From the IMG/VR virus record IMGVR_UViG_3300042868_005930, positions 1 through 34,397 of that record: DNA of 34,397 nt; one strand, given 5' to 3'. The notes below the pieces were generated by a model. That model saw nothing but the letters and a program-made list of their open reading frames with translations, made no database searches and was not told where the DNA came from. The translations under genes and the position numbers were made by a program. Source of the DNA: a virus. This document shows positions 1-34,397 of this stretch, piece after piece (positions within the stretch are counted from its first letter, which is position 1; each line of letters opens with the position of its first letter).

Positions 1-879
1 ATTACTTGAATCTTCTACTAAAAATGACGCGTCTAAAGTTAAATTATTAATATGAAATTTTGCAGTAGGTGAAGTTATATCTACGCCAATTTTATTACCA
101 TTATCTGTTATTATTCCTTGTTTCAATAACTTCCCTGTTGTACCATCAAACACAGGTAAAGTGTTATTCGTTGAACTTGCTGCACCTAAAACGTAACCTT
201 CAATGTTCTTTTGAATTGCATTCCAATAAGTCCCAACAGTAGCTTGGTTTCCACTTGCAGTACCATCGGTGTTACATATAAGCATATCGCCAACCTCAAC
301 GGTATTTCCTGAAACTCCACCTATCTTACCAGCTACGCTAATAACGTAAAGTTCACCAGCGTTTGCACTTGGATAATTAGGATTAGTTGAACAATCAATT
401 ACACCCTTATAAATTAAAGCATTTGCGTTGCCTAAAATGTTATCTGTGTATGTCTTAACAGCATTTTGAGTTGGGTATAAAGTATCAGAAGTGCCTAAAT
501 TTATATCTGTAGATTTATTCGCAATATTTTCAGGCGTAAATCCTAAAGAATCCTGTTTTGAACTTAAACCTGGTACTGTAGGGCTATCAGCTGTACCGCC
601 TAAATCACCTGTTAATTTAACAATTCCTTTAACACTTGAAGTTGCATCTGGTACACTTACTATGTGGCTATCTACATACGTTTTAACAGCATTTTGAGTT
701 GGGTAAAGAGTATCAGAAGTGCCTAAATTAACGTCTGTTGACTTGTTAGAAACATCTTCTTTACCATTCAAAGCCGTTTGGGTAGCGGTTGAAATTGGTT
801 TATTTAAATCACTTGTATTATTTACTTGATCTAAGCCTATATCGGCTTTATTTACATTAATGTTAATTGTATTACTCAT
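1..879 (-). CDS. Tail fibre protein, N-terminal part (runs off the left edge)
   Basis: Open reading frame of 293 codons from ATG at 879 to the window edge with no stop. It is low-complexity and rich in Asn, Thr and Ser. It carries two copies of a module with the cores NLGTSDTLYPTQNAVKTY, typical of tail fibre shafts in Bacteroidota phages, then a region (VIDCSTNPNYPSANAGELYVI) like fibre domains that describe a grid of test values, and ends near an IGVDITSPTAKFHI segment that usually repeats as GNVGIGTxxPTxKL. The start overlaps the preceding gene stop as ATGA. The C-terminal half is probably the partial ORF at the right edge. Likely role: virion receptor-binding or shaft protein, acting outside the cell. 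Family assignment is by motif only. Confidence 0.75.
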   Translation of the reverse strand, partial: MSNTININVNKADIGLDQVNNTSDLNKPISTATQTALNGKEDVSNKSTDVNLGTSDTLYPTQNAVKTYVDSHIVSVPDATSSVKGIVKLTGDLGGTADSPTVPGLSSKQDSLGFTPENIANKSTDINLGTSDTLYPTQNAVKTYTDNILGNANALIYKGVIDCSTNPNYPSANAGELYVISVAGKIGGVSGNTVEVGDMLICNTDGTASGNQATVGTYWNAIQKNIEGYVLGAASSTNNTLPVFDGTTGKLLKQGIITDNGNKIGVDITSPTAKFHINNLTLDASFLVEDSSN

Positions 880-1496
880 GCGCTCAAAGTTATTAAATTT
901 ATTTGTTCTTTATAATTTGAATTGACAAAAACATCGAATTCCATATCAGGAAGTATTAAAGTTCCGCCTGCTGGTACATCTGCCGAATACGTGCTATCTG
1001 AATTAAAAACGTGGGCATCCTCACAAGGTACGCGTAAAATACCTCCGTAATCATAACCATTTAAAGGTAAATCACAAATACCATTACTATCCCTTAACTC
1101 TAATGAGAAAGTTAGCACGTGTCCTGCTATCTCATCTTTTCCACGTTCAACAAAAGCACTAATATTTGCGTTTGAAACGCGACCTATTAATGTCCAACGT
1201 TTAGACTTTTTTAATACGTTGAATATATCTCTACAAATTTGAAGCGTGTCCGATTTAGTTTCAACAAGGTTTGAATTATCCTTATATACCTTATCTGCAA
1301 TAACCATCACAAACTGAATGTTTGTATTTAGTTCATTAATGTTTCCACTATTGTAGTCAATAGCTAATAAAGGATAAAGTAAAGACCTGTTTTGAAGTGC
1401 CAAATTAAGTTCACCAAAATAAAAGGAGTTTAGTTGATAGTGAGCTTTCTGAATTTCTTCAAACTCTTTTTGTAATATGTTTATTGTTGTTATCAT
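876..1496 (-). CDS. Probable tail terminator / neck protein
   Basis: 206 residues, not recognised at family level with certainty. The N-terminal half is alpha/beta with a YPLLAIDYNSG stretch, followed by a conserved-looking SDTLQICRDIFNVL segment. This pattern is common in Bacteroidota phage proteins encoded beside the head-tail connector and annotated as tail terminator or neck proteins. It starts by ATGA overlap with the connector gene and ends by ATGA overlap with the fibre gene, so the three are translationally coupled. Inferred role: closes the head-proximal end of the tail tube. It could equally be another neck component. Confidence 0.5.
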   Translation of the reverse strand: MITTINILQKEFEEIQKAHYQLNSFYFGELNLALQNRSLLYPLLAIDYNSGNINELNTNIQFVMVIADKVYKDNSNLVETKSDTLQICRDIFNVLKKSKRWTLIGRVSNANISAFVERGKDEIAGHVLTFSLELRDSNGICDLPLNGYDYGGILRVPCEDAHVFNSDSTYSADVPAGGTLILPDMEFDVFVNSNYKEQINLITLSA

Positions 1497-2017
1497 GCAA
1501 AAACAATATTTACATCTGGTCCTCCATTATCTGGTTTGATTTCACCTAAAGAGTCATCACAAGGATAAAGATAACTGTAATAACTTCCATATTCAGGGAA
1601 AAGCGTATAGTTTAATTTTAAGAACCTTACTAAACGTTCACGATAAAAGTTGTAATCTTTCTTTAAAGTGTTAATAGAGCGGTTCATTTCGCTCTCTGAA
1701 GCATTGTTTACACCTTCTGAACTTACCTTACTTAAACCAATTTGACGAAGTTCTAATGTAGTCATTTCAACTGCTCTAACTTCTACACTTGCAACTAAAC
1801 AAGGTGAAATATATTTATTCAATAAAATTTCTTCATTTGCATTCAAAGTATCGTTATCAACCGCATCTAATAAGTGGTTAAATAATTGACTTCCCAAAAT
1901 CGACTCTAAAACAGTATCTTGTACGCGTGTAATTAAAGTAGAAATTAAAGAGTCATCTACATTTGAACTAATGTAAGATAATTTCTTAAGGTTTGTTGTT
2001 GATATTAAATGAGCCAT
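1493..2017 (-). CDS. Head-tail connector-like protein (DUF6712-like)
   Basis: 174 residues, mostly helical. The opening MAHLISTTNLKKLSYISSN and the following helices resemble the small head-tail connector proteins (gp6/gp15 type) found after the portal or capsid gene in Bacteroidota phages. The start is one base downstream of the portal gene stop, and the stop overlaps the start of the next gene (ATGA). A Tyr-rich segment (YGSYYSYLYP) sits near the C-terminus. Inferred role: ring between portal and tail. The call rests on length, helical character and position, not on a decisive motif. Confidence 0.55.
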   Translation of the reverse strand: MAHLISTTNLKKLSYISSNVDDSLISTLITRVQDTVLESILGSQLFNHLLDAVDNDTLNANEEILLNKYISPCLVASVEVRAVEMTTLELRQIGLSKVSSEGVNNASESEMNRSINTLKKDYNFYRERLVRFLKLNYTLFPEYGSYYSYLYPCDDSLGEIKPDNGGPDVNIVFA

Positions 2018-2018
2018 A

Positions 2019-3908
2019 TTATTGATTTATAATAACTTGAAACCATGTGTGTCTACATGAAGGTGTGTGTACTTTTGTATTTGGGTTAGTGTACCAACCA
2101 CCTTTGTACTCCCAAACATTTCTATCTATACCAGCCGATTTTAAACGAGCTGTAATCATATCAATTTCTTCACGTTTGAATACTTTTTTAGCTGCCAATA
2201 AAGCTTTGCAGAATGGTCTACTTTCACCTTTTAAGGGTGGCGCATCTGTTCTCTCTCTATATTGGTAAACAACTCGAAAGTTTACATTTCCAACATTGCT
2301 TTGACCTTTTGGTGTTAACTCAAAGCCTTTAATCATTCCTAATTTCTCAAGTTCGATTAATTGTTTACTTACATATGTAGCACCTTTGTCTATTGCTTTC
2401 ACGATAGCTCCGTAACTTTCACCGTTGTTAATTAATCCTATTATTTTATTTTGATCTTCTGTTAAAGTGTCAGCAAATTTGTATTTAGAAAGTAATTCTT
2501 TTTCACTCATTTCTAAATTCTTAAAGCTTTTCATTTCTTGAGAATAGATTTCTTTATAGTCAGTCGTTCCGAATTCATTAAACCAGCTTAAAACCGTATT
2601 TTCATCTATTTCGCTAAATGCTTGCCTTGTACCTTGTAATACATCTCCGTTTACAATTGGTGGCAATCCTGCTAAAGCTCTTTGTTCATTGATTGTTAAG
2701 TTAGCTAAAACAGAAGTAGCTAATAAAGGACTCATTTTGTCAATAGTATCAGCTATTTGTGATTTACTTTCAACTTGTTGTGTTAATTGTAAATGTTTCG
2801 GTATAAAAAAGATATTACCAACAAAATTATTAAGCGTATAATGTGCATATTCAAGTGCGTCTGTAATTGTTTTTTGTCTATCTTGAGCGTAATTATTCAT
2901 AAATATTGAATAAGCCGTTTCAAGCTCAGCTGTACCGCCTAATTGACCAGCTGTCTTAACCGAAAATAAAGCGGGATTAATCACTGAATGACCTACCATA
3001 ATCTCGTCAACTATACTTTCTTGAGTTAATAGGTAACGTTGGTCTAAATTATTACCATTAATTTGAACAACACTTGGCGCTGTTTCTTGTGACTTAGAGA
3101 AAGTAACTACAATACCACCTTGTTTATCTCTGTCAGAGCTTTCACCTTTTAATTTAGCTACAATCTTTTTCTTCTCGTCTTGATTGTTTGGCTCACCAGT
3201 TGGCACGTTAATAATTGTCCCACCTTTAAACCCATTCACAACTTCTGAATATCTAAAATAGTTCATTTCAACACTTGCCAAAATTGAACTAATACAACCG
3301 CTATATGATGGAATCGGATAAACTGATTTAGTAAGTTGCTTAGTTCGGTCATCAACTAAATGTTGTTTTGATTTCGCACTAACATATAATAAAACTTCGT
3401 TATCTTGTAAGCTTAATGCTTCTATTGATTTGATTAATTTATATCCTGTCTTTTCTTCGCTTTGGTTTCTTTCTTTCCAATTCTCTGAATATTCGTAATA
3501 CTCTTCATTTGATGATTTTCTAATCAACTCAACTGGAATGTGGTGAGCATCCCAAAATTTAGAGATAGGATTTTTCTTGAATAGAACCGCAAAAGAATTT
3601 AATATTTCTTGATCATTCGCCAACATTACAGCAATCTCATCTAACGAATAAGGTGCGTTTCCGTTCTTCTTTATAAGCTCCCATTTAGCTTTGTCTGTTG
3701 TGTCTGAGTCTAATCCACTTGAAGCAATATATTTCACCTTAGAGTTCACAATTCCTTGGTGTATAGAACTATTATAGTATAGAGATACCAAAAATTGAGG
3801 ATATAAATTATCATTTCCCCAACTGATAAAACTATCACCTCTTTTTTGGTTTTCTACAGGAAGCGGTAAACTTGCTTCGCGAAAAATATATTGATCACTC
3901 ATAGACAT
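2019..3908 (-). CDS. Portal protein with fused winged-helix-like and MuF-like C-terminal region
   Basis: 629 residues. The N-terminal ~430 residues look like a portal: it begins with a WGNDNLYPQFLVSLYYNSS segment, continues with HxGxV-type and GHSVINPALFS motifs, then a long helical crown. After about residue 455 comes a region like a winged helix (core NGESYGAIVKAIDKGATYVS). The last ~70 residues contain SRPFCKALL, GGWY and CRHTW, the Cys/His pattern of Mu gpF/SPP1 gp7-like minor head proteins in this phage group. The portal forms the DNA entry ring in the capsid vertex and docks the terminase. The gene lies downstream of the capsid gene rather than beside the terminase. The start overlaps the preceding ORF by 14 nt. 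Confidence 0.8.
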   Translation of the reverse strand: MSMSDQYIFREASLPLPVENQKRGDSFISWGNDNLYPQFLVSLYYNSSIHQGIVNSKVKYIASSGLDSDTTDKAKWELIKKNGNAPYSLDEIAVMLANDQEILNSFAVLFKKNPISKFWDAHHIPVELIRKSSNEEYYEYSENWKERNQSEEKTGYKLIKSIEALSLQDNEVLLYVSAKSKQHLVDDRTKQLTKSVYPIPSYSGCISSILASVEMNYFRYSEVVNGFKGGTIINVPTGEPNNQDEKKKIVAKLKGESSDRDKQGGIVVTFSKSQETAPSVVQINGNNLDQRYLLTQESIVDEIMVGHSVINPALFSVKTAGQLGGTAELETAYSIFMNNYAQDRQKTITDALEYAHYTLNNFVGNIFFIPKHLQLTQQVESKSQIADTIDKMSPLLATSVLANLTINEQRALAGLPPIVNGDVLQGTRQAFSEIDENTVLSWFNEFGTTDYKEIYSQEMKSFKNLEMSEKELLSKYKFADTLTEDQNKIIGLINNGESYGAIVKAIDKGATYVSKQLIELEKLGMIKGFELTPKGQSNVGNVNFRVVYQYRERTDAPPLKGESRPFCKALLAAKKVFKREEIDMITARLKSAGIDRNVWEYKGGWYTNPNTKVHTPSCRHTWFQVIINQ

Positions 3909-4263
3909 TTATTATAGTAGTTGTATTTGTATATGTTGGGGTAATTGTTTCATCTTCAAAAACTCGTGCTTTCCCTGTTTCACATTCTATTCCAGTTGTA
4001 TAATCTTCGCTTTCTGTTTCCATTTGATATACATAATATGTATAATCACCCAAAGGTAATGTTATATCCGTACCTTCATAAAGGTTAAATAGGTTGTAAC
4101 GTTTTGGTGATGTCGATAAATCGTTTAAAAAACAAAAATACTCTTTTTTTGATTGTTCATTTATAAATCTAAACAACCAATTAATAGCTAATTCTTGATC
4201 AGATTTCTCCGTCAGAGTTAACGCTATTTGATTTAGACTTGCTTTTTCTATTAGACTTAACAT
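3895..4263 (-). CDS. Small virion-type protein of Bacteroidota phages, function unknown
   Basis: 122 residues. A Leu/Thr-rich start (ALTLTEK) is followed by WLFRFINEQSKKEYFCFL, then a predicted beta-sandwich with LPLGDYTYYVYQME and an acidic C-terminus with GKARVFE. This LTLTEK...LFxFxN...LPxGxYxYxVY layout is familiar from Bacteroidota phage structural clusters, where it has no assigned function. It lies between tail tube and portal genes and overlaps the portal start by 14 nt. A beta-rich decoration or neck protein is possible but this is inference. The start could be lower because a small ORF overlaps its first 65 nt. Confidence 0.6.
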   Translation of the reverse strand: MLSLIEKASLNQIALTLTEKSDQELAINWLFRFINEQSKKEYFCFLNDLSTSPKRYNLFNLYEGTDITLPLGDYTYYVYQMETESEDYTTGIECETGKARVFEDETITPTYTNTTTIINVYE

Positions 4264-4363
4264 TTGTTTTCTTTGAAGTTCTAAATTTAACTATTTTTTC
4301 TCCGTTTTTCTCTGAAATTTCAAACAAATTATTTAAAATCTCGTCAATATGTTCTTTTTCCAT
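4199..4363 (-). CDS. Possible small ORF (54 aa), overlaps the next gene
   Basis: ATG at 4363, stop at 4199. The first 35 residues (MEKEHIDEILNNLFEISEKN...) look like a genuine charged helical protein; the last 20 are Lys/Ser-rich and overlap the following gene by 65 nt in another frame. It is the first ORF behind the terminator at 4374-4398. If real it would be a small acidic/basic helical protein of unknown function. It may be only a leader peptide or a chance ORF. Confidence 0.35.
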   Translation of the reverse strand: MEKEHIDEILNNLFEISEKNGEKIVKFRTSKKTNVKSNRKSKSKSNSVNSDGEI

Positions 4364-4373
4364 TTTATAGAAT

Positions 4374-4398
4374 AAAAAAGGGGCTACTTAAAGCCCCT
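4374..4398 (-). terminator. Intrinsic terminator after the tail tube gene
   Basis: On the minus strand a 7-bp stem (AGGGGCT / AGCCCCT, positions 4398-4392 and 4385-4379) with a 6-nt loop is followed directly by TTTTTTATT. It lies 12 bases after the stop of the tail tube gene. It should end or thin out transcription before the portal block. Confidence 0.85.
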
Positions 4399-4410
4399 AA
4401 TTAATAGTTA

Positions 4411-4935
4411 TTAAGATAATAATGTAGTCACAATAGAACCACCAATTTTCGGTGCGTTTAATTTTTCTCTACCTACAAATGATAAAGTCACACCATTCAT
4501 ATCTTCAAACTTAGTTCCTGTAGTTCTTGAAAGGTTAAATTTCAAACCTTTATCAATTCCTAACACTTCATAAGTACCATCATTCAATTTAGCAATCAAA
4601 CAAACCCTGTCTTTTACCAAATTTTCAAATTGTTGAATGTTAGCAGCAGTGTTGCCTGAAAGTTTAATGTTTCCTTGGATGTCAAAACCTGTTGAAGCGT
4701 TTTCACGTGTACCAATAGAAGCTACAGTGAAATCACTCATTTCAACATCAACTAATACTTCATAAAACAATTTAGCTCCTACGTTAGCCATAGCTGTTAT
4801 TTCACCATTTGTACGAGTGTATGTATAATTAGCAGCTCCTGTTGCTTCATCTCTCAAAGAACCAACATACCACTTATCTACACCACCAGCACTATCGCAA
4901 TTTAATGCACCAAAACCTGAAGTTAATTCACACAT
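4411..4935 (-). CDS. Major tail (tube) protein, probable
   Basis: 174 residues, beta-rich, with a 'VLVDVEMSDFTVASIGTREN' stretch and a conserved-looking end (SFVGREKLNAP). Length, beta content and position two genes before the portal and immediately after the major capsid gene fit a tail tube protein. It is bracketed by intrinsic terminators (4947-4972 upstream, 4374-4398 downstream), as expected for a protein whose dosage is tuned separately. The gene product would polymerise around the tape measure protein. An alternative is a capsid decoration protein; no decisive motif separates the two. Confidence 0.55.
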   Translation of the reverse strand: MCELTSGFGALNCDSAGGVDKWYVGSLRDEATGAANYTYTRTNGEITAMANVGAKLFYEVLVDVEMSDFTVASIGTRENASTGFDIQGNIKLSGNTAANIQQFENLVKDRVCLIAKLNDGTYEVLGIDKGLKFNLSRTTGTKFEDMNGVTLSFVGREKLNAPKIGGSIVTTLLS

Positions 4936-4946
4936 ATATAATAAGT

Positions 4947-4972
4947 TTTAAAAGGGTAGCCTAAACTACCCT
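4947..4972 (-). terminator. Intrinsic terminator/attenuator between capsid and tail tube genes
   Basis: On the minus strand AGGGTAG (4972-4966), 6-nt loop, CTACCCT (4959-4953), then TTTAAAA. The 7-bp stem is perfect but the U-tract is short, so partial read-through to the tail tube gene is likely. There is no obvious TAnnTTTG promoter between it and the next start, so the next gene must depend on read-through. Confidence 0.7.
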
Positions 4973-4982
4973 ATGTTAATAA

Positions 4983-5951
4983 TTAAGCTCTTTTTACTCT
5001 TACAAAGTATTGAGGGAAAACGTATTGAACACCCAAACGGAAAGATGTATCTACTTTCAATTTTTCGTTATAAGAATCGTATTTAATATCGAAATTCTCG
5101 TCTTCGCGTGAATCAGTTCCTAAAAATACTAATGATACAGGCACTGCAAAGATTTCGTTTGAAGCGTCTAATGCAGGCACTGTCAACACTTCTACGTTAG
5201 TTTGTGGTAAAGTGAAACGTAAAGCACCACCTTCGTTAACTGGTTGAATTCTATCGTATGGATTTGAAGTATTCCAAGCTGCGATGATGTTTAAAGCTTC
5301 AGTACGACCAGTGTAAAGAGCAATATCCATTTGGTTGTCGAAAATCTCAGCAGGAATTTTAGTAAACACTTCGTAAGCAGCGTCGTATGCGTTTGTGCTT
5401 GTGATAGTAGCGTAAGTAGTAGTAGTTTTTAATACTGCTGTATCTGCTTTCAATGCTTTAACTAAACCATCAAAATGTACTAAATCTGGATCCAATGAAG
5501 CAGTATCACCTAACCATACTAAACGTTCAGCTTTCTTTTGTAACATCTTAGTCAAGTATGCCATTAAGATAGTCTCAAGCGGTGCAGGAAGTTGACCTTC
5601 TTGGTTTTTCATACCTAAAGCATTCAATACTTGCGTCATTTTAGTATTCAAAGTTTCATTACAAAACTCAACCCCCATATATAAAGGCTTAGTTGTTAAA
5701 ACTTTCTCAGTGAAAACAACAGAACCATCAGGTGAAGGTGTACATGCTGCCTTAGCTTGTAATGCTACTGAAGAAGATAAAAGAGCAATTTCTCTTGAAC
5801 CTTTCACACCTTCCTCTAACATTAATTTGTCTAAGAAAGTAGAAGTAGATAATAAATCTGCAGTGATGTTTGGAAGGTTGTTGTCTTTCCAAGCTGCTAA
5901 ACCAGATACATCGTATCCAAATTTTTCTTTTAAAGTTTTTTGTAATCTCAT
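4983..5951 (-). CDS. Major capsid protein (HK97-fold, probable)
   Basis: 322 residues. Follows protease and scaffold genes and is itself followed by a terminator, the usual setting of a capsid gene. The N-terminal ~40 residues are charged (MRLQKTLKEKFGYDVSG), then a helical and beta mixture; the later part (RTEALNIIAAWNTSNPYDRIQP and a beta-rich C-terminus ending VQYVFPQYFVRVKRA) looks like the P- and A-domains of Bacteroidota phage capsid proteins. Forms the icosahedral shell. Assignment combines context and overall character; there is no single catalytic motif to check. Confidence 0.75.
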   Translation of the reverse strand: MRLQKTLKEKFGYDVSGLAAWKDNNLPNITADLLSTSTFLDKLMLEEGVKGSREIALLSSSVALQAKAACTPSPDGSVVFTEKVLTTKPLYMGVEFCNETLNTKMTQVLNALGMKNQEGQLPAPLETILMAYLTKMLQKKAERLVWLGDTASLDPDLVHFDGLVKALKADTAVLKTTTTYATITSTNAYDAAYEVFTKIPAEIFDNQMDIALYTGRTEALNIIAAWNTSNPYDRIQPVNEGGALRFTLPQTNVEVLTVPALDASNEIFAVPVSLVFLGTDSREDENFDIKYDSYNEKLKVDTSFRLGVQYVFPQYFVRVKRA

Positions 5952-5959
5952 TTTGTTTT

Positions 5960-6448
5960 TTATTTTTTAGTTAATATTTCTTTCACAGTTAAAGATTTGA
6001 ATTCTTCAACTTTTTTTCTTTCGTCTTTAAATTTAGACTCTTTTACATTTGCCAACTCATTGAATTTGTCTTCTAATGCTTTAAATCTTTCATCAATGTC
6101 ATTGATAATTTTTTCAGTCATAGACGAAAATTCTTCTTTAGACATCATCTCAGGTGCAACTGTTTCTTCTGTAGTTTCTTCAGACATTACTTCTTCTAAT
6201 GCAGTAATAACACCGTTTACGTCAACAGAAACAACCCAAACCTTATCCTCGTACTCAACTTGGAAATCACCTTCAGGTGCAGGGATTTGGTTTTTTTCTA
6301 CGTCTAATACAAAAACAGGAGTACCTACAGCCAAGTCACCTTCATAATATAAAGTGATGCCATCGATTGTTTGAACTTCTGAAAATGCAATCTTTACTTC
6401 CTCTTCTTTCTTGAAAAAATCGAAAATAGATTTTACTTGTTTGTTCAT
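5960..6448 (-). CDS. Capsid scaffold-like protein
   Basis: 162 residues in two parts. Residues about 20-85 form a beta-rich unit (DGITLYYEGDLAVGTPVFVLD), and residues about 88-155 are a charged coiled-coil (SMTEKIINDIDERFKALEDKF). It stands between the protease (6 nt away) and the capsid gene (8 nt away). Acidic N-terminal domain plus coiled-coil C-terminus between protease and capsid is the classic scaffold position. Inferred role: internal scaffold removed during prohead maturation. Confidence 0.65.
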   Translation of the reverse strand: MNKQVKSIFDFFKKEEEVKIAFSEVQTIDGITLYYEGDLAVGTPVFVLDVEKNQIPAPEGDFQVEYEDKVWVVSVDVNGVITALEEVMSEETTEETVAPEMMSKEEFSSMTEKIINDIDERFKALEDKFNELANVKESKFKDERKKVEEFKSLTVKEILTKK

Positions 6449-6454
6449 ATTTAT

Positions 6455-6976
6455 TTATTTTAGTTTAAGTTCTATTTGTTCGAATAAGCCTTCTACACTA
6501 TACCCACTAAATTCACCTTTCTTAATTTTATTCCAAATTGTAGGATTGTCAACTTTATAAGACCTTATCCAAGTCCCAACTTGTAAATTAAAAGATGCAA
6601 ATTGTTTAGGTATTTGTTTTAAGTCGGTAATAATGTAATCGGATAACATTCTAACACCTTCTATTACTCTATTTGAGTCGTGTTCGATATTCACGTTGTT
6701 TGCAAAGCCTAATTTCTTGTTTTTCTCTCTAATTACCTTTATAGTTTTAGGTTTGAACAATACGTATCTATCTGGATTACTTCTATAAATAGGTGTATTT
6801 GCACTAATCATTACACCTGTTACAATTCTTTTTTCTTCATTAAATACAAAGTGTTCTTTAACGTCCTTATTGAATGCAAAATAAGGTTTATTATGTGCAG
6901 GTCGCAAAACAAAAGAGTTGAAATCTACTCCTGTTTCATCGTTCTCGTTTACAACTAATTCAAAAAAAGGTAACAT
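6455..6976 (-). CDS. Prohead protease, XkdF/S78-like
   Basis: 173 residues. Motifs such as FVLRPAHNKPYFAFN near the start, IVTGVMISANTPIYR, NIEHDSNRV in the middle and GTWIRSYKV...GEFSGYSVEGLFE at the end match the XkdF (PBSX) / phage prohead protease type of Bacteroidota phages, with the His of EHDS and downstream Ser as likely active residues. It should cut scaffold and capsid N-terminus. First gene of the head block, right behind a candidate promoter and direct repeats (6979-7016). Confidence 0.7.
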   Translation of the reverse strand: MLPFFELVVNENDETGVDFNSFVLRPAHNKPYFAFNKDVKEHFVFNEEKRIVTGVMISANTPIYRSNPDRYVLFKPKTIKVIREKNKKLGFANNVNIEHDSNRVIEGVRMLSDYIITDLKQIPKQFASFNLQVGTWIRSYKVDNPTIWNKIKKGEFSGYSVEGLFEQIELKLK

Positions 6977-6978
6977 TT

Positions 6979-7016
6979 ATGATTAGATTTTAGTCAAATT
7001 TAATGATTAGATTTTA
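6979..7016 (-). promoter_or_regulatory. Candidate head-block promoter between two direct repeats
   Basis: A 14-base direct repeat (ATGATTAGATTTTA on the plus strand) occurs at 6979-6992 and 7003-7016, 24 bases apart. Between the copies the minus strand carries TAAATTTG (7002-6995), which fits the Bacteroidota -7 element TAnnTTTG. No TTG sits at the usual distance upstream. It lies exactly between tape measure and protease genes, so it may drive the head block and carry an operator. Inference from sequence only. Confidence 0.45.
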
Positions 7017-9230
7017 AATAGTTGAAATTAATTCAGTTTTTTTCGTTTTTTCTTGCATTTTCGTTATATCTGAGTCAACTACTACTACCTTATAAGTACT
7101 CTGCGCTTGTATTTCTGTTTGCGTGCCTTGTGTAGTGTTATTTTGAGTTTGTTCGGTTGGTCTATTAATTGTAGGTGCTTGTACACTTGGCATAGGTGCG
7201 TTTAATATTTGTTTCGCTGAACTCATTGCTTTTGTAACAGTAGCAACACCTGCAGCAATATAACCACCTAACACAAACGGAGCAGCGGGACCAGTAGCCG
7301 CAGCCGCAGCAGTAGCTCCAGCAATTGTAGCAGAAAGTGATTTAGCAGTATCTATTGACAATTGAGTGATAGCAAAAGCTTTTTGAACGGCACTTCCTTG
7401 CTCTGATAATCCAGCCAAAGCTCCAAACATATTAGCGGTTTCATCTAACAAGAATTTTTTAGAGTTTGCAAGTTCTTCATCTAACATTTTTTGCCTCTCA
7501 GTTGAATCCTTTGAAATATCTAAAAGATTTTTTTCATGGTTAGCTTTTAATAATTCTAATTCGCCACTTGTTAATTCTGTGTTAGCTTTCTTTTGTTGAT
7601 AATCTAAGTTTTCTAACTCAATTCTTTTTTGTTGTTTTAAATTGAAATCTTCTTCAGCACGAATAATCTCAGCTTCAAGTTGTGCCTTTTTACTGGTGTT
7701 GTCTTCTTGTGTTTTTTTTGCTTCTTGTTGTTTTTTTAAAGCTACTCTATCAGCTTCTTGTTGAGCATCCAACTCAGTCATTAAAGCATCGTATTTTTGT
7801 TTTAATGCTTTTTTGCCTTCATATTGCTTCACAAGTTCTTCACGTTCTCGGTCATGCTTTAATTTCAAAGCCATTATTTCACGTGTGTTCACATCGTCAA
7901 TATTGGCAACTGTTAAATCTTCTAATCTTCTTTGAAGTGCTAAACGTTCCTGAGCTTCTTTTTCAGCTTCTTCTTTAAGCCTTGCTCTACGTTCTTTTTG
8001 TTTGTTTATAGCTTCATCATTTGCTTGTTTTGTTTTTGCTTTTTGGTCATCAATATCTTTTTGTCTATCTGCTTTGATTTGTTGGTTATATTCAAATTGA
8101 TCATTCTTAAGCTTAGTTAAAGTTTGATTTAATTCTTTTACTTTTTGTTGTTGTGCTTTTGCTGTTTCTTCATCCCCAAATAATAAACGACCTGTTGCGT
8201 TGAAACCTATCTTATCAAAAACTTCTACTATTTTTAAATTCTTTAATTGTTCATCGTAAACTTTTTTTGAAGCTCCAATTTCTTTTTCAGTTTTATCTAT
8301 TGCATCTTTAAAACGCGCTTTTCTTTTATTGCTAATTTCTTCTTCTGTATAACCTAAACGTTTTAATGTTCTTTCATATTCATCAAAATTATCATTTGCG
8401 ATTCTTGCTGCTTCAGCTTGTTTTGTTGTTGCTTGTTCAAAATTTTTTGCACTGGTTAAACTTTGAGTCATTGAACTTTTGAGTTTGTCAAAATTTGCTA
8501 TTAAATAGCCTATTGCTATCATTAATGCACCTATTCCTGTTGATGCAATTGCACCTTTTAAACTTGAAAAAGCACCTACAACAGTTGTTTTTATTGTATT
8601 AGCAAAACTCTTAAACATTGGTAATGCAGTTCTAATACCTTCTATACCTTCAGCAAGTGCCATCGCTGATTGTACTTTCAACAATGTTTTTTCAAGTTCT
8701 TCACTTTCCTCACCAAACAAAGCCGAAGCACCCTGTACTAATTGAAAGCCTGATGCTGCACCTTGAATTGCTCCTCCTAATTTTTGCGTGAAAGTTTGAG
8801 CAGCACTATCTACTACTTGATCAGTTTCAATTTGTGTTTGTCTATACCTCGCAACTGTTTCTAACAAGTCTTGATATTCCTTTGTGTTTTGTTTACCAGC
8901 CAAAGCTAACTCGTAAAGCCTATCTTCAGCTTCACCCATTCTTGCAGTTAGTGGTTGTAACTCTCCGTATATATCCTCGAATTTGGCATTAACATCTGTT
9001 GCCGCCTCGCTTAATTCTTGGTACGATACACTTAAGTTATCCAATTTCTTTTTGGCGTCTTCTACCTCTTTAGAATTAGCTCCAAATTCCTTAGATAGTT
9101 TTTCAACTTCTTGCTCAGTATCTTTAATTGACTTTCTTAAGGTGTCAAACTCCTTATCTATTGAAGCTACTCTCGAAGCACTATCTCCTGTGTCAACTCC
9201 TACTTTAAAAATTATTTCTTCTTGTGCCAT
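7014..9230 (-). CDS. Tape measure protein
   Basis: 738 residues, by far the longest coiled-coil protein here. Residues 1-130 are heptad-rich; two hydrophobic stretches follow, one around residue 230 (GIGALMIAIGYLIANFDKL) and one around residue 650 (Ala/Gly-rich, ending PFVLGGYIAAGVATV); in between is a long Glu/Lys/Gln coiled coil. This layout is that of siphovirus tape measure proteins, which set tail length and help deliver DNA across the membrane. The start overlaps the stop of the 52-codon ORF (TAATG). Read from the terminase it comes before the head genes, which is unusual. Confidence 0.9.
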   Translation of the reverse strand: MAQEEIIFKVGVDTGDSASRVASIDKEFDTLRKSIKDTEQEVEKLSKEFGANSKEVEDAKKKLDNLSVSYQELSEAATDVNAKFEDIYGELQPLTARMGEAEDRLYELALAGKQNTKEYQDLLETVARYRQTQIETDQVVDSAAQTFTQKLGGAIQGAASGFQLVQGASALFGEESEELEKTLLKVQSAMALAEGIEGIRTALPMFKSFANTIKTTVVGAFSSLKGAIASTGIGALMIAIGYLIANFDKLKSSMTQSLTSAKNFEQATTKQAEAARIANDNFDEYERTLKRLGYTEEEISNKRKARFKDAIDKTEKEIGASKKVYDEQLKNLKIVEVFDKIGFNATGRLLFGDEETAKAQQQKVKELNQTLTKLKNDQFEYNQQIKADRQKDIDDQKAKTKQANDEAINKQKERRARLKEEAEKEAQERLALQRRLEDLTVANIDDVNTREIMALKLKHDREREELVKQYEGKKALKQKYDALMTELDAQQEADRVALKKQQEAKKTQEDNTSKKAQLEAEIIRAEEDFNLKQQKRIELENLDYQQKKANTELTSGELELLKANHEKNLLDISKDSTERQKMLDEELANSKKFLLDETANMFGALAGLSEQGSAVQKAFAITQLSIDTAKSLSATIAGATAAAAATGPAAPFVLGGYIAAGVATVTKAMSSAKQILNAPMPSVQAPTINRPTEQTQNNTTQGTQTEIQAQSTYKVVVVDSDITKMQEKTKKTELISTI

Positions 9231-9388
9231 TATAATGAAGCTATATAATCGTTTATAATTGTTTCTTGGTTAAAAATTTCTGCTGAAACATCAGCGTTCA
9301 AAACTTCATTACCTATTCTAATAATGTTTGAATAACTACTTTCAACATATGTGTAAGCACCTCTTACCTCTTGTATTACTTCTATCAT
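9230..9388 (-). CDS. Small protein (52 aa) between fibre and tape measure genes
   Basis: ATG at 9388 overlaps the stop of the upstream gene (ATGA), and its TAA overlaps the tape measure start (TAATG), so it is locked into the operon at both ends. The sequence (MIEVIQEVRGAYTYVESSYS...) has normal composition, a VEVIQEV-like strand and an acidic C-terminus. I do not recognise a family. Overlap at both ends is the main evidence that it is real. Probably a tail-assembly accessory protein by position only. Confidence 0.7.
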   Translation of the reverse strand: MIEVIQEVRGAYTYVESSYSNIIRIGNEVLNADVSAEIFNQETIINDYIASL

Positions 9389-10416
9389 GACAAACAATTT
9401 AAAGTTAATTGACTAATATCAAAACTACATGCGTTTGACGAGCTTCCAGACGTTCTGCATGCTTGGATAGTTATGGGTGTTGTATCACTTGGTAAATTTG
9501 TTGTTATAGAACCTTCAACTATAACATTATTTTCCAAAGAAATTGCTTTGTAATATACAGTATTAGAATTAAAAGGGTTGTAGATTTCAAATACAAAAAA
9601 ATCACTTGCCACATCTCCAGAAGTTCTATTCGCAGGGAAATTAGAACCTAAATCAATTTTAGTACAAGTTCCAGAACCATCGTTGTGAAATATTTGTAAA
9701 TTAGTATCTGTTGCATCTGAGCCAATTCCGATAACATTCAATAAGCTTTCAACCGTTACAGTAGAAGATAAACCTAAAGAAGCTGTTGATGCAGTCATCC
9801 CATAGAATTGCCTTGCTCCTGAGTTGTAACCTGTATCAGACACACCAAATGCGACACACATTCTAAAACCTATATTAATAAAATTAAAAGCTGAAGTTGA
9901 TCTATAGCCACAAAAACCATTTGTAGCAGGCGTGGACACTCTAATTCTTAATCTTGTTTTCTTCTCTTGTATAGATGCAGTTGATACAGATACAGCTACT
10001 GCAGTTCCTAAGAGTGTACCTGTTGCAATATTCTCAGCCAATACAGTTGTTGAGTTATGTTGCGCTCTATAACCTCGTGCAATTTCATCACTTTTAACTG
10101 TCCAATAATTTTCAGCTACTAATTTAGCATCAATTTGATTTTCTACAGCTTGAGTCGTTGGATACTTTGTGTTATTAATTACAGAGAAATCATTCGCTTT
10201 ATTGGATAATATTTCAAAGCTTGCTACATCGTAAATAACTTCTTCTATTCCTGTTGATGTTCTTGTATAAATACTCCCTGTTGTTGTATTCATATAGAAT
10301 TCACCAATATAAATATCCGTTGCTAACCAACTACCATCTCTATGGTCGTTTGAAGTTGGAATCGTAGGAACTCCAGCCCCTTTCTTAATTATTATTCTTC
10401 TTGTTTCATCACTCAT
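9385..10416 (-). CDS. Tail fibre / virion adhesin-like protein
   Basis: 343 residues. The N-terminus (TRRIIIKKGAGVPTIP, then GSWLATDIYIGEFYMNTTTGSIY) is typical of Bacteroidota tail proteins that start with a 'RIIIKKG' element and a GEFYxNTTTGxIY grid. A YPTTQAVENQID segment repeats the module seen in the fibre gene at 1-879. The C-terminal ~200 residues are beta-rich with many Ser, Thr and Asn and few charges, ending in Cys-containing strands. Likely a distal tail adhesin. Start overlaps the preceding gene by 8 nt. Confidence 0.6.
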   Translation of the reverse strand: MSDETRRIIIKKGAGVPTIPTSNDHRDGSWLATDIYIGEFYMNTTTGSIYTRTSTGIEEVIYDVASFEILSNKANDFSVINNTKYPTTQAVENQIDAKLVAENYWTVKSDEIARGYRAQHNSTTVLAENIATGTLLGTAVAVSVSTASIQEKKTRLRIRVSTPATNGFCGYRSTSAFNFINIGFRMCVAFGVSDTGYNSGARQFYGMTASTASLGLSSTVTVESLLNVIGIGSDATDTNLQIFHNDGSGTCTKIDLGSNFPANRTSGDVASDFFVFEIYNPFNSNTVYYKAISLENNVIVEGSITTNLPSDTTPITIQACRTSGSSSNACSFDISQLTLNCLS

Positions 10417-10999
10417 TTATCAAAATTTTAGAATTTTTACTTATACCATTTATTCCCCCTAACATTTTATATACATCTTCATCAGCATTATTCACACCAC
10501 CATTTAAAATCGGTGCATCTATACTTGATAGGCTCATTCTTTCAATCGTTATTTCATCGGTTAAATATAATTTACGTACAGGAATTGACGACCTAAAAGA
10601 AGTCTTTGCAGTTGTTGAAATTACTCCTGTGTTTGTATGAATAGAATATGCGTTGTTAGTATCATATTCAGTAGAAGTCCATAAATTCAAACCTAATAAA
10701 GGCACGTAACCGCCATTGTAAATAGCTGTCATTTCTTCTGTGCTTGGAAGATACCAATCATTATAACCGCCTAAAACTAAATCATTACAATATTTAGCAG
10801 CAGTAACAGTTACTCCACTTATATCTACAATTAATGTAGTGTTAAATTCGCCTGTATATGTATCAGTTGATCCAATTAAAACACTATTAGAGTATCTTAT
10901 GTCTGCAAAATAATATGTATCATTCGTTGGTATATCATTTTGATATATCATCAAATCATAATCTTCATTATAAGGAATCGTTATTGTACCTGCAGCCAT
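10409..10999 (-). CDS. DUF1566/C-type-lectin-like tail protein
   Basis: 196 residues. Residues about 68-145 match the DUF1566/Lcl pattern: AAKYCNDL, GGYNDWYLPS, LWTSTEYDTNNAYS, SFRSSIPVRK. This fold is a C-type-lectin relative that is often found at the surface of phage tails and bacterial adhesins. The start overlaps the previous gene stop by one base. Likely contributes to host binding at the tail tip. I see no reverse transcriptase nearby, so it is not obviously a diversity-generating target. Confidence 0.65.
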   Translation of the reverse strand: MAAGTITIPYNEDYDLMIYQNDIPTNDTYYFADIRYSNSVLIGSTDTYTGEFNTTLIVDISGVTVTAAKYCNDLVLGGYNDWYLPSTEEMTAIYNGGYVPLLGLNLWTSTEYDTNNAYSIHTNTGVISTTAKTSFRSSIPVRKLYLTDEITIERMSLSSIDAPILNGGVNNADEDVYKMLGGINGISKNSKILINE

Positions 11000-13212
11000 T
11001 AACCTAAGTATTTAAGAAGTTCAACTTGAGTCGTTCCATAAGCATCTAAATCAAAATCTTTTATTGTGTTTAGTCTGTAAAGTATGCCATCAATCATTTT
11101 CAATTTTGAGAAATCTAAATCGTGAATATCTTTGTAGTTTAGTTTCAAGTATAAAGATAGTAATTTAGAATTTTCTGATGTCATTTCATTTACAAATCTT
11201 GCATGGTAATAGTCGTACGTGTTCTTTTGATCAGGTATAACCTGCAAACCATCAAAGGTATAATTACGTGAGCTGAAGTGTAAATCAAATAAAGGCTCGA
11301 AATTTTGATTTTCTCTATACCTTATGTGATGTGTGAAAGGATATACAGTGTAAGTCGTTTGAGTATCATCATTTGTATTCCTTATTGTTATAGGTTCTGT
11401 TCTAAATCCATTGTAAAAAGTAAGCATTCCTTTCCCTTTATACGGTTTTATTGTCTCTTTTCCTGTCGTATCTATTGATTTATCTATTATTAAAGGGTAA
11501 ATTAAGTTAGTATTCTCCACTTTATAAGGTACATATGTATTAAAAGGTAGCTCAATCTTAACATCGCCAGCAGCCCATGTGCTTAATTGAATGGATTTTT
11601 CACCATAATTTAAACCTGTTAAACGTTTATATTCGTTGTTTAAGTAGTCTTTTTCCTCTGAAAACTTATAAACGTAGTTAGAACCTTGCACGAGTGAGTT
11701 ACTTTGTATTGTTATTTCTCTTTGATTATCTACTTTATCCGTCCAATCATCGTAATTTGAAGGTGATTTATAGTAGTTATTAAACGTATCAATGTAAATA
11801 GTAGACTTGTTTGTAACTACATTATAAATCGGATCACTCATGTAAGCATAGAACAAGTTCATTATACCCTTTAAAAACTCTGAACATTTTATATCAGGCA
11901 ATGAATTGTTTAAAGTTATTGGAGATCCATCGACAATAGTATCTCTTGCAGTCAATGTTAAATGTATATCATTTACATCTACTGTGATTATTGAGCCATC
12001 TTTTTTGTTTAGAAAAAATAAAATGTTAAATGTTAATTTTTGACCTGCTTTTAAATTAAGGTTTGGATTTAAAGAGATTGAACACAAAGTGCCATTAGTC
12101 ATAGTTCTCCTTGTTGTTCTTGTCAATACCCCATCAACGTATATTTCTACTTCATACGAGCCAGCACTATTAATCCCTGCATGAGTATATATCAAATTCC
12201 CTGACAAATTTATGTCATAAATACCGCTTGCATTTATAGTTAATATTCCTGTTGTTGTGTTTATATAATTAATATTTTGCGTGGGTGGCGCAGTAAACGA
12301 AATATCTTTAAATATGTTATACGCACTATTAAATTCAAAATGTTTAAATTGTTTGTTTCCGTTTAGGTCGGTGTAATATCTTGGATAACCTGTTATTGTT
12401 TGTGATAATATATCTCCATCCGCTTCAACCTTCATGTCGTTTGAATATGTTGAATTCAGCTTCATTACATCGCCACCGCCAAAACCATAAATCAACTTTT
12501 GCATATTAGCACTCGTAAAGAATGAAGTCGTATAATCTACTTCTATATTTTCACCCTCTAAAGCTTCGTTTAATATCTTCTTAATTGCTTCTTTAACGTA
12601 TACAAATGGATATAATTGATTTGTTCTAAACGTAGAAGTACTCGGCTTATTATACCCATAATCTACTATTGGATAAATATACCCAAATGATTGAGGTTGA
12701 TATCCATATGAGTCAGCTCCGAAATTACGTGTAAACACTCCGTTAACGTGTACGCCTTGCATCCATGTATTAACCACGTTATCCCTTGTCAAAGTGTGAT
12801 CATATTCACTCCAGTCTAATTCATTGAGTTTCTTCTCTTTAAGCTTAGCGAATATATCAACCGCATCACTGAATAACGTACAATCAAAGTAGTAGTTTTT
12901 ATCTTGAATAATAACCTCGTTTAGTTTCAACTTACCTTTGAAAATTAGCAAGTCATTCTTGTAAAATTCACAAGGGTTACGGATAGCAGGATTAAATGAA
13001 ACGTTTGAACTCTGTAACACATCCATTGACAAAGAATAAGCACTCATAAAGAATTGCATATTGTTCGAAGTACCTTCTAACTTTATAGATTTAGAATAGC
13101 TTCTTTTACGCTTTTCAGGCTCTTTAACATCACTTATTGACAAGTTCAAAGGTACAGCTATATTCTCTGATAAATCAAGCTCTATGCCGTTTACAATTAG
13201 TTTTGAATTCAT
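10999..13212 (-). CDS. Large tail tip / baseplate protein
   Basis: 737 residues, beta-rich with many Asn, Tyr and Thr. The opening (KLIVNGIELDLSENIAVPL, then SISDVKEPEKRKRSYSKSI) is the characteristic start of a large tail-tip protein of Bacteroidota phages; the body is a series of beta domains with a central CSEFLKGIMNLFYAYMSDP segment. Position between distal tail protein and lectin-like proteins supports a hub or baseplate role. No enzyme motif is seen. Overlaps both neighbours by 1-4 nt. Confidence 0.6.
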   Translation of the reverse strand: MNSKLIVNGIELDLSENIAVPLNLSISDVKEPEKRKRSYSKSIKLEGTSNNMQFFMSAYSLSMDVLQSSNVSFNPAIRNPCEFYKNDLLIFKGKLKLNEVIIQDKNYYFDCTLFSDAVDIFAKLKEKKLNELDWSEYDHTLTRDNVVNTWMQGVHVNGVFTRNFGADSYGYQPQSFGYIYPIVDYGYNKPSTSTFRTNQLYPFVYVKEAIKKILNEALEGENIEVDYTTSFFTSANMQKLIYGFGGGDVMKLNSTYSNDMKVEADGDILSQTITGYPRYYTDLNGNKQFKHFEFNSAYNIFKDISFTAPPTQNINYINTTTGILTINASGIYDINLSGNLIYTHAGINSAGSYEVEIYVDGVLTRTTRRTMTNGTLCSISLNPNLNLKAGQKLTFNILFFLNKKDGSIITVDVNDIHLTLTARDTIVDGSPITLNNSLPDIKCSEFLKGIMNLFYAYMSDPIYNVVTNKSTIYIDTFNNYYKSPSNYDDWTDKVDNQREITIQSNSLVQGSNYVYKFSEEKDYLNNEYKRLTGLNYGEKSIQLSTWAAGDVKIELPFNTYVPYKVENTNLIYPLIIDKSIDTTGKETIKPYKGKGMLTFYNGFRTEPITIRNTNDDTQTTYTVYPFTHHIRYRENQNFEPLFDLHFSSRNYTFDGLQVIPDQKNTYDYYHARFVNEMTSENSKLLSLYLKLNYKDIHDLDFSKLKMIDGILYRLNTIKDFDLDAYGTTQVELLKYLG

Positions 13213-14441
13213 AGTCTTATAGAGTTTTCAGGTGTAAATTCAATTTCTACTATCTCATTAAATAGCTCATCGTGTTTATCCTGTTTGATTTGATAGCTCG
13301 AATTAGTGATAATTACACTTTCATTTTCTTCACCTTCGTTAATATACACTGCTGGAGAGTCATATAATTGAGTCAACCAGTTTTGAGTAGTTTCATCTAA
13401 CCAATCTGAAATCAATTGTAATTTCTTAGTAGTTTGTTTTAGGTAGCTTAACCTTCCTGTATTGGCTTTACTTAATGAATATACACCATTACTCCAACTT
13501 CCTTGTGAACGTTCAAACTCAAATGATTTTACGCTTGCTGAATATCTCTTGTTATACGTGAATAGATAATTATCATAAGCTCCATATTTATTCATGAATC
13601 TCAAAGTAGCTCCATTGTAAAAACAAGTGTTGTCAAAATACAGCCATGTTAAGCATGACAATGTTCCATTTGAAGCATCTAATAAAACTATCAGTACACT
13701 TGTACAACTTGCAGCTTCACTACTCGTTAAATAGCCTAAACTTACATGTTGATCTAAGTTGAAATAAATCGAACCTAATAAACCTTGATTTCCTGTGATA
13801 AAGTTTTCATCCGTTTGTTTAATTATTGTAGCGCCGTTGTAATAACTATATCTTACTTTGTAGTTGGCAGGTGTATCTATTGTGGTGTTATCTATCCATG
13901 TATAAGTTAAGCTATCTTCTTTCTTTATTGTTTGCTCGTATAGATTGACAGTTGAACCATATAACCTATAAGATCTATCAGTTAACAATTGCTTTGTCAA
14001 TCCTTTTTGATAGTCGGTGTAATCCCAATTCAAAAATTCAGAACGTGAAAGCTTACCTTTATACACGCCAATTTGACTACTCGTAGCCGGTGTTGGGTTT
14101 ACAGAAACAGAACCGTTTATTGTTGTCGAATATTTTTCGTAAACATTTACAGAAATGAATCTGTATCCATCAGGATCAAATATAGTTGCTGAATTTATAG
14201 GTTTAATATTTTGAGTAGGTATGTAAGGTGCTACTATATTTGATACATCGTATTTCCCATAAACATACGTTGCATCTTCATCCTGAGGATAAACTTCATA
14301 CATTCCAACACTTCCCTCAACAATCACCTCAATAACAAATGACATATTAAACTTGCCACTTATAGTTTGTTTAAACTGGAAGATAATAGGATTATCCGAA
14401 GGCGTTGCATACGCTGGTTGCTGTGTAATTGATATTGCCAT
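13209..14441 (-). CDS. Tail protein, distal tail-like
   Basis: 410 residues. Begins AISITQQPAYATPSDNPIIF, a start seen in Bacteroidota tail proteins next to the large tail-tip protein. It is beta-rich, with a WDYTDYQKGL region and an end (FNEIVEIEFTPENS) that looks like the closing strand of a distal tail domain. It follows the gp10-like gene with a one-base overlap and overlaps the next gene by ATGA. Inferred: joins tail tube to tip. Function is from context. Confidence 0.55.
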   Translation of the reverse strand: MAISITQQPAYATPSDNPIIFQFKQTISGKFNMSFVIEVIVEGSVGMYEVYPQDEDATYVYGKYDVSNIVAPYIPTQNIKPINSATIFDPDGYRFISVNVYEKYSTTINGSVSVNPTPATSSQIGVYKGKLSRSEFLNWDYTDYQKGLTKQLLTDRSYRLYGSTVNLYEQTIKKEDSLTYTWIDNTTIDTPANYKVRYSYYNGATIIKQTDENFITGNQGLLGSIYFNLDQHVSLGYLTSSEAASCTSVLIVLLDASNGTLSCLTWLYFDNTCFYNGATLRFMNKYGAYDNYLFTYNKRYSASVKSFEFERSQGSWSNGVYSLSKANTGRLSYLKQTTKKLQLISDWLDETTQNWLTQLYDSPAVYINEGEENESVIITNSSYQIKQDKHDELFNEIVEIEFTPENSIRL

Positions 14442-14992
14442 TATGTATTAGGTTTTTTAATTATCGTTATTATAGATTCTTTTATCAGTGCTGAAATAGG
14501 TTTAGACATTTCTTCCACTCTTTGAGGTGTTACAACTTTATCGTAAAAGTGAGTCGCTTCAATACCATCTGTAACTAATCTCTTTTGGATAGCATAAGCA
14601 AGTCCATCATGTGTGCTACCTTGTGGAATTGGAATACCTTTATCATAAATCCATTTCTTAATAGCATCATGAAAAGACAAACCAGTTTTAGGTGCTTGAC
14701 CGTGAGTTGGTGCGCCTCTATTTATTATAGTACCATTTACACCGTAGTTTATATACTTCCAATAAAACGGTGCTGTTACTTCAATACTCTTTGGATTTAT
14801 TTTACTCGGTATAATTGATTGCTCTAAATTCCCACTTGCTCGATTCTTTTGTAGCTCTTTTCGTAAATCAACAATCAACTCATTCGTTAAGTCTAATAAT
14901 AGTTGCGACAAAGGGCTATTAGCTGTATTAGATAATATACTTTCAGCTTCTCCAAAATCTAATTGTCCTACTATATCAGCTTCATTTACCAC
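14441..14992 (-). CDS. HK97 gp10-like tail completion protein
   Basis: 183 residues with a GTG start; ATG starts are not available nearby in frame. Contains the features of HK97 gp10/tail completion proteins: a helical N-terminus followed by SIEVTAPFYWKYINYGVNGT, a GAPTHG loop, then FHDAIKKWIYDKG and further helices. The start lies inside the last codons of the -1 frame extension of the upstream chaperone-like gene. Likely part of the head-tail interface or tail terminus. Confidence is moderate because the family is diverse. Confidence 0.6.
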   Translation of the reverse strand: MVNEADIVGQLDFGEAESILSNTANSPLSQLLLDLTNELIVDLRKELQKNRASGNLEQSIIPSKINPKSIEVTAPFYWKYINYGVNGTIINRGAPTHGQAPKTGLSFHDAIKKWIYDKGIPIPQGSTHDGLAYAIQKRLVTDGIEATHFYDKVVTPQRVEEMSKPISALIKESIITIIKKPNT

Positions 14993-15730
14993 GTTGTATT
15001 GTCTTTATTTCTTGTTGTTTTTCAAAGTTAATAAAATTTAACCTATGATTGAATTTATAAACATTCCATTTTACTATGTCTTCCCAACTGGTATTATATT
15101 CCTTGCTTAAAAAGTGTATTACCTTTTCCCACGTATAGCGAGAAGATTTCTTATCAACCTTATTTTCATCTTCTTTTGGCTCTCCGTAAAGTTCTTTGTT
15201 AATACGATTGATTGTCGCAAAAAAAAACTAACCACGTTCAAGTAGATAGGTAGTGGAATGTGTTGTTTAAATATCTTTTCACGTTCCTGGTTTGAGTAAA
15301 TCATATTCCCATTTTGGTCCAAGTCTCCGTAGTTCGTACCCTTTTCGATATACATTAATGCTACTAACCTTGCTGGGTTCGCTTGCATATCTGAGTTGCT
15401 TACATCTATATGCCATCCAACACCAACCTTTTTAGGATCTACTAACTCATACTTTTGTTCTAACACTTCAATCTCTTTATCAGGCTCTGTTACTTTGTAG
15501 TTCTCGAATAAACCTATACAATGAACGTAAATATCTTTTAGCTCACTTATATTCACTTTCTTTAATTCGTTTACCGTACCGCTTGTAAGCACGCTTAAGA
15601 ATTCGATTATGTCATTCAAGTCCAATTCACCTGTCGTAAACTTTGGATTAGTTAGAGCTTGTAAATGTTCAATCCTTAAGTCATTCATTGACTTTGGAGC
15701 CTTTATATTAATATACTTCAAAATACCCAT
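14982..15730 (-). CDS. Frameshifted long form of the chaperone-like protein (249 aa, -1 shift at 15219-15227)
   Basis: Reading 15730 to 15221, slipping back one base in the T9 run (15227-15219), and continuing gives 170 + 79 = 249 residues ending at TGA 14984-14982. The extension has no stop and looks like real protein: a charged linker (EPKEDENKVDKKSS) then a helical unit with YTWEKVIHFLSKEYNTSWED and WNVYKFNHRL. That layout, a charged linker plus a short helical domain added by -1 shift, is the gpGT arrangement of siphovirus tail assembly chaperones. The other shift (+1) stops within ten codons. An indel error in the homopolymer is the alternative. Confidence 0.65.
15119..15730 (-). CDS. 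Tail-assembly-chaperone-like protein, zero-frame (short) form
   Basis: 203 residues in the zero frame. Residues 1-170 form a plausible, mainly helical protein (PKSMNDLRIEHLQALTNPKF, then LSVLTSGTVNELKKV). The last 33 residues after the T9 run are basic and of poor quality, as expected of out-of-frame reading. It overlaps the large terminase gene by 23 nt and precedes tail genes. In lambda-like phages the corresponding G protein helps assemble the tail around the tape measure protein. The family call is inference from architecture and place. Confidence 0.55.
   Translation of the reverse strand: MGILKYINIKAPKSMNDLRIEHLQALTNPKFTTGELDLNDIIEFLSVLTSGTVNELKKVNISELKDIYVHCIGLFENYKVTEPDKEIEVLEQKYELVDPKKVGVGWHIDVSNSDMQANPARLVALMYIEKGTNYGDLDQNGNMIYSNQEREKIFKQHIPLPIYLNVVSFFLRQSIVLTKNFTESQKKMKIRLIRNLLAIRGKR
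15219..15227 (-). promoter_or_regulatory. T9 slippery run, probable -1 frameshift site
   Basis: Nine T on the minus strand, with zero-frame codons AGT TTT TTT TTG. Slipping one base back opens 79 more codons. U-rich runs of this length support either ribosomal -1 slippage or polymerase slippage. Confidence 0.6.
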
Positions 15731-16907
15731 TGCTTATTGTTTTAATTGATTGCACTGCTAAAGCTAACGACATTACACCATCATCATGTACACCTTGAGG
15801 CGCGCCGTATTGCACTCTCCTGGTCTTTTCATTGTATACATAAGTGAATGCGTTTAATTCATCTATCAGCCAATTTTGGTTTAATACTTTTATTTCTTTG
15901 TTCTCGAATAACACGGATAGATCTTCAATCATTATAGGCTTAGACTTTACCGAAGTAACATAAGGTTCTACAAAGTTGTATATTCTATTTTGAAGCATCT
16001 CAAAGAATACATCTCCTTGGTTGTTTACTTCTACCATTACCTTAGCATTATAATGCTTTATAACTTCTGAAACTTCATCTATTATCTTTGACCATTCTAA
16101 ATGTCTCCAACGATTAACGTATATCATTTCATAGTTAGAATTCAAAATAGTTAGCACCGTGTAATCGTCCGCACGCCCTATATCTAACCCTCCGTATAAG
16201 TTACCTTTGTTTTCTGTACCTTCAAATACACAACTATCTACATTCTTAAACAACCCACTTGCATTGTCTATAAACTTCGCTAAATATTCCTGTTCAAATA
16301 TATGTGAGGGTAGGTTTCTTTTCCTTTCTTCTAAGTCATTTGGATCAATCATAGGATTGTCAAAGGATGTATAGTGAAAGTACTTATATCGTTCATCGTA
16401 GTTAGGTTGTAGACTCATCTTGTAAAAATGATTCTTACCTTTTGGCGTGGATATAAATATAACCTTTTTACCCTTTACTAATACAGTTGCACTTAGTACC
16501 TCACTCCATAACTCCGCACGTGTAAAGGCATACTCATCGATAATAAGATAATCGAATGTGTTACCTCGAATATTATCTGGCCGTTCACCAGAAAAGAATT
16601 GTATCTTACTTCCTAAACCTGTTATCGTTAAATCTGACCTGTTATATTGGAATAGTCCACTTCGAGCTGTTACACCCTCCATTTCATCAAATACCTTCTT
16701 AGATTGTTTGTAGATAGGAGTTACCCATGCAATATTGCACCCTTTGTGGTTAATAGCCCAATAAAGCATTTGGTTAATACCTAACATTGTCTTTCCAAAC
16801 TGCCTACCGATATTTAAAACATAATACTTATACGCCTCGTTGTTTATCGAGTGGTGTATTAGTCTCTGTTTCTCGTGGGGCTTATAACCTTTAATCGTTG
16901 CCATCAA
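15708..16907 (-). CDS. terL: Terminase large subunit
   Basis: 399 residues (or 398 from the second Met). Walker A is GRQFGKT at 34-40, Walker B LIIDE at 121-125, and coupling motif FISTPKG near 151-157. The nuclease part begins with GGLDIGRADD near 239-248 and has HDDGVMSLALA near 374-384, giving the acidic metal-binding residues of the RNase H-like fold. It packages DNA into proheads, binding the portal. Follows the small subunit with a 17-nt overlap. Compact for the family but both domains are present. Confidence 0.95.
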   Translation of the reverse strand: MMATIKGYKPHEKQRLIHHSINNEAYKYYVLNIGRQFGKTMLGINQMLYWAINHKGCNIAWVTPIYKQSKKVFDEMEGVTARSGLFQYNRSDLTITGLGSKIQFFSGERPDNIRGNTFDYLIIDEYAFTRAELWSEVLSATVLVKGKKVIFISTPKGKNHFYKMSLQPNYDERYKYFHYTSFDNPMIDPNDLEERKRNLPSHIFEQEYLAKFIDNASGLFKNVDSCVFEGTENKGNLYGGLDIGRADDYTVLTILNSNYEMIYVNRWRHLEWSKIIDEVSEVIKHYNAKVMVEVNNQGDVFFEMLQNRIYNFVEPYVTSVKSKPIMIEDLSVLFENKEIKVLNQNWLIDELNAFTYVYNEKTRRVQYGAPQGVHDDGVMSLALAVQSIKTISNGYFEVY

Positions 16908-17295
16908 AGTCGAATCTCTCGATTATAGTTTGCTCTATTTGTTGTTTGTCGGTAAGACCATTTAATCGTTGTGTAATACTTGGATTATATTGACCTACCA
17001 TACCGCCTTCAATCTGATCCTGTCTTATTTCTTCTTTTATACGTGAACAGATAGGTCGATATTCTTCATATGCTTTATCTGTATTATCTAAATAATGTTT
17101 GATGCTTCCTATTTCGTTATAGCAAAAGTTTTTGAAACCTTCAATAGTTAAAGGCACTCTTAAAGGAACTGGAACTACATTACCTATTTTATCTAATTGA
17201 TAATTGTAACGTGGATTTTCGTGTACTTTGTTTCTGTACTTTTCAAATAGTTCCCAAAGTTTCTCTGGAGTTTCTATATACTTATGCTTTGCCAT
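16891..17295 (-). CDS. terS: Terminase small subunit-like DNA-packaging protein
   Basis: 134 residues, helical. A conserved-looking TIEGFKNFCYNEIGSIKHYL segment in the middle and the GQYNPSITQRLNGLTDK motif near the C-terminus match small packaging subunits of Bacteroidota phages, which often contain a 'YNPxIAxRLxGLxDK' stretch. It should recognise the packaging site. It overlaps the large subunit and starts five bases after the preceding gene. Confidence 0.75.
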   Translation of the reverse strand: MAKHKYIETPEKLWELFEKYRNKVHENPRYNYQLDKIGNVVPVPLRVPLTIEGFKNFCYNEIGSIKHYLDNTDKAYEEYRPICSRIKEEIRQDQIEGGMVGQYNPSITQRLNGLTDKQQIEQTIIERFDFDGND

Positions 17296-17300
17296 TGTGT

Positions 17301-17567
17301 TTATGCTTTTGGTTTACGTGTTCTCGTTTTCTTTGGTTGTTCTACTGAATACTTTGATTTCGTTTCTTCATAAAATCTAACTTTCCAGTTTTCTATAATT
17401 TTCCATGCAGAAAGTAAACAGTTATTACACCCTTTTGTTATAGGTCTTTTCGTTATCTCTGAATATACTTCGTTTAGAAGTAGAAATTCGTTATCGGATA
17501 ACTTAGATTCGTTTTGTTTGTCTTTTATCTTTTCGTAAGATTCAAGACTATTTGCTGATAGTATCAT
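17301..17567 (-). CDS. Small protein with a CxxC motif, function unknown
   Basis: 88 residues, helical. A GCNNCLL motif occurs at about residues 46-52, and the C-terminus is Lys/Arg-rich (KKTRTRKPKA), as in some nucleic-acid-binding or structural proteins. It sits directly before the small terminase gene and overlaps the upstream membrane protein gene by 20 nt. Function is not known; a packaging accessory is possible from position. Confidence 0.65.
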   Translation of the reverse strand: MILSANSLESYEKIKDKQNESKLSDNEFLLLNEVYSEITKRPITKGCNNCLLSAWKIIENWKVRFYEETKSKYSVEQPKKTRTRKPKA

Positions 17568-17784
17568 ATATTTTTGCTATTAAAAACGTTGTTAAAGGTA
17601 AATAAAGATCGTTTAATATCAAACCAAATGGAAGACTAATCCAAAAGGTAAAACATGGAAAGCAATCTAATGGTTTGATAGGCTTTGATATTCTCGTTCC
17701 TGTTGCTTTACGTAGGTAGTAACCTATGTTTAGTTCGTGGTGTAGTATTACACTCGTGAAAAGTGCTAATATTTCGTATTTCAT
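17548..17784 (-). CDS. Small membrane protein
   Basis: 78 residues with two to three hydrophobic stretches (LALFTSVILHH; CFTFWISLPFGLIL; LPLTTFLIAKI) and a central DCFPCFTFW motif. I recognise no function. Comparable small proteins with a PxxCFxCxxFW pattern occur at the start of late regions in Bacteroidota phages. First substantial gene behind the late promoter, one base after the 30-codon ORF. Confidence 0.65.
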   Translation of the reverse strand: MKYEILALFTSVILHHELNIGYYLRKATGTRISKPIKPLDCFPCFTFWISLPFGLILNDLYLPLTTFLIAKIYDTISK

Positions 17785-17785
17785 T

Positions 17786-17878
17786 TTAGTTAAGATAATA
17801 AATTATTTCTATTCCTCCGTTATAAAAATCTGATTCGATATAGATTAAACGGTATTTTAATTTTGCTTTTACTTTCAT
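17786..17878 (-). CDS. Possible leader ORF (30 aa) at the start of the late transcript
   Basis: ATG at 17878 is about 5 nt from the -7 element at 17890-17883, so the transcript would be nearly leaderless. The product (MKVKAKLKYRLIYIES...) is basic and ends TAA one base before the next ATG. It may be a true small protein or a translated leader. Weak on its own but its placement is tight. Confidence 0.4.
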   Translation of the reverse strand: MKVKAKLKYRLIYIESDFYNGGIEIIYYLN

Positions 17879-17882
17879 ATCA

Positions 17883-17890
17883 CAAATATA
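17883..17890 (-). promoter_or_regulatory. Probable late promoter (TATATTTG)
   Basis: Minus-strand TATATTTG fits the Bacteroidota -7 consensus TAnnTTTG. It lies directly after the U-tract of the terminator 17893-17920 and before all packaging and tail genes. At 19 nt upstream I see TTA rather than the preferred TTG. Confidence 0.6.
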
Positions 17891-17892
17891 AT

Positions 17893-17920
17893 AAAAAACC
17901 CTAACAAATTAATGTTAGGG
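17893..17920 (-). terminator. Intrinsic terminator ending the early region
   Basis: Minus-strand stem CCCTAAC (17920-17914), 8-nt loop, GTTAGGG (17905-17899), then TTTTTT. It separates the nucleotide/replication genes from the packaging genes. A purine-rich near-repeat (AAAAGC, AAAAGC, GAAAGC) lies at 17930-17950 between the preceding stop and the stem. Confidence 0.85.
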
Positions 17921-17963
17921 CTGACTGGAAAAAGCAAAAGCGAAAGCGATGTAAATATACTAA

Positions 17964-18641
17964 TTATTTTTTATCTCGCACAAAAGTTCCGTTAATAGTT
18001 TGTCCTGTCCTATTTTTGATTACGTTGTAAGCATCTTCATAGCATTGATTCATATCAATTGATAGTTGTTCACATAAAATAGTCAATACTATCATAATAT
18101 CACCTATTGCATCTTTAATTTCGTTAAATTCGTTTTTCAAAAAAGCACTCCCTAATTCGCCAACTTCTTCAGATAGTTTGATTAATTGTTTTGGTGCATT
18201 ACCTAACTTTATTAAGTTTCTTTCTTTTGCCCAATTTATAACACTTTCTTGTACGTTTTCTTTTCGTTGTGTTTGTAGTTTCTGAATGTAGTTAACAGCA
18301 TCCATTAACTCTTGCTTGGTGTGTTCAAGAAAATCGTCTGTATTATTTTCTGCTAAAGTTGTACCATATTTTTCAATTCCAACTTGGCTACGTTTACGAA
18401 ATTGGTTTATTACATCTTCTACTATGCTATCTGTTTTTTCTTTTAGTTTAAAGTACTTTTGTAGTGTTTCGTTTAACTCGTAACCTTTATAAAAATCACT
18501 TGTTAAAAAGAAATAATTCTCGGTTGCGTTTACCATGTACTCCTTGCCCTTTTCAAACATTAATCTGTAGTTGTCCATATAGTCAGATATACACACTAAT
18601 ATATCGTTTTCTTTAATCGTATTCTTCATTTTTATATTCAA
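17964..18641 (-). CDS. MazG-type nucleotide pyrophosphohydrolase (two all-alpha domains)
   Basis: 225 residues; Met5 (18629) is an alternative start. After an N-terminal beta domain (about 1-65), residues 68-125 hold an all-alpha unit (RKRSQVGIEKYGTTL, then QELMDAVNYI) of the type found in phage dNTP-acting proteins. Residues 140-215 carry a second one with the MazG metal motif SEEVGELG...NEIKDAIGD. The enzyme would hydrolyse nucleoside triphosphates to monophosphate and pyrophosphate and so shape the nucleotide pool during phage replication. Last gene of the early region before a terminator. No PurZ homologue is visible, so a Z-genome role is not supported. Confidence 0.75.
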   Translation of the reverse strand: MNIKMKNTIKENDILVCISDYMDNYRLMFEKGKEYMVNATENYFFLTSDFYKGYELNETLQKYFKLKEKTDSIVEDVINQFRKRSQVGIEKYGTTLAENNTDDFLEHTKQELMDAVNYIQKLQTQRKENVQESVINWAKERNLIKLGNAPKQLIKLSEEVGELGSAFLKNEFNEIKDAIGDIMIVLTILCEQLSIDMNQCYEDAYNVIKNRTGQTINGTFVRDKK

Positions 18642-18744
18642 TTGATTTTTTAAAATTTAACCTTTTCAGATATTTACTTACTTTAACCTGAAATTTTGAA
18701 AGGGGAAAATTCATCCCCCATCTTTGTAACTTTGCTTTATTCAT
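18616..18744 (-). CDS. Small basic protein (42 aa)
   Basis: ATG at 18744 overlaps the stop of the SSB-like gene (TGATG), so it is coupled to it, and it fills an otherwise empty gap of 100 bases. The product is basic and amphipathic (MNKAKLQRWGMNFPLSKFQV...). Its 3' end overlaps the start of the MazG gene by 26 nt. No family recognised. A short, weak hairpin (GGGGA/TCCCC, 18702-18718) lies inside it. Confidence 0.5.
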
Positions 18745-19103
18745 CAGAAAGGTAAAGTATCATTATCTTCAACTTCATTCACTATCTGAGTTGCTGTTGG
18801 CTTCGCTACTGGTGTATTTTCTTCTTTCATTTGAACGTTTATTTGCCACAACTCAAGACTATTGAAATACTTTACCTCACCTTGTGGATTAGTCCATTCA
18901 CGACCTTTTAAATTGAATTTACAATCTACATTATCACCTACTCGAATACCATCTAACAAATCGGTTTGATTGTTACTACAATGTAATAGTATATCCTGCT
19001 CGTACATACCATCTTTTGTAGTTATTACTACTTCTCTTTTTGAGTACTTTTCTGTAACTTTTACAGTTTTAAATACTTTCTTTACTTTACCATTTAGCTC
19101 CAT
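18744..19103 (-). CDS. DUF3127-like single-stranded DNA-binding protein
   Basis: 119 residues. Residues 1-95 form an OB-fold-like unit (KREVVITTKDGMYEQDIL, GDNVDCKFNLKGREWTNP, and an aromatic stretch YFNSLELWQI). The C-terminal tail is acidic and ends DNDTLPF, the tip that SSB proteins use to dock partner enzymes. This combination matches DUF3127 proteins of Bacteroidota and their phages. Likely coats single-stranded DNA in replication and recombination with the ERF protein 2 kb upstream. Starts with a 10-nt overlap with the preceding gene. Confidence 0.75.
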   Translation of the reverse strand: MELNGKVKKVFKTVKVTEKYSKREVVITTKDGMYEQDILLHCSNNQTDLLDGIRVGDNVDCKFNLKGREWTNPQGEVKYFNSLELWQINVQMKEENTPVAKPTATQIVNEVEDNDTLPF

Positions 19104-19288
19104 CTGCTTGGGTTGTTTACTTTTAAATAAATATTTTCAAATCTTTTCTTTGTATTCACGAATTCAGTTTTCGTGTTGTAACAATCTGAATGTATCACTC
19201 GATACGTTAAGGTGTTACCTTCACTTTTAATCACTTTTACCAATTGTTTGCGCGTGCAATTTTGGTAATACTCATTTTCTTTTATCAT
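19094..19288 (-). CDS. Small unknown protein (64 aa)
   Basis: 64 residues, basic, with EYYQNCTRKQLVKVIKSEG and then beta-like segments. Overlaps the upstream gene by ATGA and the SSB-like gene by 10 nt, so it is firmly within the operon. No recognisable domain. Two Cys residues are far apart and do not form a visible metal site. Confidence 0.65.
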   Translation of the reverse strand: MIKENEYYQNCTRKQLVKVIKSEGNTLTYRVIHSDCYNTKTEFVNTKKRFENIYLKVNNPSRWS

Positions 19289-19566
19289 ACTTGTAATTTT
19301 ATTGATTTACTAAGCTTTTCAACTTCTGCTACTATCTTAACATACTCTTCAGATTCAAAAATATCTAATTGTGCTGTCAAAGTTTCAACGATACTTTCTA
19401 ACCATTTTAAAGTTTTATTCAATTGTCGTTTGTTTTCTCTGACAAAGATTACACTATCACTTACACTCTCTAAATTGTGTAATGAAACTTGCATCAATAA
19501 ACACGTCTGAAATATTGTATTTAACGTGTCTATTTGTATTGGTGTTAATTCTTTTTTTGCTTTCAT
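19285..19566 (-). CDS. Small coiled-coil protein (93 aa)
   Basis: 93 residues, almost entirely helical with heptad-like spacing (HNLESVSDSVIFVRENKRQL, later LDIFESEEYVKIVAEVEKL). No catalytic motif. Starts two bases after the preceding stop. Could be a small host-takeover or regulatory protein; function unknown. Confidence 0.65.
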   Translation of the reverse strand: MKAKKELTPIQIDTLNTIFQTCLLMQVSLHNLESVSDSVIFVRENKRQLNKTLKWLESIVETLTAQLDIFESEEYVKIVAEVEKLSKSIKLQV

Positions 19567-19567
19567 T

Positions 19568-19753
19568 TTATTTGATTTTATTATACCATTTATTTATATA
19601 CTCATCATCTTTTGTTATTAACCAACTATAAAATTTAGATCTGTATTGAGGAGGTTCGTGTAAATATTTACCTATTGTTTTTAAACCTTTTTTTCTATAA
19701 CAGGCGGTTAAATGTCTTGTGATTATGTTTATTTTTTCAACTTTTAACATCAT
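19568..19753 (-). CDS. Small basic protein (61 aa)
   Basis: 61 residues, basic and aromatic (IITRHLTACYRKKGLKTI, QYRSKFYSWLITKDDEY). ATGA overlap with the end of thyX. Start may be Met2. The size and charge suggest nucleic-acid binding, but no known domain is visible. Confidence 0.65.
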   Translation of the reverse strand: MMLKVEKINIITRHLTACYRKKGLKTIGKYLHEPPQYRSKFYSWLITKDDEYINKWYNKIK

Positions 19754-20388
19754 AATTCAAATGCTTTTAACGATTGTTTAAAACTTCCATTCTCTTTAAC
19801 TTGGTCTAACATCAATTCAACTACTTCCCTTGTTTCTTGTTGGGCATCATTCTTAAGTCTAAGCTTAAATAAATGTATAAATGATAGTAGACTACCAGTC
19901 CAAATAAATTGAGTGTTTAGATTCAATGGTAATACGCTTCTCGCTTGTTCTTTTGATACACCTAATTTAATTAGTCTGTCATATTGATCCTTGCAAAATT
20001 GGATTGTTTCGTCTTGTATTATGTTACAAATTTCTTGACTTACCAAACACAAAGAACCATCACTTCCCTGCTTACTATCTTTTGATTGTTTACGCCACGT
20101 TTCAATTTTAGTATATGTATCTGAGAAATCTACATAACGTCCTGAGATACTATTTGCACTCATTCCAACTTGATGTTTAAACAATTGACGTTCCACGTAA
20201 ATAGGACATACTATTCTAAATTGTAGTTGCGGATGTCTAAATACTGAAGTGTGTTTATGACTTACTAAATATTTGATTAGTTTTTCGTCATTTAAATCAA
20301 ATACTTCTTTCTTCTTTCCGTAACTGACTCTGGCTGCATTCACCACCATTAAGTCATTACCAAACGTTTCTAACAATTCTACTTTCAT
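19750..20388 (-). CDS. thyX: Flavin-dependent thymidylate synthase ThyX
   Basis: 212 residues, the usual length. N-terminal AARVSYGKK, HKHTSVFRHPQLQFRI and QLFKHQVGMSANSISGRY identify ThyX; the latter is the signature usually written RHRxxSxNxxSxRY. Here the first and third positions are Lys71 and Gln73 instead of Arg, with Ser77, Asn79, Ser82, Arg84 and Tyr85 kept. The enzyme makes dTMP from dUMP with FAD, NADPH and methylene-tetrahydrofolate. It is preceded by a TATATTTG element, so it may be transcribed separately, and works with the MazG enzyme in nucleotide supply. Confidence 0.9.
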   Translation of the reverse strand: MKVELLETFGNDLMVVNAARVSYGKKKEVFDLNDEKLIKYLVSHKHTSVFRHPQLQFRIVCPIYVERQLFKHQVGMSANSISGRYVDFSDTYTKIETWRKQSKDSKQGSDGSLCLVSQEICNIIQDETIQFCKDQYDRLIKLGVSKEQARSVLPLNLNTQFIWTGSLLSFIHLFKLRLKNDAQQETREVVELMLDQVKENGSFKQSLKAFEL

Positions 20389-20408
20389 TTTGCTTTGCTT
20401 TTGTCTTA

Positions 20409-20416
20409 CAAATATA
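20409..20416 (-). promoter_or_regulatory. Candidate promoter before thyX
   Basis: Minus-strand TATATTTG (20416-20409) sits 21 bases before the thyX start in the gap after the RlpA-like gene. It fits TAnnTTTG; no TTG is at 17-23 nt upstream. Confidence 0.5.
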
Positions 20417-20420
20417 ATAA

Positions 20421-20747
20421 TTACTTTATAACTTTTACTTTGATTTCAATTACTCCTGTTTTTAAATCTGCTATTCGTTTAAATGCTTCTTTAGACAAGT
20501 CTATTGTATATTCTCCCATACCGCCTCTGTCGTTGCATTTAACAATCACACTCTTTTTATTTTCTTTGTTTGTGATCTTGAGCTTCGTGCCAATAGGAAA
20601 GTAGTTAGATGCACACGTTAATTTATTACAGTTAAATTTCTCACCAGAAAATGTTACTTGGTCATTGAATTCCTCACCATACCAGGTTGCATTAAAGGTT
20701 AGCGAGGTAGTCAACAACCACCCCACTATTGTTATTATTTTTGTCAT
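20421..20747 (-). CDS. RlpA-like double-psi beta-barrel protein, secreted
   Basis: 108 residues. The first ~18 residues (KIITIVGWLLTTSLTFNA) look like a signal peptide. Then comes a compact RlpA-like double-psi beta-barrel: TWYGEEF, FNCNKLTCAS, FPIGTKLKIT, CNDRGGMGEYTIDLS, AFKRIADLKTGVIEIKVKV. The conserved His of full RlpA enzymes is replaced here by the Gln/Val-Thr stretch before FSGEKFN, while the CNDRG motif is present. Full RlpA cuts or binds peptidoglycan glycan strands at the septum. Its place in the early region, away from the lysis genes, suggests an envelope role before lysis. Starts by ATGA overlap with the previous gene. Confidence 0.75.
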   Translation of the reverse strand: MTKIITIVGWLLTTSLTFNATWYGEEFNDQVTFSGEKFNCNKLTCASNYFPIGTKLKITNKENKKSVIVKCNDRGGMGEYTIDLSKEAFKRIADLKTGVIEIKVKVIK

Positions 20748-20929
20748 TTGATTTCTTTTAAATGTTCTAATACTTCTGTATAATATTTCTTTGTACCTTG
20801 ATCATATGCTATCACTATAACTTCTTCTACATGATAAATAGCGTGTTCAATTGCTTTACGTTCGCTATCTCTTGTGTTATCATTCGAGAATACTTCTATT
20901 AGTTCCTCAGCTTTGTCGATTGCTTTCAT
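20744..20929 (-). CDS. Small unknown protein (61 aa)
   Basis: 61 residues, acidic and helical (AIDKAEELIEVFSNDNTRDS, later HAIYHVEEVIVIAYDQG). The MKAxxKAxELI start resembles other small early proteins in this genome (for example the 21126 internal start and 22406). Overlaps RlpA-like gene by ATGA. No known domain. Confidence 0.65.
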   Translation of the reverse strand: MKAIDKAEELIEVFSNDNTRDSERKAIEHAIYHVEEVIVIAYDQGTKKYYTEVLEHLKEIK

Positions 20930-20931
20930 AA

Positions 20932-21255
20932 TTATCTAAGGTATTTTGTTATCTCTAATTTAACTTGCTTCCAGTAGTCTACATCGACATTTAACTGTAA
21001 TATTTCATCTACTGCTATATCTGCCATTCTTTTTCCTAATTCAAGACTTACACTCCAATAATCATTGTTAGTGTCTATTTTCCAATATTGGTCAACTAAC
21101 TCTTTTGCTTTTTCTTCTGCTTTCATTTTATTTTGTTTTTTATTATTACTTTCTTTTTCTTTTTGTTCTTGATACCATTCCAAATAACTCAACATTTCTT
21201 CGTGTTCAATTTCGCTTTGGTCTGGTGTTCTATAGAAATCATATGCTCTGCTCAT
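20932..21255 (-). CDS. Unknown early protein, possibly two fused small units
   Basis: 107 residues. Residues 1-43 are acidic then Lys/Glu/Asn-rich (SRAYDFYRTPDQSEIEHEEM; EKESNNKKQNK). Residue 44 is Met and begins MKAEEKAKELVDQYWKI, which itself looks like the start of a small early protein and is preceded by an A-rich stretch like those at other starts. So there may be two products or an internal start at 21126. ATGA overlap with the ERF gene. Function unknown. Confidence 0.6.
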   Translation of the reverse strand: MSRAYDFYRTPDQSEIEHEEMLSYLEWYQEQKEKESNNKKQNKMKAEEKAKELVDQYWKIDTNNDYWSVSLELGKRMADIAVDEILQLNVDVDYWKQVKLEITKYLR

Positions 21256-21746
21256 CCTATTATCTCTTTTATCTCAATCTCTTGTTGAGGTGTGAATACA
21301 AATTGTTGTTTTGCCTTATCTAATACCTTTGAGTCTAATTGTAAACGTTCAATAAACTTTTCGTATTGTGCGTCACTCATCAAAGGTTTTTGCGGTTGAC
21401 TTGCTAAATTACCGTCGTCGTCTGTAGTTGACAAACTCAAAATACTTTGTAAAGTATATCTACGATAGTATGTAATTTGTGATCCACGTTGCTGAGCATT
21501 CATTGTACCGTCAAGTTCAATTATACTTTCAATCTTTTCTCCTGTTTCCACATCTATTATCTGAGTGATTACTTTACCGTTTAAAATAGGTTGTAATAAT
21601 AATAAACCATTTTCTAATAAGATTGGTTCGACTGTATCTAAAAGCGCGTTAATATCAGCGTAATTAGATTTAAAATGAGGATTCTTTGAGTTCTTAAAAA
21701 CTTTCCCCATTTCTTTCTTTGCTTTTGCTAATTTTCCGTAAATCAT
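21252..21746 (-). CDS. ERF-family single-strand annealing recombinase
   Basis: 164 residues. YGKLAKAKKEMGKVFKNS, NPHFKSNYADINALL, and especially QQRGSQITYYRRYTLQSIL followed by TTDDDGN are the ERF family core. The protein should bind single-stranded DNA ends and anneal homologous strands during phage recombination, partnered with the SSB-like protein and NinG in the same early block. A helical tail follows. It begins one base after the preceding stop and ends by ATGA overlap. Confidence 0.85.
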   Translation of the reverse strand: MIYGKLAKAKKEMGKVFKNSKNPHFKSNYADINALLDTVEPILLENGLLLLQPILNGKVITQIIDVETGEKIESIIELDGTMNAQQRGSQITYYRRYTLQSILSLSTTDDDGNLASQPQKPLMSDAQYEKFIERLQLDSKVLDKAKQQFVFTPQQEIEIKEIIG

Positions 21747-21747
21747 T

Positions 21748-21948
21748 TTATTTGTTTTTTAATAGTTCAATAATTTGTTCATCACTTAATTTTTCATAAC
21801 CTTCTAACATTTTGTTTACGTAAAAAGGTTTTTGTTCTGAATAGTCCTTTACAAAGTTAGCTATTCGTTTGAATCGTTTGATTTGCTCGTTTGATTCAGG
21901 GCTTAATTTGAAATTAATACCTTTCGATTTCGTCTCTGTATCTTTCAT
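21748..21948 (-). CDS. Small unknown protein (66 aa)
   Basis: 66 residues: KGINFKLSPESNEQIKRFKR and then helices ending DEQIIELLKNK. The strand-then-two-helices outline is reminiscent of ribbon-helix-helix proteins but the match is not clear. Start lies in the last 35 nt of the preceding gene. Could be a small regulator; uncertain. Confidence 0.6.
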   Translation of the reverse strand: MKDTETKSKGINFKLSPESNEQIKRFKRIANFVKDYSEQKPFYVNKMLEGYEKLSDEQIIELLKNK

Positions 21949-22174
21949 ATATTATTTGTTTTTGTTGTTTACTAAATTCACCTAACTGGATGTAATTCTC
22001 AAAAATATCCCCTTCTTGTATTACATCCGATTCATTTACCTTAATCACAAAAGGTCTATCATTTACCTTTAAAGATATCCAGCGTGTAAATACTTTGCCT
22101 GTTATTCTAACAACATCGTAATTACCTTTTGAAATTTGCTCTTTAAAATAGCTTTGTACTTCTTCCAAATTCAT
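21914..22174 (-). CDS. Small unknown protein (86 aa)
   Basis: 86 residues, beta-rich centre (VVRITGKVFTRWISLKV) and a helical C-terminus (SKQQKQIIYERYRDEIERY). No domain recognised. Starts one base after the previous gene's stop and overlaps the next by 35 nt. Likely an early phage protein of unknown role. Confidence 0.65.
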   Translation of the reverse strand: MNLEEVQSYFKEQISKGNYDVVRITGKVFTRWISLKVNDRPFVIKVNESDVIQEGDIFENYIQLGEFSKQQKQIIYERYRDEIERY

Positions 22175-22175
22175 T

Positions 22176-22406
22176 TTAATAAGTTCCGTTAAATTTATTA
22201 GTAAAAAAAGACTTTATTCCAAACACATAAATGCTATCCATTTTTTTCATTTGAAATGCTGATTTTGGAAACCAGTTTTTTGCTCCGTGAATATTAATTA
22301 ATACTGCTTTTTCAGTAGATTTTTCTACATATGCAAAAAAATTTCCTGCCATATGTATACAACCATTTTTTTCTATTTGATTGTTTAATTCTTCAATTGC
22401 TTTCAT
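22176..22406 (-). CDS. Small unknown protein (76 aa)
   Basis: 76 residues; starts KAIEELNNQIEKNGCIHMAG, then beta strands with EKAVLINIHGAKNWFPKSAF, a pattern like small phage proteins in which a WxPKS motif closes a strand. First coding gene behind the tRNA-like gene, within 22 nt, so both may share the 22547 promoter. Function unknown. Confidence 0.65.
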   Translation of the reverse strand: MKAIEELNNQIEKNGCIHMAGNFFAYVEKSTEKAVLINIHGAKNWFPKSAFQMKKMDSIYVFGIKSFFTNKFNGTY

Positions 22407-22427
22407 TTGCTTTTTGTTTTTAATTAG

Positions 22428-22514
22428 TAGTCAGGACAGGATTCGAACCTGCATTTCGACGGATATTAAGCGCTCTTAACGCACCGCCGATGTTACCAAT
22501 TACATCACCTGACT
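22428..22514 (-). tRNA. tRNA-like gene, probably Leu (anticodon UAA), with abnormal anticodon arm
   Basis: On the minus strand the 87-nt sequence has a 7-bp acceptor (AGTCAGG/CCTGACT), T8-G9, a canonical D arm (ATGT-AATTGGTA-ACAT), a T arm (GCAGG-TTCGAAT-CCTGT) and discriminator A. The anticodon region does not fit 17 nt. Either the stem GGCGG/CCGTC closes a 21-nt loop, or an inner stem GGTGC/GCGCT holds a normal 7-nt loop GTTAAGA with T33 and anticodon TAA. No CCA is encoded. UUA is the expected common Leu codon in such an AT-rich genome. The gene may be decayed or carry an insertion. Confidence 0.75.
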
Positions 22515-22546
22515 ATTTTCCGATATGTCAAAGAACTTTCGTTCAA

Positions 22547-22554
22547 CAAATATA
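22547..22554 (-). promoter_or_regulatory. Candidate promoter before the tRNA
   Basis: TATATTTG on the minus strand (22554-22547), fitting TAnnTTTG, lies 32 bases before the tRNA 5' end, in the gap after the ninG stop. It should drive the tRNA and the downstream small genes. Confidence 0.5.
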
Positions 22555-22588
22555 ATAATAAATCTTTAATTAAATAACTTTTTTATAA

Positions 22589-23134
22589 TTATTTTATCAT
22601 TTTATTTAATTCTTTATACTTTTTGATTATTTCTTTAACTTCATCAATAGTAAATTTACGAGTTTCATTTGCTATTTGATCGAGCTTTTCAAGTCTTTCA
22701 ATACCTATTCTTTGAATTAAACCTTTTCGATATTCAATAAGATTACCACTTAAATACTGGTTGCACGTAATACAAGAACTATGTACGTTATCTTCATTAA
22801 ATCTAACGTTCCAATGGTTGTTGGCGTTATAGTAGTGCGAAGCATTTACACGCCCTTTAATTGGTTTAAAACAACTAATACAGTCTTTTCCTTTATCTCT
22901 AAGATTAATGTAACTATTGAATATAGATTGAGCAATTTTAATATAGTCTTGCAATGTCATGAGATCTGATTTGATTTTCGCTTTACGCTTTTGCCAGTCT
23001 TTCTTTTCTTTCTTTTCGTTTAGTTCCTTAGCGTAGATATTTGCGCATTCCCAGGTGCAGCACGCTTGTAAAGGGCGTAAAGGCGTGAACAATACTGAAC
23101 ACACCTTACATTTCTTTGGTTTAATCGATTTCAT
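22589..23134 (-). CDS. ninG: NinG-like recombination protein
   Basis: 181 residues from Met at 23134 (a frame-matched ATG lies at 23179 but would overlap the previous gene by 59 nt). Two N-terminal Cys pairs (KCKVC and CCTWEC) form a zinc-finger-like site. A central charged helix follows, then QSIFNSYINLRDKGKDCISC and a HYYNANNHWNVRFNEDNVH segment, and CNQYLSGNLIEYRKGLI. This matches lambda NinG/Rap, a Holliday junction-type resolvase acting with ERF/Red-type recombination. Overlaps the methyltransferase gene by 14 nt. Confidence 0.9.
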   Translation of the reverse strand: MKSIKPKKCKVCSVLFTPLRPLQACCTWECANIYAKELNEKKEKKDWQKRKAKIKSDLMTLQDYIKIAQSIFNSYINLRDKGKDCISCFKPIKGRVNASHYYNANNHWNVRFNEDNVHSSCITCNQYLSGNLIEYRKGLIQRIGIERLEKLDQIANETRKFTIDEVKEIIKKYKELNKMIK

Positions 23135-23810
23135 CAAATATACTCTTTTGATTCGTGTTTTTGTTTTGGTTATATACACCTAAAGCAACTTCAAAAATAG
23201 TTCTTCCCGCTTCATAGTCAACTAAGTTACGTGCCATTTTAACTGTTGACTGTTCTCCTTTATATTGTCGAAAATCATAATCGTGAAATTTACAAAGAGT
23301 ATTTAATTCATCTTTCATTTGGCAAAGAATTGCATCAAGTTTTCTTTCGTTTATATTGTTTGGCAATGTGAAATTAGTCCAATATAAATGCCTACCTCTT
23401 TTTTGTGCTGGTATTAATGGCTCATAATAAGGAATAACATTTTCAACTACAAACTTTCCATCGTATTGGTGTTGTAATAATAAAATTTCCTCATATAATT
23501 TCATATCAGGATATTTATTAATAAATGTTTTTCTATTTTTTTGTGTCATTCTAACTCTTGAATGTGTCGGACACGGTGGTGAACTCCATATAAAATCAAA
23601 CTTTTTGAAATGCTCTAATAAATATTGGTGAGCATCTGCAACTATCACTTTGTCGTTTGGGAATCTTTCTTGATACAAACGAGCTGCTTCAGGATCTAAT
23701 TCAACGGCAGTCACTTCAATTTCAATTCCTTTTTCTTCTGCTACCTGATTCCATTTGTAACGATTTCCTCCTAAACAAGCGTATAAATTTAATACTTTCA
23801 TCTTTTCCAT
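23121..23810 (-). CDS. DNA (cytosine-5-)-methyltransferase
   Basis: 229 residues from Met at 23810; an earlier ATG at 23846 lies in the upstream gene. Motifs in order: I as LNLYACLGGNRYKW (normally FxGxGG, here ACLGG), acidic VELDP near 37-40, IV as SSPPCPTHSR (Cys80 the nucleophile), VI as VENVI with Glu123, VIII as QKRGRHLYW. It would transfer a methyl group from S-adenosylmethionine to cytosine C5, probably protecting phage DNA from host restriction. The short size leaves little room for a target recognition domain. No cognate endonuclease is adjacent. Confidence 0.85.
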   Translation of the reverse strand: MEKMKVLNLYACLGGNRYKWNQVAEEKGIEIEVTAVELDPEAARLYQERFPNDKVIVADAHQYLLEHFKKFDFIWSSPPCPTHSRVRMTQKNRKTFINKYPDMKLYEEILLLQHQYDGKFVVENVIPYYEPLIPAQKRGRHLYWTNFTLPNNINERKLDAILCQMKDELNTLCKFHDYDFRQYKGEQSTVKMARNLVDYEAGRTIFEVALGVYNQNKNTNQKSIFDEID

Positions 23811-23814
23811 TTTC

Positions 23815-24045
23815 TTATCTTTTAATTTTTTCGTAATAATCTTCATTTATATCGTAATTCTTTTCCAACAACATTTGATCTAACAAACAAATGATTTCAT
23901 CTAATTGCTCAGCATCTATTAATGTGTAAGATTCAAAGTTGTATTTTGTTTTGATGTGCCAGTTTATATCCAAGGCATCTACTTCATATATTTCAGAGAC
24001 CTTTGGGATTAACACGCCTTTAATAAATTTGATTCTTTTTTTCAT
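23815..24045 (-). CDS. Small unknown protein (76 aa)
   Basis: 76 residues, starts basic (KKRIKFIKGVLIPKVSEIYE) and becomes acidic (AEQLDEIICLLDQMLLEKNY). No domain recognised. Placed one base after a 55-codon gene and five bases before the methyltransferase start. Confidence 0.6.
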   Translation of the reverse strand: MKKRIKFIKGVLIPKVSEIYEVDALDINWHIKTKYNFESYTLIDAEQLDEIICLLDQMLLEKNYDINEDYYEKIKR

Positions 24046-24046
24046 A

Positions 24047-24214
24047 TTAATCTTTTTTACTGAATTCTTTTAATGCTTCATTATATCCTTGCTCTAAACC
24101 TTTGTTGTATGCTTTTTTTACATCTTCAGCTACTTCTAATAATTTATGCTTAAGTAAATTGTTTTCAAATTTAAGGTAAGATAGATATTCTTTATCTGTC
24201 ATTTTATCTCTCAT
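24047..24214 (-). CDS. Small helical protein (55 aa)
   Basis: ATG at 24214 overlaps the upstream stop as ATGA, and TAA lies one base before the next ATG. The product (MRDKMTDKEYLSYLKFENNL...EGYNEALKEFSKKD type) is charged and helical. The tight overlap at the start and immediate next start make it a real gene. Function unknown. Confidence 0.75.
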   Translation of the reverse strand: MRDKMTDKEYLSYLKFENNLLKHKLLEVAEDVKKAYNKGLEQGYNEALKEFSKKD

Positions 24215-24570
24215 TCTAATAGTCTTTTAATTTTGTTTTTTAATTCATCGTTTTCGATTTCTAAATTACGTATATAGGTTTCATTCACCGAAAAATCATT
24301 GTTTTTTTCTTCATATTCTTTTAACTTTTGCAATGCAGAATAGTATTTTAAATTTAAGTCTCCATTTAACCTTTCAACTGCATTAATTGTATATTCCATT
24401 TTCCTGTGATTTGCGAGTACTTTTGTAAGCTCGTCAATACTTTCATCAAGTGAGTTAATTAAATCAGTTCTATGTGCGTTTTTTGCCCTAATATCGCTAA
24501 CAGATAACTGCATTTTCAAAATGTTTTTTAAAATCAATTGTTGATCTACTATAATATCTAAATTTTTCAT
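24211..24570 (-). CDS. Coiled-coil protein (119 aa)
   Basis: 119 residues of nearly continuous heptad pattern (DIIVDQQLILKNILKMQL; RNLEIENDELKNKIKRLL). Two bases downstream of the helicase/ATPase gene. Could be a structural helper or loader of the replication complex from its position; no motif supports a specific role. Confidence 0.65.
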   Translation of the reverse strand: MKNLDIIVDQQLILKNILKMQLSVSDIRAKNAHRTDLINSLDESIDELTKVLANHRKMEYTINAVERLNGDLNLKYYSALQKLKEYEEKNNDFSVNETYIRNLEIENDELKNKIKRLLE

Positions 24571-24572
24571 AA

Positions 24573-25556
24573 TTAAAAAGGACAGTCTTCGTCTTTAATT
24601 GGTTCTATAAATTTATACTCGTTTACTTCCCTACCTATATTCATTAAATTGGCTGGTTTAGGTATTTCTTCTTTTGGTATATGTAAATTAGTTTGTATGT
24701 TTTCTGGTCGTTTAATACAATCTTTTCCATTGCATTTAAAACCATAGCCATAATTATAATCAAAAAAAACAGGTTGATCTAATAAGGTTTGTTTTCCTCC
24801 TGTATCAGTATCTTTTACTTTTTGCACTTCAACAAGCGTTGTAAACTTTAAATCTTTATGTCCATTTAACCTATGAATAACTAAAAAATCATCTGCTTTA
24901 TTTGAAAATGCTTTACCACCTTCAATATCGGCTTTAAATGGAGCTGTTAAATGACCTTCCCAACTATGCCCTTTTGGATATACTGCATTTCTTCTACCAC
25001 TTGCAGTGGCTGGGTGTGCATTTATGTATATTGTTTTATTAGTCTTTTTGCAAAACATTTTTAAATCATTTAACACATCATAGTTTCCTGAGTATGTTAA
25101 AGAAGTTTTTAAAGCATTAAAAGGATCAATTAAACAAACATCTGTATTTGCATCTTCAAACACTTTTAAAAGGTCTTCAGGTGTATATCTAAGCTTATTA
25201 TCTACAAATTTAAAATAATACTCTAATTTGATTATTCCTTTCTCAATTTCGAGATTAGTCATTTGTTCAATAGGCTTAGCATAATACATCTTTAACATAT
25301 CTCTAATCACTTTATATGAAGCATTTTCATCCATAAATAAAGTAAAAGTTAAATTATGATTAGTTGCAAGTGCTAAAAAATACCACTCCATAAAGTAAGT
25401 TTTACCTACGTTATCATGTCCTAAAGCAAAGTTTAATTGACCTTGTTTATGAACAAAGAACTCATCAAAATAAATATTTAATCCAAGTCCTTTTGGTATC
25501 AATCCATTTTTATAATCTAAAATAGATTGTAAACTATGTCCGTCTTTAAGTATCAT
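24573..25556 (-). CDS. RecA-fold replicative helicase-like ATPase (RepA/DnaB type)
   Basis: 327 residues. Walker A is GHDNVGKT at 46-53, Walker B VCLIDP at 140-145, followed by a HPATASG segment that could act as sensor. This AAA_25/RepA-like layout is that of phage replicative helicases and their single-domain relatives. It follows the initiator gene by ATGA overlap, the same order as lambda O and P or other phage initiator-helicase pairs. The C-terminus ends EPIKDEDCPF, an acidic tip resembling the SSB docking tail, which is unusual for a helicase. It should unwind DNA at the origin. Confidence 0.8.
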   Translation of the reverse strand: MILKDGHSLQSILDYKNGLIPKGLGLNIYFDEFFVHKQGQLNFALGHDNVGKTYFMEWYFLALATNHNLTFTLFMDENASYKVIRDMLKMYYAKPIEQMTNLEIEKGIIKLEYYFKFVDNKLRYTPEDLLKVFEDANTDVCLIDPFNALKTSLTYSGNYDVLNDLKMFCKKTNKTIYINAHPATASGRRNAVYPKGHSWEGHLTAPFKADIEGGKAFSNKADDFLVIHRLNGHKDLKFTTLVEVQKVKDTDTGGKQTLLDQPVFFDYNYGYGFKCNGKDCIKRPENIQTNLHIPKEEIPKPANLMNIGREVNEYKFIEPIKDEDCPF

Positions 25557-26224
25557 GATTTATAGTTTTTAAGTATTTGTTCTTCTATACTTAAATCTTC
25601 ATCTTTTTTTATACCAAAATTAGGATTAGTTTCCCTTCTACGTTTTATCCAGTTTTGAATAGTAAGATTAACAGAATTATTTTTTTTAGTCAATTCTTTT
25701 GAATTTTCCATTGATTCTAATATATCTTTAATTGCAAACCTATCATATTTACTAAGAAGTTTTTTAGCTTGTTCATTTGTTAATTGAATTGATAATTTAG
25801 ATACATTTTTTAAATCATTTTGAATCCAAAAACAAAGTGGATGCATCTCTATATTATTATTAGTAGTATTAATAGTAGTATTATTGGGTAAAGTTTCTTT
25901 ACTACCCCCCAGTAAAGTTTCTTTACTACCCCTGTTAAGATTCTTTACTACCCCTAAAGAAATTTTATACCTATTAAAACTAACCCCATTAATAGTATTT
26001 ACATTCTTAATAATTAGGTTTTTTTCAGTTAAAAACTTTAATGATTTTATAGCGGTAGGGCGTGAACAATTAAGCCACTTACATAGATAATTAATAGAAC
26101 CAGTAAACTCTGTTTCACCATCTTGAGAAAAGCCATAAATAAGTGCATATGTAAGTAAGTCATTACCTGACAAATTCAATTCTGAAACCATCCAGCCTTG
26201 AATAACTAAATAATTGTCTTTCAT
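25553..26224 (-). CDS. Replication initiator with N-terminal winged helix (lambda O/DnaD-like)
   Basis: 223 residues. Residues 1-85 look like a replication-protein wHTH (VIQGWMVSELNLSGNDLLTY; INYLCKWLNCSRPTAIKSLK). Residues 91-113 are a Gly/Ser/Lys/Glu/Thr linker translated from three iteron-like repeats (25888-25954). The C-terminal ~90 residues resemble a helicase-loading domain with DILESMENS. The order wHTH, repeat-encoded linker and partner-binding domain is the same as in lambda O. It begins by TAATG overlap with the 58-codon gene and ends by ATGA overlap with the helicase. It should bind the repeats and load the downstream helicase. Confidence 0.75.
   Translation of the reverse strand: MKDNYLVIQGWMVSELNLSGNDLLTYALIYGFSQDGETEFTGSINYLCKWLNCSRPTAIKSLKFLTEKNLIIKNVNTINGVSFNRYKISLGVVKNLNRGSKETLLGGSKETLPNNTTINTTNNNIEMHPLCFWIQNDLKNVSKLSIQLTNEQAKKLLSKYDRFAIKDILESMENSKELTKKNNSVNLTIQNWIKRRRETNPNFGIKKDEDLSIEEQILKNYKS
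25888..25954 (-). repeat. Three iteron-like repeats inside the initiator gene (candidate origin)
   Basis: Plus-strand copies GTAAAGTTTCTTTACTACCC at 25888 and 25912 are perfect; the copy at 25934 is GTTAAGATTCTTTACTACCC. Starts are 24 and 22 bases apart. Each perfect copy holds the palindrome GTAAAG-TTT-CTTTAC. An AT-rich tract (about 25852-25886) lies on one side. This is the lambda ori pattern. Confidence 0.65.
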
Positions 26225-26400
26225 TATTGCATTTCTTTATGTAATAAATGTAAAGCACCAATTAAATGATAAATATCTTTTTTAGATAAATAAGCATTAA
26301 CAGGATTTTCATTTTCATCAAGGATTGAAAAACTAATTGTTTTTTCATTGAATTGCTCGACTTCCATAGTCGTTGCTTCATCTTGAAATTTGTAAATCAT
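26224..26400 (-). CDS. Small acidic protein (58 aa) before the initiator
   Basis: ATG at 26400; its TAA overlaps the initiator ATG (TAATG). The product (MIYKFQDEATTMEVEQFN, then FSILDENENPVNAYLSK and a helical C-terminus) has normal coding composition. It is the first ORF behind the terminator-like structure at 26430-26476, so its expression depends on read-through or on the ~90-nt RNA. Function unknown; coupling suggests a replication-related role or a translational control of the initiator. Confidence 0.75.
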   Translation of the reverse strand: MIYKFQDEATTMEVEQFNEKTISFSILDENENPVNAYLSKKDIYHLIGALHLLHKEMQ

Positions 26401-26423
26401 AAATAAATAAATTTTTGGTTAAT

Positions 26424-26476
26424 AAAAAAACCCCTTTGACTTTCGCGGCTCTCACCTCGCTACTCATCAAAAGGGT
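26424..26476 (-). terminator. Intrinsic terminator with long loop, part of the structured RNA
   Basis: Stem 26476-26467 with 26439-26430 (10 bp), 27-nt loop that contains segment a', followed by TTTTTTT (26430-26424, the first paired). It lies 24 bases before the 58-codon gene. Confidence 0.7.
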
Positions 26477-26516
26477 AAATTCAATTTCTTTAAGTTCTAT
26501 AGTGTGAGAGCGAACC
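26424..26516 (-). ncRNA. Candidate structured RNA (~90 nt) with own promoter and terminator
   Basis: Behind TATATTTG (26530-26523) the minus strand holds segment a GCTCTCAC (26511-26504), b ACCCTTTTGA (26476-26467), a' GTGAGAGC (26455-26448) and b' TCAAAGGGGT (26439-26430), then T7. a pairs perfectly with a' (8 bp) and b with b' (10 bp, one G-U), in order a-b-a'-b', giving an H-type pseudoknot or two alternative folds. The T7 after b' makes the b stem a terminator. Either a free RNA or an attenuator leader of the initiator operon. Confidence 0.6.
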
Positions 26517-26522
26517 GATACA

Positions 26523-26530
26523 CAAATATA
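26523..26530 (-). promoter_or_regulatory. Probable promoter (TATATTTG) of the structured RNA
   Basis: Minus-strand TATATTTG fits TAnnTTTG; 19 nt upstream is TTC, two of three TTG bases. It lies 28 bases after the helicase-methyltransferase stop. Confidence 0.55.
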
Positions 26531-26558
26531 ACTATTATTTTATTAATAAGAACTCTTT

Positions 26559-28733
26559 TTAAAATAATGTTTGTTGTTTCTTTTTTTCCTCTACATTTGA
26601 TAGATTTTTAACGGCGATATCAAAATAATTTTCTTTTAATTCAACTCCTAAATATCTTCTATTATTTTCAATTGATACATAACCTTCAGTACCTATTCCA
26701 TTAAATGGACTAAATACTAAATCGTTTGAATTTGTATAAAGTTCTAAAAGTCTTTTAATAGGCTCTTTTTGCGTAGGTGTCATATGTTTTTCATCATGTT
26801 CAGCTTTAGCCTCTCTAATACTTAAAACATCACTTGCATCTATTTCACCTTCCAACCAAATAGGTTCTGCAATTTTACACCAATAATCAAAGGGTAATCC
26901 ATTTTTATCATGGTTAACAGGGAATTCATTCACTCCATCTTTTTTGAAAGTTAATAAATAATCAGGGAATCCCATTCTATTAACTGTACTATCTTTTTTG
27001 GTAGTTGCGTGTAATAGTTGCATATTCTTTGTACGTTGTGCTATAATTTTAGGATCTTTCCAAATAGCTACTTCAGCATGAAAAGTCCATCCATATTTTT
27101 GCATTGCTCTAATTAAATCACCTCTAAAATCAATTATCTCTAATTTTCCATCTCTACCTTTTGATTTACTTAATTGAGTACAGTGCATTGACAATAACCG
27201 ACCTTCTTTTGTAATTCTTAATAACTCTGGAATCATAAATTCAAAATGTTTAAAAAAGTCTTCATAGCTTTTATTATTGCTTAGATCTCGCGGATCGTTT
27301 GAATACATATACAAGTCACTAAATGGAGGTGAAAAAAAAGTATAATCAATTGAATTATCTTTAATTGTTGTTATATACTGAGTACTATCCCCATTTACTA
27401 AAGTCCAATTAATACCTTTTTCAGTTCTGAAATTTTCATCAGTTGCATGAATATTTGAATTAGATTCATTCATTGCTCTTTGCATTTCTTTTTGCATATT
27501 CTCAAATTTTAATTGTTTATCTTTTATTGCTTCAATTACATTACCCATAGTTTCTACAGTTATTAAGGTAACATTTACATTATTTTTTTGACCAAACCTC
27601 CAACTCCTTCTAATAGCTTGATATAAACCTTCAAAACTAAAATCAAATGATAGGAATATTTGATTTTTACAGTGTTGATAATTCAATCCGAATTGAGCTA
27701 TTTTAGTTTTAGTCACTAAGATTCTAAAATCATTATTTGCAAAGCCTAATAATCTTTTTTCTTTTATCTCAGGTTTATCACTACCGTTAACAGCTACCGC
27801 TTCAGGAACTAAAGAAAGTAGTTCTTTTTCTTCTTCATTTGATTTTATCCAAACAATAAAACTTTCATTTGAATTATTAAGTATTTCAACAACTGCTTTA
27901 ACCCTGTTTTCCTGAGTTACTTTTAATTCTTTATAAAAGTCAGTTGCACTAACTTTAATATCATTAAATAGTTTACCGTTATTTTGCTTTTCAACAGCTA
28001 TTTGTAATTCATTCATAAATAATTCTGGTAATACATAACCTTTTCCTAAATAACCAATATCACTTGGATTGCTTAGCATTAAAGACCAGCTACCAACCCA
28101 ATTCCAAAAGTCTTTAATAGAATGTTTTTTAAGTCTCCATTTACTTATAGTGTGATCTTTATTGAAAGCATCATTAATAAAAAAAATAGAAACCATTTCT
28201 TTTGATGTCATAACGTTTAAAAACTCCGCATGATTACCTAATTCAATATGATCATTTGGTGAAGGTGTTGCAGTACATGCTAATTTATATTTGTGATCCT
28301 TAAAAGTATCTAAAATAAGTTGTTTTGTACTTCCGTTGTAATTCTTTAAAATAGAACTTTCATCTAATACAACACCTGAATAAATACTGCAATCTATTTT
28401 ACTTAATTGCTCATAGTTTGTAATATCAAAACTATTCAAATCAATACCAAACTTATTAGCTTCTTGTTTAGTTTGACCACTAACAGCCAAAGGTGCTAAT
28501 ATTAATACTTTCTTGCCAGTGTAATTATATACTTCATTTGCCCATGATAACTGCATTAAAGTTTTACCTAAACCACAATCTGCAAAAATTGCAAATCTAC
28601 CCTTTTTTAATGCTGTCTTAACAATAAACCTTTGAAAATCAAATAAGTTTTTATTTAACTTACTTTCTTCAATCTCAAAACCACTTTCTATAAATGATTT
28701 TCTTTTGCTTTCTAAAAATTGCTTATATTCCAT
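26559..28733 (-). CDS. SNF2-like helicase fused to N4/N6 DNA methyltransferase
   Basis: 724 residues. The helicase part has Walker A DCGLGKT (52-58), motif II DESS (124-127), motif III TATPSP (154-159) and motif VI QAIRRSWRFGQ (372-382). The methyltransferase part has catalytic SPPF at 468-471 and the AdoMet-binding FSPFNGIGTEG at about 674-684, so the motif order is that of a beta-class N4-cytosine/N6-adenine enzyme. The C-terminus ends KKKQQTLF, which resembles the QxxLF clamp-binding motif. Such fusions in phages may combine remodelling with self-methylation against restriction. A candidate promoter is at 28750-28757. Confidence 0.85.
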   Translation of the reverse strand: MEYKQFLESKRKSFIESGFEIEESKLNKNLFDFQRFIVKTALKKGRFAIFADCGLGKTLMQLSWANEVYNYTGKKVLILAPLAVSGQTKQEANKFGIDLNSFDITNYEQLSKIDCSIYSGVVLDESSILKNYNGSTKQLILDTFKDHKYKLACTATPSPNDHIELGNHAEFLNVMTSKEMVSIFFINDAFNKDHTISKWRLKKHSIKDFWNWVGSWSLMLSNPSDIGYLGKGYVLPELFMNELQIAVEKQNNGKLFNDIKVSATDFYKELKVTQENRVKAVVEILNNSNESFIVWIKSNEEEKELLSLVPEAVAVNGSDKPEIKEKRLLGFANNDFRILVTKTKIAQFGLNYQHCKNQIFLSFDFSFEGLYQAIRRSWRFGQKNNVNVTLITVETMGNVIEAIKDKQLKFENMQKEMQRAMNESNSNIHATDENFRTEKGINWTLVNGDSTQYITTIKDNSIDYTFFSPPFSDLYMYSNDPRDLSNNKSYEDFFKHFEFMIPELLRITKEGRLLSMHCTQLSKSKGRDGKLEIIDFRGDLIRAMQKYGWTFHAEVAIWKDPKIIAQRTKNMQLLHATTKKDSTVNRMGFPDYLLTFKKDGVNEFPVNHDKNGLPFDYWCKIAEPIWLEGEIDASDVLSIREAKAEHDEKHMTPTQKEPIKRLLELYTNSNDLVFSPFNGIGTEGYVSIENNRRYLGVELKENYFDIAVKNLSNVEEKKKQQTLF

Positions 28734-28749
28734 AACTTTTAATTTTTAA

Positions 28750-28757
28750 CAAAGATA
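28750..28757 (-). promoter_or_regulatory. Candidate promoter before the helicase-methyltransferase gene
   Basis: Minus-strand TATCTTTG fits TAnnTTTG and ends 16 bases before the ATG. A second TATATTTG (28824-28817) lies in the end of the upstream gene. No TTG at the preferred distance. Confidence 0.4.
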
Positions 28758-28813
28758 ATAAATAAAATTACTTTTTTATTACTTTTTGTTAATTTTTAAC
28801 AATATTTTAATTT

Positions 28814-29254
28814 TTACAAATATATTTTTAAATTTTCGATACAGTTATTAAAGCAATTACCATCTATTCTAATTACTTTTTTAACATCCCCATAAAAAGC
28901 TCTTGCCACTGCATAAGCTAAACCTAACTGCTTTATTTTACCATTTTCATAAATAGAAAATACTACTTTACGATTATGCTTAAATGGTAATATCAATCGG
29001 TTTTTTTTATCATTTCTAACTCTTCCTTTGTTTGATATTGAATAGTTATCCGCGATTTTTTTCCATATTTCATCTTTTAGATTAGATAACACTTCTTTTG
29101 TATGTATATATCCAATACTATCTAAATAATTCTTTAAATCACATTCTTTTATTGTTTCTCGACCTTTCTCCCAGGTGAAAACGTGTTGTTTTGTTCCTGG
29201 ATAGTAAATATAATCTACTAATAAACCTTTTTTATATATTTTACCTCTTTCCAT
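28814..29254 (-). CDS. NUMOD4/HNH-like protein, probably degenerate endonuclease
   Basis: 146 residues. After an unmatched N-terminal half, residues about 62-82 (EIWKKIADNYSISNKGRVRN) match the NUMOD4 DNA-binding element, and the C-terminus (RIDGNCFNNCIENLKIYL) matches the end of HNH homing endonucleases (xxDGNxxNNxxENLK). The first HNH histidine is replaced by Arg-Ile-Asp, so catalysis is doubtful. Homing endonucleases of this type spread between phage genomes; here it may persist as a DNA-binding protein. Overlaps the preceding gene by 14 nt. Confidence 0.6.
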   Translation of the reverse strand: MERGKIYKKGLLVDYIYYPGTKQHVFTWEKGRETIKECDLKNYLDSIGYIHTKEVLSNLKDEIWKKIADNYSISNKGRVRNDKKNRLILPFKHNRKVVFSIYENGKIKQLGLAYAVARAFYGDVKKVIRIDGNCFNNCIENLKIYL

Positions 29255-29588
29255 TATTCGTTAAATAAATTGCTTTTTCAATTTCGCTTAGATCTTCATA
29301 ACTACATTTAAACCCTTCTAACATTTCTTCTTCTGTAAAGTAAGCTTCATTTTTATGACCGAAATAAATCTTTTTCTTATCTAACTCTTTTTGTCGTTCA
29401 CGTTCTAATTGTAGTTTAGATTCACGTGAGTAGTACTCTTTTAATCTGTTTTGGCGCTGTAAAATTATATAGTTAATTACAATAGCTTCATCTGTTCCAA
29501 ACTCAATACTTTTAAGGATCTTTCTTAGTGAGTCCACGTTATAACGTTGGTACTTCTTTCTAATCTCGTTTTTTTCATCTATAATCAT
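29241..29588 (-). CDS. Unknown charged helical protein (115 aa)
   Basis: 115 residues; starts acidic-basic (IIDEKNEIRKKYQRYNVDSL), then a long Gln/Glu/Arg/Lys helix (QLERERQKELDKKK), then EEMLEGFKCSYEDLSEIEKA. No domain recognised. A 5-bp hairpin (GTGCG/CGCAC, 29606-29622) precedes it. Function unknown; likely an early regulatory or accessory protein. Confidence 0.6.
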   Translation of the reverse strand: MIIDEKNEIRKKYQRYNVDSLRKILKSIEFGTDEAIVINYIILQRQNRLKEYYSRESKLQLERERQKELDKKKIYFGHKNEAYFTEEEMLEGFKCSYEDLSEIEKAIYLTNNGKR

Positions 29589-29633
29589 AATATAAAGGTT
29601 TTAATGTGCGTTACAGTCGCACCCCTGTTAATG

Positions 29634-29828
29634 TTATTTATTTTTTAATTTTAAAGCTTCTTCAATTACAATTATAGCTTCATCTTTTGTTAAATTAAAT
29701 TCCTCAGCTATCATATTTGATAAAGCAAATACATATTTTACTTCTCCAAAACCTTGAGATATCATTTGAGTTAATATTTCTCTTGCAGTTAATAATGCGT
29801 TTGCGATTTTTAATTCTTGTGCTTTCAT
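29634..29828 (-). CDS. Small early protein (64 aa)
   Basis: 64 residues, helical (KAQELKIANALLTAREILTQ; EEFNLTKDEAIIVIEEALKL). It is the first gene behind the promoter at 29854-29883. The acidic, Ala-rich character resembles small phage inhibitors, but no family is evident. Confidence 0.65.
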   Translation of the reverse strand: MKAQELKIANALLTAREILTQMISQGFGEVKYVFALSNMIAEEFNLTKDEAIIVIEEALKLKNK

Positions 29829-29853
29829 TTTGTTTTACTTTTTAATTATAGAA

Positions 29854-29883
29854 CAAATATAAAGGTTTAATTTTAATTAACAA
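29854..29883 (-). promoter_or_regulatory. Strong Bacteroidota-type early promoter P2
   Basis: Minus strand: TTG (29883-29881), 19 nt, TATATTTG (29861-29854). This is the full TTG-N19-TAnnTTTG form. Upstream is a 29-nt element (29887-29915) shared with the promoter at 31.4 kb, starting with a DnaA-box-like sequence (TTATCAACA on the plus strand). Confidence 0.7.
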
Positions 29884-29911
29884 CAATTATCAACAAAAAA
29901 TTATAAAAAAA

Positions 29912-30280
29912 TTATTTTAAATTGTTTTTGATCCATTTCTCTAAACCAAACGTTGTATCTAATATTGAAGTAGCTCTTTGTGTTAAAGAGTCGATACACG
30001 CTCTAATTTCTGTAACATCGTTTGAACAATAATACCCATTTTTAGTGCTTAATATTGGTAAGATTGAATTGATACGATAGTAGTTTATAATTTTTCGTAA
30101 TCTTACCTCTGTAAACTTGAAATCTAAAACCATATTAGCATTTACTAACTTAACAATATCACACGCTAAAATAGGATTGTTCGGTGTTCTCTTTTTAAAT
30201 GCTGGAATTAACTTGTGTGCTAACTGAATCTCAGCATCTGTCATATTACTCGTGTGTTCTTCAAATCCTTTGATACTCAT
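29912..30280 (-). CDS. Unknown early protein (122 aa), possible winged-helix
   Basis: 122 residues. An N-terminal helix is followed by SNMTDAEIQLAHKLIPAFKK, then ACDIVKLVNANM, RLRKIINYYRIN and ILPILSTKNGYYCSND, which resembles a helix-turn-helix with wing and the 'GYY' segment often seen in phage small DNA-binding proteins. Overlaps the DnaA-like gene by 20 nt. A regulatory role is inferred only. Confidence 0.6.
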   Translation of the reverse strand: MSIKGFEEHTSNMTDAEIQLAHKLIPAFKKRTPNNPILACDIVKLVNANMVLDFKFTEVRLRKIINYYRINSILPILSTKNGYYCSNDVTEIRACIDSLTQRATSILDTTFGLEKWIKNNLK

Positions 30281-30650
30281 TTTCTAATAATATTAAAGAG
30301 TTAACTAAATTAATATTTAAATCTTCATTCATTGTACAAGTTTCTTTTCCGAAATTTAATACCAAATCAAACTTTTCTTTCATTTGTGGGTTATAACCAT
30401 CAAACGCATCAAGCATTGAATGTTCAGCGTATACCACAGTCGAATGATGTCGATTAAACATTTCACCGACTTGTGTTTGTGTTAACCCTGCTAACCTCAT
30501 CCAAACCATTCCAACACTTCGCCACGTGGCTACTGAGTGCAATTTAGTCTTTCCAAACAAATCATTTAAAGGAATAGGACATACTTCAAAGAAAGAATTT
30601 TGATTTATTACGTAACTATGAACGTGATTGTGCAATTGATCTATTATCAT
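30261..30650 (-). CDS. Orphan DnaA domain IV-like DNA-binding protein
   Basis: 129 residues. Residues about 35-80 match the DnaA C-terminal DNA-binding domain: HSVATWRSVGMVWMRLAGLT, QTQVGEMFNRHHSTVVYAEHS, the latter being the DnaA signature xxRxHSTVxxA with Arg67, His68-69, Ser70. No AAA+ domain is present. The gene lies between two promoters whose upstream elements contain DnaA-box-like TTATCAACA, so it may bind them, or host oriC, or phage DNA. Start is by ATGA overlap with the 45-codon membrane gene. Confidence 0.75.
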   Translation of the reverse strand: MIIDQLHNHVHSYVINQNSFFEVCPIPLNDLFGKTKLHSVATWRSVGMVWMRLAGLTQTQVGEMFNRHHSTVVYAEHSMLDAFDGYNPQMKEKFDLVLNFGKETCTMNEDLNINLVNSLILLENEYQRI

Positions 30651-30784
30651 AACTTTGGTTTATATGTGTTTTTTACTTCTTTTAGCTCGTTTAAGCGGTT
30701 TATTCTGCGATTGTAAGCAAATATACCCTGACATAAAATATATATCGTTAAAACGTACAATATTACTGCTATTAATGGTATCAT
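30647..30784 (-). CDS. Small single-pass membrane protein (45 aa)
   Basis: ATG at 30784, TGA overlapping the next ATG (ATGA) at 30650. Residues 2-23 are a hydrophobic helix (IPLIAVILYVLTIYILCQGI), followed by a basic tail (NRRINRLNELKEVKN). Typical of a small inner-membrane phage protein, perhaps an inhibitor or exclusion factor. A TATATTTG-like string inside the gene is probably just coding sequence. Confidence 0.7.
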   Translation of the reverse strand: MIPLIAVILYVLTIYILCQGIFAYNRRINRLNELKEVKNTYKPKL

Positions 30785-30788
30785 AATT

Positions 30789-31133
30789 TTAAAAATTAAA
30801 AGGTCTGTTAATACATGAACATTTTTCTATTTCTTCTTTTTCAATTGTGTCTAATCCATACACCTCTGAACGTGTATATCCGTTGTCATTACAATCTGGA
30901 CACTGGTTATACTCTACAAAATTGGTGAAATAATACAAGTCAGAAATATAACCTACAAATTCATCGTTTTCATTGAATATTTCACCATCTTCTGATACTA
31001 ATAAACACTGAGTATCGTTTAAATAGTCGATGCAAATTTCATCTTTGTAACCATGAAAATAAACTTCAATTTCGTTAAAGTGATCCGGTAAATAATTGAA
31101 CACTTTTCTAAAAATTTTTTCTACAACTGCCAT
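30789..31133 (-). CDS. Small protein with Cys motif (114 aa)
   Basis: 114 residues. N-terminal part acidic and aromatic; residues about 87-109 contain CPDC...CSC, a possible zinc-binding pair (CPDCNDNGYTR and EKCSC). Function unknown. Sits four bases before the 45-codon gene and after a hairpin (31149-31164). Confidence 0.6.
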   Translation of the reverse strand: MAVVEKIFRKVFNYLPDHFNEIEVYFHGYKDEICIDYLNDTQCLLVSEDGEIFNENDEFVGYISDLYYFTNFVEYNQCPDCNDNGYTRSEVYGLDTIEKEEIEKCSCINRPFNF

Positions 31134-31148
31134 AATATAAAGTTTTAA

Positions 31149-31164
31149 AGGGTATTTCTACCCT
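31149..31164 (-). terminator. Weak intrinsic terminator
   Basis: Minus-strand AGGGTA / TACCCT, 6-bp stem, 4-nt loop, followed by TTTAAAAC. It would partly attenuate transcription between the first and second early gene. Short stem and U-tract. Confidence 0.5.
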
Positions 31165-31165
31165 A

Positions 31166-31363
31166 TTATCTAACTACTGAATATTCATCTGTTTTTAAAT
31201 ATTGTTTCCAATCGTTTTCTGTCCAATAATAGGCACTATCAAATTCTTGTCTTGACATTCTAAATGTTCTATATTTAATGAATGTTTTTCCATTACTATC
31301 ACACTCTCTAATAGTGTAAGTTCTTGCTGATTTGTTTGCTGTTGTTTTAATTGTCGCTTTCAT
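31166..31363 (-). CDS. First early gene, small basic protein (65 aa)
   Basis: 65 residues, basic at the start (KATIKTTANKSARTYTIREC) then aromatic (FDSAYYWTENDWKQYLKTDE). Directly behind the strong P1 promoter, hence probably the earliest transcript; such genes often encode host takeover proteins. No domain recognised. Confidence 0.65.
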   Translation of the reverse strand: MKATIKTTANKSARTYTIRECDSNGKTFIKYRTFRMSRQEFDSAYYWTENDWKQYLKTDEYSVVR

Positions 31364-31395
31364 CTTTTCTTTTTTTTAAATCGTTATCTATAGAA

Positions 31396-31425
31396 CAAAT
31401 ATAAAACATTATTTCGAGTTATCAA
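31396..31425 (-). promoter_or_regulatory. Strong Bacteroidota-type early promoter P1
   Basis: Minus strand: TTG (31425-31423), 19 nt, TATATTTG (31403-31396), full TTG-N19-TAnnTTTG. The upstream 29-nt element at 31419-31447 differs by one base from that of P2 and holds TTATCAACA (plus strand), overlapping the TTG. Confidence 0.75.
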
Positions 31426-31463
31426 CAAAAAATAATAAAAAAATTATAAAATATTTTAAGAGA

Positions 31464-31488
31464 TAAAAAAAGCGTAACTTAATACGCT
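31464..31488 (-). terminator. Intrinsic terminator ending the lysis/late region
   Basis: Minus-strand AGCGTA (31488-31483), 6-nt loop, TACGCT (31476-31471), then TTTTTTT. It lies six bases after the endolysin stop and before the early promoter P1, so it separates late from early transcription. Confidence 0.85.
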
Positions 31489-31493
31489 AATTA

Positions 31494-31967
31494 TTAATTA
31501 TTTATCTGAAAGTGCATCCAGTCAAAATTCTTTTCTTTACCTAACGAAATAAAACCATGTTTGTAAAATATATCAATCATAGGCTTATATTCTGGTCGTG
31601 CAAATCTTGCTGTCTTTGAAGTTTCTTTAAGTAAATTCCTTGCAGGATCAAGATCGAGTGCTACTCCCCATGAGTGAGTTGACCAGTCAGAACCACCGCG
31701 CATTTTTCTAAAGTTAAAACAACCACCGAAAAGGTCTATACCTAACTCAACTATCTTCTCATAACCATAATGCTTTAATAAGTCGTTAAACACCGCTAAA
31801 AACTTATCTGAAACGAGTTTATGACAACTCATTCGAGTAACTTTAGTATCTAAATCCCACGCTAATCTCATAGGATAGGGTAAATTAATGGTAACTAAAT
31901 AACCTGCACCTGTTATATTAGGTTTACCATACTTCTCTATTAGTTGTTTAGTCGTTAGCATTTTCAA
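31494..31967 (-). CDS. M15-family peptidase endolysin
   Basis: 157 residues (Met3 is an alternative start). Zinc-ligand motif SDWSTHSWGVALDLDP with His98 and Asp105, and C-terminal DWMHFQ with His152, identify an M15 D-Ala-D-Ala carboxypeptidase/L-Ala-D-Glu peptidase type enzyme. It cuts peptide links of peptidoglycan to release progeny. It overlaps the holin gene by 20 nt. No signal peptide, so it needs the holin to cross the membrane. Confidence 0.9.
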   Translation of the reverse strand: MKMLTTKQLIEKYGKPNITGAGYLVTINLPYPMRLAWDLDTKVTRMSCHKLVSDKFLAVFNDLLKHYGYEKIVELGIDLFGGCFNFRKMRGGSDWSTHSWGVALDLDPARNLLKETSKTARFARPEYKPMIDIFYKHGFISLGKEKNFDWMHFQINN

Positions 31968-32148
31968 CAGTTAATTGAGATAAAACACCTATTACACTAC
32001 CAGCTGTAATTAGATAACCACCTACTACGCTTAATCCAATTGGTGGTGCGATTAGTATAGCTCCTAAGCTACCTATTGTTATTCCTACTTTTTGTACCTT
32101 TTTCCAAAAGTTTGGAGTTGGTGCTTTAAATCTTTCTATTATATTCAT
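31948..32148 (-). CDS. Holin
   Basis: 66 residues. An amphipathic N-terminus is followed by two hydrophobic stretches (VGITIGSLGAILIAPPIGL and VVGGYLITAGSVIGVLSQL) separated by little more than a Pro-Pro turn. Directly upstream of the endolysin with a 20-nt overlap, it fits a small Bacteroidota phage holin that forms membrane holes at the end of infection. Confidence 0.75.
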   Translation of the reverse strand: MNIIERFKAPTPNFWKKVQKVGITIGSLGAILIAPPIGLSVVGGYLITAGSVIGVLSQLTVENAND

Positions 32149-32157
32149 AACTATTAT

Positions 32158-32769
32158 TTATTGTGTTAATATATTTCCGATTTCGTCGGTTTGATTTTTA
32201 AATTCTTTGTAATCAAAAGCTAACTTATTATGATTTCTTACAAAATCTAAGCCTATATACGCCACGAAATAACCATCTTTAAAATAAGGTGCTACAATCA
32301 AAGATTTTATACCTTGCTTTTTTAATGCTAAACGAGTTGACGTTTCTTTTAAGCTGTCAATATCTCTATATCTACATTTATCCAACATTACTTCTTGTAA
32401 AAAGACAGGGAATAAAGATACTGGCAATTTCTGTAGTTCTCTTGATTCGTAACTTATACCATTTGCACAAACTTCGAAGGACATCGAAGTGTGATTTCGG
32501 TGCGTTTTGTCGTAATACATTACATTATTCGAGAATTGGAATATATATGAACGATCAGCTTTGTATTTCAGCATTAAATCATTTAGCATTTGTTGAATAA
32601 GCACGTTGTTATTTATATCATGCTTAATCTCGTCTTTCTTAACCTTACTTTCAACTACTTCCGTTATAAGCGACTTGTAATAAAACAAAATAAAGCTAAC
32701 AAATAAAAGTATTAAAAGAATTGTTTTCGCTTTTCTCAGTTGCTCTATGATGTCTCTCAAGTTGTTCAT
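32158..32769 (-). CDS. Membrane-anchored GAF-like protein of the lysis cassette
   Basis: 203 residues. One membrane helix at about 15-32 (TILLILLFVSFILFYYKSL), a short coiled linker, then residues about 65-200 with DRSYIFQFSN, later MLDKCRYRD, ALKKQGIKSLIVAPYF and VAYIGLDF, the outline of a GAF domain. GAF domains bind small ligands and often regulate output domains. In this spot (between unknown gene and holin) it could time or anchor lysis. Start overlaps the upstream gene by ATGA. Function is inference. Confidence 0.6.
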   Translation of the reverse strand: MNNLRDIIEQLRKAKTILLILLFVSFILFYYKSLITEVVESKVKKDEIKHDINNNVLIQQMLNDLMLKYKADRSYIFQFSNNVMYYDKTHRNHTSMSFEVCANGISYESRELQKLPVSLFPVFLQEVMLDKCRYRDIDSLKETSTRLALKKQGIKSLIVAPYFKDGYFVAYIGLDFVRNHNKLAFDYKEFKNQTDEIGNILTQ

Positions 32770-32996
32770 ATCATTTCTACTATTATAGGATTATAATCAA
32801 TCTCTGGAAGTGTTAATAACCAACTATCACACCCAATTAATTGAGCTTGTGCTAAAGTACATCCGTTTACCTCTTCATTTGAAATAAACCAGTTTCCATT
32901 TGCATCTAAAACAGGGTTAAAGATTTGATTTTCGTAACCCCAAACTTTGCCTATTAAAAGGTCTTTTTGTTCAATTGTTAATTTTCTAACTTTCAT
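32766..32996 (-). CDS. Small unknown protein (76 aa)
   Basis: 76 residues from ATG 32996 (an in-frame ATG at 33026 overlaps the upstream gene). Contains KVWGYENQIFNPVLDANGNW and EEVNGCTLAQAQLIG. This small protein type sits beside tail fibre genes in Bacteroidota phages; function unknown. One base after the LamG gene stop and overlaps the GAF gene by ATGA. Confidence 0.65.
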   Translation of the reverse strand: MKVRKLTIEQKDLLIGKVWGYENQIFNPVLDANGNWFISNEEVNGCTLAQAQLIGCDSWLLTLPEIDYNPIIVEMI

Positions 32997-32997
32997 A

Positions 32998-33684
32998 TTA
33001 ATAAGGATATTGTTTACCGTTTCCACTGTTATATAAATTTAGCACTTCTGTTGCTGTTAACTCTTTATTCCAAATAGTTAAAGCATCAATTAAAGCACCA
33101 TTACCAAACCTCCAAACGCCATCTGGTCTTGTACCTATACTAACATTACATGAAGAATTGTAAGCAGTAGTTAAAGAGCTTGTGTTTGATGCTGAAGTTG
33201 TATTTAAGTAAACCTTTGTTGCGTTTGGTTTACGAGTAACAACACAATGATACCATTGACCAGTGCCAATAGCTCCAATATTTAAATAATCTTCTGTACT
33301 ACCATTAAAACGAGACAATGCTAAACCTTGAGAAGCACTTAAAAAAATTGTAAACCCATAAACACCACCAGATGTATTAAAGTTTGATAAAACACATTGA
33401 CCTCCAGAAATTGTGTTAAAATATACCCAGCAAGAAACGCTGAATGTATCTGCCAAACTATTAAGACTATTATTCGCTAAATTAACCTGTGCATTCGTTC
33501 CATTAAATTGAAAAGCGTTGTTGATTTTTCCAGTAGTATATGTTAATCCTCCGACTGCTGTACCGTTATTTGTGCCAAAAGAATCATTTGCATTATTATC
33601 ACCATTATATACACCAAACAAACCAGTGTTTAATGAGTTTAAAGGCACTGAATTAGCTAATATTCCGTGAGTTGATATTATCAT
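32998..33684 (-). CDS. LamG/concanavalin-like lectin protein
   Basis: 228 residues. NAFQFNGTNAQVNL, FSVSCWVYF, GQWYHCVVTR and ALIDALTIWNKELTATEVLNLYNSG form the LamG_3-type jelly-roll of Bacteroidota and their phages. The N-terminus is short. Likely a receptor-binding part of the fibre, encoded immediately after the fibre C-terminal half (3 nt apart). Confidence 0.8.
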   Translation of the reverse strand: MIISTHGILANSVPLNSLNTGLFGVYNGDNNANDSFGTNNGTAVGGLTYTTGKINNAFQFNGTNAQVNLANNSLNSLADTFSVSCWVYFNTISGGQCVLSNFNTSGGVYGFTIFLSASQGLALSRFNGSTEDYLNIGAIGTGQWYHCVVTRKPNATKVYLNTTSASNTSSLTTAYNSSCNVSIGTRPDGVWRFGNGALIDALTIWNKELTATEVLNLYNSGNGKQYPY

Positions 33685-33687
33685 AAT

Positions 33688-34397
33688 TTATGCTGTTAAA
33701 TCACCACTTATATAAAACTCAGTCGCTGAAATTGCTATAATTGTAGCTAACGAATACTGACCAGTCAATTTCAATTTTCCGCTTGGAGATCGTAAAGTAA
33801 CTCCAGCACCTGCTACGAATGTAACTTGACCAGCACCATATTGAGAAACTAAAATTTGATTCCCTGCTGTAAAAACACTATTGTTTATAGTTACGTTATT
33901 AGCAGTTGCGACGTTCATCTCAATTAATTTGTTGTTATCACCTGCTACTAACGTGTAAGATGCTGTTTTGCGATCTAACGTTAAATCCTTAGAAGCTCCG
34001 TTAATATCTGATAATAATTCCGCTCCTGTTCTGTATTTCACAACTCCAGAATCACTAACTAAAAATTTATCTGTATCAGTTGTAGCATTTGCAATTGTTT
34101 GAACTTTAAGATTTCCATTTATATCTAATTTCGTAGATGGTGAAGAAGTTGCAATTCCTACATTTCCATCAGTACCAACTATTGTTACAAATGCAGCAGA
34201 ATTTAAATCAGGATTAGTTCCAATTGTATAATTTCCAACTGATGATAAGCCAGAATATATTGTTTTAATGCTATTTGTAAATTGAATCGGTACATTGAAA
34301 GCACCACTACGCTCAAGTGCAAGCAGTAAATGATTATCATTGAAAATATGTAATTTATGAGTAGGAGTTTGCGTGCCTACACCAACATTTCCTGCAT
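33688..34397 (-). CDS. Tail fibre protein, C-terminal part (5' end cut by the right edge)
   Basis: 235 residues in frame from 34395; open to the edge. Contains two GNVGxxTxxP repeats (GNVGVGTQTPTHKLHI; GNVGIATSSPSTKLDINGNL) and a C-terminal beta-rich part typical of Bacteroidota fibres. The in-frame ATG at 34041 is internal, not a real start. Joining to the left-edge ORF would need one base more, or a loss of 3n+1 bases, to stay in frame. Stop lies 3 nt before the LamG protein start. Confidence 0.75.
   Translation of the reverse strand, partial: AGNVGVGTQTPTHKLHIFNDNHLLLALERSGAFNVPIQFTNSIKTIYSGLSSVGNYTIGTNPDLNSAAFVTIVGTDGNVGIATSSPSTKLDINGNLKVQTIANATTDTDKFLVSDSGVVKYRTGAELLSDINGASKDLTLDRKTASYTLVAGDNNKLIEMNVATANNVTINNSVFTAGNQILVSQYGAGQVTFVAGAGVTLRSPSGKLKLTGQYSLATIIAISATEFYISGDLTA

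Follow-up and report, generated by a model that had tools for sequence, protein, structure and literature searches.

A small gene beside the terminase gene of a tailed phage carries nine consecutive T residues, past which a second reading frame stays open in the −1 register. The locus raises three linked questions: whether the run is a programmed switch between two protein products, which machine would slip on it, and what the products would do. The gene lies on the minus strand of a metagenomic IMG/VR virus record of 34,397 bases, which is referred to below as the window.

A nine-T run and two overlapping reading frames

An earlier note had described the nine-T (T9) run, an open −1 frame of 79 codons reaching 14982, about 33 poor zero-frame codons after the run, and an end of the −1 frame within the start of the following gene. 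All of these are borne out by the sequence (Table 1). The T9 run is the sole A/T run of nine or more in the window, and the zero-frame codons across it are GTT AGT TTT TTT TTG CGA, with the stop of that frame ~33 codons further on. The short product comprises a conserved N-terminal domain of ~170 residues before the run and a poorly constrained tail of ~33 codons after it. The stop of the −1 frame lies 11 nt within the next gene. The −1 extension consists of a charged linker and a Trp-containing helical unit, the helices being taken from the model of a relative. Since no ATG, GTG or TTG is present in the −1 part of the window, this part is probably read via a change of frame only. Translation in the standard frame would yield the short protein of 203 residues, and a fraction of expression would yield a fused protein of ~249 residues, the last 79 of them encoded in the −1 frame.

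The gene, hereafter the shift gene, adjoins the terminase as the same note had claimed, and its start overlaps the end of TerL. The tape measure gene is indeed not its direct neighbour; the tape-measure-like gene lies five genes further downstream. The structural genes on the minus strand (876-17295) stand in an unusual order: TerS, TerL, shift gene, tail genes, tape measure, protease, probable capsid gene and portal. The order in the cultured Nonlabens phage P12024L is similar, and there too the portal and the genes preceding it lie at the opposite end of the record, past the tail genes. Among the genes of the window, the product of the one at 10409-10999 weakly resembles the Lcl_C domain (PF07603, E 1.4e-7, narrowly missing the cut-off) and is possibly a receptor-binding part.

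Table 1. Features of the shift gene and its neighbourhood (window coordinates).
Feature	Coordinates	Strand	Basis
Terminase large subunit (TerL), directly upstream, overlapping the start of the shift gene	15708-16907	−	
Zero-frame ORF, short product of 203 aa	15119-15730	−	ORF list, translation, relatives
T9 run, predicted shift site	15219-15227	−	sequence, alignments of relatives
In-phase heptamer T_TTT_TTT inside the T9 run	15221-15227	−	
−1 frame extension, 79 codons and stop	14982-15221	−	sequence, relatives
Next gene, possibly a tail completion/neck protein (weak; phrog_5, E 0.12)	14441-14992	−	
Probable tape measure protein, 738 aa (several tape measure PHROGs, best E 1e-4)	7014-9230	−	

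Conservation of the run and selection on the −1 frame

An IMG/VR protein search retrieved nine closest relatives, and all nine contain the exact T9 run and both frames. The wider family was gathered with TerL, the following gene and a distant relative as queries, followed by iterated profile searches. The two-part gene was found in about 180 loci, which include 130 sequences that are distinct around the run and fall into 61 clusters at 90% nucleotide identity. The run consists of nine T in 115 of the 130 distinct sequences and of ten T (T10) in the other 15, and no run shorter than nine T was found among them. The homopolymer expected of a transcriptional slippage site, nine or more A or T, is therefore present in all 130. 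With respect to the reading frame, the run occupies one of three registers, namely phase 2 (that of the window), phase 1 or phase 0, and it is retained in phages of 54-57% GC. Wherever both parts of the gene are readable, the C-terminal part stands in the −1 relation to the N-terminal part, the exception being contig L086. A set of 50 representative loci (460 kb) has 71 A/T runs of at least nine, and 49 of these are the shift site itself.

Two further observations concern run lengths. In the 50 representative loci, A/T runs of at least eight in coding DNA are scarcer than the trend of the shorter runs suggests: the ratio for the step from seven to eight is 0.21, compared with 0.36 for the step from six to seven. 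The T10 subgroups (loci L140, L142, L143, L153, L155, L157, L165, L172, L176 and L188) hold the −1 relation by means of different flanking codons.

We analysed which frame is constrained by counting variable sites by codon position in the window gene and its nine close relatives. Ahead of the run, zero-frame third positions account for 113 of 152 variable sites. Past the zero-frame stop, third positions of the −1 frame account for 22 of 28 (binomial p 1.2e-6, with sites treated as independent). The overlap region between the run and that stop has 12 of its 24 variable sites at −1 third positions and 7 at zero-frame third positions. The third-position bias thus moves to the −1 frame past the run, indicating that the −1 frame is translated and that the zero-frame tail is under little constraint.

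These data bear on two simpler explanations. The first is a homopolymer error in sequencing or assembly, the true run being ten T and the gene one continuous frame. The metagenomic origin of the window would be compatible with such an error, and contig L086 (2818-4661), the sole contig of its subgroup with T10, does have one continuous frame. However, the TerL gene of L086 lacks about 25 codons and changes frame at that point, and because of this second lesion the contig is probably faulty. In addition, T9 recurs in ~115 distinct sequences drawn from numerous samples, two cultured phages also have it, and the substitutions obey two frames. We give the error explanation practically no credence.

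The second explanation is that the C-terminal part is a separate protein, made from its own start or by re-initiation with no frame change. The cultured Nonlabens phages P12024L and P12024S have the same gene after TerL, with T9 and the −1 frame, and their records annotate it as two separate hypothetical CDSs; in some relatives, moreover, codon 33 of the −1 part is a GTG. Against this stand the missing start codons in the window, the constraint on the −1 frame already ahead of the zero-frame stop, and the C-part profile, which starts at the run in most loci. A separate protein would also leave the invariant run unexplained, and we regard it as very improbable. Judged from the sequences, the T9 run is a real switch maintained by selection and not a chance homopolymer. 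The comparison among relatives yielded no single uninterrupted frame (the faulty-looking L086 aside), 9 or 10 T in all distinct sequences and a conserved extension, and the programmed −1 extension proposed in the earlier note is strongly supported by this conservation.

Polymerase or ribosome as the slipping machine

The switch had been assumed to work by ribosomal frameshifting. An in-phase heptamer of the X_XXY_YYZ type, as T_TTT_TTT, is present in all representatives and speaks for this assumption; the minimum run of nine and the undetected stimulators speak against it. A purely ribosomal mechanism would involve tandem −1 slippage of tRNA-Phe on U_UUU_UUU with the transcript length unchanged, as in lambda G/GT. 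Known G/GT frameshifting is ribosomal (PMC5009743), and U_UU.U_UU.U and U_UU.U_UU.C give more than 0.10% frameshifting in E. coli even in the absence of stimulators (PMC4066793). However, seven T would be enough for ribosomes, and at least nine are always retained. There is no excess of stem-loops on either side of the run (mean z near 0, for a search covering stem-loops only). A Shine-Dalgarno-like motif lies upstream of the run in 4 of the 50 representative loci, and none of the 47 genes of the window has one; the window genome likewise offers no stimulator of the Shine-Dalgarno type. Finally, the third Phe codon of the −1 frame is TTT in all 18 phase-2 representatives, where TTC makes up 9-55% of Phe codons. 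The chance of an all-TTT outcome is ~0.001 as a product of codon usages, a value that is not corrected for relatedness. We hold a purely ribosomal switch to be possible but somewhat doubtful.

Alternatively, RNA polymerase would slip on the nine T, giving ten-U transcripts for ordinary translation. On stretches of nine A or T, the bacterial enzyme slips very efficiently (PMC5009743). One point for this mechanism is that the run is never shorter than nine; on the other side, the conserved Phe and Leu residues around the run explain part of its length. Because the run is at least nine long and stimulators are not detectable, transcriptional slippage is at least as likely as the ribosomal route, and RNA polymerase slippage is the mechanism that we favour, with modest confidence. 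The two kinds of slippage may both contribute.

Slippage on a run of nine A/T with no other apparent signal, leading to products with and without a C-terminal extension, is also the arrangement of Thermus dnaX and of Shigella mxiE and spa13. The present case differs from those in that the gene belongs to a phage tail region and in that its slippage is putative.

A candidate tail assembly chaperone among hypothetical proteins

The earlier note had compared the gene with lambda gpG/gpGT. The comparison holds for the architecture: overlapping frames in the −1 relation with a conserved shift site and extension, a short and a fused product, a shift near the end of the first ORF, and a small gene among tail genes. 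It does not extend to the site, where the T9/T10 run replaces the lambda slippery site and is accompanied by no stem-loop excess, nor to the sequence, in which no similarity is detectable. The position differs as well. A chaperone gene customarily lies between the major tail protein and tape measure genes, and the shift gene stands after TerL, five genes before the tape-measure-like gene.

Structure prediction gave a weak indication in the same direction as the architecture. The fused protein of L086 was modelled with a pLDDT of 78.7, and a distant relative's N-terminal domain, for which the alignment was deeper, with a pLDDT of 93.5. Both models match a large set of uncharacterised phage proteins, and their best named structural neighbours (BFVD) are tail assembly chaperones: those of Arthrobacter phage Kitkat (E 0.019, probability 1.00), Bacillus phage 019DV002 (E 0.021), ctCpR1 (E 0.11) and ctgFB34 (E 0.54). 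Foldseek against the PDB returned no significant match. The HK97 chaperone 2ob9 appears as a weak row (Z 2.2, rmsd 4.5, 77 residues aligned, model residues 84-174), a likeness at the level of unrelated rows whose score does not support homology. The remaining VIA structure rows were rejected as common helical arrangements. Comparison by hhalign with two Arthrobacter phage chaperones, which represent one actinophage chaperone family, detected no similarity, the two-sequence profile being of low power. A tail-protein PHROG is matched weakly in three relatives.

The tape-measure-like protein leads one to expect a long tail and hence a chaperone, of which this protein would be the client, and none of the other window genes was recognised as a candidate for that role. 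Of the two lambda parts, G binds the tape measure and T the major tail protein (PMC5009743). By analogy, the shared N-terminal domain would chaperone the tape measure protein, and the extension would recruit tail tube subunits.

A programmed two-product gene could also serve another function, for example as a head or packaging factor beside the terminase. The place directly after TerL, here and in relatives, is consistent with such a role, as are the PHROG of unknown function under which the family is listed and the lack of a significant match among solved chaperones. However, the best named fold neighbours are tail assembly chaperones, the weak PHROG matches are to tail proteins, tail chaperones typically have a two-product −1 architecture, and the window offers no other recognised candidate; a different function is therefore unlikely in our estimate. 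We conclude that a programmed two-product, chaperone-like gene is probable whichever machine slips, and that the shift gene quite probably functions like gpG/gpGT, as judged from its architecture, its tail-gene setting and the weak structural matches. Because the fold match is weak and the position is not the customary one, we do not file it as a proven member of the chaperones.

No annotation of the family goes beyond hypothetical protein. Scans of the window protein against Pfam and PHROG gave no match, and tblastn of it against annotated phages also gave none; P12024L was reached only with the protein of a relative as query. In the P12024L and P12024S records, no link between the two frames is given. 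These two phages and phrog_32199, which is listed as of unknown function, share with the window the same gene, T9, the −1 frame and the gene neighbourhood. Among 36 aligned relatives, 28 match phrog_32199; the window protein has no direct match to it, and relatives such as L045 match the iterated profile derived from the window (E 3e-36). Pfam matches of the −1 extension were dismissed as chance (best E 0.0016, below the curated cut-off), and PDB sequence matches were likewise taken as chance.

The host is probably a member of the Bacteroidota. The upstream regions of the window genes are A-rich at −10 to −14, a Bacteroidota pattern, and this assignment draws on such starts devoid of Shine-Dalgarno motifs together with the hosts of relatives. 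It is kept at this strength because a genome scan with TerL gave a single useful contig, from a Chitinophagaceae MAG, which also has T9.

G/GT-type frameshifting and nine-T slippage are each already known. In the open-access literature we found no case of a tail chaperone expressed by transcriptional slippage, and no combination of a chaperone-like gene, an obligatory T9-T10 run and a terminase-adjacent place. A further-reaching reading, which we hold to be somewhat less likely than not, is that a tailed-phage group that is large, mostly uncultured and probably infects Bacteroidota sets the ratio of two tail assembly chaperone forms by polymerase slippage, in place of ribosomal G/GT frameshifting, on a T9-T10 run that is obligatory and lies in a terminase-adjacent gene. 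If the switch is transcriptional, the slipping rate of RNA polymerase, and not slippage of the ribosome, would govern tail assembly, and a classic problem of stoichiometry would be solved in a different way. A family known only as hypothetical proteins proves to be one programmed two-frame gene across diverse phages, with P12024L as a cultured model. The gene would escape annotation that looks for a chaperone directly ahead of the tape measure gene.

A distant relative of the N-terminal domain is present in Flavobacterium phage 6H (L199, KC959568; 10047-10927), at 10352-10927. It has neither T9 nor a clean −1 path, and the gap that follows it contains an unannotated ORF in another frame.

Follow-up and report, generated by a model that had tools for sequence, protein, structure and literature searches.

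The 34,397-nucleotide stretch of viral DNA analysed here (IMG/VR virus record IMGVR_UViG_3300042868_005930, positions 1 to 34,397; hereafter the window) very probably contains a lambda-like replication origin within the gene that encodes the cognate initiator, a reading in which binding by the protein and the start of replication are inferred. More broadly, phage initiators with an HTH_36 domain are likely to form a self-addressed family, in which a helix reads a half-site within its own gene through a residue-to-base code, and the cassette of winged helix-turn-helix (wHTH) plus origin travels separately from the C-terminus and the helicase or loader that goes with it. If this is true, sequence databases already hold hundreds of natural protein–site pairs that spell out a winged-helix recognition code, and the address of an origin would be predictable from protein sequence. 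Origins inside initiator genes are already known from lambda and the Stx phages (PMC7466680), SPP1 (PMC6316719) and RepA_N plasmids (PMC5703833). As far as the literature searched shows, the helix-to-half-site code across the family is new; neither a survey of HTH_36 phage origins nor a helix-to-iteron code was found there, with most subscription papers and preprints lying outside the scope of the search.

Iterons and initiator of the window

The features discussed below are as follows (all on the minus strand).

24573..25556: 327-aa RecA-fold helicase-like protein (phrog_18375, phrog_239; tblastn to phage primase-helicase records)
25553..26224: initiator gene, 223 aa, with an N-terminal wHTH, a linker predicted to be disordered and a helical C-terminus
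25556..25843: C-terminal part of the initiator, exchanged along with the downstream gene in relative L002
25852..25886: AT-rich tract, candidate unwinding element, directly after the last iteron; 86% AT; same position in relatives
25888..25902: iteron 3, perfect dyad (0 mismatches)
25912..25926: iteron 2, perfect dyad (0 mismatches)
25934..25948: iteron 1 in gene order, diverged, in the other codon frame (dyad with 1 mismatch)
25958..26224: winged-helix domain (HTH_36), codons 1-89 (Pfam; AlphaFold model; Foldseek)
26024..26062: predicted recognition helix, codons 55-67 (DSSP of the model; mutual information; co-changes)
30261-30650: 129 aa, carrying the box-binding C-terminal domain of DnaA (domain IV-like; Pfam, E 7e-9)

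An initial annotation, made from sequence alone, had claimed three repeats (two perfect, one diverged) spaced 22-24 bases apart, each with a GTAAAG/CTTTAC palindrome and translated as the linker of a wHTH initiator, and all of these claims held. Each iteron is a 15-bp dyad, GTAAAG-NNN-CTTTAC, with the half-site GTAAAG, and the copies start at 25888, 25912 and 25934 (plus-strand coordinates; start-to-start spacing 24 and 22) with 0, 0 and 1 mismatches, 21 identical bases being common to the copies at 25888 and 25912 and the copy at 25934 having diverged. In gene order the diverged iteron comes first, followed by the two perfect iterons and the AT-rich tract. Translated as residues 93-113 of the linker, the iterons use two codon frames, the perfect copies yielding GSKETL twice and the diverged copy VVKNLN. 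On a repeated-dyad score (two similar dyads with arms of 6 and spacers of 1, 3 or 5, 17-70 bp apart) the initiator gene reached the maximum, 24 of 24, as did 3 of 3000 shuffles preserving the protein and its codons; the iterons are constrained at the level of DNA, beyond protein coding. Scanning the whole window for the dyad gave 6 matches (2.75 expected by chance), of which the three outside the iterons carry 2 mismatches each, and no second cluster of the GTAAAG dyad rose above chance in the window. An AT-rich tract had also been claimed beside the repeats, at about 25852-25886, and this too held: it lies at the 97.6th percentile among all 35-mers of the window, though the AT maximum of the initiator gene is at 25780 and not in this tract.

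The wHTH assignment was confirmed by Pfam (HTH_36, PF13730; E 8e-9, 35.6 bits against a cut-off of 25) and by the structural model, in which pLDDT is above 90 for the wHTH and below 50 for the iteron-coded linker (98-133), which the model predicts to be disordered. Among PHROG profiles the initiator matched those of phage initiators and DnaD-like loaders, including phrog_6969 (E 8e-33), and it matched phrog_678 at 5e-4, compared with 2e-35 for lambda O. Neither Phage_rep_O (PF04492), which lambda O itself matches, nor a RepA_N domain was among its Pfam matches at E up to 0.1. The best Foldseek matches of the model were 4pt7, 4pql and 5kbj (Z 8.9, 8.8 and 7.9), which we take to be RepA_N-type Rep entries, comprising initiator N-domains and a Rep–DNA complex (partly from their titles and from PMC5703833), and DnaD (2v79) was also among the best; many unrelated wHTH proteins score alike.

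Repeats and AT-rich tracts in related initiators

The initiator or its N-terminal domain was used to query IMG/VR, GTDB genomes and phage records for relatives, and the 405 matching ORFs were reduced to 217 by removal of duplicates; 220 other ORFs from the same loci, scored in the same way, served as the control set. Retention of the repeats in relatives had been named beforehand as a test that could refute the origin, and it was passed: a dyad score of at least 22 was found in 172/217 family genes compared with 1/220 control ORFs. Similarly, 162/217 family genes and 7/220 controls had a score equalled by no more than 5 of 100 synonymous shuffles. One criterion or the other was met by 184/217 genes and neither by 33/217, the latter including L005 and L009, Ficleduovirus relatives with visible but weak repeats. 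Cultured relatives include Bacteroides phage B40-8 and Ficleduovirus phages. The best dyad pairs begin just behind the wHTH, the median offset from where the domain match ends being 2.5 nt, and their distances cluster at 20-24, 42-46 and 63-69 bp.

A half-site could be called in 175 genes (score of at least 21), and the 163 of these in which at most 10 of 100 shuffles were as good were used further. Adjacent iterons in these genes are mostly 20-24 bp apart, and the available flanks of the 163 loci contained no perfect dyad copy outside the initiator gene. The 45 nt after the last iteron average 81.7% AT, against 62.6% for the gene, and reach or exceed the gene's 90th AT percentile in 142/159 genes; the AT peak starts right after the last iteron in 136/159. 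Run through the same script as a positive control, lambda O scored 22, with 0/200 shuffles as good, and the four iterons annotated in its record lie in the same part of the gene. The initial annotation's proposal of a lambda-like candidate origin is supported, with origin activity and binding still inferred.

Bacterial chromosomes were a poor source of further pairs, with matches, mostly weak, in 14/391 and 6/395 genomes. As a separate observation, the initiator linkers of two relatives, L055 and L083, carry, near codon 98, repeats that are asymmetric around their centre (GTAAAGAAAGTTTAC), unlike the true dyads elsewhere.

Recognition helix and half-site

The usual difficulty in deriving rules of DNA recognition, knowing which site pairs with which protein, disappears when an initiator gene contains its own sites, and 163 natural pairs with 57 different six-base half-sites are enough to propose residue-by-residue contacts and to check these against natural pairs. 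When domain columns were ranked by mutual information with the half-site, residues 56, 59, 61, 57 and 60 came first, and the same five led in 113 representatives below 70% identity. The partial correlation between site and helix, given the rest of the domain, was 0.416 (maximum of 300 permutations 0.096), compared with 0.084 between site and the rest given the helix, which is inside its null. Simple rules emerged: C at -2 accompanies Gly57 in 94% of 36 genes, C at -3 accompanies Arg60 in 14/14, G at -5 accompanies Arg56 in 96% of 27, C at -4 accompanies Asn56 in 92% of 12, and A at -5 accompanies Pro56 in 98% of 45. With nearest neighbours drawn exclusively from proteins more than 50% different outside the helix, helix neighbours predicted 74.6% of half-site letters across the 163 genes, against 57.6% for rest-of-domain neighbours and 61.0% for a majority-type baseline. 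A count of pairs sharing the same five helix residues, and differing by more than 50% across the rest of the domain, gave a less clear-cut result than the other tests: the 20 such pairs differed at a median of 2/6 positions, and 45% differed at no more than one. Among genes with similar domains, L192 and L321 share 83% identity outside the helix and have the half-sites GTGCAA and GTGCCA, and L121 and L243 share 85% and have TTCAAA and TTAAAC.

Because shared ancestry is the main worry for any such covariation, changes were mapped on a tree inferred from the domain after the helix had been removed, using training and held-out genes; with so short a domain and parsimony, the counts are approximate. 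Gly57 changed 21 times and C at -2 20 times, 17 of these coinciding in both branch and direction; Arg60 and C at -3 changed 13 and 16 times with 12 shared, and Arg56 and G at -5 changed 24 and 30 times with 16 shared. The Jaccard index was 0.71 for both Gly57/C-2 and Arg60/C-3, far above the best of 278 control column–residue choices (0.18 and 0.25); values for Arg56 (0.42, best control 0.22) and Pro56 (0.28, best control 0.16) were lower, and Asn56 (0.23) was barely above its control (0.21). The half-site follows the recognition helix, and site and protein reading surface change together; it is covariation that is shown here, without binding data.

Rules were fixed in writing before the last scans and applied to 43 new genes, each under 90% identity to all 217; some plasmid, phage and genome loci had been retrieved before the rules were fixed, with their linkers still unread. 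The rule filter was passed by 23 of the 43. Among the 20 dropped were 12 genes from bacterial genomes that lack iterons (L406-L411, L413-L415, L418, L421 and L422; at least 17/100 shuffles reach the score) and which we regard as outside the family; the others were L398, L405, L491, L492, L495, L500, L530 and L535. Predictions were right in 20/23 cases: Pro56/A-5 in 5/5, Pro56/G-2 in 4/5, Gly57 in 4/5, Arg56 in 5/6 and Arg60 in 2/2. The misses came from L417, for both Gly57 and Arg56 (its dyad is possibly mis-centred, yet both were counted as misses), and from L534, for Pro56/G-2. Asn56 had no usable held-out case, and a Pro56/A-4 rule, also written beforehand, was left uncounted. The complements of the rules behaved likewise, with no C at -2 in 18/18 genes without Gly57, no C at -3 in 20/21 without Arg60 and no G at -5 in 15/17 without Arg56. 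Prediction of whole half-sites in 26 held-out genes was only modestly above baseline (helix 0.66, rest of domain 0.54, majority letter 0.60), and the gain from the helix sits at -5 and -2. In practice, the pairing offers a quick way of marking candidate origins in uncultured phages and some plasmids.

Origin model, rival explanations and module exchange

We propose that an initiator dimer (or two wHTH units) would occupy each 15-bp dyad, with one recognition helix per half-site GTAAAG; that the dyad copies, about two helical turns apart, would be gathered into one nucleoprotein complex; that the AT-rich tract adjoining the iterons would open; and that the C-terminal part of the initiator would bring in the helicase encoded just downstream. 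Binding, the use of a dimer, melting, helicase loading and a replication start at this site are all inferences. GC skew counts against an origin here, its sign being constant along nearly the whole window with no switch at 25.9 kb.

The repeats might instead be sites through which the initiator controls expression of the initiator–helicase operon, by autorepression or as a roadblock, without being an origin. The same pairing of initiator and site would then be expected, and binding within the gene could block transcription; however, the sites sit behind the wHTH codons and not close to where the gene begins, 136/159 genes have an AT-rich tract after them, and lambda and SPP1 share the layout with proven origins (PMC7466680, PMC6316719), leaving this explanation very improbable. 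We hold it equally improbable that the true origin lies elsewhere under a DnaA-like protein, with the linker repeats as secondary initiator sites. In its favour, the window encodes the 129-aa protein with a DnaA C-terminal domain, and SPP1 is known to have a second origin (PMC6316719); against it, the window contains no second dyad cluster and 1 DnaA-box-like match where 7.6 were expected, fewer than chance, and a DnaA-box cluster as the origin was rejected on that count. The domain IV-like protein nevertheless leaves room for another or additional origin as a possibility.

Two further explanations can be all but set aside. The DNA repeats could simply reflect a repeated peptide, GSKETL, with a function in the protein, for example as a helicase-binding linker; two of the three copies in the window do encode the same peptide, and the spacing of the best pair is a multiple of 3 in 85/172 genes, above one third (not a multiple in 87/172). 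Against this, the third copy is read in a different frame and gives a different peptide, iteron units occupy two or three codon phases in 132/163 genes, synonymous shuffles rarely reach the observed score, and the linker is predicted to be disordered. Alternatively, the dyads could be RNA hairpins acting as a terminator, an attenuator or in mRNA stability, and every copy is indeed an inverted repeat; but 25850-25960 folds no better than its shuffles (z -0.45; 62/200 fold as well), and half-sites that track a DNA-reading helix would be unexpected for RNA hairpins. Rfam contained no family matching the iteron site.

The favoured reading, an origin within the initiator gene, has its closest counterpart in lambda O and ori-lambda (and the Stx phages P27 and 933W), where the origin lies in the middle of the initiator gene, the iterons are imperfect inverted repeats spaced 20, 24 and 23 (from the record) with an A-tract centre, and an AT-rich region is present. 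In such systems, synonymous changes to the iterons abolish binding and plasmid replication (PMC7466680). The lambda parallel drawn by the initial annotation must be partly qualified: lambda O has Phage_rep_O where the window protein has HTH_36, the half-site sequences are not the same, and the downstream partner resembles a helicase (primase-helicase profiles) and not a P-type loader. The window initiator appears to be lambda O-like in its working, on the inference of origin activity and binding, without membership of the Phage_rep_O family. SPP1 gp38 and oriL likewise place origin repeats inside the initiator gene together with an AT-rich unwinding element (PMC6316719), as in the window, but SPP1 has a second origin, oriR, elsewhere and a separate loader, gp39.

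Plasmids provide two more comparisons. The N-terminal wHTH of the RepA_N protein pSK41 Rep binds Rep boxes within its own gene, the origin-encoded linker is dispensable, the A+T tract is bendable and the C-terminus binds the host DnaG primase (PMC5703833). The window resembles this system in having sites in its own gene for an N-terminal wHTH (binding inferred), and it differs in being a phage and in lacking a RepA_N domain match; N-domain structures taken to be of RepA_N type were among the best fold matches of our model, but many unrelated wHTH proteins score alike. In the Staphylococcus plasmid pPR9, an N-terminal HTH_36 domain (pfam13730), which has been likened to a phage replication protein, and another origin region are joined to a pSK41-type C-terminus in a working, compatible replicon (PMC5703833). 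This swap of N-domain and origin is the same kind of module exchange as in L002 (below), though it is a single plasmid case.

In the window, the helicase-like gene downstream overlaps the initiator gene by 4 bases. It had been called a RecA-fold helicase, and its 327-aa product matches phage primase-helicases in their helicase half (PHROG, E 3e-22), with no match to any Pfam model or PDB sequence. Over residues 1-113, which cover the wHTH and the iterons, the L002 initiator is a 96% match to that of the window; beyond them it diverges, and its downstream gene encodes a 596-aa Toprim primase-helicase in place of the 327-aa helicase; the C-terminus has been swapped together with the helicase gene. 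Across the survey, 37/113 gene pairs with N-domains at least 70% identical have no detectable C-terminal similarity. Downstream genes in the survey, judged by one representative per cluster, encode an IstB/DnaC-like ATPase, a DnaB-like helicase or a protein weakly matching the SPP1 G39P loader family, and others encode unrelated proteins such as SSB and a methylase. The pattern fits a C-terminus that would recruit whichever helicase or loader adjoins it, with origin specificity and helicase recruitment exchangeable separately.

Family initiators were also seen on plasmids. Two large Treponema plasmids (424 kb and 166 kb) encode one close to ParA genes (L396:1480-2784 and L397:1474-2526), with dyad iterons whose score was reached by 0/100 shuffles, and it is possible that a phage-type origin serves there as a plasmid replicon. 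On a 60-kb Eubacterium eligens plasmid (L395:1477-3258) the genes after an HTH_36 initiator encode a ZapE-type ATPase and then a DnaB-like helicase, and this plasmid may be a phage-plasmid.

Around the initiator gene of the window, an SNF2-like helicase fused to a DNA N6/N4 methylase is encoded upstream (26559-28733, minus strand). The intergenic region upstream of the initiator (26415-26530) carries two interlocking inverted repeats, GCTCTCAC/GTGAGAGC and CCCTTTTGA/TCAAAGGGG, which could, on paper, form a pseudoknot; they had no match in Rfam and fall within a 96.5% identical match to L001 and mostly outside the match to L002. The window also encodes a phage tRNA-Leu with anticodon TAA (22427-22514, minus strand).

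Follow-up and report, generated by a model that had tools for sequence, protein, structure and literature searches.

A kissing-loop RNA with its own terminator ahead of replication genes in phages of Flavobacteriia

The RNA and the genes around it

The window, i.e. the whole stretch of DNA analysed, is a viral contig of 34,397 bases that is similar to Flavobacterium phages and carries almost all of its genes on the minus strand. Reading this strand from 26530 to 26424, we found a Bacteroidota-type promoter (TATATTTG), followed by a predicted ~93-nt RNA with a U7-tailed terminator at its end. The elements of this gap and the genes downstream are as follows.

26559-28733 and 26224-26400: SNF2-helicase/N6-N4-methyltransferase gene and 58-codon gene, between which lies the gap hosting the RNA (from the sequence)
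26523-26530, minus: promoter -7 element TATATTTG, Bacteroidota TAnnTTTG type (from the sequence)
26424-26516, minus: RNA of ~93 nt, its 5' end predicted from promoter spacing and its 3' end from the U run
26493-26516, minus: P1 hairpin, arms 26516-26512 (GGUUC; DNA GGTTC) and 26497-26493 (GAACU; DNA GAACT), with kissing strand a in its loop (from the structure scanner)
26504-26511, minus: kissing strand a in the P1 loop, DNA GCTCTCAC, RNA GCUCUCAC (from pairing with a')
26477-26492, minus: A-rich linker UAAAGAAAUUGAAUUU from P1 to P2 (from the sequence)
26466-26476, minus: 5' arm of P2, including b, ACCCTTTTGA (26476-26467; from pairing with b')
26445-26460, minus: P3 hairpin inside P2, arms 26460-26458 (GCG) and 26447-26445 (CGC), with a' in its loop
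26448-26455, minus: kissing strand a' in the P3 loop, DNA GTGAGAGC, RNA GUGAGAGC (from pairing with a)
26424-26440, minus: 3' arm of P2, including b', TCAAAGGGGT (26439-26430), and the U7 tract (T7 at 26430-26424), together an intrinsic-type terminator (from the sequence)
26224-26400, minus: 58-codon gene, start codon 23 nt past the U run
25553-26224, minus: replication initiator or DnaD-like helicase loader (HTH_36; PHROGs 'DnaD-like helicase loader', 'replication initiation protein' and 'replication initiation O-like')
24573-25556, minus: replicative helicase, the helicase part of a phage primase/helicase (PHROGs 'DNA primase/helicase')

On the minus strand the whole element reads TATATTTG - 6 nt - GGUUC(GCUCUCAC)ACUAUAGAACU - UAAAGAAAUUGAAUUU - ACCCUUUUGAU - GAGUA GCG AG(GUGAGAGC)CGC GAAA - GUCAAAGGGGU UUUUUU, where the parts in parentheses pair with each other. 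An earlier note on this DNA had proposed the promoter element at 26523-26530, the T7-tailed terminator stem and two long pairings interlocked in the order a-b-a'-b', all of which are present. It had called both pairings perfect, which holds for the 8 bp of a/a'; the 10-bp b/b' contains one U-G wobble. Two helices that it did not mention, P1 and P3, complete the fold. Since a lies in the P1 loop and a' in the P3 loop, a/a' is an intramolecular kissing loop of 8 bp, and b/b' the terminator stem. The pseudoknot suggested earlier thus takes the form of a kissing loop, so that the two helices can coexist instead of acting as alternatives. The a/a' duplex alone is worth about -10 to -15 kcal/mol. 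P2 and P3 are separated by an AGUA/GAA internal loop (26462-26442), which recurs in loci L003, L013, L025, L027, L121:40354 and L130:33901. It resembles the loop-E (bulged-G) motif and is a possible protein or tertiary contact site.

Nearly all relatives of the RNA are preceded by TATATTTG or a near TAnnTTTG form. A TTG triplet lies 17-28 nt upstream in 35/68 relatives, compared with 371/1627 background TAnnTTTG sites; the -33 box of the window RNA promoter is poor. Elsewhere in the window, a tRNA gene (Rfam RF00005; 22428-22514, minus strand) lies downstream of another TATATTTG promoter, at 22554.

Conserved structure and switching kissing sequences

About 60 distinct RNAs of the same layout, each some 80-105 letters long, occur in contigs of uncultivated phages, many of these loci being related to one another and several records being fragments. 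Loci encoding the 58-aa protein were fetched through protein similarity alone, and further loci through methyltransferase relatives or a DNA pattern of the RNA 5' end. The 58-aa protein has 26 relatives in viral contigs, and the RNA architecture is found immediately upstream in 26/26, one copy being truncated by the contig end. The U run is also present in the relatives gathered by protein, not just in those selected by the structure scanner. The product of the 58-codon gene itself has no Pfam or PHROG match.

The subtypes, namely type B (including the window RNA), type A and further ones whose internal loop is of the loop-E-like AGUA/GAA kind, share almost no stem sequence, and their common layout may go back to descent or to convergence. 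Type A RNAs have the layout GAAG-CGUGAGAA-CUUC ... AAGGU-UUUCUCACGC-ACCUU. The linker is GAAAWW-like and 13-22 nt long in the representatives that were measured, and longer in some type A RNAs; P3 is seen in nearly all relatives drawn. In the nearest relative, L016, CGU replaces CGC in P3 and a G-U pair is retained. A type B model (R1), of which the window itself is part, matches 26423-26530 with an E value of 3.2e-19. Direct BLAST searches of the RNA against phages and plasmids gave chance-level or no matches because sequence is not conserved between subtypes, and a search of viral contigs with a type B pattern gave no match. In L003, whose methyltransferase is 90% identical, an ordinary short terminator follows after position 6172, without a kissing RNA after that gene; a type C RNA occurs at another site of this locus (L003:487-588, minus).

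Taken by itself, the window RNA folds only mildly better than its shuffles (z = -1.76), as could be expected of chance complementarity next to an ordinary terminator. A simple terminator scan of the window also failed to detect the P2 terminator, owing to its long loop. Comparison with relatives leaves practically no room for chance. The covariation score of the relatives (12 of type B, 29 of type A) was reached by 0/500 shuffles, and compensatory changes, whose absence the earlier note had named as a refutation, are abundant in P1, P2 and P3, and most of all in a/a'. Among the 12 type B sequences, pairing of a/a' holds in 99% of cells, and 7/8 pairs have changed on both sides; such double-sided changes affect 3/5 pairs of P1 and 6/10 of P2. 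Among the 29 type A sequences, 100% of cells are paired in the kissing helix, which has compensatory changes in 4/6 pairs (7/10 in P2 and 3/5 in P3), with 88 double-change cells versus 24.0 +/- 4.4 in shuffles. Complementarity of at least 7 nt between a and a' was found in 20/21 own pairings but only 39/420 mismatched ones, in a set of 21 chosen by protein or position and not by structure. Lastly, the structure scanner gives the window RNA a score of 39.0, whereas 1.44 Mb of dinucleotide-shuffled phage sequence yielded 11 hits, none above 32.0. Chance complementarity is refuted by the compensatory changes in the relatives, and it is further contradicted by the scanner control, by the comparison of own with mismatched pairings and by the isolates described below. 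We dropped two scanner hits in L046/L051 and the low-scoring ones in B40-8, phi38:1 and FCV-1 (19091), which we judged spurious. A hammerhead-like string in the window (UGAUGAG...CGAAAG) is, by eye, not conserved in the relatives.

The kissing sequences vary in a particular manner. Those of type A are mainly three (CGUGAG, CGUAGG and CGUGG), which recur on different backbones. Pairs of RNAs with one change in ~61-66 backbone nt differ at three to four positions in the kissing strands, always on both sides (L067 vs L068, L070 and L065; L017 vs L021; L021 vs L083); these comparisons are not independent of one another, and the search pattern limited the alleles that could be seen. It is thus mostly the kissing helix that changes, and it does so without losing its complementarity. 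We also observed that type A and type B RNAs swap between near-identical flanks before the same small gene (L041:988-1095 vs L044:788-891 and L045), as if they were exchanged like a cassette.

Placement in the replication module and occurrence in isolates

Among 62 distinct RNAs, 57 have a gene for a replication protein (initiator or helicase loader, primase, or helicase) among the next three same-strand ORFs, and in 51 it is the second ORF. For type A RNAs found by their 5'-end pattern alone, a replication gene is nearby in 32/38 cases, versus 24/89 for control promoter-like sites of the same contigs (Fisher p = 2.9e-9). The downstream initiators are of many non-homologous sorts. The first ORF after the RNA usually codes for a 58-82 aa protein without known function. 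The small proteins of 58-72 aa found there (window 26224-26400; MIYKF.., MVSLKF.., MAVQLKF..) are of unknown family and have similar C-terminal ends (LIGALHLLHKE / TAIKLSKELRKQI); they possibly represent one fold linked to the RNA. Genes for NUMOD4/HNH endonucleases often follow the RNA directly, or sometimes lie between the RNA and the primase gene (L121:40354, from FCV-1; L082:9151; L049:3694; L053; L054; L096).

The sequence of the RNA was read directly in eight isolates whose hosts belong to Flavobacterium, Tenacibaculum, Polaribacter, Croceibacter and Cellulophaga: FCV-1, JQ, elemoA, 11b, P12002L, P2559S, Nekkels_1 and phi18:3. This makes nine isolate copies if the second RNA of FCV-1 is counted. 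As an out-of-sample rule, in isolates FCV-1, JQ and elemo we turned first to the gap ahead of the replication genes. That gap contains an RNA of unrelated sequence in Flavobacterium phage FCV-1 (kissing strands GUAGAGAG/CUCUCUAC), in Tenacibaculum phage JQ (AGCAUCCUAC/GUAGGAUGCU, 10 bp) and in the podophage elemoA (UGAGAGC/GCUCUCA). FCV-1 represents dozens of near-identical F. columnare phages, and its second RNA copy precedes an HNH endonuclease gene. The structure scanner found the RNAs of Flavobacterium phage 11b, of Polaribacter phage P12002L, directly ahead of an annotated primosomal protein gene, and of Cellulophaga phage phi18:3, where it is followed by a 69-aa gene and then by a gene annotated as DnaD-like helicase loader. 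The RNA of phi18:3 lies near position 3183 of NC_021794, on the minus strand. With the tail rule slightly relaxed, the RNA of Croceibacter phage P2559S reaches a score of just 32.0, so that its assignment rests on position and motif; the other scored isolates range from 35.5 to 46. In Cellulophaga phage Nekkels_1 (L129:18432-18570) an elaborated form with a long P2 was recognised by eye. A second long-range pairing, GUCUAAC/GUUAGAC, was observed there beside AUUGGAA/UUCCAAU. No convincing RNA turned up in scans of phi38:1 (under the relaxed rule), P12024S, B40-8 and portions of two further Bacteroides phages.

The ~60 contig RNAs and those of the isolates share the TAnnTTTG promoter, P1, the linker, P2 with P3, kissing loops of 6-10 bp and a nearby replication gene on the same strand. 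At the gathering threshold of Rfam release 15, there was no match at the RNA in the window or in nine relative loci, including FCV-1, JQ, 11b, phi18:3, P2559S and P12002L; at E values up to 10, the best sub-threshold matches of the window RNA were at chance level. Full-text searches retrieved no description of such an RNA from a literature covered incompletely, so that an earlier description elsewhere is possible. This class of kissing-loop RNAs is undescribed in Rfam and in the literature searched. None of 84,980 bacterial and archaeal genomes contains the type A pattern, an absence that points to lytic phages and does not suggest prophages; a protein search of genomes with the helicase gave no match.

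The RNA is a single copy per genome in most contigs and keeps a constant place beside the replication genes whatever the initiator type. With the AT-rich DNA after the U run, this might designate it as an origin-associated RNA that opens the DNA or primes at an origin by the initiator gene, the folded RNA and the U run positioning the 3' end. We consider such a role improbable: GC skew shows no switch at the site, no iteron or hybrid-forming run was noted, some phages have two copies, and the switching of kissing alleles would be left unexplained.

The distances on either side are short. Upstream, the preceding gene usually ends 4-30 nt ahead of the promoter, and a real terminator is present. 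P2 could thus be a passive terminator at a module boundary that ends upstream transcription before the promoter restarts it, the remaining fold protecting the 3' end of the upstream mRNA. To this idea we give little credence: simple terminators do that job elsewhere in these phages, as in L003, a promoter ahead and covarying kissing loops inside would be needless, and the loops show recurrent double changes. Downstream, the U run is followed by the next start codon after 7-50 nt in 61/62 cases, which is too short for another full promoter. The operon must therefore be read through the terminator, from the RNA's own promoter or from one upstream.

Possible roles and known RNAs

Abundant compensatory changes and a position at the replication module across phages support the earlier proposal of a short, pseudoknot-containing RNA or attenuator that either stands alone or serves as a leader for control of the 58-codon gene and the initiator. 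The reading that we favour, with about an even chance of being right, is that of an operon leader or attenuator with its own promoter, in which kissing sets readthrough and terminated copies may act in trans. A self-contained leader with promoter, terminator and complementary loops before replication genes fits regulated termination. The ~93-nt RNA would be made from its own promoter, at the start of the operon for phage replication, and would fold into the P1 hairpin, the A-rich linker and the P2 terminator stem capped by P3, with 8 bp between the P1 and P3 loops. The majority of transcripts would end at P2/U7, and a fraction would extend across the small gene and on through the initiator and helicase genes. 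This fraction would depend on whether kissing precedes the closing of P2. The kissing strands, being transcribed before the 3' arm of the terminator, can pair first and either delay or favour P2. Terminated copies, which bear the same complementary loops, could pair with new leaders in trans and thereby generate a copy-number-dependent feedback; this would explain why the kissing letters diversify while remaining self-complementary. Since the letters change but the shape is strictly preserved, the kissing RNA probably helps to set the timing of replication-gene switch-on. We looked by eye for a conserved antiterminator helix between the linker and b that would compete with P2 and noticed none, so that a classical two-state attenuator is not evident.

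Several observations count against a leader. The downstream genes are members of long arrays on the same strand, which promoters further upstream could serve, many different first genes follow the RNA, which is also compatible with a trans-acting RNA, and several copies are away from replication genes, such as the FCV-1 copy before the HNH gene. The RNA might instead be a stand-alone phage sRNA that acts in trans, e.g. by binding a host or phage protein or RNA, with the operon read from upstream promoters and the adjacency to replication genes incidental. This alternative is rather unlikely in our view. It would account for the complete transcription unit with promoter and terminator, the occurrence of one RNA type ahead of unrelated first genes, the conserved A-rich linker and the copies ahead of non-replication genes; it sits poorly with the strong bias to the replication module and the short same-strand gap to the next start codon. 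Moreover, the loops vary freely provided that their mutual pairing is kept, which speaks against their having a fixed trans target, and a search of the window for phage targets of segment a, which the earlier note had envisaged, found the GCTCTCAC 8-mer nowhere else.

Two other RNAs recall parts of this element. In the Pistol ribozyme, the loop of a 5' hairpin base-pairs within a stem-loop further downstream, and there is an A-rich linker. The likeness is one of topology only, since a' here is in a hairpin loop rather than an internal loop and P2 is a terminator; Rfam gave no match to Pistol at any threshold tried. The lambda oop RNA is a small terminated phage RNA adjoining the replication initiator gene. 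It differs from the RNA described here in being encoded on the opposite strand, antisense to cII, and in lacking the kissing architecture.

Closer parallels exist in temperate phages and plasmids. In the part of PMC4825925 that deals with IsrK, this RNA is laid out as promoter, sRNA, terminator and readthrough mRNA, and its short form acts in trans on the readthrough transcript. A promoter, a short RNA, an intrinsic terminator and a same-strand gene soon after are likewise found here, with the 7-50 nt gap noted above. IsrK differs in belonging to a temperate enterobacterial prophage and in activating translation in an antirepressor/antiterminator pathway, not of replication genes, and a self-kissing terminator loop with covarying alleles is not described for it in that part of the source (PMC4825925). 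The CI RNA of satellite phage P4, as presented in the corresponding part of the same source, is a short leader RNA that is complementary to seqA and seqC of the same leader and stops transcription of the replication operon (PMC4825925). Complementary segments within a replication-operon leader have their counterpart here in a/a', with its compensatory changes and downstream replication genes. Unlike our RNA, the CI RNA arises by processing of a longer transcript rather than by termination at a site of its own, and it serves lysogenic immunity, whereas the searches made gave no sign of lysogeny for the phages studied here. By analogy, the RNA is most likely similar in logic to IsrK or the P4 CI RNA.

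The ColE1 RNAI/RNAII, pT181 attenuator and IncI/IncK RNAI (pseudoknot-controlled rep) systems also have an RNA ahead of the replication initiator and loop-loop kissing, and single loop letters can define compatibility in plasmid RNAI (PMC10724649). In plasmid copy control, however, the loop pairs with an antisense RNA made from the opposite strand, while both loops here are in one sense-strand RNA; a search of the plus strand within 26424-26530 for promoters of the TAnnTTTG type found none. On this background we tentatively propose a self-complementary leader that would meter its own operon. Nascent and terminated copies would pair via interchangeable loops, thus counting phage genomes and closing or opening replication-gene expression, and the kissing letters (GUGAG, GUAGG, GUGGA and others) would be compatibility groups, with diversifying selection between co-infecting lytic phages driving their switching. 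If true, such a leader would be a counterpart of plasmid incompatibility made by RNA alone, with no separate antisense gene.

Podo- and siphophages infecting several genera of Flavobacteriia thus have in common an undescribed structured RNA, which may serve as a handle for locating the replication operon in flavophage genomes. It offers a compact natural case of a terminator that incorporates a kissing loop, its dozens of compensatory variants found in nature lend themselves to studies of structure and termination, and the switching of alleles leads to a clear, testable prediction on interference between co-infecting phages. As the RNA is kept ahead of mutually non-homologous replication proteins, it would do something generic for phage DNA replication, which it may well control.
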